From Romanomermis culicivorax (lineage: Eukaryota; Nematoda; Enoplea; Mermithida; Mermithidae), in the NCBI GenBank assembly GCA_963922205.1, contig CAWUHX010000203.1, positions 161,465-225,464 of the forward strand: 64,000 bases of DNA, given 5' to 3'. The notes below the pieces were generated by a model, which was not told where the DNA came from, made no database searches, and saw only the letters and a list, made by a program, of their open reading frames with translations. Position numbers and translations under genes: made by a program. This document shows, in pieces, positions 1 through 64,000 of the stretch. Each line of letters starts with the position of its first letter. Positions within the stretch are counted from its first letter, which is position 1.

Positions 1-26
1 AAGCAGTGGTATCAACGCAGAGTACT
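1..26. other. PCR/template-switch adapter remnant at contig end
   Basis: The window opens with AAGCAGTGGTATCAACGCAG followed by AGTACT. This is the SMART-type primer sequence, which is also used (from memory) in PacBio ultra-low-input amplification. It is library DNA, not genome, and marks an untrimmed read or contig end. Bases 27-217 are ordinary flank up to the retrotransposon target duplication, with no feature seen. Confidence 0.93.
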
Positions 27-217
27 ACTCAGAAGTTTCCGTATAGAGGCGGATGAACGTCTCGACTATTTAAAGAAATCCTTATCAATGTGCGGCCCAT
101 CTTGATTTTTTCAAGATTGTGCTCCAGTTGAAAAAGTCGCGATGTGCCCTTGAAAAGAAAGTCGAACATCGGAAAACTCTTAAGGCCCATCTATACTTTT
201 TTCGCTAAAAAACATAC

Positions 218-1637
218 TGTCACATTAACTGAATTTGGGGACCATGTCACATTAAGTAGATTGGTGATCAGTCACATTGACAGGCAAACCCGTACCATAC
301 TCCATAGGCAATATGGCCATGACACTGTGGGTGACATGCTGTGACCCCGTTGGGTGGCCCCGTTTATGGGTTTCAGTTCGGGAACCCAACCCAGCTGGTA
401 CTACCACAGGTAAACCTATGGTGTACCTCGGCCTTGTCCTGGGGTTAGTGCTGTAGAATAATGGACAACGCGGCCGGGTCAGGGGTGTCAATCCCTAGTC
501 CTCATTCACCCGAATGGGGGACGGTGCCATTCGAAGAATGGCTTACTGTAGGGGACCTGATTGTTAACCTTAATCCCCTTTTTAGGCCCTGACCTTAAGA
601 GTCTGAGGGCTTTCTTAACTGAGGGTACTTCCGAGGGAAAACTAGCTTAGGGGAGACTCCCACAAATATACCCTCAACAACAATAACCCCTGAGAAAACT
701 TACGACACCTCTTCTCAAATTACTCGGGGCTGGGCGACGGGTTCGGGGTCAAACACGGGGTCCTACAGACGGTAATGTGGGAACGAACTCCGAGCGATTC
801 GGCGTGGGGATTCGGCGGCTGCTAAACAGCAGGCGGCGATAACTGACGTTTCCTCGGCGAGGGGCGACGGGTCTCTACAATTAACGGCGACGGGACGGGT
901 TCCTACAGTCGGGTTACTGTAGGCGATGTGTGTATGTGTAGGTCGGGGTACGAATATGTAAATTTATTCGACGATTGCCGCAACGCAGTTGACAACAATA
1001 AAATATAATAAAAAATATCGGCGACGGACGCGGACGAAAAGCTGAACACGAAAAACCAGTTAGGCCCAATAATGAGTGACAAAAGACAAAACATGCCCTT
1101 TTAAAGGGCTCCATAAACTACAGTATGCCCTGGGGGGAGTTAACACTCCCCCAAGCTAACTTCTGCAGCGGAAGTCGTTGCAGAAGATGCCTATGATCAC
1201 ATAGACATTTTCCAGTTCACAAAGTTAAGCATTGGGGCGAGTTTTCACTCTCCATGCTTAACATAGGAACGTCACTAGTGAGAATTTCAACTAGTCGTTT
1301 CACGTTGTGAAATGTCGCTAGTTTTTACTGATAAGAAGTGCATGTTGTGCTCTAATTACAGCAATGAGCTCGGAGAGCTTATCTCTAATGGAAATTCTTG
1401 ACTAGCGGGCACATACCGTAGTCTGCGATTGAAAATAATAAATCGAAACGGAAATAAATGTGCGCAAAAGCAACAGAAATAAACATAAAAAGTACACACA
1501 TAAATTGCATGTAAAAAGTATAAAAACGAAACGCAAAATTGATGTAAATTACTGTAACACAAAACATAACAAAAAACATAATGAGAAATTGTGATGTGAA
1601 TCACGTGACGTTCGACGAAATCTATCGGCACGTGACA
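218..1637 (-). repeat. 3' LTR of copy A
   Basis: It is the left direct repeat, near-identical to 14228-15653. Terminal dinucleotides are TG/CA. On the minus strand it holds an AT-rich TATA-like stretch near 1010-990 and an AATAAA at about 968-963, which could serve as promoter and poly(A) signal. Short ORFs inside it are repeated in the other LTR and look non-coding. Confidence 0.93.
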
Positions 1638-2248
1638 CGGCGGTCCTTCGAAAAAGGGCGTCCTCGTCCTTGTGCTCGTCTGCGAGGGTCAAACATTCAG
1701 GTGATGGTGGCGGCGAGCGGTCGATGGTTCAGTGGTTTTTCGGTATGTTCTGGTTTGTGGAATTGTGTCAATGTTGCGTGGAGTTGCTGACATCCATTCC
1801 AGATGCGTGAAGTTGCTGACGTCATTTGATCCCTTCGGTGAAGTTGCCAATTGTCGGTTGATTTGTGAAATCTGAAATGAGACTAAAAGAAAAATTTTGG
1901 AGGCGAGGTATAGGCTATCGCATGGATGCGCCTGCAATGTGAGGCAATACCCTGGTTTAGATGCATTGATCGCTGCTCATTCTCTTCTTTACACTGCTAT
2001 TCCAGCTTGGAACCGAAGTGGGTATTTTGTGAGGGGCACGGTGGTCCTTCGAAAAAGGACGACCCCGTCCGTAAGTAAAGAAGAGAAGAGCTACTTGATT
2101 ACGGGTCGGCGACCTCTGCATCAAGATGTGGGTCAATGAGATCTTGTGTAAAATCTCTATTTGTTGACGGGATCAACAAAGGTGCCGTCTTGATGACCTG
2201 TGAAGTGGAAGGTATCTCCTCTTCTTCTGTAGGCTGAGCAGGTGACAC
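1638..2248 (-). other. 3' untranslated tail of copy A with polypurine-tract candidate
   Basis: No coding signal lies between the integrase stop and the 3' LTR. Next to the LTR a block containing GGTCCTTCGAAAAAGG (about 1636-1669) recurs at about 2038-2071, so the presumptive polypurine/LTR-edge sequence is present twice. A GTTGCTGACGTCA motif (CRE-like core 1817-1824) matches the core of the leader array at 12.0-12.8 kb. Confidence 0.5.
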
Positions 2249-3067
2249 TTAGCGTCTAAGCTGATTGACATGCACAGTATCCTCTTGATCAGTCTCAAGT
2301 CGAATGGTGACATTAGGATAAGCCACATTCGTGACAAAGTAGGGGCCATCATAAATGGGCAATAATTTGGGCGTTAGACCACGTTTTCCAGTAGTGCGCA
2401 GTTTGAGCACTTAATCCCCAACCTTGTATGAGACATCTCGTGCCATGCGGTCGTAGGACCTAGCATAAGCCACCTGTGATCTCTCAATTCTGCTCTGGAT
2501 CAAGGTCAATGCTTTTGTAAAATGCCGTTTGACCTCCATATCATAAGTAGAAACATCTATGATATGGGCTTGAGGATTGAATGAGAGTGCTGCATCAACA
2601 GGTAGCATGGGAGTACGACCATACATGAGCTCAAAGGGTGAATACCCTGTGGACTCATTCATGCTAATGTTGACGGCGAACACAGAATACGGCAGGTGTT
2701 CATCCCAATCAGTATGACCTTGGTGGACATACATACGTAACCGTGTGGCTAGCGTTTGGTTAGCTCTTTCCACTTCTCCGTTTGTCATGGGATGATAAGC
2801 AGTGGAGTGGATTTTCTTAGTTGAACAAATGGTAGTGATTTCAGTCATCAGTTTGGACGTGAAATCAGTACCACAATCAGACTGAAGAATCTGCGGTGCC
2901 CCATGTCTGCAGACAATTTGAGTAACAAAAAGTCGAGCTATAGTTTGCGCGGTAATGTCCGGAATAGCGAAAGCTTCAACCCATTTAGTAAAGTAGTCTA
3001 TAAAAACTACAATAAATCGGTTTCCGTTTTCACTAGTGGTCATTGGTCCCATACAGTCGACACCGAC
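2249..3067 (-). pseudogene. Integrase core and C-terminal domain, copy A (broken)
   Basis: This is the retroviral-type integrase catalytic domain, which would insert the cDNA into host chromatin. The D,D(35)E core is visible: D in VDCMG at the very start, D in SDCGTDF, and E in GEVERANQ. A stop at 2413-2411 interrupts it just after the core. The same frame then continues through a recognisable GPYFV module (GPY/F domain of gypsy integrases) to a final stop at 2251-2249. The N-terminal HHCC zinc module is absent because of a deletion upstream. Copy B shows the same domain at 56.9-57.8 kb. Confidence 0.85.
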
Positions 3068-6000
3068 TCAATGCTGTTAACCCTCTACTGGTGTACGCAA
3101 CAGGATGGTCGTATCCATTTTCGTCCAACTGGCTTAGAACTGCTCCTATCCCCGAAATACTTGCATCAGTTTGAAGTGTAAAGGATTTCGTAAAGTCCGG
3201 ATGGCGCAGGACAGGAGGGTTCAACAACAGCCTCCGGAGTTCGTCCAACGCCGTCTGCTGAGGTTTTGACCACTGGAAGGTAACTTCCTTCCGTAAGAGC
3301 ATGGTCAGCGGCTCACTGAGCCGAGCGCAACCAGGGATGAAACGCCTATAATAAGACACAAGACCAAGAAAAGACTTGATGTCCTTAGCGTTTTGTGGAA
3401 TGGGTAGATCCTGGACGGCAGCCAATTTGACTCTGTCCGGTTCGAGACCTTTCTGTGAGATGCAGTACCCGAGATATTCTACCTCAGAGTGCGAAAACTT
3501 GCACTTGCTCAGTCTGAGCTTCATTCCACCCTGACGGAGACGCGTGAACACATCCGTCAGGCGCTCAAGCATCTGGGTGTGAGAGTTCCCGAACACCAAG
3601 ATGTCATCGAGATAGGTCAGTGCAGTGCGCCACTGCAGTCCTGTAAGAAGCAGATCCATGAGGCGTTGAAACGTCCCAGGGGCATTGCAGAGACCAAAAG
3701 GCAGATAGTTGAACTCGTAAAGTCCAATAGGTGTATTAAACGCCGTTTTCTCTTTGTCTGCCTCGGCAATAGGTATGGACCAGTAGGCGTTAGCCTGGTC
3801 AAGGGTAGTAAAGTATTTCATACCCTTGAGTGTGTCCAGGATATCATCAATCCGTGGGAGAGGATAAACATCCTTTTTCGTGACCTCGTTAAGACCACGA
3901 AAATCAACACACATCCGGTGTGACCCATTTTTCTTGCGCACCAGAACCGTGTTAGTAGCCCAGGGAGAAGTGCTAGGCCGAATAATACATTTTTCCTGGA
4001 GCGCTTTGACTTCTTGTATGATGAGATCCTTTTCCTTGGGCGCGGTGCGGTAAGGGAAACGGCGGACTGGGCGAGCGTCACCCGTGCTGATCTCATGGTG
4101 CACGAGGTCAGTGGAACCTGTGTCCTTTTCATCAATAGCGTAGAGGTCAGTAAATGTGACCAGCAGATCGAGCAGTGCTGCTTTATCCTGTGAGGAGATA
4201 TCTGAAGATATGACAGCATTGGCCTCGATCCACTTACGGTCAAGAATGGTATCGGACTTGACCGCCGATCCCTGTGAGGTATCAGTATGCATCTGCACAT
4301 GACCGATGGTCGTGTGCGGGTAGAGAACCACTGAGTGTGTACTTGGGTTAACTACCTGCAGGGGTATGCGACCATTGGTCACAGTACTCACAGTACCAGC
4401 AAAGTATACATTGCGTTGGTGACCCAAAAGAGGCTCAGGAAAGAAAGCTACCTCGGGCACAGTTGCATACATTGAAGGTACGGGTGCAGTGAATTGTGTT
4501 AGCGAGTGAGGCTCAAGGACAATCAACTCCTGCAAGGGTAGTGCCCCACGAGCAGAAGGTGGATTGTGGATGAGGCCTTCACACCGGACTCGAAGTTCCT
4601 TGAACTGGAGAAAGGATTTCTCCCAGTTCAAGCTGACACAATTGAAGCGTCCGAGGAAGTTCGTCCCCAAGACTAGTTCAGCCGAACAATTCTCTTGAAC
4701 TTGGACTTGAATCCGTTCAGAGACATCAGCCACTGTCACCGTGACATAGGCAGAGCCTAGCAGTAGAATCGGAGACCCATTGGCTCCTATGGGGCGAGCC
4801 CTAGTCTCTGTGAGTACCAAGTAGGGTAACCGGGCCGCCAGCTTGTGATCCAGGAGTGAGAAAACAGCTCCAGTATCAATTAGAGCTTTGGCTTCTACCC
4901 AATTGTTCAGTAGAACCTTGATATGAGGGGTCCTCATTTCAGTGGGGTAGAAAGCTGATACTACGTGACCTGGGTCAGGCACAGAGTCATCAAAGCTCGA
5001 CTCTGGCGCATTGGTTCGCCTCGGTATGGGTAAACCAGTGCGTCTGAGTAAACCTACCAGAGCATAACCAACCGATGTTTCCGGATTGGTCCTAGGAGTA
5101 GGGTGAACCTGAACAGTGAGTACATGGTCGGACCTTTCTCCTGAGCTCTGAGTGGCTCCTAGTGATTCGACCTCAGCATCAGAGAGTGGTGGCACCTCTA
5201 GTACAGGGGATGCAGGTGCATCAGAATCACTAGGCTCGCGAAAACGGGCTTTCTCAAGTGTAACTGGAGAATTTCCAGGCAGGGGTCGAGGACAGTTTGA
5301 TCCTGACCTAGCCATAAAATGACCACTAGCCCGTCTAGAAGAAGTCCCGCTTCCTCTGGTTGACCCATGGGATGAGGCAATGGAGGAAGCTCGCGAGGGT
5401 GGCCGAGAAAGGGACGAAGTCCTTGATCTTGATCGAGACCCGGACCTGTGGGAGGCCCTTGACAGTGAACGTGTGTTCTCCCACCAGGGTTCGATCTGAT
5501 CAATCTCAGCTGCTGTCAATAGAAGTGGCAGTTCTACCGCATTCAGTCGACAGACATGTTGTTGGTAGTCAAACGTAATATTCTGGAATTGTTCTAAAAA
5601 GTCCAATTCAAGAATCAGATCGACCAGTGCCCAGAAAGGAGACGTAGTCTTACACACATGGAGATGTATATCCACTCGTGTGTGTGGCTGACGGGTTCCA
5701 GGCAACATTATCTCATACGGTCCTGAAAGGAGAGTATGGACAGCTTTACCATTGATACTCATCAATGGATTAAAGTGGTGATGTTGCTGGAAGGCCATCG
5801 CCGCCTTCGGACTTTCTTTGATCAGCGCTTTGTGAAGGCGTTGACTAATGATAGTCCATGGACAACCAGTATCAAGGAAAGTGGGAGTCTCCTTGTGGTC
5901 AACCAGTACGACAAAACACGGAGTGATCCTGTCTAACTGAGTTGGCACATCGTTCTGTACGTAATGAAAACCTACCCAACGCTGAACTTTCCGGAGGAGA

Positions 6001-6659
6001 TTCAGCGGAGAGTATTGGCTAACAAACCGAACCTGTCTTTTCCGCAGGCGGTAAGTGAGGTAATAGGAGATCCCAGCGTAGATGAGAAATCCTGTACGGG
6101 CCAGTACTGCCAGGGCAATGAGTGTGTTAAAGACCAGCTGCACTGGTCCACTCAGGAGAGACTGTAAGCCCTGCATGAGGTTATGCTGCTGACCAGTAAT
6201 CACATGGTTTGCTGCCAGACCAACACCTTCCAGTGAGGCTCTGATGTCAGTTCCTACCCCTGCAACCGCTTGATACAGGGTATCTGGTTGTAGGGATAAA
6301 CCAGCGGTATAATTTACCAACCAGTTCAAGACCGCTTCAATTTGCTCAGTCTTGTAAACATACTGTTTAAAGAAAGCAAAACTTGAAGGGGTCATCACCA
6401 ACTGATCATGAAAGAGCGCAGGAGCGTCAAAGTGAGTGACGTTGAAGCGCTGTTTCCAGAACAGCTCAAGCGGAATGTGGCTCACATGGACCATGCCAGA
6501 TTCAGTAAACCAGCTGGAGCGATTTCGGAAAATCCCTGTAAAGTGGTGGTCACACGGCACCTTTGGGCTGAATTTAGTGAGATCTGGGCCACCGGGGGTG
6601 GCAAAATAAATGGTACCGCCAACCTGTACGGGTAAATACTTGTAACAGGTGTCCCCCAC
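3033..6659 (-). CDS. Env C-terminal part, two retropepsin domains, RT and partial RNase H (copy A)
   Basis: This 1208-residue open stretch continues in frame from the upstream one across a single TGA (6662-6660), so the GTG start is probably not real. In order: the C-terminal glycoprotein ectodomain (1-170), a membrane anchor (~174-200) followed by a basic tail, and retropepsin-like domain 1 with DTG at 263-265. Next come an Arg/Ser-rich linker (~398-450), retropepsin 2 with DTG at 595-597 and LGTNFL near 664-670, and reverse transcriptase (~870-1060; YLDD at 1016-1019, LPFGL near 986). RNase H starts at ~1155 (QTDAS) but is cut short. The sequence departs from gypsy RNase H after residue ~1190, at a deletion joining directly to integrase. 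The enzymes would process the polyprotein and make cDNA. Copy B lacks domain 1. Confidence 0.88.
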
Positions 6660-9245
6660 TCAGTACGAATGGTAGACATAAGTGGTGTTGACCTTTTGAC
6701 ACGGCCATATCGTCAGTGCTTCACCCGTAAATTCCGCCATCAGATCATTTCTTTGAAGAAATGCCCGGGCTCCTAGTGTAGGGTCAAAACGAAGCAACTG
6801 CCAAGTCAGATCAAGGTAGCGTTGAGCGTGCGAGCACAACTCTAGCCACATGAACCGAAAATTGTTAATTTCCGACTCTTTGATCTGCTGAGCCAGGTAG
6901 TTCAGTTTGGCATTGACGGGGTCAGGGACGGAGTCCTTTGCCAATCGGAACAACCTCTGGGTCAAATTTAATCTTCCGTGGATGCGTAGAAGAAGACCCT
7001 GATCCGTTCGCACTGTATTCAACCGGAGGTCAGGACACAGTCGAAACACACGAGAGCTTCCCGGGATCTTCAGGGCGACCTGCAAATCATCGATGATGAT
7101 GTGGTTCCCTGACACAGACGCAGTGTAATTACCTTGTGGCCGATAATGGCACTGTGCTGTAAAGTTTGTGGCAGGCCAAACAATTACCCCGTCTAGAGTA
7201 GTGCATTGACCTGCAGTGGGACTGCATCCACCTACATCTCCTAAGGTACTTAGAGCTGTAGTGCCATGCCACGAAGCGACCTGTCCCTCCTCGATGAAGA
7301 GGTTAGTCACTGTCTTGCAGACGTCATTGCAGCACCACGAGTACATCACCTCCAGTGTTTGGTTAGTGCTATAAAAGCCAGGACGTATTTCCACGAGCTT
7401 TTGTAAACCAAACACCTTTGTGCGATGTGCTAGTGTACAGGCTGCAGGCCCGAGGTGCTGAGTAGTAATGACGTCCGCAGTAATGCCCCTAGAGCCGAAA
7501 AAACCAGTATTTGTGCATACCTTACGATTCCGCAAGGTACATTTCCATGCTTTAGTCGTGATTGGATCAGAAATAGGTACATATACTGTAACATTCATGC
7601 GTCGTGGACTCCACCAAGATTTTGGTGGTTTGCATTCAACTTTTTGAGGTAACTCAAGTGGATGACCGCTTTTTGAAAGACCACAAAATTGGTATTGAGT
7701 AGCATGTGTTGCAGAGCTCACTCCTAAGAACAGTAGTGTCACGAAGGCCCAATTTATTACAAACAAAATATTTACAAACGGTGTCTGCAAATTTACACCA
7801 AAATTTACAGTTTTCACCTGTCGGGCGGCTTCATTCTTCGACGTCGTCATCGTCGGACGACACGGGTTCCTCTCCGGGGAACTCGATGACCAAGCCTCCT
7901 CCGGGGTGGACTTCTCGAAGAACGCCAATCTTCGGGGACCGCGGGACGGTTGCCGTCGGAAATGGCGAGGCCTCGGTGACATTGACGGCGTTGTGAACGG
8001 CGGGCAACGGTTCTCCAAAGGCATTGGCGACCGGTTGCTGCGGCGCAATTGCCGCCAAAGTTTGGGCTCCCGTCCTCGTTGTCGTCGGTGACGTGGCAAC
8101 AACTGCTGTGGGCCGCACGTTGCGACTGGCTTGCTCCACAGCGGGGCGGACGGCGTCCACTGCCGGCGATGATGGTTCACTGTCCAACAGGATCTTGTCC
8201 ACCGGGGTGGCGCCGATAGTTCCGTCGGCGATAAACTTGAGCGCCCATCCAGCGACGTCGGGTCCCAAAATCCGCAACACCGCCGGTGCCGATAGCATGA
8301 CATCGGCGGCCGTAAGCGCCTCAACCTCGAACGGCTCGTTGAGTAGCGCCCAGGGGAGGTGCGGATACTTTTTGACCAAATCGGTTGACCAAACAGCCCG
8401 CATCGCGTCGGTGACGGATGAGGAATCTGTAAACAAGAAATCATTAAAGCCGGTGACTTGTAAGGATATCTAATTTTTGGACCTGAAACTCCAGAAAAAG
8501 AAGGTAGTTTACCTATCAGATTCATTGATTCCAGTTGACCGACAACCTCCAACGCGGAGTCCGTGGGAATTCCAGGCGGCCGTCCCTGGTTGATAGCACG
8601 TGCCGTGGGCGCCTGTGTACCTTCCGTCGGTCGATACGACGCGATTACGCTGACGTCGCCAGTCGTTTTCGGTGTCGCTGACGGGTTTACGTTGACCGGC
8701 GTCGCATATTTCGGTGGTGGCGGCGGAAAAGTCGACAACGGAGTCGCTGAAACCACTGCCGTAGCTGAAAAACCAATACTGATTACACAGACAGGATAAC
8801 ACAGTTGTGAGCAATCCGCCAGGTGTTCAGCCAAAACTTCATCATCCAGATCAAATAGATCTGGGTGAAGAAGACCGTCGGTAATCCTTACAGCATTATT
8901 TTGCCGTGGAGGTGACTGATATTGGTTCCCTGTCCCGTGAGGAGATGGGTTAGCATACCTCCGAAAATTTCCACTTGCCCCCTGAGGAGAATAACCAGAG
9001 TTACCAAAATTAGTCTCACCAGGCAGTGTCGAATTTCGATTGGGGCAAGCCGTTGCCCGGTGCACTCGTAGTTTTCCACAATGCGGGCAGGGTCTGTCGC
9101 ATCGGTCAGTCGGGTGCGCCCTCGTTCGACAAAAATAGCAACGGCTGGCGCCGGTGGCGGAGGCGGTGCTAGGGCCGGTGCTATCGGGATTTTGTGCCCC
9201 GCAAGTAGCGTCGTTGTGGGTGCAGCGTCCATGGTAGGAGCACAT
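6660..9245 (-). CDS. Nucleocapsid zinc knuckles and envelope glycoprotein N-part (copy A)
   Basis: This is an 861-residue open frame. Two CCHC knuckles (residues 36-49, CX2CX4HX4C; 53-67, with one extra residue) mark Gag nucleocapsid. A Pro/Ser-rich stretch follows. Residues ~285-480 look like an out-of-frame reading of a better coding frame (see 7831-8426). From about residue 490 a hydrophobic signal/anchor (plus-strand ~7775-7700) precedes a Cys-rich, N-glycosylatable ectodomain. Blocks shared with copy B include [11 protein letters not shown]-x-D-x-C, TLGD and [11 protein letters not shown]-x-E-L-C helix, a later Trp/Cys segment and then CYKYLPV in the next frame segment resemble class III (gB-like) fusogens; this family call is inference. 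Gag, Env and Pol form one frame, interrupted at the end by TGA. Confidence 0.8.
7831..8426 (-). CDS. Alternative acidic C-terminal exon reached by splicing (copy A)
   Basis: Removing the intron at 8512-8427 joins the upstream frame (after a phase-1 G at 8513) to a different frame, open to a stop at 7833-7831. It encodes about 198 residues with ordinary protein composition: Leu/Ala/Val-rich at first ([15 protein letters not shown]), Pro/Thr/Ala-rich in the middle, and ending in SSDDDDVEE. The overlapping frame is Arg/Ser/Pro-rich as expected of a shadow. I do not recognise a family. Because it ends before Env, splicing would give Gag with this tail and no Env-Pol. The splice sites are predicted by eye only. 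Confidence 0.55.
8427..8512 (-). other. Predicted 86-bp intron in copy A
   Basis: The minus-strand donor is GATAG|GTAAAC and the acceptor is TTGTTTACAG|ATTCC. The interior is pyrimidine-rich and contains no in-frame stop, so the unspliced transcript stays open into Env. The spliced one shifts to the acidic exon. Confidence 0.6.
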
Positions 9246-10171
9246 CTGTAGATGTGCCCCTGATGGGCGATCGCCGGCGGTTTGGACACGCGTCGACGGC
9301 GTGGATGACGGCGTCCAATTTCTCGAAGGCGGCGCCGATTACTGAGCCGTAAGTCGCGCAACATGAGCCGTGAGCCGGGCCACCTCCGATTGTAAATGTC
9401 GAACCTCGTCGGACGGCGTGGCCGACGGACGTTGAGCGGTGCTCCTTTAATTCGACATTGACCTGACGTTGTCGGCGGTCCTGTGTTCTGAAGAGAAAAC
9501 AGCATTAGATGGGGCAGTATACCTAATCTCATCCCGAAAAATCTGTGATTCCGCGTAACAAGCTGCTTTGAGAGTCTCTTCAAGAGTTGTGAACTCCCTG
9601 AACTTAACACTATCTCTAAGGACTGGTCTCAACCCTCTCAGAAAGATAGGTTTAATAATAGAATCCCTAACGTCAGTCGCGAGATCCGGATAAGCCACCC
9701 TGGACAGTCTCTTAAGGTGCTCAAGGTAGACTATCGCGGATTCAGTCGGCTTCTGCAGGCGATCCTGGATCAACTGCTGATGCAGATCTGAATCACGCCC
9801 TACTGGAAAGTCTCTCCTAGAAAAGCTGTGAACTCTTCGTAGCGGGTAGGCTGCGGAGTACCACTGCTAAAGTCCCGGTAGGATGCCAGAGCAGGACCTG
9901 TGAGGCAAGACTCCAAAAACGCGATTTTATATGCATGATCCGCTTCTGTTACCCCTTGAAGTGTAAAGAAGCGGGTCAAGTGGGATATAAAATCCGTTAT
10001 GGACTCACCAAAAGCACCTGAAAAGGCAGGAGGGGCCATGAAGCTGGACACAGGAGGGTGCCTTCTGCCATTCATAGCCTCCAGCTTTTGGTTGAGTGGT
10101 CCAAGGGCATTCTCAAATGCAGCTTGGACCTTATTCTCAATCTGTGAAGGTAAATCAATTTCTGACTTCAT
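9246..10171 (-). pseudogene. Gag capsid region, copy A (frameshifted)
   Basis: Retrotransposon Gag: the first 123 residues (10171-9800) contain the capsid-like segment seen in gypsy gags (FTLQGVTEADHAYKIAFLES, then a Gly-Pro-Ala turn). The frame shifts at about 9803 in a T-run. The next 108 residues (9773-9447) carry the capsid C-terminal part, closely matching copy B (LFLRGL/LFVEGM, then FTTLEE/FTTLKE). In-frame TAA codons occur at 9446-9444 and 9341-9339. Between them lies a heptad-like segment (EVRHLQSEVARLTAHV) that corresponds to a coiled-coil spacer in copy B. The shell protein cannot be made intact from this copy. Confidence 0.8.
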
Positions 10172-12010
10172 AGATGAGAATTCGTCTTCCTGTAAGGTAT
10201 TTAAGACTGATGATCATGCCTGTGAAGTTATTCGATCAAACTGAATAGAGAGGGGCTCACTTGTCTGCTTAAGCTTAGTACTAAGGCGACAGGAACGTCT
10301 AGGTGTCTCTATTTTGTAGAAGTGAAGTAAGAGTTACTTTTGTAGTCGCGTGGCGAGGAAGCGCGGGAAGTACGAGATTGTTTGTGTGACGGCGTGTTGA
10401 GGCTGTAACGCTTGTTCTTTACAATATCTAGCGGCCACTCAGCGATGGGGCTAGAAAAGGACAAGGTTTTAGCTCTCAGAACAGCCAGACGGAGAGATAG
10501 GTTGACTCAGAAGGGAATTTATCTGGTCACCTATGTAGGTAAAGAGGGGATAACCCGAGTGTAAAGAGAAGGAGAAGTATACCCAAACTTTAGAGATGAA
10601 TGGGGCTAGACCCGGTTATTTAAACCAAGAGTATAATACATTTGAAAGGAAAGTGGTGGAACTCCAAACCATAAAATTAAGGAACCGACGTGAGGGCGTA
10701 TGGATAAACCCGCTCAAAAGGGAATTTTATCTGGAGGTTAAGTCCATTGTACTAGTTTACAAACTTTGGGATATGGGAGGGCTCGTAACCCACAAAGTCC
10801 TACTCACCAGGAGTAGGGCATGGAGTAGCTCAAGAATTAATAAGTACTTAAAGTAAACTTAGTGGGTGCTAATAGATAGGGACAAAATTAGTTTACAAAC
10901 CAGACTACGCAAAGGGGATCGCACTATTACGCAATCGGCCTCACTCACTAGGAGCAATTGCGAACTCTGAAAAGTGTGATGACTAGACAGGAGGATCCCG
11001 GGAGGACGTCATTCGCGTGTATGCTACAACCGTGCCCAAAAACGGGAATGCGTGTTTTGAACGGAACGGGAACTCTCCAGGAGTATTATATACAGCTGGG
11101 GGCTGGGTTTCCGTTCACTGAGATGAAGTGAGGATCCCAGGTCACCAGTTGAGATATAAGAGCACCAGGTACCGAGGTGCTATTCTGACACACTCAGTCA
11201 GTAAAAGGGCATGGGGGTCCTTGGCCCAGCTGTGCCAGTGGTGGAGGTGGGGAAATGCAGGCTTCCTCCTATGAATCGAGGCTAGGCTCAACGCATCTTG
11301 AGATCAGGGGTACAGTCTGTCTCGAATAAATGAGTGTAAAGTGAGGGGCTAAGGCCGACTTAGTTGTAATGTGTTTAGGCGCACTCAAACACCTTCGCTT
11401 AGGCGGGCTAGCAGTAATATTATGCTAAGGGACAAACCAATGGAGGTGAACTCAGGATTAAGGGCGACTCTAGTGTGGACATTATTAGGCCAGCTAACGA
11501 AGGCGTTTGAGTGTAAAGAAATGATTACAGAGGGGTCTTTTACAAATTAGGCCCAACCAGTGGCTGTGCTGTAATTCCTGAGGAATTATTCTGGTGGGGA
11601 CACTAAAGAAGATCATAGATGAGAAAGAAATGCGAGAATTTAGATAAGAAATTTACAAGAAGGTTGTCGACCCTTGCAGTTGTTGGACACAGGCAGTACC
11701 GACTGCAAATGCCCAACGGTTGCGTATGTTGAACAACCAACCCAGCTGAGGCCGAGTTAAACCCGTTCGAACCTGCAGTTAAAGCTTAGAAGAGTAGTCA
11801 CGTGCTGATCCATCAGTGCCGCTACCCTTGCGGACAACTTGATCAGTACCACGGACTGAGTGCATCTCGGGTTGCGTGAGCATGTCTACTGATGTTTCCC
11901 TGGCACCAGTAACACACAGACACAACCTTAAAACAAGAGCCGTAGGTGAGAAAGTAATACTACAATCATCACCCAGGACTCAAGTGGCATCTTGGAAACC
12001 CACAGTAACC

Positions 12011-12840
12011 CGGTGCTGACGTCAAAAGATGTGATATACACCACCACACACTCAGTGCTGACCTCAGGTGACTGGGATGTAAGTGCCATAACCTCATATT
12101 GCAGTATGTACGCCAAGAAGTAAGGGCCTACGGCTACAAACTCCTTACGGCAATACAGGGCATCGCCGTTGCTGACGCCAGAATAAGACTGTAAAGTCTT
12201 AATTCCGATACTGGAATAGAGATTTATCATTGTGGACATCAGTAGATAGGGCCCTAGGCCAGCAACCTTGCTACAACAACACGGAGCATCGCCGTTGCTG
12301 ACGTCAAAAGGTAGTAGCTGAGTCTCAGTTATCCTACGACAATGATATGAGATGCAGTTGTTGCAGACGCCAGATGTGCGGTTTGTAAGGCCTCACATCT
12401 ACGAACAACAATACGGTGCATTGTTGTTGCTGACGTCAAGGACTGAAGTCGGAATAACCGACCAATCCTAGTGCAACAACATGAGCCTCTGCTGTTGCAG
12501 ACGTCAGAAAGACAGTGCCATACGGTCACCATCCCACAATAACAACCTGTTACGTTGCCATTGCTGATGTCAGAGGTAGAGCCGGAGGGCCACCCACCCC
12601 TTAAAGCAACAGCAAGGGATGCAGCTGTTGCAGACGTAGGGGGAGGACACGGAGAACCATCAACCCCTGAATGACCACATGTTATGCAGCCATTGCTGAC
12701 GTCAGAAGCATGACCCGGCTAGTCAAACCTCAGTGCAACAGCAGCATGTGAGGTAGTTGCGGACGTCAGAGGTGGGGTCGCACAAGACACAACACCTTTT
12801 AACAACGACCCAATAAGTAGTTGTTGCTGACGTCAGTGGT
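12011..12840 (-). repeat. Tandem ~66-bp array with CRE-like TGACGTCA cores
   Basis: Twelve degenerate GTTGC(T/A)GACGTCA motifs start near 12017, 12059, 12173, 12299, 12364, 12431, 12499, 12565, 12632, 12697, 12761 and 12828. The last nine are 64-68 bp apart. TGACGTCA is the palindromic CREB/ATF-type bZIP site. Several units also place CAACAGC/AACAACA upstream of the complementary GCTGTTG/TGTTGTT, giving 6-9-bp stems (e.g. AACAACAAT...ATTGTTGTT at 12404-12429). It could act as an enhancer or structured leader RNA. Confidence 0.8.
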
Positions 12841-14209
12841 TATGATCGGTAGGATCCTCACCACATGCAACCACCTAGAAACAGAAAAGAAAGAAAAGAA
12901 GAAGAAGACCATGCAGTAGTGGAAAAAATAATAAAAATGACCTACTGAACGGTTGCCAACTATGATGTATGTGTGACCGATAAAGAAAAAGTTTTGTTTT
13001 TGAAAAAAAAAATTTGAATAGAAGTGAAAAAAAAGGAGATGTTGGGTTTGTTTGTTTTTTTTTGGTAGGAAAAAGGATAAATTTTAATTTGTATGTTTAG
13101 AAAGGGGAAAGAAAAGAAAATGGGTTATAAGTTTTATTTGAGTTGATTGTGGAGATAAGAAAATTTATCAGGTGAAAAAGTTATTATAATTGGGTCACAC
13201 TCTACGCATAGAAGACCGAGAAAAGAAAAAGTAAAGTAAATAAAATTAAAATTGAAGTCCCTAGAGATAAGCGATGTGATCTGCTAAGTACGGTGTTATA
13301 CGTGTCAACAGTAAAATTTTGGCTTGTTTGGCCGGAAAAATGAGCAACTTGGCGAGTGCTCAGTGAAGACAAGAAAAATTTTGAAAAAGTGTGTTGACAC
13401 ACATACCGGACACAGACAACAACTCACGACCACACTTGACGTCCAGAATCAAGAGTGGAAGGTGTACTGTACCTCGTGATCGGAGATCCCGAAACCCTCA
13501 GGGGCTGTGAAAACCTCATGGGCTGTGATACGCAAGTACCCGTACCCAGGTATACTGTAGTTAGAGTACGTGCTAATCGCAGTCGTACTGTAACCAAAAA
13601 GGCCTACGGCGCTACAGTAACCTATCCGATCACACGCAGTGAATGGAGGCCCAAATTAGGGGAAAAAATAGAAAGAAAAAGGAAAATGAAAGCTCAGAGG
13701 AGATTTACGGCAGAATACTCGATTTACTCAACTCTGGGAATTTTATGACTCTTGGGGATTAAATCTGGGGAAAAATCGATACCAGGGGATTGAGCAAAGC
13801 TTACGGGAGTTACTAGACTCATAAGGGGTTAATTACGCGCAAGAATCATTAATTTAATCACATGTGGGGCAAATCCCGACCTACAGTAATTAAATTTTAC
13901 TCAAATGCGGTGCTATCTGAGTTGGCGTTAAACTGGAATATAAGGGCCTATTCCAACCTAAAGGGTAGTCTACCTTCTTACGGGCGTATCCACTTATATG
14001 AGGGCAAAAATTTCGTCCTAAGGGTCAGTATCCTACTTTGAATGCGAATCAGCAAACCTGAGAGAGGTTCCCCCACTCAAGTGGCGATTCTCATGATCTG
14101 ATGGAGGTTTCCCCTACTCAAACCGAAAATTTACCTAATTGAAAGAGGTATCTCGCTCAAAAGGTTAAAAGGTTCGCTCCCAAGGACTGTGAAGTCAGAC
14201 TTAAAGGTC

Positions 14210-14227
14210 GATTTTCCAGCCTGGCCA
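14210..14227 (-). other. Candidate primer-binding site, copy A
   Basis: Directly inside the 5' LTR the minus strand reads TGGCCAGGCTGGAAAATC. It begins with TGG, as sites complementary to a tRNA 3' CCA do. The matching tRNA was not identified. Confidence 0.45.
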
Positions 14228-15653
14228 TGTCACATTAACTGAATTTGGGGACCATGTCACATTAAGTAGATTGGTGATCAGTCACATTGACGGGCAAACC
14301 CGTACCATACTCCATAGGCAATATGGCCATGACACTGTGGGTGACATGCTGTGACCCCGTTGGGTGGCCCCGTTTATGGGTTTCAGTTCGGGAACCCAAC
14401 CCAGCTGGTACTACCACAGGTAAACCTATGGTGTACCTCGGCCTTGTCCTGGGGTTAGTGCTGTAGAATAATGGACAACGCGGCCGGGTCGGGGGTGTCA
14501 ATCCCTAGTCCTCATTCACCGGAATGGGGGACGGTGCCATTTGAAGAATGGCTTACTGTAGGGGACCAGATTGTTAACCTAAATCCCCTTTTTAGGCCCT
14601 GACCTTAAGGGTCTGAGGGCTTTCTTAACTGAGGGTACTTCCGAGGGAAAACTAGCTTAGGGGAGACTCCCACAAATATACCCTCAACAACAATAACCCC
14701 TGAGAAGACTTACGACACCTCTTCTCAAATTACTCGGCGCTGGGCGACGGGTTCGGGGTCAAACATGGGGTCCTACGGATGGTAATGTGGGAACGAACTC
14801 CGAGCGATTCGGCGTGGGGATTTGGCGGCTGCTAAACGGCAGGCGGCGATTACTGACGTTTCCTTGGCGAGGGGCGACGGGTCTCTACAATTAACGGCGA
14901 TGGGACGGGTTCCTACGGTCGGGTTACTGTAGGCGATGTGTGTATGTGTAGGTCGGGGTACGAATATGTAAATTTATTCGACGATTGCGGCAACGCAGTT
15001 GACAACAATAAAATATAATAAAAAATATCGGCGACGGACGCGGACGAAAAGCTGAACACGAAAAACCAGTTAGGCCCAATAATGAGTGACAAAAGACAAA
15101 ACATGCCCTTTTAAAGGGCTCTATAAACTACAGTATGCCTTGGGCGGAGTTAACACTCCCCCAAGCTAACTTCTGCAGCGGAAATCGTTGCAGAAGATGC
15201 CTATGATCACATAGACATTTTCCAGTTCACAACGTTAAGCATTGGGGCGAGTTTTCACTCTCCATGCTTAACATAGGAACGTCACTAGTGAGAATTTCAA
15301 CTAGTCGTTTCACGTTGTGAAACGTGGCTAGTTTTTACTGATAAGAAGTGCACGTTGTGCTCTAATTACAGCGATGAGCTCGGAGAGCTTATCTCTAACG
15401 GAAATTCTTGACTAGCGGGCACATACCGTAGTCTACGTGTGCGATTGAAAATAATAAATCGAAACGGAAATAAATGTGTGCAAAAGCAACAGAAATAAAC
15501 ATAAAAAGTACACACATAAATTGCATGTAAAAAGTATAAAAACGAAACGCAAAATTGATGTAAATTACTGTAACACAAAACATAACGAAAAACATAATGA
15601 GAAATTGTGATGTGAATCACGTGACGTTCGACGAAATCCGTCGGCACGTGACA
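14228..15653 (-). repeat. 5' LTR of copy A
   Basis: It is the right direct repeat, partner of 218-1637, with the same TG/CA ends. It is followed at 15654-15657 by the ATAC target duplication. It has a 6-bp insertion near 15436-15441 relative to the left copy. Confidence 0.93.
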
Positions 15654-15657
15654 ATAC

Positions 15658-17504
15658 GCAAGTGATTTGCTCTCCTAGTATTGGAGCAATTTCAGTGTAT
15701 AATACATCGCAAGGTAGATGTTGAAATTTCCGATTGAACGATAACCAACACGTTCAACAAGTATCTGATGTGCGCTTTAAATCCAGCTTTGACGCAAGAA
15801 ACGTAAGAAACGCAAGATGCTTACAAAATAACTGATTTCTGCAACACAATGCAAATTTTTTTTGCAAAATATACTTCACTGGATAGAACTCATCAAGATC
15901 TTTCTTGCGCACAGAGAAAATGAGGGATTCGCTCGATTTTGATCGTTGCAATCACTTGCGACAGATTTTCGAGAAACAAGTATAGATGGGCCTTTACACA
16001 TTGATTTTGTTGCGGTGCATCTCGACATTTTTGTGATGCACCTCGAAAAAATTTTGCGCATCATGTTCGACGGCAAAGATTATTTTCAAGTGGCTCTCGT
16101 ACGCAAAGTTTTGTTTCTATGCCTTTTTTCCATGTTTCTTTTTCACGTCATGGCTCACTAATTTGTTTTGGTGCATTTTTATTATTAGTTTTTCGTTTTT
16201 TTCTTTCCAAGTTGGCCGTCTCAATATCATAAAACTTTAATATTTTGGAAAATCAATATTTATTTCTGCGAACATAAGGATTTTCAACGCGATGAAGGAT
16301 CACTTATAATATTTGATTTTTTAAAATTTCTTTTTGCATAATTTTATGTTTATTGCAACATGTTATACTATAACTACAAAAATATTTCACTTAAGGGTGA
16401 CCGTTTTTGTATGCAGAGTTTGTTTGCTTACAGTACCCATTACTGGCACTTGTATATTTGTCCATTGAAATCCGACTCAATTTTATTCCACAACAATTGC
16501 TTGATGTTGGTCACGATTTATATAATTGTGCCTGCCAATAGCACATATCTATACTGTGTTTGCACTTCTTCATTTTAGACTTGAGAACCTGTCCGTGATT
16601 CTCAAACTGAAATTTAGTCCATTTGGAAACTATATAAAAACTGTCCCACTGTTTGGTCATTTCTCGCTGAAGCACGTGATCTGAAATTCCTCAGTAAGTC
16701 AAAGTTCAACCTTTAAAATTTGCGGTGCTGCACATCATTTCCGTTTTTTTACGATGGATCGAAAATTCTTCCCGAGGCCATTTGATTGAAATGGCCAAGT
16801 TTTAGATTGATAAGAAAATAGATAAACCACTAGAAAATTTCGAGACAGTTTGATTTTTGTTTATTTTTTATACACAATTCCAGGCGTGTTTACAATTGTT
16901 TTTCTACGCGCTGAAACACTCCATCTTACTGTAACTATAATTTTCAACGAAATCGGCGGATGCACTGTTCTTTTCGCTAAATCGGTGTTTTTGGCGAAAA
17001 AATCGGGGAATGCGAAAAAAACTTGAAAAATTCTTGGTATTTTCAAGTCAGAAAGGTCCATTCCTCCAAATTTTCCGGCGTTTCGCGCCTGTAAGGATTA
17101 TTTTGGTCCTTGTTAGCAGAGCACTGTTTTTTCCTACATCTGCACAACTGTTTTTTTCCCCGGGGCCTTTTCTCCGAATGGCGGAAAGGGGTCAAAATTT
17201 TTTCCCTTATTTTCCCTGAGTCGTTTTGTCGCTTAAAAACGCGCAAAGATTCTTCTTTATGTGCTTTTGAGCTTTTTCAAACCTGCTGGATTTTTTAGAG
17301 CCGTTAATATTCATTAAAATTGACGAAGAATTTGAAATTTTCGAGTTTGATCGAATCTACAAGCATTGTGGAACAAATTTTCTAGCAATCCAAGACCATA
17401 ATGACTTCGAATGACATGAGAAATCGATGGTCAAGTCCAAGTTCAAGATGATAAGTGAGAGCCCATACCAAGAGGTCCGACCAGGGCATACCTGTAAGAC
17501 CTCC
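15658..17504. other. AT-rich intergenic DNA
   Basis: Only short low-complexity frames occur, with no splice-site/ORF combination that looks coding. No RNA gene was seen. Confidence 0.6.
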
Positions 17505-17835
17505 GACCAGTTGGGGGGGGGGGGGGGTGGGGGTAGGAAAAAGTCGAAATTTTTCCCAAAAAAGGCCAAAAAACATACACTTTTTTGAAAAAAATTTTTT
17601 TTTCCAAACTGGGGGGGGGGAAATGATTTTGGGTGCAGGGTTGGCCAAGTTGGGGGGGGGGGGGGTCGGTAGTACAGGTATGGACCAGGGGTGAGGGGGT
17701 CGGTAAAGTCGAAATTTTTCCCAAAAAAGGTAAAAAAAGGCACTTTTTTGCCGATTTTTTCAAGTCTGGGGGAGGGGGTTGGGTATATGGTTGGCCAAGT
17801 TGGAAGGGGGCCTCCCCCTTAACCTCCCCCCAATA
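17505..17835. repeat. Two ~170-bp G-tract repeat units
   Basis: Two units share GTCGAAATTTTTCCCAAAAA (from about 17542 and 17708) and TGGCCAAGTTGG, separated by runs of 10-15 G. The G-runs on one strand could form G-quadruplexes, and run lengths may be sequencing-limited. Confidence 0.7.
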
Positions 17836-18327
17836 ATTACAGGTAGAGCCCAAAAAAGATATTAATGTGCTGGAAATTTTTTTTGGGTATTGACATTCTG
17901 CGACGCTAGAAAATCAATTTTCCGAACATTTATTCCAAGAATTAGATTCGAATATGTGTTCAAAAGTCGTAATTTCTAGAATTTTCTTTAAGAAATTTTA
18001 AAACCAGTAATTTATTTGTAAACGCTCATGAACTTGGTCGAAAATATATAAGAAGAATTTCCGAAAGATACTACCATGAAGGTTTTGAATTGATTTTACG
18101 TTAGGAAGGAAATAATCGCATCCAAAAGCTTAGAGACTTCACGTATTGATCTTTCTCAAAAACTGTCATGGAAAAAATGCGGTTCTTCATTAAATATCAT
18201 GATGAAATATTGAAGATTGCCAATTAAAGCATGAGATAATACGTTCAAGATGATGAAAACTGCTACAGATTAAGTGATAAATGAAGGTAGACATGCTAAA
18301 AGCCGCGCCTGAGCTAGGTAATACATA

Positions 18328-18761
18328 ATCATGATCATACATGCACAGCATAGAAATTCTGCGGGGGGTCAGCCAGGACAGGGGGTGGAATACAAAATTT
18401 TTTTCATTCTTGATAATGAAAAGAAAGGTCTCAGAAAGTCTTCTAACATCCAAGCAGCATATTCTTCAACCTATATTAGACAGATATGTGAAACTATTTG
18501 CTTAGACAGTACTTTTTAAAGTTTCCATGTTACTTTTTTGGAATCAAGTATGATTTGTTTAGAAAAATTGTCAAACTACAAAGTCATTTCCATTTTTATG
18601 ACGACTTTTTTTCTCTCTTGCTCATTTTCCTTCGTCATCTTCTCAATCATTTCTGGAAAAGTTAAATCTGCTGGGGGTCAGCAAGAATCTGCTGGGGGTC
18701 AATAAAAATCTGCTGGGGGTCAAAACCCCCCAAACCCCCCACGTTCATGTATGATCATGAT
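18328..18761. mobile_element. Short element with 16-bp perfect terminal inverted repeats
   Basis: ATCATGATCATACATG at 18328-18343 is perfectly inverted at 18746-18761. Inside are four CTG(C/G)GGGGGTCA-type repeats (18357, 18668, 18690, 18712). No transposase is present. Target duplications are unclear. Confidence 0.5.
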
Positions 18762-19015
18762 AATTAAAGTTATAACCGGCGCCAAGCGCCGGAAAATTTA
18801 GCGTGGAATAATTCAGGTTTACGGTATTTTCTCATTTTTCACGAAAAATCCGTTTTTAGGGTTTTTCATAATGCTGGACACGATTCTGAACTCGAAATAA
18901 GCGGCGCTCATAAACTGTGGGGTCAAAAAAATCGAAAAAACAAATTAAGCAAATGAGCAATAGTAGGAAATTTTCACCACAAAAAACGCATCAACTGAAA
19001 ATTTAACCTCTACAT

Positions 19016-19115
19016 GCCTAAGCCTGGACCTAAACCTAAACCTAGCCTAAGCCTGAACCTAAGCCTAGGCGTGAACCTACGCCTAAGCCTGAACTTAAAC
19101 CTAAGCCTAAGCCTG
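19016..19115. repeat. Interstitial telomere-like (GCCTAA)n, degenerate
   Basis: About sixteen hexamers of CCTAAG/CCTAAA/CCTGAA type are visible, with the remainder of the tract at 20002-20030 beyond the inserted MITE. GCCTAA is the complement of TTAGGC, the canonical nematode telomere repeat. Degeneracy shows it is internal and old. Confidence 0.75.
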
Positions 19116-19122
19116 AAGCGAC

Positions 19123-19998
19123 ACATGTAATTGGGGGGGGGGGGAGTGCTATGGGAACCAGTGTTTTTTTGTACTCGGTCCATTTGTATTGGTACAAACG
19201 ACCTCTCAAAAACCGTTTGTACTCCAAAATTTGCGAAAAATTGCTGAAAAAAGGATTCATTGTTATGAAATGCAACAAACATGCTGTGAAATATGAATAC
19301 GTTAGCTATTTCCACGAGACACATAAGAAGGCTACAAATTCAGACACATAAAACACTTGATCATGAGGCACATAACATGCACTAGTGAAATACTCCACAA
19401 AAGGCTTTTATTATTATGCCACAGCTGCTGGTTCGTCGTTTTCGATGTGGACGCATAACAAGTCCTACAAAGTCCATTTATACTGACAGCTGTTGAGTAA
19501 CAAAACATTTTTTTGTCCAAAAATTTTCGTTTGTACTGGTACAAACGAAGCCCAAATTTTCGTTTGTACTCTGGACCGTTTCGTTTGTAAAGTACAAAAA
19601 AAAAAACACTGATGGGAACCCCCCCCCCCCCCCCAGAAATCGTCGACTATATGGCTAGCCATTGGGCGACCACCCCCACGGGATTTTCCGATCCTATGGC
19701 TAGCCACATGGTAGCCGTAGGAACCCCCATACTTCGGAAAAATACGAAAAAATGTCAATTTTTGAACAAAAATGGTAAAAAATTTGCATTTTCTTGGCGC
19801 TTCGCGCATGAATACATTTTTTCGGTCTTTTTAGGAAAAAAGTACTATTTTTTGAACTATTTTTCGGACTTTTTTCGTGAAAAAACCGAATTTTTTTCCT
19901 CGAAACACCCCTCCTCCTAAAATTTTATGAATTACTGACCCCCGGCCCCAAAAAAGTCGCCCAACCCCCTCCCAGACCTCGGGGCCCCCGTTTTATGT
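19123..19998 (+). mobile_element. GCTAGCC-family MITE, copy 1 (split by a hAT insertion)
   Basis: The ends are ACATGTAA and a decayed TTACATGT-like TTTTATGT. The interior has poly-G/poly-C edges, the motif ATGGCTAGCCA, and a tail ending in CCCCG before the terminus. Related copies lie at 25.95, 30.01 and 38.13 kb. This copy carries a 453-bp insertion and sits within the telomere-like tract. Confidence 0.65.
19159..19611. mobile_element. Non-autonomous hAT-type element with 8-bp duplication
   Basis: The TIRs are CAGTGTTTTTTTGTAC and its inverse. It is flanked by the 8-bp duplication ATGGGAAC (19151-19158, 19612-19619). Subterminal GTACAAACGA motifs recur in both orientations. There is no transposase. 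The 8-bp duplication and CAGTG ends are diagnostic of the hAT superfamily. Confidence 0.85.
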
Positions 19999-20165
19999 AT
20001 GGCCTGACCCTGAACCTAAGCCTAAACCTAGTGTTTTTTCGATTTTTAACCACTGGAGTTCATCAGCGCCACTTATTTCGAGTTCAGAATCGTGTCCAGC
20101 ATCATGGAAAACCCCAAATCAAGTTTTTCGTGAAAAATGAGAAAAAACGGCAAAAAACTCCGCAA

Positions 20166-21154
20166 TATCACTTCAAAAAAAGCATTAAGAACATCTATTT
20201 CCCCCTTTAATTAACTCCCCATAAATCGGTGACCGATGTTCGCCGCCGTCTAAACTAAAGTTTTCCTGATGTTTCAGGCCTGCCTCATCATAGTCAGGTT
20301 GCCGGTGTCGCGCCGAAGGCGTGATACCGGAAACTTGAATATGGCCTTCTAAAATGCATCAAAATGTTTCTGTATCCGATACGTAAAATTTTCTTTCCCA
20401 AATGGGGAAAGAGCCCAAAATTTTTTTCCTTTTTCCGACTTTTTTTCCCAGAAATGCACGATTTGGGGAAAATTTAGACCAATCAAACAGTGATTTGCAC
20501 TATAATCTGGAAAAAAGTTTTTGAGGTTTTTCCACAAATGTGGGAGAAAAGTTTTCATATTGAGCAGATGCATTTTGGTGCATTTTTGAAGTTCATAATC
20601 TCAAAATTTTTTATTTAATAATCATTATTAATTATTACCAAGCTCAGGCGCGGTTTTTAGCATGTCTACTTTCACTTACCATTTAATCTTTAATAGTTTT
20701 CAACATTCAACCAACTTTCTAAACTTTTTGAAGCGTTTGTTCCTTTCTTAACGTAAATTGAATTCAAAAGCTTCATGGAAGTATTTTTTGAAAATTTCTA
20801 CGCATCTGACCCATAGCTTTTCGGCCAAATTTATAAAAGGTTACGAACAAATTACTGGTTTTAAAATTTTTCAAATGATAACATTTCTAGAAATTACGAT
20901 TAATGAACACAAAATTCAAATCTATTTTTTGAGATATTTTTCCAAAAAAAATTTCCACTTATGGAAAAAAATTTGTCTTCTTTATTTGTGGAAAAAGTTC
21001 GTGGAAAAAAGTGATATATTTATTTATAGTACAGAAAAAATTTTTGGCGTGCAAAACTTTTTTGGTAATTTCTTTGCACTGTGCAAAACAGCTCGTGCAA
21101 AAAACACTGAATGAAATTGATGATGGAATTTTTTAGACCAATCAAATCGATGCT
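20166..21154. other. AT-rich DNA without recognised features
   Basis: Only low-complexity frames occur. The local palindromic string TTTCCCAAATGGGGAAAG near 20393 was the only structure seen. Confidence 0.5.
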
Positions 21155-21345
21155 AGCAGACTGCCCCATAGGAGCGGGTATGAGGGTAGTATTACCCCTG
21201 TCAAAAGTCCTAACAATTGATCACTGGTTGCCTAATTTTGAGACAAAATGACATGTTTTAATGGACATTTAGCTAAACTACTCTCAAAAATTTTCAACTT
21301 TACTCCTACCTGAAAAATGTGACCTTGGGGACCTCTGGATGCTAG
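21155..21345 (+). repeat. Dispersed ~190-bp repeat, copy 1
   Basis: It is closely similar to 33170-33360. Both contain TTGATCACTGGTTGCCTAAT and CCTGAAAAAT(G/T)TGACCTTGG. No coding potential. Family unknown. Confidence 0.8.
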
Positions 21346-21605
21346 TTCTCTCCGCAATGCTTTGTTATTTAGCCTTAATCCAGCTAGGCACGACCGTAAG
21401 CATGTCTCTTACTAGTTAACATTCAATAGCTGTTATCATCTAGAAATATAGGTATTAATGCGTCTGGTTCACACCCACCTTATAACGTTATACACATTTG
21501 AGCATAGCGCGTTATGATTATTGCAACGGGATTAACGCTACAAGGCAAGTATTTTGTTATAGTCTCGAGTATCAGTAATTGTCGCGCTTAGCGCCGGAAA
21601 AAATT

Positions 21606-21830
21606 GTTGCCGTGTTTGATATTCCAGAACGCTTGAAAATAAATATTTTCATTATTTATTTCCTGTATTAAAGAGAATTTTTTCATTGAATTCAATAAGT
21701 TTTCGGTCAGGCAATTTAAAATTCAAAAATTAGACAAGCAAACAAGAATTTGGAGTGTTTAACTAGCAAAAACTTCCTATGCCGATGATGTTTCAACCGT
21801 TTTCAAATGCAAAATGATTGAAACATCGTC
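21606..21830 (+). repeat. Dispersed repeat, partner of 32063-32310
   Basis: The shared segment includes AATTCAAAAATTAG and CAAGCAAACAAGAATT in both places. Together with the ~190-bp repeat it suggests that parts of one unidentified transposon family lie at 21.2-21.8 kb and inside the hAT element at 32.0-33.4 kb. Confidence 0.65.
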
Positions 21831-22446
21831 ATAAATCTTTCCATCTTTTTTGTAACTATAATTTTAAACATGAAGCCGATTTCGAATTCATGCATTCAAG
21901 TTTAGCTTACAGTTTTTCATACTTATGTAAGTATGAGTATTTTTTTGCAATTTGTAAAATGATTTTTTGATAGTATAACAAATTCGATTTATAATAGATT
22001 GAAGTTTAGAATGTGACAAGTAAATATTCAGTAGTTAGTTTGACAGTAATCCTTGTAGGATTCGCTAAATTCACGTTCTATTTGGATGCAAGTTTACAAT
22101 TTTTCATTGTATCTGAAACTGCAATTCAACTCCAATACAGGTTCTCGATTGATTTTTTCAAAAAATGTACAATTATATTCGCTACTCACTATAACTGATT
22201 TGCCTAAACTTCAGCATACGTGTCAAAAGAGCTGTTTTCAAATTACTTCAGTAGTGCCTAAGAAGTTAGAGCTGAGGCGAATTCAGATTCGAGCCACAGT
22301 CATTCACTATGCAAAAGTGACGAAGAGAATGAAGATATTGACGAAGTTCTTATTTGTGAAGATAGTGATTTTAGATTTTTCACCACAATTTTGTGATATC
22401 TCCAAGTTTCTTCTTGAGCTTTTTTTCAAAAATTTCTCCCTTTCAG

Positions 22447-22550
22447 TCATTAGCGTGCGTGCTAACATCCAAAAGTTTCCCTTAGCACCCTCTGGTTCCG
22501 TTAGCGCTGTGCTAAAAAACCCTGCAGAGGAATCGATAGAAGTTGTCCAG
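22447..22550 (+). CDS. Possible single exon of an unidentified gene
   Basis: It is bounded by a good acceptor (CTCCCTTTCAG) and donor (CAG|GTATGT). The open frame gives about 34 residues including ANIQKFPLAPSGSVSAVLKN, less repetitive than surrounding sequence. An acidic Ser/Glu/Asp-rich frame lies just upstream (about 22272-22367). No family was recognised and no connected exons could be established. It may be a decayed gene. Confidence 0.25.
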
Positions 22551-23358
22551 GTATGTATGCAACGCAGCTTCTTCGGGAAAAGAATGAGTTTCCCCATACT
22601 TAATCATGACAGTTATCTTAAAAAGTTAATTTTTTTGTCTAAAGTAATTAAACCCTTTCCAAGCTATCAAATAATACAGTATCATGTAGCTCACATGAAA
22701 TGAAAAGAAAAAGAATCGCCTTAAAAATTTTTCGATGAATGATACATTGAGTACGATATATACCACTAGTGACGTAGATGTCAAAGCCAAAAAAAATTTT
22801 CGTTGCCGCTCGCCGGCAAGATTGGCGAAAACAGGAGGAATGAGAACAGAAGCTGCATTTTTCAATGCCATGTACTTTTGTTCTATATACAGAAGGACAT
22901 GAACTCAAGTCCCATATGGATGTAGGTTTGTGCAAAAATACACGAAAAGTCGATGTTTACGTGTACAATAAAATTTCTTAGCACAAAGATTTTTTGTCCA
23001 ATCTTTGTACAAATACCAAGAGGCTTGTACAAAAAACATTGGTTGGAGATAACGTTTTGAACAGTCGACGTATCAACTGATTGAATATCCATATAATTTA
23101 ATTACATTCAACAGTGTAAAAAACAAGCCTATACTTCTATATTCTTCAATTATAGATTTTTGGCTCTAATTTAAAAATATTTCTTACGATCATGTATGCT
23201 TACGTGTTTGTTTTTATATCGTTTTACCGTTTTATAGATGATTCAAAATGATTTTTCTTCTGAACCTAGAAAATAGCCTGTAAAACCTGTTAAAGTCAGA
23301 TAATTTCATTTTGGAAACTTGCTGGACCCTTTTTAAGTAATTTTATATTACGGACAGT

Positions 23359-23653
23359 CACTGTTTTTTTAGCGCGGCGCTAATAAAACATGGGCTGCGC
23401 TTATGACCAAATTTTTATTTCAGAATTTATTATGATGAATATAGGTAGGTACGTTTTAAAGAACGCTGTCAAAAAATAAGTTTACAATAACACATTTCTC
23501 AATAATGCTTAATACAGTTACTAATAACTTGATCACTATTGTAAAAAGAAATAAAGTACTGTGCACTAATAAAATTTTTTGCGCTAATGGAGTCAACAAC
23601 TTTAAACTGCCATTAGTGGCACTGCTAATGGGTGTGTCGCTAAAAAAACACTG
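23359..23653. mobile_element. hAT-type MITE, 295 bp
   Basis: The TIRs CACTGTTTTTTTAGCG / CAGTGTTTTTTTAGCG (one mismatch) are flanked by the 8-bp duplication CGGACAGT (23351-23358, 23654-23661). GCGCTAAT motifs repeat inside. No coding sequence. Confidence 0.85.
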
Positions 23654-23661
23654 CGGACAGT

Positions 23662-24611
23662 TATTCCCATGTGGAATAAACTTTTTGAAACATATAGAAA
23701 TATCTCCTCAACAACATCTTGTTTGCTTACCGAATTTTTAGCCGCTTTTCGATATGTTTTCTACATCTTGACGTCATTTTAACTGAGTTAATTTCTTGAT
23801 AGTTTTTATTGCATAACATCGTCGACGTACGAACAAGCCTTATGTTTTGGACAATAAACAAACTAGAAAAACTCGTTTCAATTTGACTGAAATGCCGGGC
23901 TTATCATCTTTTCTCTTGCATTTCTCTCTAATCGATTGTAAATATGCATTTTTGTCTTATTGCCTTATATGAATTGAATAATTTGTATAGATGTACTATC
24001 GACCTTATATTCGATAATCATGACTCTCACCATCATTTGATGCCTGCCAATTTTTTGACACTATTCATCTCGTTTGCAAGTTGTATAAGCACAAAAGTTG
24101 CGTTTTAAAAGTGATTTCTTGGAATTAGAGATGGTTTGGTTTCACTTTTCTGGTTTTTCCGGTTTATCGAATCCACGATTTTGTTTTCACTAATTTTCAA
24201 ACCACCGTTCCGGTTTTACTGTATTAAAAACAAAACATACCCATACAGTGCAGGTTTTAAATGAAAACAAGTGCCCAAATGTTACAAAAAATGATACGAA
24301 ACATTTTTTATATGCAAATAGTTGTCCTGGTCAATAATATTAACGTATCAAAATTTATTGCTAGCATTATGAAGTTTGATTGTATCAAAACTAAATTTCC
24401 AGGATTTTTGCAAAATTTCGCTTGAATCGAATTATTTGAAAAAGTTTACTTTTCGTATTATTTTTAGTTTCAACTTGTCTTCTGGGTCTTCGCGCCTTTT
24501 GTTAATTTTTATTTGATTACAACTGTTGTGACCACATAATATATTCTTCAGGTCATGTCGTGCTAAAATTTTTCGCCCAGTGTTACCGTTTTTTTTGTAC
24601 GAGCTTTGTAC
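23662..24611. other. AT-rich intergenic DNA
   Basis: No ORF, RNA gene or repeat was recognised in this stretch. Confidence 0.5.
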
Positions 24612-24612
24612 A

Positions 24613-24663
<51 letters not shown>

Positions 24664-24664
24664 T
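24612..24664. repeat. (AT)n microsatellite
   Basis: About 53 bp of alternating AT with one internal C break, dispersed in AT-rich DNA upstream of catalase. Confidence 0.9.
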
Positions 24665-25193
24665 GTCTCTTCGATTAAACATTTCTTGACGTTCCTCATT
24701 CTTTGGAAACATAAATTTTTTGTCGCTTGGAAAATAAGTACTTGTCTAAGATTTGATTAAAAATTTGTTCGCACAATGATCTCATGCAGAATGTGTAGCC
24801 ATTGGTAATATAATGTCAGAATTAGCTATATCTTGAACCTCCGGATTCTAGTATCGAATAAGATTGCAAAGTGAAAACATTTGTTGAATTACATCAAAAA
24901 TGATATTTATGAGTTGCTAATGTGAAGAATTATAAATGAAAAAAAGTTCATGGAATTCTTGGCAGAAAGTTTCGAAAAATGCATTTCATAACACAGAAAA
25001 CGGTTTCAACCTGACACATACAAATTGAAGTTTTTGGAATATTTTCACTATGTGAAATATCTAAGGCGGAAGCAAAAACCGAAAAACACTCCCTAAAAAT
25101 TTCGATTTCGGTTTTAATAGAATCAAAATAGAATACCCATTAAAAATGCTATTCACATACATTTTCTGCGGTTTGTTTAATCTATTATTTTAG
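24665..25193 (+). promoter_or_regulatory. Region upstream of catalase ending in a probable trans-splice acceptor
   Basis: No distinct core promoter was recognised. TCTATTATTTTAG ends at 25193, 16 nt before the catalase ATG. This is the position expected of a spliced-leader acceptor in nematodes, or alternatively the acceptor of a 5'-UTR intron. Confidence 0.45.
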
Positions 25194-25209
25194 GAAACTT
25201 AATTTTAAC

Positions 25210-28200
25210 ATGTCGCAAATCGAAAGTCGTGATCCTGCATCGGACCAACTGAAATTACACAAGGAAAAGCAAAAAGTAAGCCTCGATAGAACTCGCTTAA
25301 TCGCAAAGTTTAACTCACAATCAACCTCAACAAAAATTTACATCATATGCGAAGTAGCCATTTGAGTATTATGTAAACAGGTTTCAGACATCTGTTGTGA
25401 TTATTTTATATTTTATGCTAATTTATAAATGTTAACTGAATGTGCAAAAGCTGCAAATGAGCAAAAGCATGATCCTCAGTAGAAATTTCGAACTGGGTTC
25501 GATTGTGAGCATTTAAAGTGGCACACTTTATCGACCATTTTGCATTAGTGTAAACTTTTGTTTGGATTGTTTCGATTTTGAATTACAGACTTAACGCCAA
25601 TTTATAATCAGCGATAGCTAGCTGGAATAGCCTGTAATTATTGAATCATGAAACCAAAGATCAACATAACAGTATTATCACAGGGCTTTCAACTTTGAAA
25701 AATTTTCAAAAGAAATAGAAATCTTTCCGTTTTGCAATTTTATAGAAACCTAAAAATGCCTTAACTCCACACTTTTATATTGATGCTCTCATTCTGGGCA
25801 GGTCGCGAATATTCGGAACCGGTTCATTTTTCCAAGAACCGGGACCGAGTCTCCAAGTGCCGTTCGAATTGAGTCCGGAACCGATTGATTTTTGGTTGGG
25901 TTCGGGGAATTTTATGTGAACTGATGATACACAAAGGTGCAACCACACATGTAACGGGGCCCTGAGGTCTGGGGGGTGGGGGTCACTGATTCCCAAAATT
26001 TTAGGGGGAGGGGTCTCTGAAAAAAAATTGATTTTTTCACCAAAAAACTCCGAACAACGGTTCACAAAATAGTAATTTTTGTCTAAAAAACTCTAAAAAA
26101 ATGTACTTATGGTGCGGAGCGCGGAGAAAATTGACATTTTTGATCATTTTTTTGTTCAGAAATTTACATTTTTCAGTATTTTTCCGGGGGGCGGTCGCCC
26201 AATGGCTAGCCATATGGCCGGCGGTTTCTGGGCGGGGGTTCCTATAGCACTTTCCCCCAATTATATATATGGGTGCGACGGTCAATCAGAATCAATATTA
26301 ACAGGTTGAAATTTTGGAACGAAAACCGAATAACTTGAAATTTTGCAACTAAAACCGATATTTTACGTTACAAAATACCGATTCTAAACGGTCGGGACTG
26401 TTTATTTCTTTTGACTTTTCAAATTAATAAACAAAAATTTGGGAAAGTTCATAATCTTAAATATCACAAGAATGGTAGTAACGAGGAAACATTTCCAACT
26501 GTAAATTCTGGCAGTGCATTCGATAGCCCACAGCAAATAGAATAATGTTACACTAACCATTTTCCCCGTATGCCTTTTTTACAAACAAAAAATTGTTTAC
26601 AAAATTTGCAATTTGCATTGCATTTGCAATTTTTGCATTTTGTGTTTGCAAAAGCAAAATAATTACAAAATTTGCATGAATATTTAAACAATGAAAACAT
26701 TTTTTGACCCTATCTTGGTAACCACAAAACCATATTTAATGGCAAAGCATACGTTCGATAGATCATATTGTAAACTGCTATAATGCTGTGTGAGTAATTG
26801 GTTTCTAATAGTTTCTGAAATAAACAGTTGTAGATTTCGGTGAAGTTTGAAAGGTTATGACTCCGTAGCAGTGTAAGGTCATTCTCGTCTCACGTGAGAC
26901 ACTTTGATATTAGCTGTCTTTTGCGGGTCCTTAGGTCAAGTATACGCTAGAATTGAATTGCTTTCCACATTTATGCAAATTTCTGTGTAAAGAAGGCCCA
27001 CGGAGACAAACGTTTAGTGTAACATTGCACCATTTCTTGTGAGCCATCAAATACAGCATAGCGTATGCAGTTTCAGAATTTACACTTACAAAAATTTCCG
27101 TTTCCATCGAAAAATAAGCGCACAAATACACCAAGTTCCTAATAAAAGACTGAAATGCACAGTTTTAGTGCACAATCTATGCAAATTCATTTCATTTGTT
27201 AAATACTGGATATTTGAAAAACACACTTTGTAACAAGATTAAAGTACATGATCCTATAACTTCGTAATAACTAGAACCGGATGCGGAACTGATCGATTCT
27301 TCAAATTGAAGAACCAAAACTGGAGCCGAAAGTGTCAAATTTTTTCATGTGTATGAGTATAGCTACAGCTAAGCTGCAGCTTAACGACAATGTTATAACA
27401 TATAAAGTTAAGCTGCAGCTCAGCTGGAGCTTAAGTCTCTTCGATGAAACCGGCCTCCGGATTCGTGTCTAACATACCTACTTCATTCATGTTTGACATT
27501 TTCGCTGACAGAAATTGCAATTTTCTTTCAGGCAAATGGTGAAAAGATCCTGACCACAGCCGGCGGTATTCCAATTTCGGACAAAAATAACGTACTCACT
27601 GTCGGTCCACGCGGTCCCTTGCTCTTGCAAGATGTGGTCTATTTGGACGAAATGGCCCATTTCGACCGCGAACGCATTTCCGAACGCGTCGTGCACGCCA
27701 AAGGAGCAGGTCTTTTTCCGGACGATGGCGATTTTATGTGAATCGGTCATTTTTTATTCTATAGGCGCCTTCGGTTATTTCGAGGTCACTCACGATATAA
27801 CAAAGTTTTCAAAAGCCGTCATTTTCGACCACGTCGGCAAACAGACGCCCTTATTCATACGTTTTTCGACAGTTGGTTAGTAACACGAAAGATGATGAAT
27901 TTCCATTTTTTGCCAGAAATATACAAATTGTAATCCACAAATTCTTGAGAAAGTCATTTTTTATGATTTTCGAAATTGAAATTGCTGATTTTCGGACCTT
28001 TATCATCTTTTAGGAAAAATTTGAGATTTTTCGCTTTGACAGTCTCTGCCTAAACCGAAAAATTGGTAAATTATCCACTATCTCGCATTTTTCTATCCCG
28101 CATCTGTATATATGTATATGCTTCTGAACACGTATCGGACTAGAGAAATTTGAATATTCAATTATAGAACTGTCAGAAATGTGCAGGTTTGTTTCGCCGT

Positions 28201-31200
28201 TCGTTGTAATAAGAAAACGAAACAATCTTCTGGGAAGAATTTCATTCTGATGATTTTGATATTAGCAACAGGGTGATACAAAAAAGCGGTTGTCTAATAT
28301 CCTATTCTACCATAAATAGTTCAAATATGTGGTGGTTTCAGCCTTTTGCGTTCGATGGGCAAATTTTTACAAGAACTCATGCTCGAAAATCACTGATTGA
28401 TTAGCTTATGACAAAACCGCTCATTTATGCGGTTTTTCATGGATTTTTGGGCAGCTTTAAAAAAATCAACGAATTGAATAAAAATTGTGTTGGCGACTTA
28501 AGTTCAGGGTTGAAAACGACAGAATGTGAAAACGTGAATATTTTGTTTCAATATGCTCTGAAACACATTTGCTGCTTTCAAAGGAACGTTTCCAAGCGGT
28601 CACTTTTTAGTTTTTTTCGGTTTATATTTGCTCAAGGCAGTTTTACAGTAAGCTTTCACTCTAATATTACTTAATTTTGAAAGAATCAAAGTAAAAAATG
28701 ACATCAAAAAGCAGTGGATCATTATCAATGACTATATCTCGTGGTATACTGTAGCTATGGATTTGAATTTTTAAATTGATAAACCAGAGTGAACAGGCTG
28801 TATGCTGGTCAAAACCCGGACACGTCTAGCTTTACTGTCCGAAGTACAGTAGGCTTTTTAAGCGGGTCATTTTTCTACAGTCTTTTTCAGGCGGAGAAAG
28901 TGGCTCGGGCGATACAGCTCGCGATCCGCGTGGCTTCGCTATTAAATTCTACACGGAAGATGGAAATTTTGATTTGGTCGGCAATAATACGCCGATTTTT
29001 TTCATAAGAGATCCGCTATTATTCCCGAATTTTATTCATACACAGAAGAGAAATCCCGTGACGCATCTGAAAGTGAGCATTCAACACTTTTTTAATGATC
29101 GGTTCATTGTTTCGGTAACATGTCTTGAATATTGACCAAAAATAGGATCCCGAGTATTCGCCAAAAATAGGAATTTTTTTAAAGTCATTTTAATTTTCCA
29201 CTTTTGATCATTTTTTTATTTACATTTTTTTTCACTTCCCATTTTTTCGTGCATTTTTAAAGTTTTTTTAGTTCAAAATCCGCTTCTTTTTTACTGCTCG
29301 AAGAAAAATCATTTAGGTAGGAAGGTGTCCGAGCGTAAATTCAAAAATAATACATGTCATAGTGCACCTGACAACGCATAATAACCGGAGTAATGTTACA
29401 CATGATCAATTCATGATTTCGGTAACAAATCTTGAGCATTAGCTGAAAATGAACACTTTTTTCTGTTTCTTCATATTTTTTATGTTCATTCTTTCGTTGT
29501 CATAGAAAACATTTTTGGGTTCAAATTCCGTCTTTACTGCAGCTCGAATGTTTCTGAGAAGAATCTTATGGGAATATATATCCTGGTGTAAATTTCGAAA
29601 TAATACGTGTTATAGGGCATCTATTATTTCATAAAAAGCTGAGTAATTTTACACTGGTAATCTCCCCTATATATCTTGCTTACTCTAAAGTTTGCACAAA
29701 TATGGTAAACAATGAAAATTTTGCATATCAGCAACCACCGAAACATGTTTAGTGATGAAAAATGCATTCAATGGATCGTTCGGACACTGCAGTAACGCTA
29801 GCTGTGTAAACTCTGTCTTTCGTCACATGAGGTACGTTTTTGATACTTTTTGGTTGTGTAAAATGCAACTAGTTTGCATTGTTCTGTGTAAAGAAACCCT
29901 CGGTGATAAACTATTGGTGCAATATTACTTTACTTGCTGTGGGCTATCGAATGCACTATAGCATGTCAAATTTCAGAATTTAAACTTTTAGACATGCATC
30001 TAATTAGGGAAAGTGTCATAAGAACCCCTTCATAGAAATCTTCGGCCGTATGGCGATCCCCCTTCAAACTTTGCCAATCATATGGTTAGCCATATGATAG
30101 CCAGAGGGGCCCCCATGCTTTTAGTTGGAAAAACTGAAAAATGACCATTTTAAAATGATGAATGACCAGTTTTATAAAAAATTGGTCGTTCTCAAACAAA
30201 CAACGGCCAAAAATGTCAATTTTTCGGATTTTCGTGCTATAAACACATTTTTACTATTCTTTAGACAAAAATTTCGATTTTTCAAATCATTTTTCGGACA
30301 TTTTTGGTGAAAAAATCGAATTGCCATATTTGTGCAAAAAAATCGTTTGACCCCTCACTGACCTTTGAGCTCCGTTACATGTATGCACGGAAACTTTCCA
30401 CTCGTTAGAGTATTGACGTTGAGTTTTTTAAAATTTTATAACTTTTCACTGGTTCCAGGATGCGGATATGTTCTGGGACTTTGTCGCTTTAAGACCCGAA
30501 ACCGTCCACCAAATGATGTTCCTTTTTTCCGATCGCGGTACACCCGACGGCCACCGTCACATGGACGGTTTCGGTTCGCACACGTTCAAATTGGTAAATA
30601 TCAACGGCGAAGCAGTCTATTGCAAATTTCACATGAAAGTAGAAAGTGTTTGAGATAACAGAAAAGAAGGTTTTTTCTAAACTTTGCATATTTTAGACTA
30701 ATCAAGGAATCAAAAATTTGACGGCTGCCGATGCCGATCGCCTTTTGTCTGAAGATCCAGATTATTCGACCAGAGATTTATACAACGCTATCGAAAGTGG
30801 AAATTTCCCGTCTTGGAATGTGTTCATCCAAGTTATGACGTTCGATCAGGCGGAAAAGTTTGAATTCAACCCGTTCGATTTGACAAAAGCGAGTAAGATT
30901 TTCGAGCATGCGAAATTTGTTAATCTTTTCTTGAGATTTGCTTTTTCTTCATGTTTTGTTGTTTTTTCTTCCTCATGTTTGAAGTTGAAGATTTCTCTTT
31001 TTAAGTCAGGTTTGATTTTTTTCTTCCGGTTATACTGATTTCTTGTTTTTCTTTAGGTTTGGTCGCATCGCAAGTTTTAATTCTTTTGTTCGACTTCAAA
31101 ACTTTTGTTTTTTTTCTTCTGTTTTGACAGAAACTATTTTTTTCAAGTTCCAAGTTTTTTTTCTTCGGGTTTGATTGCAAGTTTTGGCCTTTCTCGTTCA

Positions 31201-34200
31201 GCTTCCAAGCTTGTTTTTTCTACAGTCAGGTTTGATCGCAATGCAAGTTTTGGGTTTTTTTGGCCAGGTTCCAAGTTTTTTTTCGGATTTCCTCGAATTT
31301 TTATTGTTTCTCTTTCAGCTTTGGTTGCAAGTAGTGCCTCACACGACGAAAATTTCCTGCCCGGGTACCCGAATTACCCGGGTTTACCTGGGTAATATTA
31401 TAATAGTAACATATAATTAAATATTTAATAGCATGTAAGTAGTAAAATATACTTTGAGGTGAAATATATAAAACTCAAATTTTCATCAGTTTAATGAATA
31501 CATGACTAGATTAATAGTCAGAATTAGCATTAAGAAGATCAGCAATATTGATAATGCTTCGCATTTTTTTGCACAGGGCAGGTTGCAATGTGCAACTTGG
31601 GGAAAGAATTCAGTTGAACAGATAAATTTTTTGTTGCTTACTCTAAAATTTATGAATTCGCTTAACTTTATTAGAGAAATGATTAAAAGCTACTACCCTT
31701 GTATTTCATTTAATTCGTGTCAGTTTTGGACTTTTATAACTGAATTTCCTGAGTTTTGGACGAAAAATGATAGGTTGGCAAAAGTAACTTGTTTGGCGCC
31801 TAGCGCCGAAAATTCTGATTTCGAAGCCTCCAAAACGTTTGGAAAATCTTTTTTTTCAGCACATTCTTGTGCAACTATCGATGATCGATCGTGATCTTTA
31901 CGCCATTTGGTTGGCAAAAGAGGTCAAACATTTTTTCTCCATTTTCGATGTAGTATATTTTGGGTCAGTAATTTACCAATCATTTACATCAACAAAAGAG
32001 ATCATTTTCAAATAATCTGAAGCATAAAAAGCGCCATACGTATTTTACCTTCGGCTCAAATATTTTGGATTTTGATATCCTATAACGCTGGAAAATGAAT
32101 CAATGAATTTTCATCTTTTTTCTTTTTCGTTATTTTTCCATCTGTTCAATATCTATTTCCTGGATGAAAAGTCAAATTTTTCAGTGAATTCAATGTTGGG
32201 CAAAGTAAAATTCAAAAATTAGGCAAGCAAACAAGAATTCGGATTCTTCAGCCGGCAAGAACTTCTGCTATTCTGCCATGTTGATTACGTTTTAATTATT
32301 TTTAAAATGCAGAATGTTTACGCTCAGGATGCCGGAAATTCTAAGGAACCGCAAAACGATTTTGCGAAAATAGCCAAGAAAAATCTTTATTTACGTCAAA
32401 TACGTCAAAAAACAATACAAAATTTTATCCATAATATTCTGATGTTTGCGAGATATATAAGCATAAGCTAGGCCGAAATTTTCTAACCCACCGTGCAACT
32501 TGAATAAAATGATTTGAAAACCGGCGCAAAGCGCCGGTAAATTTTCGGTATTTTCTATTTTAGACATGCATTTCTGGACATTAAACGTTATAACCTGATC
32601 AAAAGGGCCGTCAGGCTCGGTCTATTCCCAACTGAGTAGTTCTCATGTTTTCACTTCTGAGTTGGGCTTTACTCCAAGAATGCCATATGAATCTTCTGAA
32701 GTTTCCCATACTTGAACATAACAACTTAAACAAAAACTTAAGCAAAACACAGAAAACGAAAGAAAGAAGAAATACAAAGACAAGTTTAAGATGAAGAAAG
32801 AACAGCATGATCATAAACCAAAACATGAAAAAAGATACAGAAAAAAAGAAAACTGGAGAAAACTGATAAAAAAATGAAAGGAAAAGAAAAACAGTTTAAT
32901 GCTGAAGCAGGCGCTAAAGTGGCCGGCACTAAAATAGCTGGCGCCCAAACGGCCATTTTCGAAATTATCAAGTGCCGAACTGGCTATCGCCAAAAGGGCG
33001 GCGCCGAAATGGATGCACCGAAATGTGCCTTTCCGTACTTTGCGTGGCCTTTACAATAGTCGGTCTTTAGGGAAATCGTTGTGCAATGATGAAAATTGAG
33101 AACCAAGAATGTATGCTCGGGTCTCATATTTCATGCATATAACTTTCCAAAAAAAACTGATTTTTTGATGCATACCCATCAGACAACACCATGAGGAGGG
33201 GTATGAGGGGGGTATTATCCCTACCTAAGTCCTTAAAATTGATCACTGGTTGCCTAATTTTGAGACAAAATGACGCGTTTAGTGGAAATTTAGCTACACT
33301 TCCCCCGAAAATTTTCAATTTTACCCCTACCTGAAAAATTTGACCTTGGGGACCTCTGATACCCATAGTTTCTCCTATAGCGCATTTTACAACATATGTA
33401 AATATTTATACACGATAGCTACTTGGATAGGGTATCGAACAGTGCGTATTGTGTTTACGCCACTTGCACACTATATACAGGGTGGGGTGAGCTAAAAAAC
33501 CTGTTTTTTTCAAAAACAACACAAAAAAGCAAAAAAAACAAAAAATTTAAAAAAACCAAAAAAGACGGCGACCAGTGCTGACTTATATAACTTTTGAACG
33601 GATAAAGCTTTTTTAGTGCGGATTGCTGCATTAGAATACCCCGATTATCTCTGCTATAAAGACCAAATTTTATGCCTCTAGCATTTATAGTTACTGTAGA
33701 AACAGAAATTTAGTAACAGTGGTCATTTTTCAAAAAGTAAAAATTGTGAAATCAACGTAAAAGTTGTCCTATTGTGAGAAAAGTCTTGTAAAGCTTTTTA
33801 CACAAAATAATACTTTAAAGTCACACAAACTTGTAAGTTACACGTAATTTAAAGTCATCAACTTCTTGTTTCAATATGGGGAAAATTTCGCCAAAATCAA
33901 GAGTTTTTGTTTTGGAATTGGAAAAAAAGCAAAATCAAAACAAAATCAATTCTGTCATTGACCAGATCGAAGAACGATTAAAATTATTGGTGAAGCAGGA
34001 AGTAGGACACACTAAAATGGCTCTCTTGTAGTTTTCAGCTGTGATATAGTTCTCATGATTGGATCTATTGCACTTTTCTGTTGTAAAACATGTTGATTTT
34101 GTCAATTTTTTAAATTTATTTGCAAAAAATCTGACGTTTAGTATTTTTGATTCTAGTCAGTCAATATTTGAGAAATCTGGCTGAAACTTTGCAGCTTTTA

Positions 34201-37200
34201 TGCCAGATGTCTTATCTATTGACGGCAGGAAACCGCATTAAAAAAGCTTCACCCATATCAAAGCTATGAAAGTCAGTACCGGTCGCCTTTTTTTTGGCTC
34301 ACCCTGTATATTTACATCAACCGAAAAAATTATTTTTTTGAGTATGGTTCCGAATGTTATCGAAACTTTTTGAACGATGAGGCATACAATCTTACGGTTT
34401 GGTGCAATGCAAAGATAACTGTGCAGGCTATAATGTGGTGCGTTAAAGTCTGTGGGAAACCAAGGGAGGCAAAAGTGATGGAAGTTTTCTGCAATAAAAA
34501 CTTTCACAAAATTATTTTAAAAAGGTCAAATTGTCTGCATTTTGTCATAATTTTTAATAACTTTGTAAATTGTCAAAAAATAATTTTTGAAATCAGCTAT
34601 AGATCCAATGAGAATAATTGTACTGTACATATAGTTACAGTGTAATGTTCATTATAGGTCATTAAAATTACGAATAAAAACTTCAACTATGAATTGAAAA
34701 ATTGTCATCATTTTATAGAATTTTTTTTTTCCGTAAAAAATGCATTAACTTTTGAACACTTGCTTTTCTTGTTGTCTGAATAAACGTAGAGGAAGTTTTA
34801 GAATGACAGTGTATAAATTATTCAGACGGGCTATTGCACTATAGAGTCAAATTTGCATATTAAAATACTTTTAAAATGATCAACTACAAAAGGTCATTTC
34901 AATCGTATTGCAATTTAAAAAATTTATAGCATTCTTGGAGTAGCGGGGCTTAATGAAGTAATGGGAATTTTAAAAATAGATTCATAGCATTCTTGGGATA
35001 ATAGGACACTTGAAGTAAAGAGACACAAGGATTGTTCAATATGCACACCGTACGTTTATACACATACATGAACAACATTCAATACCATCTACTATGCTTT
35101 CTTTGATTCAATCAATTACCCGAATTTACCCGCGGGTACCCGGGTATACCCAGGTAATTCGGGTACCCGGTGTGAACTCTAGTTGCAAGTTTTGTTTTTT
35201 TGTTCATTTTTCAAGTTTGCTCTTTCTTCACATTTGTTCAATTTCTTTTTTTCTCCAGGTTTGGTCAATTTCTTGTTTTTTCTCAAGGTTTGGTGGAATT
35301 TTTGTTGTTTTTTGTTCAAGTTTTGTTTTTTTCTTCAGTTCTGATAGTTTTGGTTGTTTCTTCTAGTTTGGTTATTTTCATCAAGTGTTTGATTGATTTT
35401 TTGTTGTTTGTTCTTCGATTTTTGTCACAAATGTTTTTTGTTCAAGTTTTGAATTCCTTTTCTTCAGGTTTGGTTTTTTTCTTCTTGTTTTGCCAATTTT
35501 TTGTTGTTTTTTCCTTTGGTTTAGTCGTTAGTTTTATTTTTTGTCAGGTTACAAGCTTTCGTTCTTTTCTTCGGGTTTGGTTTCTTCGTCAGGTTTGTTC
35601 GATTTTTGTTGTTTTTTGTTCAACTGTTGTCGATTTTTTGTTTTTCTTCAGATTTGGTCGATTTTTTGTTTTTTTCTTAGTTTTGATCGCAATTTCTGTT
35701 TTTTTCCAGGCTCCAAGTTTGTTTCTTCTCCAGGTTTGGTCGCGAAAACAATACCCGCTTATTCCGGTCGGAAAAATCGTCTTGAATCGTAATCCGACGA
35801 ATTATTTCGCCGACGTTGAACAAGCGGCTTTCAGCCCGGCCCATATGATACCCGGTATCGAACCGAGCCCGGACAAAATGTTGCAAGGCCGTTTATTCGC
35901 CTACACGGACACGCATTTTCATCGTTTGGGCGCCAATTATCAACAATTGGCGATTAATTGCCCGTATCGGGCTCGCGTCCACAATTACCAGAGGGATGGG
36001 CCGATGGCGTTTCACAATCAAGGTTTGATTAGATTTTTAATCCCTTAAGTGTATATACAGTGTTTCGAAAAATATGAAATTGTTCATTCAAAATGCATTC
36101 CTAGTGTTTTTGAAACGTAGTCGAATCTTCCAAATTTTTTCAAAAAATGGCAAATTTTTGATTCTAAATTCATCCTTAGGCTTTTTGAAACTAAGTTAAT
36201 CTTGTTACTATAAATTTGAAACCTTAAGTGCCAAATTTTTCCAAAAGTGGAAAGTTTTCGACTTGAAATTCATCCCTGGGTTTTTGCATAAAGTTCAAAA
36301 TCTAAAAGATAACGTTTAAATAATGTGGAAATTTCCGATGCAAAATGTTTCACAAGTCTTTTTGAAACTTACTTGAACCTGTTAGCTTAAAATTTAAAAC
36401 CTAAAATTCGATTTTTTTGAATATGAAATTTCTGATTAAAAAAATCATTTCTAGTCTTTCTTGACTTGACTTGAACCTTGCAGAAAATTAGAAACCTGAA
36501 GTTCGAAATATTTTCAAAAATTGTTAAATTTTTGATTTGAAAATCATCCCTAGTCTTTTCGAAACTTATTTGATACTGCTAAAAAAATTTGTAACTTAAA
36601 AATCGAAGTTTCTCTTTAAAATGTGCAATTTTCGCTGCGAATTTATTTTCTAGTTTTTTCGAAACTTACTGAAACTTGTTACCGCAAATTTAAATTGTGT
36701 TGTTTAGAATGTGAAACCGAAATTTAAAAATTTTTTAAAAAGTGAGGAATTTTTTATTCATAATTATTTTCTAGTCTTTTTGAGACTTACTCAAACCAGT
36801 TACTGACAATTTGAAACCTAATGTTCAAATATTTTTAGGGAAATGTGAAAATTCTGATTCAAAATTCTTTTTTAGTCTTTTTGAAAGTTACTCGGACCTG
36901 TTACTGTTAATTTGAAACCTTTATATTGAATTTTCGTCGATTTTTTATAAATTTCTATTCTGCACTTTTCTCCCCGGTGTCGATTCGGATTGTTAAGTGT
37001 CATTCTTTCCTTTGTTCCGTTGAATTCGTTTTCCAGTGCATTTATGTAAATTTTTGTGTTTATTTTTTCATTTTTTTATTTCTCAATTTTTTACGTCGTT
37101 TTTGTTGTGTTTTGTGTGTCTTGTGATTTGTTGCACTATTTCTTGCTGCTTTTCTTATTAGTTCTTTTTTGGTCTCTTATACTTATTATTTTGATTTTTT

Positions 37201-37993
37201 GTTTCCTTTTTCTAGTGCATTTTTATTTCGTTCTACTTTTTTTGTCATTAACTCTAAGTTTTTCAGATGGAGCGCCAAATTATTTTCCGAATAGTTTCGG
37301 CGGGCCGAAAGATGATTACAAAAGTTTCGCCGAACATAAATTTTTGTGCAGCGGCGACGTGCAACGTTACAATTCGTCCGACGAAGATAATTTCACGCAA
37401 CCGAAAATTTTTTGGAATAAAGTGATAAATTTTGTTCATGCTTTTAAAATAGCATTTGATAATGAGAATATGCTGCAGTGTGCCGTGGTTCCAAAGAAAA
37501 TTTGGATAAATTCGTTTAGAAAACTGACCTACATGAAAAACTAGAAGTTGGAAAAATCACGCCATTGATTTTGAAATGTTGAAATCATAAGAGGTACAGC
37601 AATTAATCGAAACAGGAATGGATATTGACCGCTCAAAATTCTAGACTCGTATCCGTAATGGAAATCGAATAATTTGGATTTTCAGAATCGAAACCGAAGC
37701 TGGAAGCGATATTCCAAAAAAAAATGGAATCGTTTTGCTTCAGAAAATCATTTAAGAGCCGTTTCTTTTTCTAATTAACATATTTTTCTATGTTAAAAAT
37801 TGTAATTTTTGGTTTTTTCTGCTTAAAATAGGTGCTAAACGAGGACGAGCGTAAAAGACTGGTAGAAAATATTGCCGGACATTTATCGAACGCCCAACCT
37901 TTCATACGCGAAAAAGTTGTGAACAATTTCGCCCATGTGGATCCGGATTTCGGGCGTCGTTTGACCAAGGCCTTGGCCGAAATGCGGACCAAA
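25210..37993 (+). CDS. ctl: Catalase (heme, clade 3 type), at least nine exons
   Basis: It breaks down hydrogen peroxide to water and oxygen, normally in peroxisome or cytosol. Exons: 25210-25275, 27532-27709, 27765-27875, 28891-29072, 30459-30638, 30697-30888, 35734-36022, 37267-37421 and 37832-37993. Phases agree at every junction and the exons give 505 residues, near the usual ~500. Catalytic His77 (VVHAKGAG) and Asn151 ([10 protein letters not shown]), proximal heme Tyr360 (RLFAYTDTH) and the [16 protein letters not shown] segment are present. The usual DTHRHRLG reads DTHFHRLG. All introns are GT-AG except intron 6, which begins GCGAGT. Two introns are 55-58 bp, others reach 4.8 kb. The C-terminal end after a donor at 37994 was not located, so a peroxisomal signal cannot be judged. 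The start is the only in-frame ATG in exon 1. Confidence 0.94.
25947..26268 (-). mobile_element. GCTAGCC-family MITE, copy 2 (catalase intron 1)
   Basis: It is inverted relative to copy 1. It starts ACATGTAACGGGGCCCTGAG, contains CAATGGCTAGCCATATGG and ends near TTATATAT. No ORF of interest. Confidence 0.7.
27367..27425. repeat. Strong hairpin in catalase intron 1
   Basis: Left arm AGCTAAGCTGCAGCTTAAC (27367-27385) pairs with 27407-27425 at 18 of 19 positions around a 21-nt loop. It lies about 105 bp upstream of exon 2, with a further partial AGCTGGAGCTTAAG copy next to it. Confidence 0.85.
29097..29660 (+). repeat. Tandem duplication (~300-bp units) in catalase intron 4
   Basis: Unit 1 (~29097-29394) and unit 2 (~29402-29660) share TTTCGGTAAC, a T-rich middle and AATAATAC(A/G)TGT near their ends. 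They are diverged and non-coding. Confidence 0.65.
30012..30382 (+). mobile_element. GCTAGCC-family MITE, copy 3 (catalase intron 4)
   Basis: It contains ATGGTTAGCCATATGATAGC, the shared GAAAAACTGAAAAATG region, and ends CCGTTACATGT about 75 bp before exon 5. The left end is eroded. Confidence 0.6.
31055..31331 (+). repeat. Splice-acceptor-like repeat, left part (catalase intron 6)
   Basis: Degenerate units of T-rich sequence followed by (C)AGGTTTG(G/A)TCGCA and CAAGTTTT recur. They continue at 35190-35733 beyond the inserted hAT element. They resemble the true acceptor/exon 7 junction CCAG|GTTTGGTCGCG. Confidence 0.65.
32063..32310 (+). repeat. Dispersed repeat, partner of 21606-21830
   Basis: It shares AATTCAAAAATTAGGCAAGC-type sequence with 21.7 kb. 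It is embedded in the hAT element. Confidence 0.6.
33170..33360 (+). repeat. Dispersed ~190-bp repeat, copy 2
   Basis: It is the partner of 21155-21345, with the same order of blocks (GGTATGAGG, TTGATCACTGGTTGCC, TTGGGGACCTCTG). Confidence 0.8.
33478..34306. mobile_element. mariner/Tc1-like MITE, 829 bp
   Basis: TA target sites bound it (33476-33477, 34307-34308). Left CAGGGTGGGGTGAGCTAAAA and right inverse CAGGGTGAGCCAAAAAAAAG match apart from a 4-bp indel. GGCGACC(A/G)GT(G/A)CTGAC follows further in on both sides. No transposase frame. Confidence 0.8.
35190..35733 (+). repeat. Splice-acceptor-like repeat array before catalase exon 7
   Basis: At least seven imperfect copies of T-rich tract plus CAGGTTTGGT(C)GA appear, for example near 35257, 35466, 35579, 35596 and 35648. 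The last precedes the real exon 7 at 35734. Several copies carry an AG usable as a 3' splice site. Confidence 0.7.
36100..36935 (+). repeat. Minisatellite in catalase intron 7, ~95-105-bp unit
   Basis: Nine diverged units each have CTAGTCTTTTTGAAACTTAC, ACCTGTTAC, AATTTGAAACC and a T-rich half. It occupies most of the 1.2-kb intron. Confidence 0.8.
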
Positions 37994-38124
37994 GTAAAAA
38001 AATTTCAGAGTTTTTCAAGCCTGCATTGCATGATGTCAAAACGTGGACACAAATACGGCCAGCGTTCGATGAATTCTGAGTTTTCTCAAATGGTTGCCGA
38101 AATCAATATTTTGAATATGGATAG

Positions 38125-38670
38125 AAGTACTATAGTAACTCCTCCAGAAATCGTCGGTCATATGGTTAGCTATTGGATGACCCCCAAGATTTTCCAATCC
38201 TTTGGCTAGCCAAATGGTAGTCATTCATAGGTATCTCCATACTTTTAGTTGGAAAAATACTGAAAAATGTCAATTTTTGAACAAAAAATGGTCAATAATA
38301 TTAATTTTCTCGGTGCTCCGCGATATGCAGGCCTGTAACCTGTACGTAATTCTGTAAAATTGGCCTTTCTGACTTGACTTTTTCTTAAAGAAAACAACCA
38401 AAGGTCCATTTTTTTCTTTTTTCAACACTTGAAACATTTGGGGGGCCATGGCCCCAACCCCCTACCTACAGATCTGGCGCCATGAATACATTTGCTTGCA
38501 ATTTTTTTAGGCAAAAACTGCCGTTTTTTCCGACTTTTTGGTGAAAAAATCAATTTTTCTTTCTTTCTCAGAGACCCCTCCCCCTAAAATTTTCGGGATC
38601 AGTGTCCTCCGGCCCCAAAAAAGTCGCCCGCACTCCCCCCTCCCCATGGACCTCAGGGCCCTGTTACATG
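38125..38670 (+). mobile_element. GCTAGCC-family MITE, copy 4 (after catalase exon 9)
   Basis: It contains CATATGGTTAGCTATTGG, the GAAAAATACTGAAAAATG block and ends CCCTGTTACATGT. It is longer than the others through an internal segment at about 38325-38475. Read-through of catalase exon 9 enters it. Confidence 0.65.
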
Positions 38671-39028
38671 TATGATTCTGAAGTCAACAAAATGTATGCA
38701 GAATTGAGAAAAAAGTCTTCCCACGTTATAATATTGGGAACAAGTCAAAAAACAAGAAAGACGATCATAATTCCAAGAAATTATCTTCGCTTTGCGACGA
38801 TTATGGTTGTTAAATAATTTCTTTGGACTGTATAATCAAATATTTTCCACATTTCTTAATCCGAAAAATACGCTTTTAGAATGACTCAGAAATGACATTA
38901 GTTAATTTGAAAACTAAATTTCTGTAGGGTAAAACGTAAGGCCGGAAAAATTTGAGGAGACGCCTCGATCTGGCCGAGGGACAGCAGCATTTCCGTTCGC
39001 GCCTATGAATTAAGCATTGCCGACCGAG
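38671..39028. other. AT-rich DNA downstream of catalase
   Basis: Nothing firm is seen. TTTCTGTAG|GGTAAAACGTAA near 38921-38941 could act as a tiny in-phase terminal exon for catalase (three codons then stop). This is speculative. Confidence 0.25.
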
Positions 39029-39238
39029 AAGTGTCATCAATTTGATTGGTTGAAAAAATTTGTCGATTTTTCATTTGTTTTCTGGGAAATTTTCTGTCTT
39101 AGTCTTAGGCTTAGGCTTAGACTCACGGTTAGGAAGCAGTAAACTACATTTTTTGACCAACCAAATTGATGATATAATTTTTTACGACCAATGAAATTGG
39201 TGACACAATTTTTTCGACCAATCAAATTGATGACACTT
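39029..39238. mobile_element. 210-bp MITE with TTAGGC repeats at its centre
   Basis: Left AAGTGTCATCAATTTGATTG is perfectly inverted at the right end. The right half repeats ACCAATNAAATTG(A/G)TGA three times. The centre (39096-39124) holds (TTAGGC)3-like sequence. Confidence 0.65.
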
Positions 39239-39264
39239 GTCGCCCTGCACTGCTTTGTCGCTGA

Positions 39265-40568
39265 CAGTGTTGCCAGATCAAATTTTTACAAATTGCAAGA
39301 TTTTTTAGAAAATAGTGCCAGAAAAATTCCAGATTGGTTTTGAATAATGACAGAACAATGCCAGATTTTCAATGCTAAAATAACGAGATTTCTTAAACAT
39401 AAAAATTAGAAAACTGATACTACAATAGGAACTTTATTCAATAATTTGCAGGAAATGGAAACTCTAAACGTTTGAATGTCAACAAAATTCATAAAATCAA
39501 TTTCTAAGCAAGCATCGCTATACTCCATTAATTTTGAAATGATCGATGCAGATAGGTCGCAGCCAAACTTTAATTCAAACTTATGGAAGGCTAGTTGACT
39601 AAATCAATAAATTTTTTCTCCATGATGCAGAGTCGCTCGTGATCACTCTGTTCAATCTGTTCAATCATTTCGCGATTATCGAAATTGATTTCTTGATCTC
39701 TAGTAAGGCTGCATTTGCCGAAACTCCGCCCGTTGCGTCGATCGTCTCAAAAGGAACGGAGTATAGTTACAACATCACATTCATATATCTTAGCATTAAA
39801 CAATTTTAACATATTTCACTAAACAATTTTAGCACATACTTTTGCACGATTCTTTTCGCCAGGCAAGGCAATGATGTGTACACAGAATAGAATCTAGCAT
39901 CCTGACTAGTAAACGGTTACGTAGCTTTGACTTTACAATATTAATCATTGAAAAAACTCGTTCAACTGATGCGTTGAAGAAGGGTAATGATGGTTAAGCA
40001 AATACAAAATTGCAAATGCTTCCAAAATGATTAGTTTCTTTAAAATTTTCTTGATGAAACGCGCTAAACCAAAAATTAAGAGGATCATTTGTATCTTCAA
40101 ACAACTCCTGCATTCATGGCAAAAGGCACTTTCACGATTAATTGCAACGTTTAAAAATGTTTGTAACATTGAACTGATGAGCAGTTAGTGACAAAGTACT
40201 GATCTCGGTTCAGAGGCTTTCATAATCGTAAATGATTTTTAATTAAGCCATGATAGTTGAAACATTGCATGTCATTCTTTCGCAAGGACATGCAACTCGA
40301 TGTTATTTACATAATGCACAAAAATAACAGTCGAAAACCTACAAGAACAAGGTGGATAACGAAAAGAATGAAATGCAATTCGGAAAAAAAGTTATGCCGC
40401 TTCTATTCTACATTGAATTTGGGCAAAATACTAAAATTCAGGGCCCGTAAAAACTTGACTTCCGAAAAATGTTAGAATAAAGTCAAAAGTCTGGAATTTA
40501 CGCCAGATATAATGCCAGGTGATTGCAAATAGTGCCAGATCTGGTATGGAAATTGCTGATCCACAGTG
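39265..40568 (-). mobile_element. Decayed hAT transposon
   Basis: It starts with the hAT-like end CAGTGTTGCCAGATC. TGCCAGA motifs repeat at both sides (39335, 39359, 40516, 40533). The minus strand between encodes the remains of a hAT transposase C-terminus. The right boundary is approximate and no target duplication was found. Confidence 0.5.
39848..39981 (-). pseudogene. hAT transposase C-terminal dimerisation remnant
   Basis: The minus-strand frame reads LPFFNASVERVFSMINIVKS, then KLRNRL, the signature of the hAT dimerisation (hATC) domain. A stop lies a few codons upstream and neighbouring frames are broken, so it is a relic. Confidence 0.75.
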
Positions 40569-41157
40569 TTTTCCTCATTCGCCCATTTTTGAGGAATTTT
40601 TTCTCTGAAATTGAGGAAATTTTTTTTATGTTTAGGCAACACTCTGGGAAAAAATTTTTTTGATGGTCAAGTTCATATTTTTATGTCAGATTGTCAGCCG
40701 TGACCATTTTTCCAGAAAATTTCTTAGATTCAGATTATTTTTTCAGAAATTCCCTTATTGCTTCATTATTTTCCAACAACGGTTGCATTTTTCCCTTATT
40801 TCCTAATTTCATGTAACAAATTATGGAAACTTCGCGAAAATTAACAGAATTTTTCTGCATTAATCAAAAGAAGAGAAATGCTTAGAATCTCAGTAGTCAT
40901 GAAAATGTACATACTAAAAGTTTTGACGATCAAATGGAAGTTGGAACATCTGCTCAAGCTGAACCCGAAATCCATGATAACAATGAATTTGCCGAAACAG
41001 TTGTTGGCTTGTGCTTTCCAGAATTCTGCAATTAATTCAGATGCCGAACAGTTAACTGGTCACAGTGATGATGAAGAAATGCTGCTATATGATGCACAAA
41101 AAGAATTTGCAACACAACAACAAAACAGTCGCTTCGATTCGAATCCATTGGCAATCT

Positions 41158-41226
41158 GAATTCACTTGGATAGAAAAGTTCTCAAATAATGAAGTCAAAT
41201 GTAGAATCTGTGAACAAAACAAATGA
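41158..41226 (+). pseudogene. BED/TTF-type zinc-finger relic
   Basis: A short frame reads EFTWIEKFSNNEVKCRICEQ then NK and stop. This resembles the N-terminal W...C-x2-C finger of hAT-derived proteins. An acidic open stretch (40878-41159, different frame) precedes it. It is too short to assign further. Confidence 0.4.
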
Positions 41227-41265
41227 ATTATTCTCTTGCTTGGCTCTTGTGAACTCACTTAAATA

Positions 41266-42852
41266 CCGTAATTATTCCAATAAACGGCGCGCCGTTTATT
41301 ATTTTTGTGGGTCCATTTGGTGCGCCGTTTATTAGAGGGCGCCGTTTATTAAAATTATCAGGCCACATCTTAATCCAATCTTGTTTCTTATTCTTTCATG
41401 GAATTTCAACAAGTAACGTTTCATCACCAAACAAGCACATATGGTTTGAATCAGAATCAGGGTTTTTTAGGCCAATTTGGAGACATCGCTCCTGAAAATT
41501 CTGATTGGCTCCTAAAAGTTTAGGGGCACAAGCCAAATTGGCTTGTAAAAATGAGAGCCTAACCACCCATTTTGATTAGGTTATGGGGCTTGCTGTGCGG
41601 AGATGCATTTTTATGCATTTTGAAATGAAAAATACCAAAAATTTTCCGGAGCTTCGCGCCGGATTTCAATTCATTTAGATTCTGGCATCATTTCTCTTGT
41701 GCGGCTAGAAAATGTCATCCTAGCTTATGCTTATAGCTTTTAGAAACCAGCATGTTATGCATGATTGTTTTGAAATTCAATTTCAAAAGTCAGGAACTTA
41801 CGTGGAGTGAATGAAATACAAGGGAAGTAACTTTTAATAATTTTTCTGATGAAATTGAGCCAATTTGTCATTTTTAAAGTGAGCAACTAAAAATTAATCT
41901 GTGCAACCAAATTTTTCCCCAAGTTACAGATGAACCTGGCTTGTGCGAAAAAACCCCGATGATTGATTTGAATAATGACTGATCTAATTTGTGAGCGTTA
42001 TTATTCCGTGTGTGATTAAGAATGTATTCAAAATGATTGATCTGTTATGTGGGCTCTACTGTGATTTTGAAAAGTGTTTTTGACTAAATTTGTTGAGGAA
42101 AACATCGTTTTTTACTACCACATTTATTTACAAAATTTTTAGTTTTGGCTGGTTGAAATTACTATTGGCCTGTAAAATTTCGAATTTAGAAGCCAAATGG
42201 CCTGTCGATAAAAACCAAAAAAACCTGATCAGAATATAAATCAATCAAAGTTTTATCATATTCTTCTTCAAGACCATGATCATCGAGAATAATTTTTGGA
42301 ATCGATTTTTCGATTCCAGCTTCGACGAAAGTCGAACTTTTGTTGACGCTATCCACTTATCTGCTAAATTTTCTCATTAAATGCCATACCTCTCTTCACC
42401 AAGGAAAGAAAAAGAAAACAAACAAAAACGAAAGATGAGAAGACAAAAGTAATGAAATAAAAACAAAAAAATAAAAACAACTAATGAAATTAAAAGAAAA
42501 AATAGAAAATAAATTATGTTCACTTATTTTGAGGCGGCTAGCAACTGGACGGTTTCCTCTTTTCTGCTGATTCTGAAATAGTTTTTAGCTTGAAATCCAA
42601 ACTGTACTTCTTTCTATTTTCGTGACTTGTAACCGATTCATCTAAAGACTGCATTCCACAGAAACTTTGCAAAAAATCAATAAAGCACAGCAAGCCACTG
42701 CAGTCAAAATGGATTTAAAAAAGCATGTTATTCCTCTAATAAACAGCTCATATGAATTTTACATTAACGATTCTTATGATTCTAATAGACGGCGAGCTGT
42801 TTATTAGAGGGCGCCGATTGTTTGAGGGCGCCTTTTATTCGAATAAATACGG
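41266..42852. mobile_element. 1.59-kb non-autonomous element with ~30-bp TIRs
   Basis: Left CCGTAATTATTCCAATAAAC (then GGCGC) and right inverse CCGTATTTATTCGAATAAAA (then GGCGC) are bordered by TA (41264-41265, 42853-42854). GGCGC/TTTATTAGAGGGCGCC motifs repeat next to both ends. No transposase. Confidence 0.65.
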
Positions 42853-42854
42853 TA

Positions 42855-43764
42855 TTTATTTATAAGCAGGTCATAGCTCGAAACTTTTTGGAAAAAATGT
42901 CGGTTTTTTGGCGGAGGAATAAGATGCAAGTTAATGCGAAACATTCAAAAAACACATCAGAAACGATTTTGAACGATTTTTAAGCAAAGAAACTAAAAAA
43001 TTGATGTTTCCTCATGAGAAAAAAATTTTGGGGTTTTTTCTCAAATGGAGCAAAAAGTTTTTGGCAGAAAAACACTGTGCTAATCTGGCAGCACTGGTCG
43101 CCGATGAAATTAGATACAGTAATTTCACACATTTCTGCGTCGAAAACAGCGTAATTGTCAGATCAATAGTTGCAAAATGATAATTTTCAGGTTTTGATCT
43201 CGTGCATTGGATGGTTGTTCTGGATTTTTCTGATATAATCAATTTTTTTCAAAATCCAAACCGTATAAATAATTTTTGGCTCGGCGAAGAACTCTGAGAT
43301 CTTGTAAAAGAATTTCTTCCTTGTTGCCTTGTAAAACGTTGGAGATGAACGAATTGTATTTTTCAGAAACAAGAACGTGCCAAATTGTAGCGTCATCAGC
43401 CTTTTCACGTTCACCATATGACATTACTTTATTTTTTGTTATTGTTTATTTTTTATATGCATTTATGCTATTTATACTATAGATTCGAGCTTCATAGAGG
43501 CCAATAAACTTAATATATAATCTCTGATTAAAGGAATGCGAGATTCCTTACAGGTTTTGTAAAATCTTATTTCCGTTTTGTCGGTTATTTCGTCTACTCC
43601 TTGAGTTTTATCGAAAAAGCATTTTGATTACAAATTTTAATGATTTCAAATGGTCAATTTTGATATGTTTATTTCAAAAATGCTAGTTTTATCAAAATTG
43701 GATATGTTTTTGTTATCCCGAATACACATTTTTTCTCTAAGGTCAGTTCCCGTCTTGCCCAAAC
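42855..43764. other. AT-rich spacer
   Basis: No supported gene or repeat lies between the TIR element and the Tc1-type element. Confidence 0.5.
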
Positions 43765-43766
43765 TA

Positions 43767-43955
43767 CAGTCCGACGCACAAACAACGCCGCGTTTGTGTT
43801 TGAAATTCAAACACTTCTCAAACAATCGGACAAACTTTGCTCAAACAGCACAAACAGTGTTTGAAGCAATTTTGTTTGTCATTTGTTTGAAAAGTGTTTG
43901 AAAAATGTTTGTGACCCTTTCTCGAAGTGTTTGTGGATTGTTTGAGGCGGCAATA
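43767..43955. repeat. Left TIR and subterminal CAAACA/TGTTTGA array
   Basis: The 23-bp terminal repeat is followed by about a dozen CAAAC or GTTTG motifs in both orientations. They are possible transposase or BEN-protein binding sites (inference). Confidence 0.8.
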
Positions 43956-44347
43956 AATAAAAGAAAAACAAGTGGTGACGCGTGTCATAAGTTGACAAGA
44001 AGATTAATGAACCTGTGAGTGTGTTATGACAAAGGTTGAATTTGTGCGTTGCGTTCCTTTATTGAAAAACAAAGATCTATTTACTATAAAATTATTATTA
44101 TACACAAATAGAATGGCCCAACTGTGGGTTACTGTATTTTTATGTGAAGATTCGATATCTATCATACATGTGTACCTGCAGAAAAACATCCAGATTCCAA
44201 GAATTTGAAATGAAAAATTTCCAGCAAAGTTTCATACTGTAATTAATAAAAGATTCACTTAACTGATTCTGGAATGCATTGAAGAAGAGTGAAAAAATCG
44301 GTGGCTTATTTTTGAAAATTAGTAAAATACAGAAGGAAATTTGAAGT

Positions 44348-45400
44348 TCAGGACAATGTTGGGCCACCCCTATTTTCCAAAACTTGTGGCACTACTTTAA
44401 CAATGTGTTTGATGTACCTACGACACTTTTCGACTGTAATTTTTTCCGACCAAAAAGTTTTTATGCCTTCAATGAGTTCGTTCAACGTTTTCGGCTTCCA
44501 GGTGCTACGGAGATATTCTTTCATTTCGTGCCAGACGTTTTCGATTGCATTCAGATCAGGTGACTCTGGTGGCCAGAAAATTGGATCGTACTTCAGTTCG
44601 TTTTCATTAATATATAACATCGTATCCGAACTTTTGTGACATGGGGCACTATCAGCTTGAAACATATAGTCAGAAGATGGGAAATTTCGTTCAACAAAAG
44701 GAATCAAACCAATTTTCAATATTTCCTGGTAAACAGAGCTATCAATACGAATTTTTTCGGGAAAAATAATAATATCTGTCGCACCATGCCAACTTATTCC
44801 AGCCCAAACATGGACTTTGACTGGATGCTTGGCACGTGACCTTAATGTCATTAACTTGTCATTATGCTTTTTCCAAATCTGTCTTTTATGTCTTTCTAGT
44901 TGAATGCAGCTTTCATCAGTAAATATTATTTTGTACAGTAAACTGGGATTATCGATTATTTTCGCACAAAAATATAATCGTTTAATTTTATTTGCATGGC
45001 GTACAATTTGACAGTACTTTGGATGTGCAGGCGTCCATCCTAAGGAACGTCTCAAGCGGTTTACAGTAGCTGCTGATATACTGTAGTCAAATTCAGACGA
45101 AATTTTGTTAGCTAACTGTCGCCCGGTCATTTCATTATTTTCATTCATCTGTACCTCAATAAAATCCAAAATATAATTGGGTGTCTTGATGGATTTATGT
45201 TTTCGTTTGTTCATCAAATGTCTCCTAATTCTATATCGCATAACTAAACGATGCACGCCAGATTTATTCAGCACTATTTTTTCATCAGTATAAAATCTCT
45301 CGACTATTGATCTGTCCTTTAGTCCCTTCTTGTGCAGTCGTATTATTCTTTCACGAATATAGGGACTATAATGCTTCAACCGATGGGAATATGGATTCAA
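44348..45400 (-). CDS. Tc1/mariner transposase, DD36E
   Basis: This 350-residue transposase would cut and paste the surrounding element at TA sites. Two helix-turn-helix segments lie in the N-terminal half (about 13-60 and 75-125). Catalytic acidic residues are D162 (FTDES), D250 (FQADSAPCH) and E287 (SPDLNAIENVWHEMK). Thirty-six residues separate D250 and E287, instead of 34 in classical Tc1. Length and start (ATG at 45400) are normal and there is no internal stop. It is transcribed away from the BEN-domain gene. Confidence 0.93.
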   Translation of the reverse strand: MNPYSHRLKHYSPYIRERIIRLHKKGLKDRSIVERFYTDEKIVLNKSGVHRLVMRYRIRRHLMNKRKHKSIKTPNYILDFIEVQMNENNEMTGRQLANKISSEFDYSISAATVNRLRRSLGWTPAHPKYCQIVRHANKIKRLYFCAKIIDNPSLLYKIIFTDESCIQLERHKRQIWKKHNDKLMTLRSRAKHPVKVHVWAGISWHGATDIIIFPEKIRIDSSVYQEILKIGLIPFVERNFPSSDYMFQADSAPCHKSSDTMLYINENELKYDPIFWPPESPDLNAIENVWHEMKEYLRSTWKPKTLNELIEGIKTFWSEKITVEKCRRYIKHIVKVVPQVLENRGGPTLS

Positions 45401-45665
45401 ATAATCTAAAAAGAGGCATGCCAGAAAACAAGTGAATGGTCAGCAAATATAGCATGTATGACACATTATACTGTAGGTTAAATTTCTGTACCAAAATTTC
45501 TGTACCATAATAATTAATCGACCACCAATGAAGGTAGTTTTGGAAAAAAACAGAAATTGTGCACAATACATTGAGTAATAAATTTAAAGATTGACAGGAT
45601 GTTGTAAAAAGCTGAAAATCCAACATTATGTGAATACATTTCATTGCTCCAAGTCTCTGTGAAAC

Positions 45666-47876
45666 ATGGCTTCTCGTTCCAAAAGACAAAAAAAAAGAGA
45701 AAGCCCATGCTCTAGTGGATTTTGACGATGGAACATGGTCCGTCATCAATACCAAAAAATTAGAAGGAAGTTCAATCGACAAAGGGCAAAAAGTTTTTGT
45801 AACGTGGCCGAATATTGGACAAATTCCTGGAGTTGTATGGGCGATCAGCAATTCGATCACACGATTATCTGATGCCCGTACAAAAGGTTCGAGTGAATAT
45901 GTTTCAGATGACGAATTTGTTCAGGAGGCTGATGGTTGTGATCAGTTGCAACGAAAATCATTGTCAGTGGCAAAAAAACGTCCACAAAATCCAAATGATG
46001 TCGATCCTAGCAGTTGGGTGACTGCAGCCCCAGCATCTTCAGTTCAACAAAGCGTTGATGATGAGGTCTCCTCCAGCTTGCTGACGGCACTTACAACTGC
46101 GATGACATCTGCCTCCAATCTGGTCACGAATTTTGCGGGGGTAGCTGGAAGCAACGTCATTCACGACCAGCCAGATAGCCGGAGTGGCTACAGTAAACGC
46201 GATGATCAATTGAATGATTCGAAAAAAATTATCGCATTATTAGAAATTATCGCCGAAAATACAACAAAAAGTGTTCGGTTATTGGAAAAACTTACGTCGG
46301 GTCAAATTTCAGAACAGGAGCCAACAATAATCGCAATCGAAAACGAAAATGCGATTCTCAACGAAAATTCCGAAATCAGTGAAACAAATGGCCAAATGAC
46401 AGAGCCAGGTAACTGCGAGTTTGTTATCAGAACAGAATAATATAATTTTTATTCTTCCACTTGTTTTTATTCTTCTACTATTGCTCACAGTTCAATTTTA
46501 GTGCATATGAGGCAAAATTTTATTGGGAAAAACTAACAGAAAACATGTGAAGCACAACAAATATTCTACAGTCGGTTTTTTATAAAATGCTTCCAAATAG
46601 AAAAGTGACACAAGTCAGTACTGTCATTAAGACTGTTTACATAGAGCTCGTACTGCAAAATTTTTCACTCGAAAAGTTAAGGGTTAGGTCATTAAGCTCA
46701 TAAATTTTCAGCCCTATATGGTACATTGTTTGTTAGCAAATCAGGAAAATCTAATATACTACTTGCTTTCCTCTTTCATTATTTAGATGCATTTCGAGAA
46801 AAACAAACTATAGTAATTTGATGCAGGAAATTCGAAAAATTTAGTAAAACATTGTAGTGTTCTAATATTCTGTGAGCTGAATTAATGCAGAGATTAGCAG
46901 TATAGCTTATTTTGCATATGACGAGGCTGTATATTAAATTATCAATAAATTCAGAGGAGATACTGCTATTTTCTATGATGATATATAGCACAGAGAAAAA
47001 TAAGGCAGTAAACAGTTTCTCACTCGATTTCTCATTGGCTTGTAAAAAAAGGCATCTTTTAAAGCAAGTTATCAATTTGGATAGAATTGCTCAGGCATCA
47101 TTGATGCTAACTTGAAAAAATGGATTTAGTATAAATGTAATCTATGTTCTCTAGTCAATGAAGGAAAAAATAATGAGAAAAAATTAAGTGAAGAACAATG
47201 CAACAAAAAATGAAGTTATCATAAAGTTTGGCAGTTTATACTCACAATTTAGTCTTTCCTAAAAAATTAGTTTTTCGACTCACAAAATAGAAATCGTCTT
47301 AAAAAATTCTTTGGATAATCGCAACATGAAAATGTGGTTGTGCACATGAAAAATTATCAAGATGGTGAAGTAGAGAATAGCCCATAATGAAGTAGAGAAT
47401 AGCCCACAGATTTAGTAGGGCAGACTGGACAAAAAAATGTGTGGAAAAAATAATAACGATTGTGATGAACCTGGATTGCAATAATGTGCATTAGGTTTTT
47501 CCTCTACAAAAAATATGTTTTGTTATTTTCTGGCATAATCAAAGGTTTCTATTATTCGACCCAAAAATTTTCAGAGATCAATAGGCTGACGGATTCTTTG
47601 TCCAGGTCAAACCCGACAATGGTGAATGACATTTTCTTGGAAAAAGTCAAGGCCATACCCACTGAGCTGTACATGAATAGCAGTGTTGTCGATGCCCTAC
47701 AGCAGGTGGCTCGTAGTCGATCAAATTTTGCCCAGATTGTTTTGAAAGAGTTGTTCACCAATGAAGAAAGGCATCGAGCGACCATCAGCAGGGCCAATGG
47801 TTTTCGAAAGCTTGACCCGAAAAAAATCGACTGGTTAATAAAAATTGTTTTTTTAAAATATCCAGATGAACCTTGA
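45666..47876 (+). CDS. BEN-domain protein carried by the Tc1-type element (two exons)
   Basis: Exon 1 runs to 46408 (GCCAG|GTAACT) and exon 2 from 47575 (TTTTCAG|AGATC) to a stop at 47874-47876. The 1166-bp intron joins in phase. The N-terminal part (VDFDDGTWSVINTKKL...GQKVFVTWPNIGQ) looks like a small beta-rich module of the type preceding BEN domains. A Ser/Asp-rich linker and a coiled-coil-like stretch follow. The last ~100 residues match a BEN domain (LKELFTNEERHRATIS...LDPKKIDWLIKIVFLKYP), a DNA- and chromatin-binding fold. The ATG at 45666 is one base out of frame with the main frame across an A9 run (45688-45696), a frameshift or sequencing error. Otherwise the frame is open from GTG 45715. 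Function in the element is unknown. Confidence 0.75.
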
Positions 47877-48237
47877 AAAACGGCCTCATCTGAATGGAGT
47901 TTGATTCGGAACACTATCGATACTCACATGAGGCGTTCTTACAAACGTTCACATTAAATGTTTTTTCGATTTTTCACCAATAAATTCGCCTGCAAACATC
48001 TTTTTTGTGTTCGTTCGATAATTACTATATTTTTCTGATTGATAATATAAAAAAATAAAGTATGAAGTACGCTTTGCTCAGTGGGAATTTCCAGCAGAAA
48101 ATTCTCTACATTGTGTACCTATAGATATAGTAAGATGCACGGAAGTGGTTTCGAATGCTTTCCTGCCTATGGTGAATATAAGCTTTTCCAATGATTTATG
48201 ACACACAGGTGACATTTATATGCTTTTCGGCTAGACT

Positions 48238-48444
48238 ATAAAGGACAAACAGTGTTTGAGAAATGTTTGTGAATTGTTTGAGCCATGACTGGGGAGTGTT
48301 TGAGAAATGTTTGTGCTTTGTTTGTGGAGTGTTTGAGAATATTTTTTCGTCTTGAAACCTTTCTCAAACAAAGCTCAAACAATCCACAAACTGTTTGTGT
48401 TTGAAGTGTTTGAAGTTTGTAGGCGTTGTTTGTGCGTCGGACTG
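48238..48444. repeat. Right TIR and subterminal TGTTTGA array
   Basis: It mirrors the left end, with about twelve GTTTG/CAAAC motifs (GAGTGTTTGAGAA(A/T)-type) before the terminal 23 bp. Confidence 0.8.
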
Positions 48445-48626
48445 TAACTAAAAATTTGTGGGAGGATCCTAGCGGGCTTTGCCTTTCTAACACATAGACT
48501 TAGGTTCAGGAGAATAAAAACATTTATACTAAGAACAGCAAAGTGTGGGGAATCAATACTTGTTTCATTGTGAAATCGCGTGTCGTGAGCGATTCTTGCT
48601 CTTGTCCTTTTTCAAAAGGCGTATCC

Positions 48627-48706
48627 CCAATACAGCGAAACTCAAAATGGCGAGACTCAAAACAGCAATTCTCAAAAGAGCGAATCTCAATACAGCGAAC
48701 AGTTAA
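48627..48706. repeat. CAATACAGCGA / ACTCAAAA repeat, left inverted block
   Basis: Short units such as CAATACAGCGAAACTCAAAA and GCGAGACTCAAAACAGC are the reverse complement of those at 58684-58935. Together they look like the ends of an older foldback element that was later split by copy B. Confidence 0.7.
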
Positions 48707-49400
48707 AATTTCCATTTTTGCCGTTTTTGCCAGTCAGAGTCTCCTTTTAGTTGCATTTGGCCATCTAAGTTTCACATGCTTTTGTGCTGCAGTTGCAGTA
48801 GATATGCACGAACGGACCCTTCCAAAATCACAAAGAAATATCTGTCAGATGAATATTTTTGCGAAATGTTTGAAAAAAAAATGAAAACAAAACATTATTG
48901 TAAGGATTCCCCACTAAATTTATTTTGTATGCAGCTTGAAATAAAACAAAATGAAATAAGCAAATGAGATGAAATGGATATAATAATTAAGCAGTAAAAG
49001 CAGAACAAAAAACAAATAATACAGAAACGAAAAGTAAAATAATGTAATAAAAAAACAAAAGTAGAGAACCTGAAAAATTAAACAAAAAGAACAAAAGGTG
49101 GCTCAAAATAAAAAGAATATAAAAACGAATGTCAATAAAGGAAAAAAGAAACAAAAACATACATGTAGATATGTTAATAATATACGAACCAGAATAAAAA
49201 GCTGTGATGTCGTGAAAACACATGCTATAAAGCCATAATGTCAGAAATCTGGCGATCGATGCCAAAATGTATAACAACCAGCATCCACCAGGTCGAAATG
49301 GAGGACCAAATAGGCCATGCACCAAACCGTCTACCCCGCCCTATCACCATTTCTCCATTCTGAAGATAAATTTTTTGAAAATTCGCTATTTCGAAAATTT
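48707..49400. other. AT-rich spacer before copy B
   Basis: No convincing gene. The last ~35 bp (TTCGCTATTTCGAAAATTTG) belong to the repeat tract that resumes at 58684. Confidence 0.5.
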
Positions 49401-49404
49401 GTTC

Positions 49405-50295
49405 TCTAACATACCTGCTAATGCAGTACTGTAAATATATAGCATACTGTATGTGATAGTCATTTATTAAATAATATTTCATTTTCGCAATTTATCATCT
49501 CAAGGGTGTCTGGGATTCACACCCAAACATTCCTGTAAAAATCATGTGAAGTACTTTATTTTTATCTGTTCACACCCCAGTAGCCCGATTAAGATGCCCC
49601 AATTAATTTGCACAAACGGCAGCTGGTCCCCTAGAACCTACACTAAACCACACATTCCACGGCTACCGTAATCCCCCATAAAAATCGTAAACAACACCTG
49701 CACACAGTAAAATAAGTAAAAGCCCTGCCCGACAGTAGTCTCAAGTGCAACGGTAGTGACGGTCCCACAAAACATGTGTACACAGAGAAACAGATAGGGG
49801 AAGCATGCACAGAAGCACAGAGGTGTGGCTAAGCCCACCCTAGGAAGAAAGCAAGACACGAAAAGCATGCGGTACTAGAAAAGCGTTAAAGGGCGTGACT
49901 AAGTAAGCAAGAATAGTAAAGCAGGAAGCGAGGATTGGCGGAAGAAGATGGACAGAAGCACGACCTCCAGCGACGCCCAGGGAGTGGCCAAAAACGTTGT
50001 ATTTAAAGAGAAGCAAAGCGTGATTTTGTGATTATTGTTGTAATTCTCCGTTTTTCAACCCGGGCCCATTTCATTTGCAAGCGTTTTGTATTGCGAGTGA
50101 GCATCCTTTTATTCGGAAGCAGTTAAGCCGTTGTTGTAACTCGCCGCGTTCCCCGTTTCTTGTGTCGACGTCTCAAAGCAGCCGTCGATTATTATTACCA
50201 GTATCCCCCCGTATTACACGCCCCGCACCCCTTTTTGTCTGCCGTAATGTCCGTAATTGGATAAAGTAAAGTGCTTCACAAATCTGGTTGTTACA
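49405..50295 (+). repeat. 5' LTR of copy B
   Basis: It begins TCTAAC where the 3' copy has TGTAAC, so the first TG is mutated. It ends GTTGTTACA. A TATTTAAAG TATA-like motif lies near 50000. Confidence 0.92.
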
Positions 50296-50538
50296 TATTT
50301 TGGTGACCATACGGTACCATTAACCACTGGAACTCCCTGCCCCAATTAGGTGCATTCTTATTTGGGCATACCGAAGCATTAGATAATACAGTAGTAATCA
50401 TTTACTACAGTAAGACAAATATTCATAGAAAGCAAACTGGAAATCCCCTCCAACGAAACATTAAGCGAAACATTTGTACGAATACAGCGTGAAGCAAAAA
50501 TTGAAGCATTTAAGCAGAAATCCCAGCGTAAACCAAGA
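50296..50538 (+). other. Short leader of copy B with primer-binding-site candidate
   Basis: TTTTGGTGACCATACGGTAC starts 3 bp after the LTR. Its TGG is compatible with priming by a tRNA 3' CCA, but the tRNA was not identified. Unlike copy A, the leader is only 243 bp. Confidence 0.5.
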
Positions 50539-50933
50539 ATGACCCACCAAATGCAAGATCATTTAGGAGAAATCTTTAGAGAACAGATAAACGATTTATT
50601 TTCTGAACATTTTCGTACTCTACGCACACAATTGAATCAGAATACAGTAAACCCTACCCTAATTGACGATCAAAGAACAGCAAACATTCGTAATAACATG
50701 GCGAATAATTTTTACGCGAAACCTACAGTATTCACGGGCGGGGTGACCCAACATTATGGTGAATGGAACAAACGTTTAGAACAATTCATGGCACTCCAAG
50801 GCATGAAAGATACAGACGTACAGTTAAAGTTGGCATGTTTAGAGATTCATTTAGGAGGAGCCGCCTTAGCAAAATTCAAAGGTTAGCCAATTCCGAAAAC
50901 CCTCCCAACACATAGGAGCAGTATAAAATCGCA
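50539..50933 (+). pseudogene. Gag N-terminal/capsid region, copy B (broken)
   Basis: An ATG-started frame of 115 residues includes FTGGVTQHYGEWNKRLEQFM and LACLEIHLGGAALAKF, the gypsy-type capsid segment also seen in copy A. A one-base shift occurs at about 50883. In the continuing frame a TAG stands at 50913-50915 before the capsid C-terminal part resumes. Confidence 0.8.
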
Positions 50934-53312
50934 TTGCAGGCCTTTTTCCCAAACAATCGAGATAATGAGCTACATCAACAATTTTTACACGAGAGAAAAC
51001 AAAAACGATCAGAAACAGTAACTGAATTCTTGTTTGATCTAGAACACCTCGCAACCCTCGCCTACCCTAACTTTAACACAGACGCACGAGAAATGATCAT
51101 AAAACCCCTTTTTGTAGAAGGCATGCAAAACAAAATCAGGGAAGCAATTAAGTATAGACGGTTTACGACCCTGAAAGAAATGTCAGAGGAAGCAGCTTAC
51201 ATTGAACAGCAAATCTTTAGAAATGAGCTAAAGTCCAACACCCTTCCATTTATACCCCCAAAACCCGAACCCATCTTTTCCCTAACCAAAAATACAGACC
51301 AACAGGACCTTTCGCATCAATTAGAACAACAAGTAAAAGATTTACAGTTGCAGATCAAGCAAAAATCCCAACCTCCACAACAGAGAAACTACAACAGTTT
51401 CAGTAACAACACTTTCGGCAGGAATAATGCTTACAGGAACAACACTACCCCTAGGCAACCCACATGCTTTCAGTGTGGCCAACGCGGACATGTAGCTCAC
51501 AATTGTAAAGCAGTAGGCACCCAGAAATCATGTGAAATTTGTTTTCATAATAATCACCGTATGTGTGATTGTAAAAGCCGATGCATCCACTGCTCCCAAA
51601 CAGGACATAGATCTGATAACTGCCTTTCGAAACCCTACTCAAATTTTCAATGTTTTCTATGCAAGCAGAGAGGTCATACAAGTAGGTACTGTCCAAATCA
51701 AAAAAGTCGTAATATTCAAAATTGCATTGAGTACAGGCAACCCCAATCCCTAATGGACATTGATGACCCTGCATTCTACTCAACGTTACCCACCATAACT
51801 AACGGCCCTCAGACTACTTTAGGAACTATAATGCCCACCACTCACTGCTGTAGTCAGGAGGAGTACGTCCTCGACCTAGACATACCGGATTGGTGCGCCA
51901 TGTCACCACCCCCCACGCCCGAAGCCACCAAAATCGTAAAATTGCTGCCCACCATCCCAGCAGACTGCAAAATCCCCCAAAAACAGGACACCAAGTCGCC
52001 CACCGCCCCCGAAACACCATCGAAAAATGGCCGTAACCTCTTGTCTCTTTTACATGGCCTCACCCCCAAACCCTACCAATTCCGCCCCCGCCAAACACTA
52101 TTACCGACCCCCACAAGTAAGCAAATCCAAACCCCATCTCATGACTCAACTTCTAAAGTTTCACAGACTGTTCAGATTACAAACCGGCCACCCCCTCAGC
52201 TCAAAACCGTAAAACACCAACAGCCATGCCAAACCGGCCAGAACAAAAACACACAGTGCCCCGCCGCCTCCAATAACACATTGTATTGGCCTATGTTTTG
52301 TATATTTCTTTGTATAATAATCCCCACATCGTGTAGTGCCCAATTCCAGATCTGTGGAACTTCATTGAGCGGTCACTCAGTCAGCATACCAAAACTTGTA
52401 TCATGTATGCCCCCTTCCACAGTAGACAAACCAGTACAGACATTCAGAAAAATCTATATCCCCTCCACTAGGCCTCACATAACAGATGCATACAAATGCA
52501 GTGTTCGCAAATGGAAAATTTGTACTAATACTGGATTTTTTGGCTTAAAAGGTATTGTTTTCGACCAAACCGAAATGCAAAATCTCACCCCACATGTTTG
52601 TAAGGCAATAGTTATAGACAAAGAACACAACGGTCAAAAATTATACGAAACTCAACCAGGATTTTGGTCAACAAACAACTCCCTAAGCGTAGAATACACA
52701 TGGTGTTGCACAGACCACTGTACATCAGTCACTAATATCATCATAGAAATAGGACAAATAGCACCTTGGAATGGAAAATCAATGACAGGTACATTAGGTG
52801 ACCTGGGGTCATGCAAACCAACATCAGGCCATTGTGTAACGACCGACGGGTCCATTATCTGGAATGAAACAGCATTTGAAAACTTATGCCCTTTCGAATA
52901 CAAAAACACACATCCCATAAAATTGACGCAAACCCACATGATAATAGAAGAGCTACAAGGTGCATTCTCCATCAAAAATACACTCTTTTCGAACCCCAAC
53001 TGCCCAGAAATCCAAGACAGTGTCCTAACCGAACAGGGCATTGTTGTACAATTAGACAAAAGCACCGCACATCGTAATGCATTTTTAACCCCAAAAATCA
53101 AAGAAACACATACTACACTCTACGACTTTGAGGATTTTGAACCCATTAACGCAAAACTAAACTATCTAGCAGACAAAACCCAGGAATTCGAAATCCAAAA
53201 TTTCAAAAACATGTGGAGTGAATTATGCAGACAGGCACAGCTTCACCTTGATCTAGTATGGCAAATTTTGCACCTTGATGCAACCCTTGGGGCACGTGCA
53301 TTCCTACAATGA
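50934..53312 (+). CDS. Gag C-terminus, four zinc knuckles and envelope N-part (copy B)
   Basis: This is an open stretch of 792 residues. It contains the capsid C-terminal domain (1-90), a Gln-rich coiled-coil spacer (~125-145), and four CCHC knuckles (~178-255), beginning [14 protein letters not shown], all CX2CX4HX4C. A Pro/Thr-rich linker leads to a hydrophobic signal ([14 protein letters not shown], ~454-467) and then the Cys-rich ectodomain, with the same [11 protein letters not shown]-x-D-x-C, TLGD and TLGARAFLQ blocks as copy A. Nucleocapsid would bind RNA. The glycoprotein would sit in membranes. The frame ends at TGA 53310-53312, where copy A stays open. The apparent start is not a real one; translation would come from gag. 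Confidence 0.85.
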
Positions 53313-54536
53313 ACGGATATAATAGCAGAATTCACAGTAGATGCCCTCACAGTCTGGCCCTGTAAACAGGTAAACGCATCTAAAGTCTTTTACAACCATA
53401 AAATCAACCAGACATGCTACAAACTTTTACCTATTCTGGTAGGAACGGAACTCATGTTTTCAAACCCCGGAGGCAACGATTTGACCCCTTTCTCACAAAC
53501 CGTTGACTGCCATCACATGTATGTAGCCCTTTACAGACAAAATAATACATGGGTCAGTGAAACAGGATCCCCGCATGTCACAAATCTACCATTAGAAATC
53601 AGCTGGAACCAAAATTTCTCCCTTTTCCATTTTAACACACCCGCAATTTTTCATGATCAACTCGCAACAATTTCGACCAACTTACTCTTCTTAAAGCAAT
53701 ACATCTACAAAACCCACACACTTGAAAATGTTGTTAAAAAACTTGTCAACTACACTGCCCAAATGTCTCTTAATTCAGATACAGTTTAAAATATGATCTC
53801 AGGCAGTGGCCAAGCAATCGGAAATACCCTCTCTGGAGCCGGTCAAGGCATAGAACATGTAATAACCGGTACTACCCAAAGCCTCACAGACCGATTAAAT
53901 AATTTACTCAAAGGACACCTGCAAATCATTATCAATCTAGCCGTTATTACTGTAGTCATTGCAGGCGTCTTTTACTCTTTTCTCATTCTTCGAAAATATT
54001 TCCCTTTCCCGAAGCAGCAGGTTACAAATGAACATGCGTACGAAGTACCATCACACAACAGAAGTTCACATGAGACCATTCCCCCATCATTCGGCCATGC
54101 TCTCTTAGAATTAGCTAATCATTGCGGGGCCCAAACGCAGCAGAAATATGTTCTTGTCGACATTGACACTCCCAGAACCCCTGCAATCGAACTCATTAAC
54201 CAAATCCACCAATCTGGATCAAATAAGCTACCCCAGAATGTATCTGAGAAACATACCCCTCACATTCCAATCACACTCAACGGCAAGCTAATTACAAAAG
54301 GCATGATTGACACTGGTGCCGTATACTCACTCATTGATTCGCCAATCTCTCAAATCCTACAGCTAGACATGAAACCCCCGCTAGTCCAAGCCAAAGCAGC
54401 AAATAACCTTCCGATTCACTTTGTAGGAACAACTTTTGTTACAGTAACAGCCCAAACTATACAGGAAACAATAATGGTCCATGTCCAAAAAGATTGCACA
54501 GCAGATGTCCTCCTAGGCAAAAATTTTCTCAGTTGA
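53313..54536 (+). CDS. Envelope C-part, membrane anchor and protease (copy B)
   Basis: Same frame as the preceding stretch. The ectodomain continues (TCYKLLPILVG, FSNPGGNDL, all with counterparts in copy A) to a TAA at 53787-53789. The frame then resumes with a Gly-rich segment and a hydrophobic anchor (~53930-54010) followed by a basic cytoplasmic tail. A single retropepsin follows, with DTG at 54309-54317 and LLGKNFL near the end. A TGA at 54534-54536 stands just after. There is no Arg/Ser-rich linker and no second protease domain, in contrast to copy A. Confidence 0.82.
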
Positions 54537-56930
54537 TTTTCAGAATATACTATCAACAATCAGAAATCCCAGGTCAAATTTGGCAATGTCATACTACCTT
54601 GTGACAGCTTAGAATATAGCCCCCGTTTGACCCGCGGTGGAACCTACTTAGACCAAAAATTAGAATTACCACCCCATACAGTCACTGAATTTACTGTCCC
54701 CTTGCCCAAATCATACTTACAAGTTAAAAAGCTTGAATTTACTCCAAAACCCAAACGGAATGCCAAAGTTCATTTCGCAGCTTGTGTTTCTGAAAACCAA
54801 AACAGTCGCATACGCATATCAGTCTTAAACACACAAGACACAATCCAAACTCTTTACCCTGGAACATGCATCGGTACAGTCTCATGTTACATCCAAAAAC
54901 AAGATGCTCCCCCTAAAGTAACCCCCTCGACGCAAAACCAGCCAAACCATTTTGATACATTCACATGGTTAAATGAAAACGTTAACTTAACCTCCAGTGA
55001 CCTCACAGAAACAGAACAAACTCAACTTCTACGCGCTCTATCCAAGTATCCCACCTTATACGCTAAATCCAAAATGGACGTAGGTAGAACCACCCTTGTT
55101 TCACATACAATTGACACCAATGGCTCCCAACCCGTACGTAGACACCTTTTTCGGACTTCCCCAAAGGAAAAGCAAATCATACAAGCAGAAGTTGAGCAAC
55201 TCGCAGCAGCAGGTGTCATCAGCCAGAGCAACTCTCCATGGTGCACCAATACAGTTTTAGTCCCCAAAAAAGATGGTGGCCATCGTTTATGCATTGACTT
55301 TAGAGGCCTAAATAAAGTAACAAAAAAGGATAGCTATCCCTTGCCCCGCATAGACGAAATTCTGGATACCCTGCGTGGAATGAAGTATTTTACGTCTCTT
55401 GACCAATCAAATGCCTACTATTCCATTCCAATTGCAGAAGCAGACAGAGAAAAAACTGCCTTTAATTGCTCAGCTGGACAATATCAGTTTAACTACCTCC
55501 CCTTTGGTCTCACCAACACCCCAGCCACATTCCAAAGATTAATAAATGTTATCCTTTCCGGATTGCAATGGAACACATGCCTTGTCTATCTGGATGATGT
55601 CTTAGTTTTTGCCGAATCCCATGCCCAAATGCTAGAATGTTTAGAGGACATCCTCACTCATTTTTCTAAAGCAGGACTCAAACTCAACATACAAAAATGC
55701 AAATTTTGCCAACCCCAAGTCCAATACTTAGGCAACATCATTTCTCAGCAAGGCATTTCACCAGACCCCAATAAGGTACAGTCCATTTATGACATCCCCA
55801 CCCCCAAAACCTCCAAAGAAGTTAAATCATTCCTTGGCCTACCCTCTTATTATCACAGATTCATCCCAAACTGCTCCCAAATTTCCAGCCCCCTCACAGC
55901 TCTACTCAAAAAGAATTCAGAATTTTTGTGGGGGCCTGAACAGCAAAACGCCTTCACTAAACTCAAAGAGTTGCTCATTCATGCCCCAATACTGCAGCAT
56001 CCCGATTTCACCAAACCGTTCATTTTGCAAACTGACGCCTCCAAACTTGGAATTGGCCCCATTCTCAGCCAATTAGACAGTAAAGGTCAGGATCGCCCCA
56101 TCGCTTTTGGGAGCCGCACATTGAAACCCGCAGAACGCAACTACCCAATAACTGAGTTGGAAACCCTTGCAGTAGTTGAGTTTGTCAAGTATTTCCGCCC
56201 CTATCTTTTCCAGCAACATGTTATTGTCCACACTGACCATACTGCAGTTCAGGCAGTCTTACAGAAGGAAAACCCATCCCCCCGCATTGCCCGTTGGGGA
56301 TTAGCCCTCTCCGGTATTCAGCTAGACATTCGACCTAAGAAAGGCACTGCTAACCGCAATGCAGACGCTATTTCTCATTTCCCCTCACAGACAGCTAAGC
56401 AATCCTTTGATATTGAGCAACTAGAGACCCGTCCCGAAATATCAACCATCAATTCTATTCTTGAGGCCGAAGCAACTGAACAAGAAGAGCAACAGAAAAA
56501 TTTTGCTGAACTTCAACGCACTGATGCAACTGTGAAAAGTATTCTAGCAAAAATCGCCCAAAAACACCCCCTTACTATGATCAAATTCACAGTGCATCAA
56601 AACATCCTCTTTCGTATAGTCAACAAACAGGCAAAACTATACATCCCCAAGTCACAAGTCCAGCATCTCATCGCCTCACATCATGACAGCAAATTCACAG
56701 GTCATTTCGCTGCCCGGAAAACTCTACACTTGCTCAGGCAAAAATATTTTTGGCCCCAAATGAGCCGTGATATCAAAGGTTATTGCAAAACTTGCCACCC
56801 ATGTCAGACACAAAAAGCCCTCCGGCACAAAATACATGCAAATCTGGTACTAATTCAGCCGACTGGCCCATTTGATAGAGTCGGTGTTGATTGCATGGGG
56901 CCGTTACCCCTAACTGAAGACAGCAACTGA
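54537..56930 (+). CDS. Reverse transcriptase, RNase H and integrase zinc domain (copy B)
   Basis: Open from just after the protease stop; 767 residues if started at ATG 54627. RT has FRGLNKVTKKDSYPLPRIDE, LPFGL and the YLDD catalytic motif at 55587-55598. RNase H follows with QTDAS (about 56029), then TELETLAVV, TDH and NADAIS, and appears complete. The integrase HHCC zinc module (HH...H...CKTCHPC) lies at about 56675-56815, followed by VGVDCMGP with the first catalytic Asp. A TGA at 56928-56930 interrupts the core. These enzymes copy the element RNA to DNA and prepare it for insertion. Confidence 0.9.
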   Translation, partial: FSEYTINNQKSQVKFGNVILPCDSLEYSPRLTRGGTYLDQKLELPPHTVTEFTVPLPKSYLQVKKLEFTPKPKRNAKVHFAACVSENQNSRIRISVLNTQDTIQTLYPGTCIGTVSCYIQKQDAPPKVTPSTQNQPNHFDTFTWLNENVNLTSSDLTETEQTQLLRALSKYPTLYAKSKMDVGRTTLVSHTIDTNGSQPVRRHLFRTSPKEKQIIQAEVEQLAAAGVISQSNSPWCTNTVLVPKKDGGHRLCIDFRGLNKVTKKDSYPLPRIDEILDTLRGMKYFTSLDQSNAYYSIPIAEADREKTAFNCSAGQYQFNYLPFGLTNTPATFQRLINVILSGLQWNTCLVYLDDVLVFAESHAQMLECLEDILTHFSKAGLKLNIQKCKFCQPQVQYLGNIISQQGISPDPNKVQSIYDIPTPKTSKEVKSFLGLPSYYHRFIPNCSQISSPLTALLKKNSEFLWGPEQQNAFTKLKELLIHAPILQHPDFTKPFILQTDASKLGIGPILSQLDSKGQDRPIAFGSRTLKPAERNYPITELETLAVVEFVKYFRPYLFQQHVIVHTDHTAVQAVLQKENPSPRIARWGLALSGIQLDIRPKKGTANRNADAISHFPSQTAKQSFDIEQLETRPEISTINSILEAEATEQEEQQKNFAELQRTDATVKSILAKIAQKHPLTMIKFTVHQNILFRIVNKQAKLYIPKSQVQHLIASHHDSKFTGHFAARKTLHLLRQKYFWPQMSRDIKGYCKTCHPCQTQKALRHKIHANLVLIQPTGPFDRVGVDCMGPLPLTEDSN

Positions 56931-57761
56931 TTCATTGTCGTTTTCATCGATTATTTCACCAAGTATGTGGAGGCATTTCCAACCCCTGATATCACTGCAG
57001 CCACCATCGCCAAATTATTCCTAACCAAAATTGTTTGCTGTCATGGGTCCCCAAAAATCATCCATTGTGATTGTGGCTCCGACTTTGTATCCGATCTCTT
57101 TTCACGGATCACTAGCTTATGCAACACTCAGAAAATTCATACCACCCCATACCATTCCATTGCCAATGGGGAAGTTGAACGTTGCAACCAAACCCTAGCC
57201 ATCCGTATCGGCATGTACATCAATTCAAATTACACTGATTGGGATACTTTTCTACCCTATGCTGTTTTTTCGATCAACATTCATAAGAATGATAGTACTT
57301 CGTATCCCCCATTTGAATTGCTCCACGGTAGACAGGCTAACCTTCCATCAGACGCAGCCTTAAATTTTTTCCCCACGTCCTACATGGTTGATTTAGACGA
57401 TTATGCCCTTCGTGTAAAATCTCACTTTACAGAAGCACTCTCAACCTTACAGAAAAATTTGCAAAAAGCCCAAGATCACTATACCCTTCAGTATAACAAG
57501 CATGCTCAGAACATCTATTACAAGGCAGGTGATCTTATTCTCTACAAAAATCATTCGTGTAAACAAGGGCTGACACCCAAATTCCTCCCTCGCCAAAACG
57601 GGCCCTATACAGTTACAGAATTCATGTACCCCAATGTTACACTCCAACACCCCCATAAGAATATCACATTTATGGTACATGTAAATGAGACAACCCCTTT
57701 CTACCCCCGAGAAGCAACTATTGAAACTGCCCCCACCCCTTCTCGCCCTCGAAACCCTTGA
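56931..57761 (+). CDS. Integrase catalytic core and GPY/F domain (copy B)
   Basis: It continues the integrase in frame after the TGA. The second catalytic Asp is in HCDCGSDF and the Glu is in GEVERCNQ, followed by PFELLHGR and a C-terminal NGPYTVTEF module (GPY/F). It ends at TGA 57759-57761, only 31 bp before the 3' LTR. No further ORF follows, so there is no downstream env. Confidence 0.88.
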   Translation, partial: FIVVFIDYFTKYVEAFPTPDITAATIAKLFLTKIVCCHGSPKIIHCDCGSDFVSDLFSRITSLCNTQKIHTTPYHSIANGEVERCNQTLAIRIGMYINSNYTDWDTFLPYAVFSINIHKNDSTSYPPFELLHGRQANLPSDAALNFFPTSYMVDLDDYALRVKSHFTEALSTLQKNLQKAQDHYTLQYNKHAQNIYYKAGDLILYKNHSCKQGLTPKFLPRQNGPYTVTEFMYPNVTLQHPHKNITFMVHVNETTPFYPREATIETAPTPSRPRNP

Positions 57762-57779
57762 AGGAGGACGTTCAACTCC

Positions 57780-57792
57780 GGAAGGAGGGAAA
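57780..57792 (+). other. Polypurine tract, copy B
   Basis: GGAAGGAGGGAAA directly precedes the 3' LTR, the standard plus-strand primer site. Confidence 0.85.
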
Positions 57793-58683
57793 TGTAACGT
57801 ACCTGCTAACGCAGTAATGTAAATATATAGCATACTGTATGTGATAGTCATTTATTAAATATTATTTCATTTTCACAATTTATCGTCTCAAGGGTGTCTG
57901 GGATTCACACCCAAACATTCCTGTAAAAATCATGTGAAGTACTTTATTTTTATCTGTTCACACCCCAGTAGCCCGATTAAGATGCCCCAATTAATTTGCA
58001 CAAACGGCAGCTGGTCCCCTAGAACCTACACTAAACCACACATTCCACGGCTACCGTAATCCCCCGTAAAAATCGTAAACAACACCTGCACACAGTAAAA
58101 TAAGTAAAAGCCCTGCCGGACAGTAGTCTCAAGTGCAACGGTAGTGACGGCCCCACAAAACATGTGTACACAGAGAAACAGATACAGGAAGCATGCACAG
58201 AAGCACAGAGGTGTGGCTAAGCCCACCATAGGAAGCAAGCAAGACACAAAAAGCATGCCGTACTAGAAAAGCGTTAAAGGGCGTGACTAAGTAAGCAAGA
58301 ATAGTAAAGCAGGAAGTGACGATTGGCGGAAGAAGATGGACAGAAGCACGACCTCCAGCGACGCCCAGGGAGTGGCCAAAAACGTTGTATTTAAAGAGAA
58401 GCAAAGCGTGATTTTGTGATTATTGTTGTAATTCTCCGTTTTTCAACCCGGGCCCATTTCATTTGCAAGCATTTTGTATTGCGAGCGAGCATCCTTTTAT
58501 TCGGAAGCAGTTAAGCCGTTGTTGTAACTCGCTGCGTTCCCCGTTTGTTGTGTCAACGTCTCAAAGCAGCCGTCGATTATTATTACCCGTATGGCCATGT
58601 ATTACACGCCCCGCGCCCCTTTTTGTCCGCTGTAACGTCCGTAATTGGATAAAGTAAAGTGCTTCACAAATCTGGTCGTTACA
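57793..58683 (+). repeat. 3' LTR of copy B
   Basis: It begins TGTAACGTACC, ends GTCGTTACA, and is followed by the GTTC duplication. Confidence 0.92.
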
Positions 58684-58935
58684 GTTCTGAGACTTCGCTG
58701 TTTTGAGAAACGCTCTTTTGAGACCTCACTCTTTTGAGAATCGCTGTATTGAGAATCGCTGTTTTGACACATCGCTGTTTTGAGACATTGCTATTTTGAG
58801 AATCGCTGTATTGGGACTTCTTTTTGATGAAAATCGCTGTTTTAAGACATCGCTGTTCTGAGAATCGCTGTTTTGAGACATCGTTGTTTTGAGAATCGCT
58901 GTATTGAGTCCCGCTATTTTGAGTTTTGCTGTTGT
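58684..58935. repeat. TCGCTGTTTTGAGA minisatellite
   Basis: About fifteen imperfect units of TCGCTGT(T/A)TTGAGA(A/C) occur. Inverted copies are at 48627-48706. With them it probably forms the ends of an older foldback element into which copy B inserted. Confidence 0.8.
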
Positions 58936-59606
58936 GTGTTTCGCAGAATAGGGGCGAAACCTTTCAAAATAAAAGTAAAATGTTGATAAATCATGTCGCA
59001 TATGAGTGCAAAGTTGTGAGTACCTCAATCGATCATCACCGATTTTCCAAGAAAAAGTCCTACATTGTCTAAACAATTTCAAGAGTGGTACTTCTATTTG
59101 TCATTTTTGAATTTACAAATGGTACAAATTTAAAAAAATTTCAGCAGGTTTGCATGAAGTAGTCTACACAAAATCTTTACTGCAGGATTTTTTCATGGAA
59201 AATTGGTGGTATTTTTGGAAATTTTTGGAAACATATTCGCGTTTAACCCAGCCTTCTTAGCTTTGTACAGGTCGACGATCTTTTAAAGTACGTCACCTGA
59301 GCAGATCTTCTGGTCCCCGTTTTTCGTTCTTGACAACAACATTACTGTATGTCGCTTAATATGCTTCCAAATTGAAAAAATTACAGAAATAACTGTTGAT
59401 GTTTACAAAGGGTTATGTTTATCAGTCCTATAACACACGGTGCAACAAAAAAGTGTAGAAACATGATATAGTGCTTGCTTTCCAGTTCCAGTTTTGAAAT
59501 GCTTGTAAATATTAAGAGTGAAAAGCAAGTAAGTATTTCATATTGTCTGCAATTTTTTGATTTAAGATACAATTGCTGAAAGATTCTACCTTTTTTACAT
59601 TGACCT
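58936..59606. other. AT-rich spacer
   Basis: No supported feature. Confidence 0.5.
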
Positions 59607-60740
59607 ATGATAAGTTGAAAATTAATCATATCTCAAAATGAGACATTTTGGGTAGTTGCGTGCACTGAGTTTCATGATATCATTGATTCAGCTTGAAAAC
59701 GAAAATTAACACCGCTACAGTTCGCCAAAGTTTGAAAACTGATCTATTTTTGGCATTTTTCGATGGTCTCGCTAGCCAAGCGATATTCCCGGATCGGATT
59801 GATTCTATTTCATGAATTAATATTCATTTTACAGAGGAGAGAATGTATCATCCTTCTAGACCAGTACTTGAATCAGTTTGGTGAAAATTCATTCGGCGGG
59901 CGGCTTGTATCATCCTTTAAGATCAGTGACGCAATGGAATTGAACAAAATTTATCAACAAAATTCATCAAATGCAGTTAAAATCATAAATCACTGTTTTT
60001 CTACAACGTGTCCAAAAAGTTGTGGTCTTTTTATTAATTTTCTGGTTCCAGTATTGATATAATGAACCAACTCCAGGAAAACACAAAAATTACCAGAAAA
60101 AATTTATTGATTATTGAGCAATTTTCAGGATTTTGCTTTCTTTGGATCTGTGTGCTCCCCAAGGGGAATTCGAATCGCGACGCTGCTTTTAAAGCTACTG
60201 TAGGAATGTATGAACGAAAGAATAAAAAGATAAAATTCTGAGACATCGCTGGTGAAGATGCTCTGGAATGCCCCAAAAAGGATTTTTCTCTATTTTTAGT
60301 TCTCGTTTTCGACTGTTTAAACTTTCTTGCAGCGTGTAAAATGTGCATGACCTATAAAATAAGAAAATATAATTCTGCGGCATCCGATGGGAAGGTGCAC
60401 AAATTTTTTTCAATTTTGTCGGCTCATTTTCAGCACTTAAAACTCTATGAAAAAGTGTAATATGCAACTATTTACTGTGAGTATTACATCAAAAGAGAGC
60501 TTATTTTCTCCTCTATAAAATGAATATTCATTGATCAAATAAGATTTATCTGATCCTAAAATATCGCTTGACTAGCAAGACCACTGAAAAATGCCACACA
60601 TGGATCAATTTTGAAGCTTTAGCATACTGTGGCGGCGTGAATTTTCGTTTTCAAGCAAAACCAATGATACCATGAAACTCAGCGCACAAAACTACCCAAA
60701 ATATCTTATTTTGACATATGATTAATTTTCAACTTATCAT
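59607..60740. mobile_element. Foldback element with ~233-bp inverted arms
   Basis: Arms 59607-59839 and 60508-60740 are diverged inverted copies, beginning ATGATAAGTTGAAAATTAAT and sharing TTTTGGGTAGTT and CAAGCGATATT. The ~670-bp centre has only short frames and no transposase. A member of a long-TIR non-autonomous family. Confidence 0.75.
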
Positions 60741-63700
60741 GGGGAAAGTACTTCTCGGAAATCGTGTCTTAAAAATCCTACAAGGAAAGATTTATAGAAA
60801 AAAGGCTCCGAATTTCATGCATCTTCGAACGGCACAGACTCTAGTTAGTACTGCTGAATGCAAAATCATTAGTTTTTGCAGTCTTTAACCGATAAAGGTA
60901 CTGAAGGGTTTACACTACTGAAGATTTTAGATTCGAATGAAAAACTCATGGAAATCATTATTTCTGTTGATTTTGAGCGCCATGGTATATTTGGTTTGCA
61001 GAATTCCACCGACCATAGAATATAACATGCTGAGACTCATTACAGGTTAAAAATTCAACAGTTTTATAATCACAATCCTTGGTCAAGTTTGTTCATGATC
61101 TCGACTGTGTAGGGCATCTTCCGAAAAGGTTCATGTATGATTTTTGCAGAGCAGAACTAAATATGGCAAATATGGCATTGAATATCTATGTGCATCCTGC
61201 ACTGAAACTTGATGCGTGCCTACTCTTTGGTTGAATCAAAACTCATTCTGAAATTCCGTGAACAGTGTCGGGCACATCAGAACTTCATTTGCAGCGAGAG
61301 CGCAATGAGGAGGAAGTTCCGGAATCTAACTAACATTTAACCTCCCATGGTGACTCCAACATCTGAAATATTATTTTTGAACATATCTCGACTAGATCTA
61401 TCTACTAGGTTTGACTTTGTTAAGTTTACTTGTTGGCCTTAAGATAGTCTGTTTCTGTGCTATATAAATAACAATGAGGTGAAAACACATTGTACGTCAG
61501 TTCAACAAACCATAAAATAATACTGATACAACCAGCAAAAGCCTAAGATGAACAGAATCTGAAGATATATGGAAAAGAGTATTAAAACTAAAGTCTGTCT
61601 TTTAATGCTCGTAAATTGAAAGATAGGAAAAAAACGCGTACGACCCTCAAGTTCGTCAACACAAAGCTATTACTGTAGAATTTTTTACTAAAAAAATCAG
61701 TCCCATGCGGCATACAATATTGCATGAAATTGCAAAAATATGAAATAGTGCTTGATTTCTACTCTTAATATTCACAAACTATAGTTCATCATCCTCCAGC
61801 ATTTGTCGAAAATAACTTTCCATGGTTTAGGCATGCCAGACAAGTGTATACAAGCATAATCAGCTATTTTTTATGTTTTCGCTTATCGTCATGTGTTTAT
61901 ACATCCGCCACAAAAAATTGAATCGCTCCTTATAGGTACATAATGATATTTCGTCTTTATTCAAAATCTAAACAAAACCAATATAAATAATAATCAACAG
62001 ACGCACAAGACAAAAATTTCCTTATCAATTCTTCCACACACACACAAAGCATTGTGCCACCCCGTACAAATGTGCATACTTTTGTCTGCAAGGTATGATT
62101 TTGGTGTATGTGTGTGTGGGGTATGTCAGTGTTTGGCGCCAACGACGTTTTTTTTTCAATGTCAAAATTTTGTAATTTTGTCAAAATTGTATTTTGATGT
62201 TTCTTTTATCGTAGGTGTGTTCATTGGAATTTCATGTGCAGTTTTTATTCATGTGCATGGATGATCCATTTTATAAAAGTTCGAATCCTAGCTTAAGTTC
62301 AAGCTACAGAGTCCTCTCTGTACGCTGCACATTCTATTTTTCTTACAGGTGCAGTTTCCGACTTTGCCAGAGATATTTTTGATCCCTCCAAATAACTTTT
62401 CTTTGAAAATGCAACAAATTTACTATCAATCGAAAGATTCCGATTTACCTACTTTTTCACGGACTTACGTGTGATTAAAGTTTGTTCAAAATTTCTTCGA
62501 CCTCCTCCAGGTGTTTCTTGCAGCTGGCATTTGCACCATATCAGTGGATAGTATTTTAGTAAAAACTAAGAATTAGAGTTCATATCCGCCTTAGCCATTT
62601 TTTATCATATAGGGAAATAATCGTAAATCAAAAACTCAAAAATCCAGAAAAGTGTGTGCTAGACCTCGATTGCTACTGAAAAGATAATGATGACCAAAGT
62701 TTCAGAAATGATTGGATATTTTTAATCTATTTTTTCTCGAAAAAGTCACTAGAATTTATATGTTATCGATTATGAGATCAGGTATAGGTTAGCTTTCGAT
62801 GTGTAAAAGAGCCCTGTGAGCAAAAATGAGCAGTGTAACATTATTTTGGTTGTGACTATCGAAGGCACTATAGCTCGTATGATTTCAGGATTAACCCTTG
62901 AATGATCAATACCGCGCATAATTTTGGATACATTCCCTTGGAAAATCAAGATACGGATTATTTTCGCCGTTTTGTGAACAATTTACAGTTTTGGCAAGAT
63001 GTGTTGTAAAAGAAATTTTCATGCCAAAGATGTTATCGAACATGCTATTACAAGTTAAGCCCTATTCAGGAGTGAAAAATTCTAGGATTTTTGTCGCCGA
63101 CAATTGGCGACTGTCGCCGATTCCTAGGATTCAATCGGCGACTGCATTTTTGAATTTGGCTTTCTAAATCGAAAAACGACCCCAATTAGTACTGTAGTCA
63201 AAATCGTTTTTAGTGCTGATTTTTTCGCTTGAAAAATAGCTAAAGGTCGGTTAAGTATGCCCGCTAAATAGCAGTTCTATGTGACATTATAGCCTGGCAG
63301 AAAACAGAAAAAATACGAAATGGAATTTACTTTCCACTCTCATTAGCGACAAGTATTTCAAGGAAAACGTTTTTTCAAGAGACCGAGGTAAAAATAGAAT
63401 ACAAAACTTCAAAACCAACTAGATAATCAATAATTCAAAAGAGTATCACAAGTTGATGATTCTTTTTTTTCAAGAAACCGCATCATTCATAAATTATATA
63501 TGTTGGTGTAGGAAATTCTACTCAAAATTTGCATAATTGACGATAATTGATCTATATAGAACGTGCATTCTGTTGTAATATCATGCCATTTTTAGCACAA
63601 ACTGTGCAAGACTGCTTAATTTTTTCACACCATTCATATACAAGATATTGAAACTTTCTGATCTTTTCATGTAAAAACATTTCCATCGCTGCTTTGGTCT

Positions 63701-64000
63701 TCCAGACCAAGATTTAGAAGTCGAGTATGGATGAATAATTCAAATATTTGCACTCTGATTTCTCTCCACCTCATTTGCATATTTGATCGGTCGTCAGGAT
63801 GCGACGTCGAGCGAGCCGCTACTGCCTTTCGCGTTATTGCCCCACTAGAAATGAAATTTTTTTGATCAATTAATCAAAAGAAAAGCTCCTAATTTCTCCC
63901 ATTCTTATATTACGTATATGATTAATTGGAGCCTTTTTTCTATTGTACTGTAGGATTACTGTAGTTTTCGAAATTTTTTCTTATCTCGCTTCGGAAAGAG
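60741..64000. other. AT-rich DNA without recognised genes
   Basis: Frames are short and low in complexity. A (CA)n/(TG)n inverted pair lies at 62035-62125 and a small GTCGCCGA repeat at 63083-63135. No tRNA, rRNA or splice-bounded exon could be supported. Confidence 0.5.

What the first reader, a model, noticed from the sequence alone, without database searches (positions are those of the whole stretch)
6030..9245. Envelope glycoprotein encoded between Gag and protease (Gag-Env-Pol order)
In copy A a signal-bearing, Cys-rich ectodomain with a C-terminal membrane anchor follows the zinc knuckles and precedes the DTG protease in the same frame. Retroviruses and errantiviruses place env after pol. 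An env embedded before pol would be made at Gag-Pol stoichiometry and would thread the polyprotein through the membrane.
Basis: partly seen in the sequence, partly recalled or inferred. Interest (0 to 1): 0.88.

Follow-up and report, generated by a model that had tools for sequence, protein, structure and literature searches.

The report
Nematode retroelement with envelope inside Gag-Pol
A mosquito-parasitic nematode carries many families of retrovirus-like elements whose envelope protein is encoded in the middle of one long Gag-Envelope-Pol frame, an unusual gene order that may mean the envelope is made as part of a single large protein.

Summary
Confirmed. Copy A (minus strand) and the diverged copy B (plus strand) both read Gag (CCHC knuckles), signal peptide, Cys-rich ectodomain, membrane anchor, aspartic protease, RT, RNase H, integrase, between LTRs with 4-bp target-site duplications. 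The ectodomain is a class III fusogen by Pfam (Monjiviricetes_fusion) and by predicted fold (herpesvirus gB). Both window copies are broken, but the host genome (Romanomermis culicivorax, by assembly statistics) holds uninterrupted copies: one frame of 3,018 codons with gag, env and integrase in 13 family-A copies, and of 2,486 codons around env in 23 of 123 scored family-B copies. Nine more divergent families, picked mostly for long frames, show the same order. Env is under strong purifying selection (dN/dS 0.11 between subfamilies). In family A and its sister an 86-nt GT-AG stretch before env would, if spliced, shift Gag into a second, selected frame that stops just before env; unspliced RNA reads on into Env-Pol. 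This suggests a polyprotein threaded through the ER membrane, with splicing setting the Gag to Gag-Env-Pol ratio. Order, frames and selection are shown; translation, cleavage and splicing are inferred. Closest known: Atlas virus (one Gag-Pol-Env polyprotein, class II Env, BEL/Pao), Anakin, Cer1.

The parts
218..15653 (-). Element A, LTR retroelement; LTRs 14228-15653 (5') and 218-1637 (3'), 97.3% identical; TSD GTAT at 214-217 and 15654-15657
9450..10213 (-). Gag capsid region of copy A, in two frames here (copy is broken); Met matching the first Met of the intact frame at 10171
   Evidence: (Ty3_capsid only 0.03-0.07, below cutoff)
9045..9140 (-). two CCHC-type zinc knuckles
8427..8512 (-). 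candidate 86-nt intron (GTAAAC...TTTACAG); GT, AG and length kept in the sister subfamily; length = 2 mod 3
7831..8426 (-). X exon: second frame under selection, ends in a stop just before the env signal; overlaps the main frame
7719..7775 (-). hydrophobic signal segment of Env (internal in the main frame)
6138..7700 (-). Env ectodomain, class III type, 16 conserved Cys columns; broken here by a stop at 6660-6662
6081..6137 (-). Env membrane anchor
5511..5984 (-). first aspartic-protease-like domain (DTG 5853-5879), weak match below cutoff
4653..4943 (-). aspartic protease (DTG 4857-4883), clear match
3033..4400 (-). reverse transcriptase and start of RNase H; best solved relative Ty3 RT
2411..3052 (-). 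integrase core, shifted frame in this copy
49405..58683 (+). Element B; LTRs 49405-50295 and 57793-58683, 96.4% identical over 889 aligned positions; TSD GTTC at 49401-49404 and 58684-58687
50398..51692 (+). Gag of copy B with four CCHC-like motifs (51465-51692); N-terminal part in another frame here
52296..53981 (+). Env of copy B: signal 52296-52340, ectodomain, anchor 53925-53981; stops at 53310-53312 and 53787-53789
54243..57761 (+). Protease, RT, RNase H, integrase of copy B; stops at 54534-54536 and 56928-56930; frame ends 31 nt before the 3' LTR, so no room for env after pol

Best explanation
These are Ty3/Gypsy LTR retroelements of Romanomermis culicivorax whose single long open reading frame is Gag-Env-PR-RT-RH-IN (shown in the sequence). 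Env is a class III fusogen of the mononega/jingchuvirus type (profile and fold shown; viral origin inferred). Most likely unspliced RNA is translated as one polyprotein: Gag in the cytosol, an internal signal peptide enters the ER translocon, signal peptidase frees Gag, the ectodomain folds in the lumen, the anchor stops transfer, and protease-Pol emerges in the cytosol and is released by the element's own protease (all inferred). In family A and its sister, splicing of an 86-nt intron would join Gag to a selected second frame that stops before env, giving Gag-X without Env-Pol and so setting the ratio (splicing inferred; frame-specific selection shown).
For: Order and frame. Uninterrupted frames: gag, env and integrase pieces all in a 3,018-codon frame in 13 copies and in frames of 3,017, 3,014, 2,978 and 2,911 codons in 4 more, spacing 0 mod 3 in 17 of 17; family B 2,486 codons from gag to integrase end in 2 of 2 copies checked at both ends; sister subfamily with 3,092-codon frames, gag and env checked in C209 and C48, integrase phase in C209. 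Nine divergent families: knuckles, env, anchor and YLDD in order in 9 of 9. Fusogen. Selection: env dN/dS 0.110, gag 0.144; X zone 0.201 in X frame, 0.789 in main frame. Main frame open across X in only 0.7% and 1.8% of 2,000 synonymous shuffles. In C124 the nearest main-frame ATG is about 670 nt before the signal segment. Outside relatives: P0001 Gag-Env one frame, P0002 Env-PR-RT one frame. Four of four copies dated are young: LTR identity 98.9-100%, matching TSDs.
Against: No RNA or protein data: a spliced env mRNA is not excluded. P0002 begins with a Met directly at its signal peptide, window copy A has a main-frame ATG about 75 nt before the signal, and C209 has main-frame Mets some 200-250 nt before it, so internal or separate Env starts are possible in some copies. 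C124 has an acceptor-like TTTGCAG before the signal, not conserved in C209. The 86-nt stretch itself is no better conserved than its flanks (58 of 86 identical against 52 and 58); only its ends, length and the frame switch support it. Family B shows no X frame of comparable length (alternative frames of 95 codons or fewer in the piece scanned). Fold match: low TM-scores over the whole model (0.25 / 0.35-0.42) and rmsd 7-8. The N-terminal env ORF of copy B has no Pfam env hit of its own.
Confidence: 0.67

Rival explanations
1. The gene order is as described, but Env is made from a spliced subgenomic mRNA (as in errantiviruses and Cer1's CERV), and the continuous frame matters little for Env.
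For: Errantivirus env exons are spliced to upstream exons (PMC12992720, passages); Cer1 has a polyprotein frame plus a spliced mRNA (PMC10309623, passages). P0002 starts at its signal peptide; window copy A has an ATG about 75 nt before the signal; acceptor-like TTTGCAG before the signal in C124.
Against: The main frame is kept open through the X zone beyond synonymous-shuffle expectation in both subfamilies; main-frame constraint runs without a break from Env into the start of the first protease-like domain; the acceptor-like word is not conserved in C209.
Confidence: 0.25
2. Gag reaches the X frame by a programmed -1 frameshift rather than by splicing.
For: X lies in the -1 frame of Gag, and the switch of selected frame falls within one to two 120-nt steps.
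Against: A GT-AG pair of conserved position and length (86 nt) joins exactly these frames in both subfamilies. No slippery-site scan was run.
Confidence: 0.12
3. The middle segment is a non-membrane Gag extension or a chance open frame in dead copies.
For: Both window copies are broken.
Against: Class III profile and fold, signal, anchor, 16 conserved Cys columns, dN/dS 0.11, and many uninterrupted copies.
Confidence: 0.02
4. Assembly or nesting artefact: an env-bearing element inserted into another between gag and pol.
For: Retroelements often nest (general knowledge).
Against: Same order in two diverged window elements with their own LTRs and TSDs, in nine other families, and split over P0001 and P0002 from other contigs.
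Confidence: 0.01

Closest known systems
Atlas virus (hookworm Ancylostoma ceylanicum endogenous belpaovirus; PMC9094657, passages seen)
   Same: Nematode LTR retroelement; one stop-free polyprotein (2,828 residues) that includes a viral-type Env; identical LTRs
   Different: Order Gag-Pol-Env with Env last; class II phlebovirus-like Env; BEL/Pao. Here Env lies before protease, is class III type, and RT is Ty3-like
Anakin (mosquito BEL/Pao with chuvirus glycoprotein; PMC7642597, passages seen)
   Same: LTR retroelement that captured a mononega/jingchuvirus-type glycoprotein
   Different: BEL/Pao. The passages put the env-like proteins of Roo, Tas and Cer7 downstream of the polyprotein; where the gene lies in Anakin was not in the passages seen. 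A later survey (PMC10084718, passages) found no clear capture by Gypsy
Errantivirus / insect endogenous retroviruses (PMC12992720, passages seen)
   Same: Metaviridae with an env
   Different: Separate third ORF downstream of gag and pol, baculovirus F-type Env, spliced env mRNA
Cer1 (C. elegans Ty3/Gypsy; PMC10309623, passages seen)
   Same: Nematode Ty3/Gypsy with no stop between gag and pol, plus a spliced mRNA that uses another frame for one exon
   Different: Extra ORF lies after pol and encodes part of CERV, which does not resemble retroviral Env
Alphavirus/flavivirus structural polyproteins (recalled, no call)
   Same: Cytosolic capsid followed by an internal signal and a membrane-threaded glycoprotein in one polyprotein
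   Different: Unrelated viruses without reverse transcription

Membership tests
Metaviridae (Ty3/Gypsy) | RT most like Ty3 | tested here: met
   best solved relative Ty3 RT 4ol8, E 8.2e-76, then Ty3 Gag-Pol chain 7q5b; no tree and no BEL/Pao RT comparison was made
Metaviridae (Ty3/Gypsy) | PR-RT-RH-IN order in Pol | tested here: met
   the rve hit of copy B is below cutoff (0.0045), its zinc-binding integrase domain is clear (1.2e-20)
Metaviridae (Ty3/Gypsy) | LTRs TG..CA with short TSD | tested here: met
   4-bp TSD in A, B, C8, C12, C124, C172; the 5' LTR of copy B starts TCT
Metaviridae (Ty3/Gypsy) | Ty3-type capsid | tested here: inconclusive
   PF19259 E 0.034 and 0.069, below cutoff
Metaviridae (Ty3/Gypsy) | tRNA primer binding site | not tested
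   no scan was made
Errantivirus | env as separate ORF after pol | tested here: not met
   B pol frame ends 31 nt before the LTR; env is before PR
Errantivirus | baculovirus F-type Env | tested here: not met
   Pfam profile is Monjiviricetes_fusion, no F-type family listed; fold best matched by gB
Atlas-type belpaovirus | Env at the C-terminus of the polyprotein | tested here: not met
Class III fusogen (Monjiviricetes / herpes gB type) | profile match above cutoff | tested here: met
   PF24664 1.3e-7 (window A N-part), 7.6e-10 (window B middle part), 1.7e-16 (C124), 4.1e-14 (C209); window A C-part 6.4e-5 is below cutoff and window B N-part has no hit
Class III fusogen (Monjiviricetes / herpes gB type) | gB-like fold | tested here: met
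Class III fusogen (Monjiviricetes / herpes gB type) | membrane fusion activity | not testable with these tools
   needs a bench assay

The most novel reading that the evidence does not exclude
A whole radiation of envelope-bearing Ty3/Gypsy elements in one nematode builds its envelope as an internal, membrane-threaded domain of a single Gag-Env-Pol polyprotein, in the manner of an alphavirus structural polyprotein, and in one branch sets the Gag to Gag-Env-Pol ratio by splicing or retaining an 86-nt intron whose downstream stretch is coded in two frames.
Probability: 0.45. Interest if true: 0.92.

Novelty: new variant of a known kind. Interest (0 to 1): 0.82.

Why it matters
Where the papers seen here state a position, retroviruses and env-bearing LTR elements carry env after pol, and errantiviruses make it from its own spliced mRNA. 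Here env sits before protease in one frame, and four of four uninterrupted copies dated are young. That breaks a standard rule of retroelement organisation, offers a testable polyprotein route to an enveloped particle, and shows a Ty3/Gypsy lineage with a class III type envelope. It also makes the control of the Gag, Env and Pol ratio testable with RNA data from the worm. The host is a mosquito parasite of the mermithid family, employed in biological control (PMC10879605, passages).

Tried and rejected
Non-membrane Gag extension: rejected by profile, fold, signal, anchor and Cys pattern. Chance or nesting artefact: rejected by copies A and B, genome copies and P0001/P0002. Viral contigs: one scan with the A env piece found nothing. 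Protein search with P0001's env region returned only P0001; only the 7,986 candidates sharing most words were scored, and even P0002 was not listed. PDB sequence search of P0002 gave RT-type hits and weak ZorA matches around the anchor, none to a fusogen; the fold search was needed. An overlapping alt1 frame over the nucleocapsid was considered and rejected: substitutions there peak at main codon position 3. The model of X was too poor to use (mean pLDDT 38.6). No exogenous viral source was identified at sequence level: the eight protein hits are unnamed apart from P0008 (Romanomermis) and P0003 (labelled a gammaproteobacterial MAG, probably misassigned). Weak points: the first protease-like domain of copy A is below Pfam cutoff and related to the second only at E 0.008 over 49 residues. 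The nine families were picked from 150 scored matches mostly for long frames, so they are not a random sample; C23 and C372 lack a signal peak above the threshold used (1.79 over 15 residues at best), and C372's protease was not tested by Pfam.
Full report
OBSERVATION. The window holds two LTR elements. Copy A is on the minus strand at 218-15653 with LTRs 97.3% identical over 1,426 columns and TSD GTAT; copy B is on the plus strand at 49405-58683 with LTRs 96.4% identical over 889 positions and TSD GTTC. Copy A reads, in one frame, two CCHC knuckles, a hydrophobic signal (7775-7719), a Cys-rich ectodomain, an anchor (6137-6081), a weak protease-like domain (DTG 5879-5853), an SR-rich linker, a clear protease (DTG 4883-4857) and RT. 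It is broken: the gag N-part and integrase lie in shifted frames and an in-frame stop sits at 6660-6662. Copy B has the same order, with four CCHC-like motifs, the gag N-part in another frame and four in-frame stops between 53310 and 56930. The two copies are collinear: gag pieces 33 and 45%, env pieces 36-50%, protease 41%, RT 50%, integrase pieces 51-63% identical. In copy B the pol frame ends at 57761 and the 3' LTR starts at 57793, so nothing the size of env can follow pol.

THE HOST AND THE UNINTERRUPTED COPIES. The window's genome G000 has 359,112,060 bases in 595 contigs, the figures given for R. culicivorax v2 (359.1 Mb, 595 scaffolds; PMC10879605, passages), and P0008 from that species matches it at 98% over residues 6-100. 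The A env piece had 105 scored matches of 3,630 candidates, the gag piece 150 of 2,555, the integrase piece 150 of 7,083. In 13 copies all three pieces lie in an open frame of 3,018 codons; in four more they lie in frames of 3,017, 3,014, 2,978 and 2,911 codons; the spacing is 0 mod 3 in 17 of 17. Many other copies have shorter frames or stops inside the env piece. The frame of C124 runs from 762368 to 771421, first Met at codon 55. A sister subfamily has 3,092-codon frames in 8 of the 150 scored integrase matches; gag and env were checked in two of these, C209 and C48, and the integrase phase in C209. Family B: 23 of 123 scored env matches (of 3,491 candidates) lie in frames of exactly 2,486 codons and 67 of 123 in frames of 2,461 or more; in the two checked at both ends the frame runs from gag to the end of integrase. 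Nine more divergent families, chosen from 150 scored P0008 matches (of 2,506 candidates) mostly for long frames, show knuckles, env, anchor and YLDD in that order in 9 of 9, a strong signal peak in 7 of 9, and a protease after env by DTG/DSG motif in 5 of 9 and by Pfam in C51, C23 and C32; C372 was not tested by Pfam. In those nine about 500 nt between the two pieces was not fetched; continuity there rests on the tool's frame length. LTR pairs of four uninterrupted copies are 100%, 99.8%, 99.3% and 98.9% identical with matching 4-bp TSDs, so these four inserted recently.

SELECTION AND A SECOND FRAME. Between C124 and the sister C209, dN/dS is 0.144 for gag (548 codons) and 0.110 for env (603 codons). 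Substitutions peak at main codon position 3 throughout gag and env and into the start of the first protease-like domain, except in the windows from C124:764168 to 764887, where they peak at position 2, the third position of another frame. That frame, X, is open for 219 codons in C124 and 255 in C209, 61% identical (132 of 216) against 43.5% (93 of 214) for the main frame over the same stretch, and ends in a stop just before the env signal; its dN/dS is 0.201 against 0.789 in the main frame. The main frame nevertheless stays open across X: of 2,000 synonymous shuffles of X codons, 0.7% (C124) and 1.8% (C209) leave it open; conversely, shuffling main-frame codons leaves X open in 3.9% and 0.65%. 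Just upstream lies an 86-nt stretch, GTAAAC...TTACAG in C124, also 86 nt with GT and AG in C209 (window 8512-8427); 86 is 2 mod 3, which joins Gag exactly to X. Its inside is no more conserved than the flanks, 58 of 86 against 52 and 58. In the one family-B copy scanned no alternative frame over 95 codons was seen there.

MECHANISM. Shown: order, open frames, predicted fold, selection, recent insertion of four copies. Inferred: unspliced RNA gives Gag-Env-Pol; the internal signal sends the ectodomain into the ER; signal peptidase separates Gag (likely after THA in C124 and APA in C209, read by eye, no predictor was run); the anchor leaves protease and Pol in the cytosol, where protease can free them; splicing of the 86-nt stretch gives Gag-X only. 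Gag and Pol both end up on the cytosolic side, so the arrangement is workable. In C124 the nearest main-frame Met before the signal is at 764258, some 670 nt upstream, which argues against simple internal initiation there; window copy A (an ATG about 75 nt before the signal), P0002 and C209 (Mets 200-250 nt before) do have nearer Mets, so it is not excluded everywhere.

COMPARISON. Atlas virus is the nearest precedent for one polyprotein with Env, but its order is Gag-Pol-Env, its Env class II and its RT BEL/Pao (PMC9094657, passages). Anakin is the precedent for a chuvirus-type glycoprotein in an LTR element (PMC7642597, passages); a later survey reports one endogenization event in Nematoda with two EVEs and no clear capture by Gypsy (PMC10084718, passages). 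Drosophila errantiviruses keep env downstream of pol and splice it (PMC12992720, passages); in rotifer elements the env-like ORF3 lies after pol (PMC5408684, passages); Troyka has no envelope (PMC12440569, abstract and passages). Cer1 combines a polyprotein frame with a spliced mRNA that uses another frame (PMC10309623, passages). 'Gag-env-pol' with 'retrotransposon' gave 0 papers. In the other searches no listed title or abstract start reported this order; only the listed rows were seen, out of up to 14,303 matching papers. The library holds open-licence papers only, so prior description elsewhere, for example in repeat databases, is possible.

VERDICT. Real, well supported and unusual: a new variant of env-bearing Ty3/Gypsy element, with expression still to be tested.

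Noticed in passing
G000 C52 element, loci L044 (790284) and L045 (793164): Retropepsin domains lie on both sides of env (Pfam 2e-7 before, 2.6e-8 after), a possible trace of how env was inserted.
   Followed up: partly
window 5511-5984 and 4653-4943 (minus): Copy A has a weak protease-like domain with DTG after the anchor in addition to the normal protease; the sister subfamily pieces reach into the same region.
   Followed up: partly
L047 464-1150 (C51): Protease of one family has DCG where others have DTG, in a long open frame.
   Followed up: no
window 10214-14227 (minus): About 4 kb between the 5' LTR and the gag region in family A; nothing was assigned there.
   Followed up: no
G000 C180 and C283: Evenly spaced env matches (about 8.4 and 8.6 kb apart, three each) suggest tandem arrays of elements.
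   Followed up: no
G000 C203:158985-159623 and 163878-164516: The integrase piece of copy A occurs twice, 100% identical, 4.9 kb apart; one copy lies just outside the window.
   Followed up: no
P0003: An env fragment touching gB, filed under a gammaproteobacterial MAG, probably eukaryotic contamination.
   Followed up: no
window 35200-37544 (plus): Part of a host catalase gene (Pfam Catalase 1.1e-44 in 35200-36045; a weak Catalase-rel match, 0.19, in 37056-37541).
   Followed up: no
window 44348-45400 (minus): DDE_3-type transposase, with Tc-type helix-turn-helix matches below cutoff.
   Followed up: no
window 58684-58922: Imperfect 31-nt tandem repeats beginning at the 3' end of element B.
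   Followed up: no
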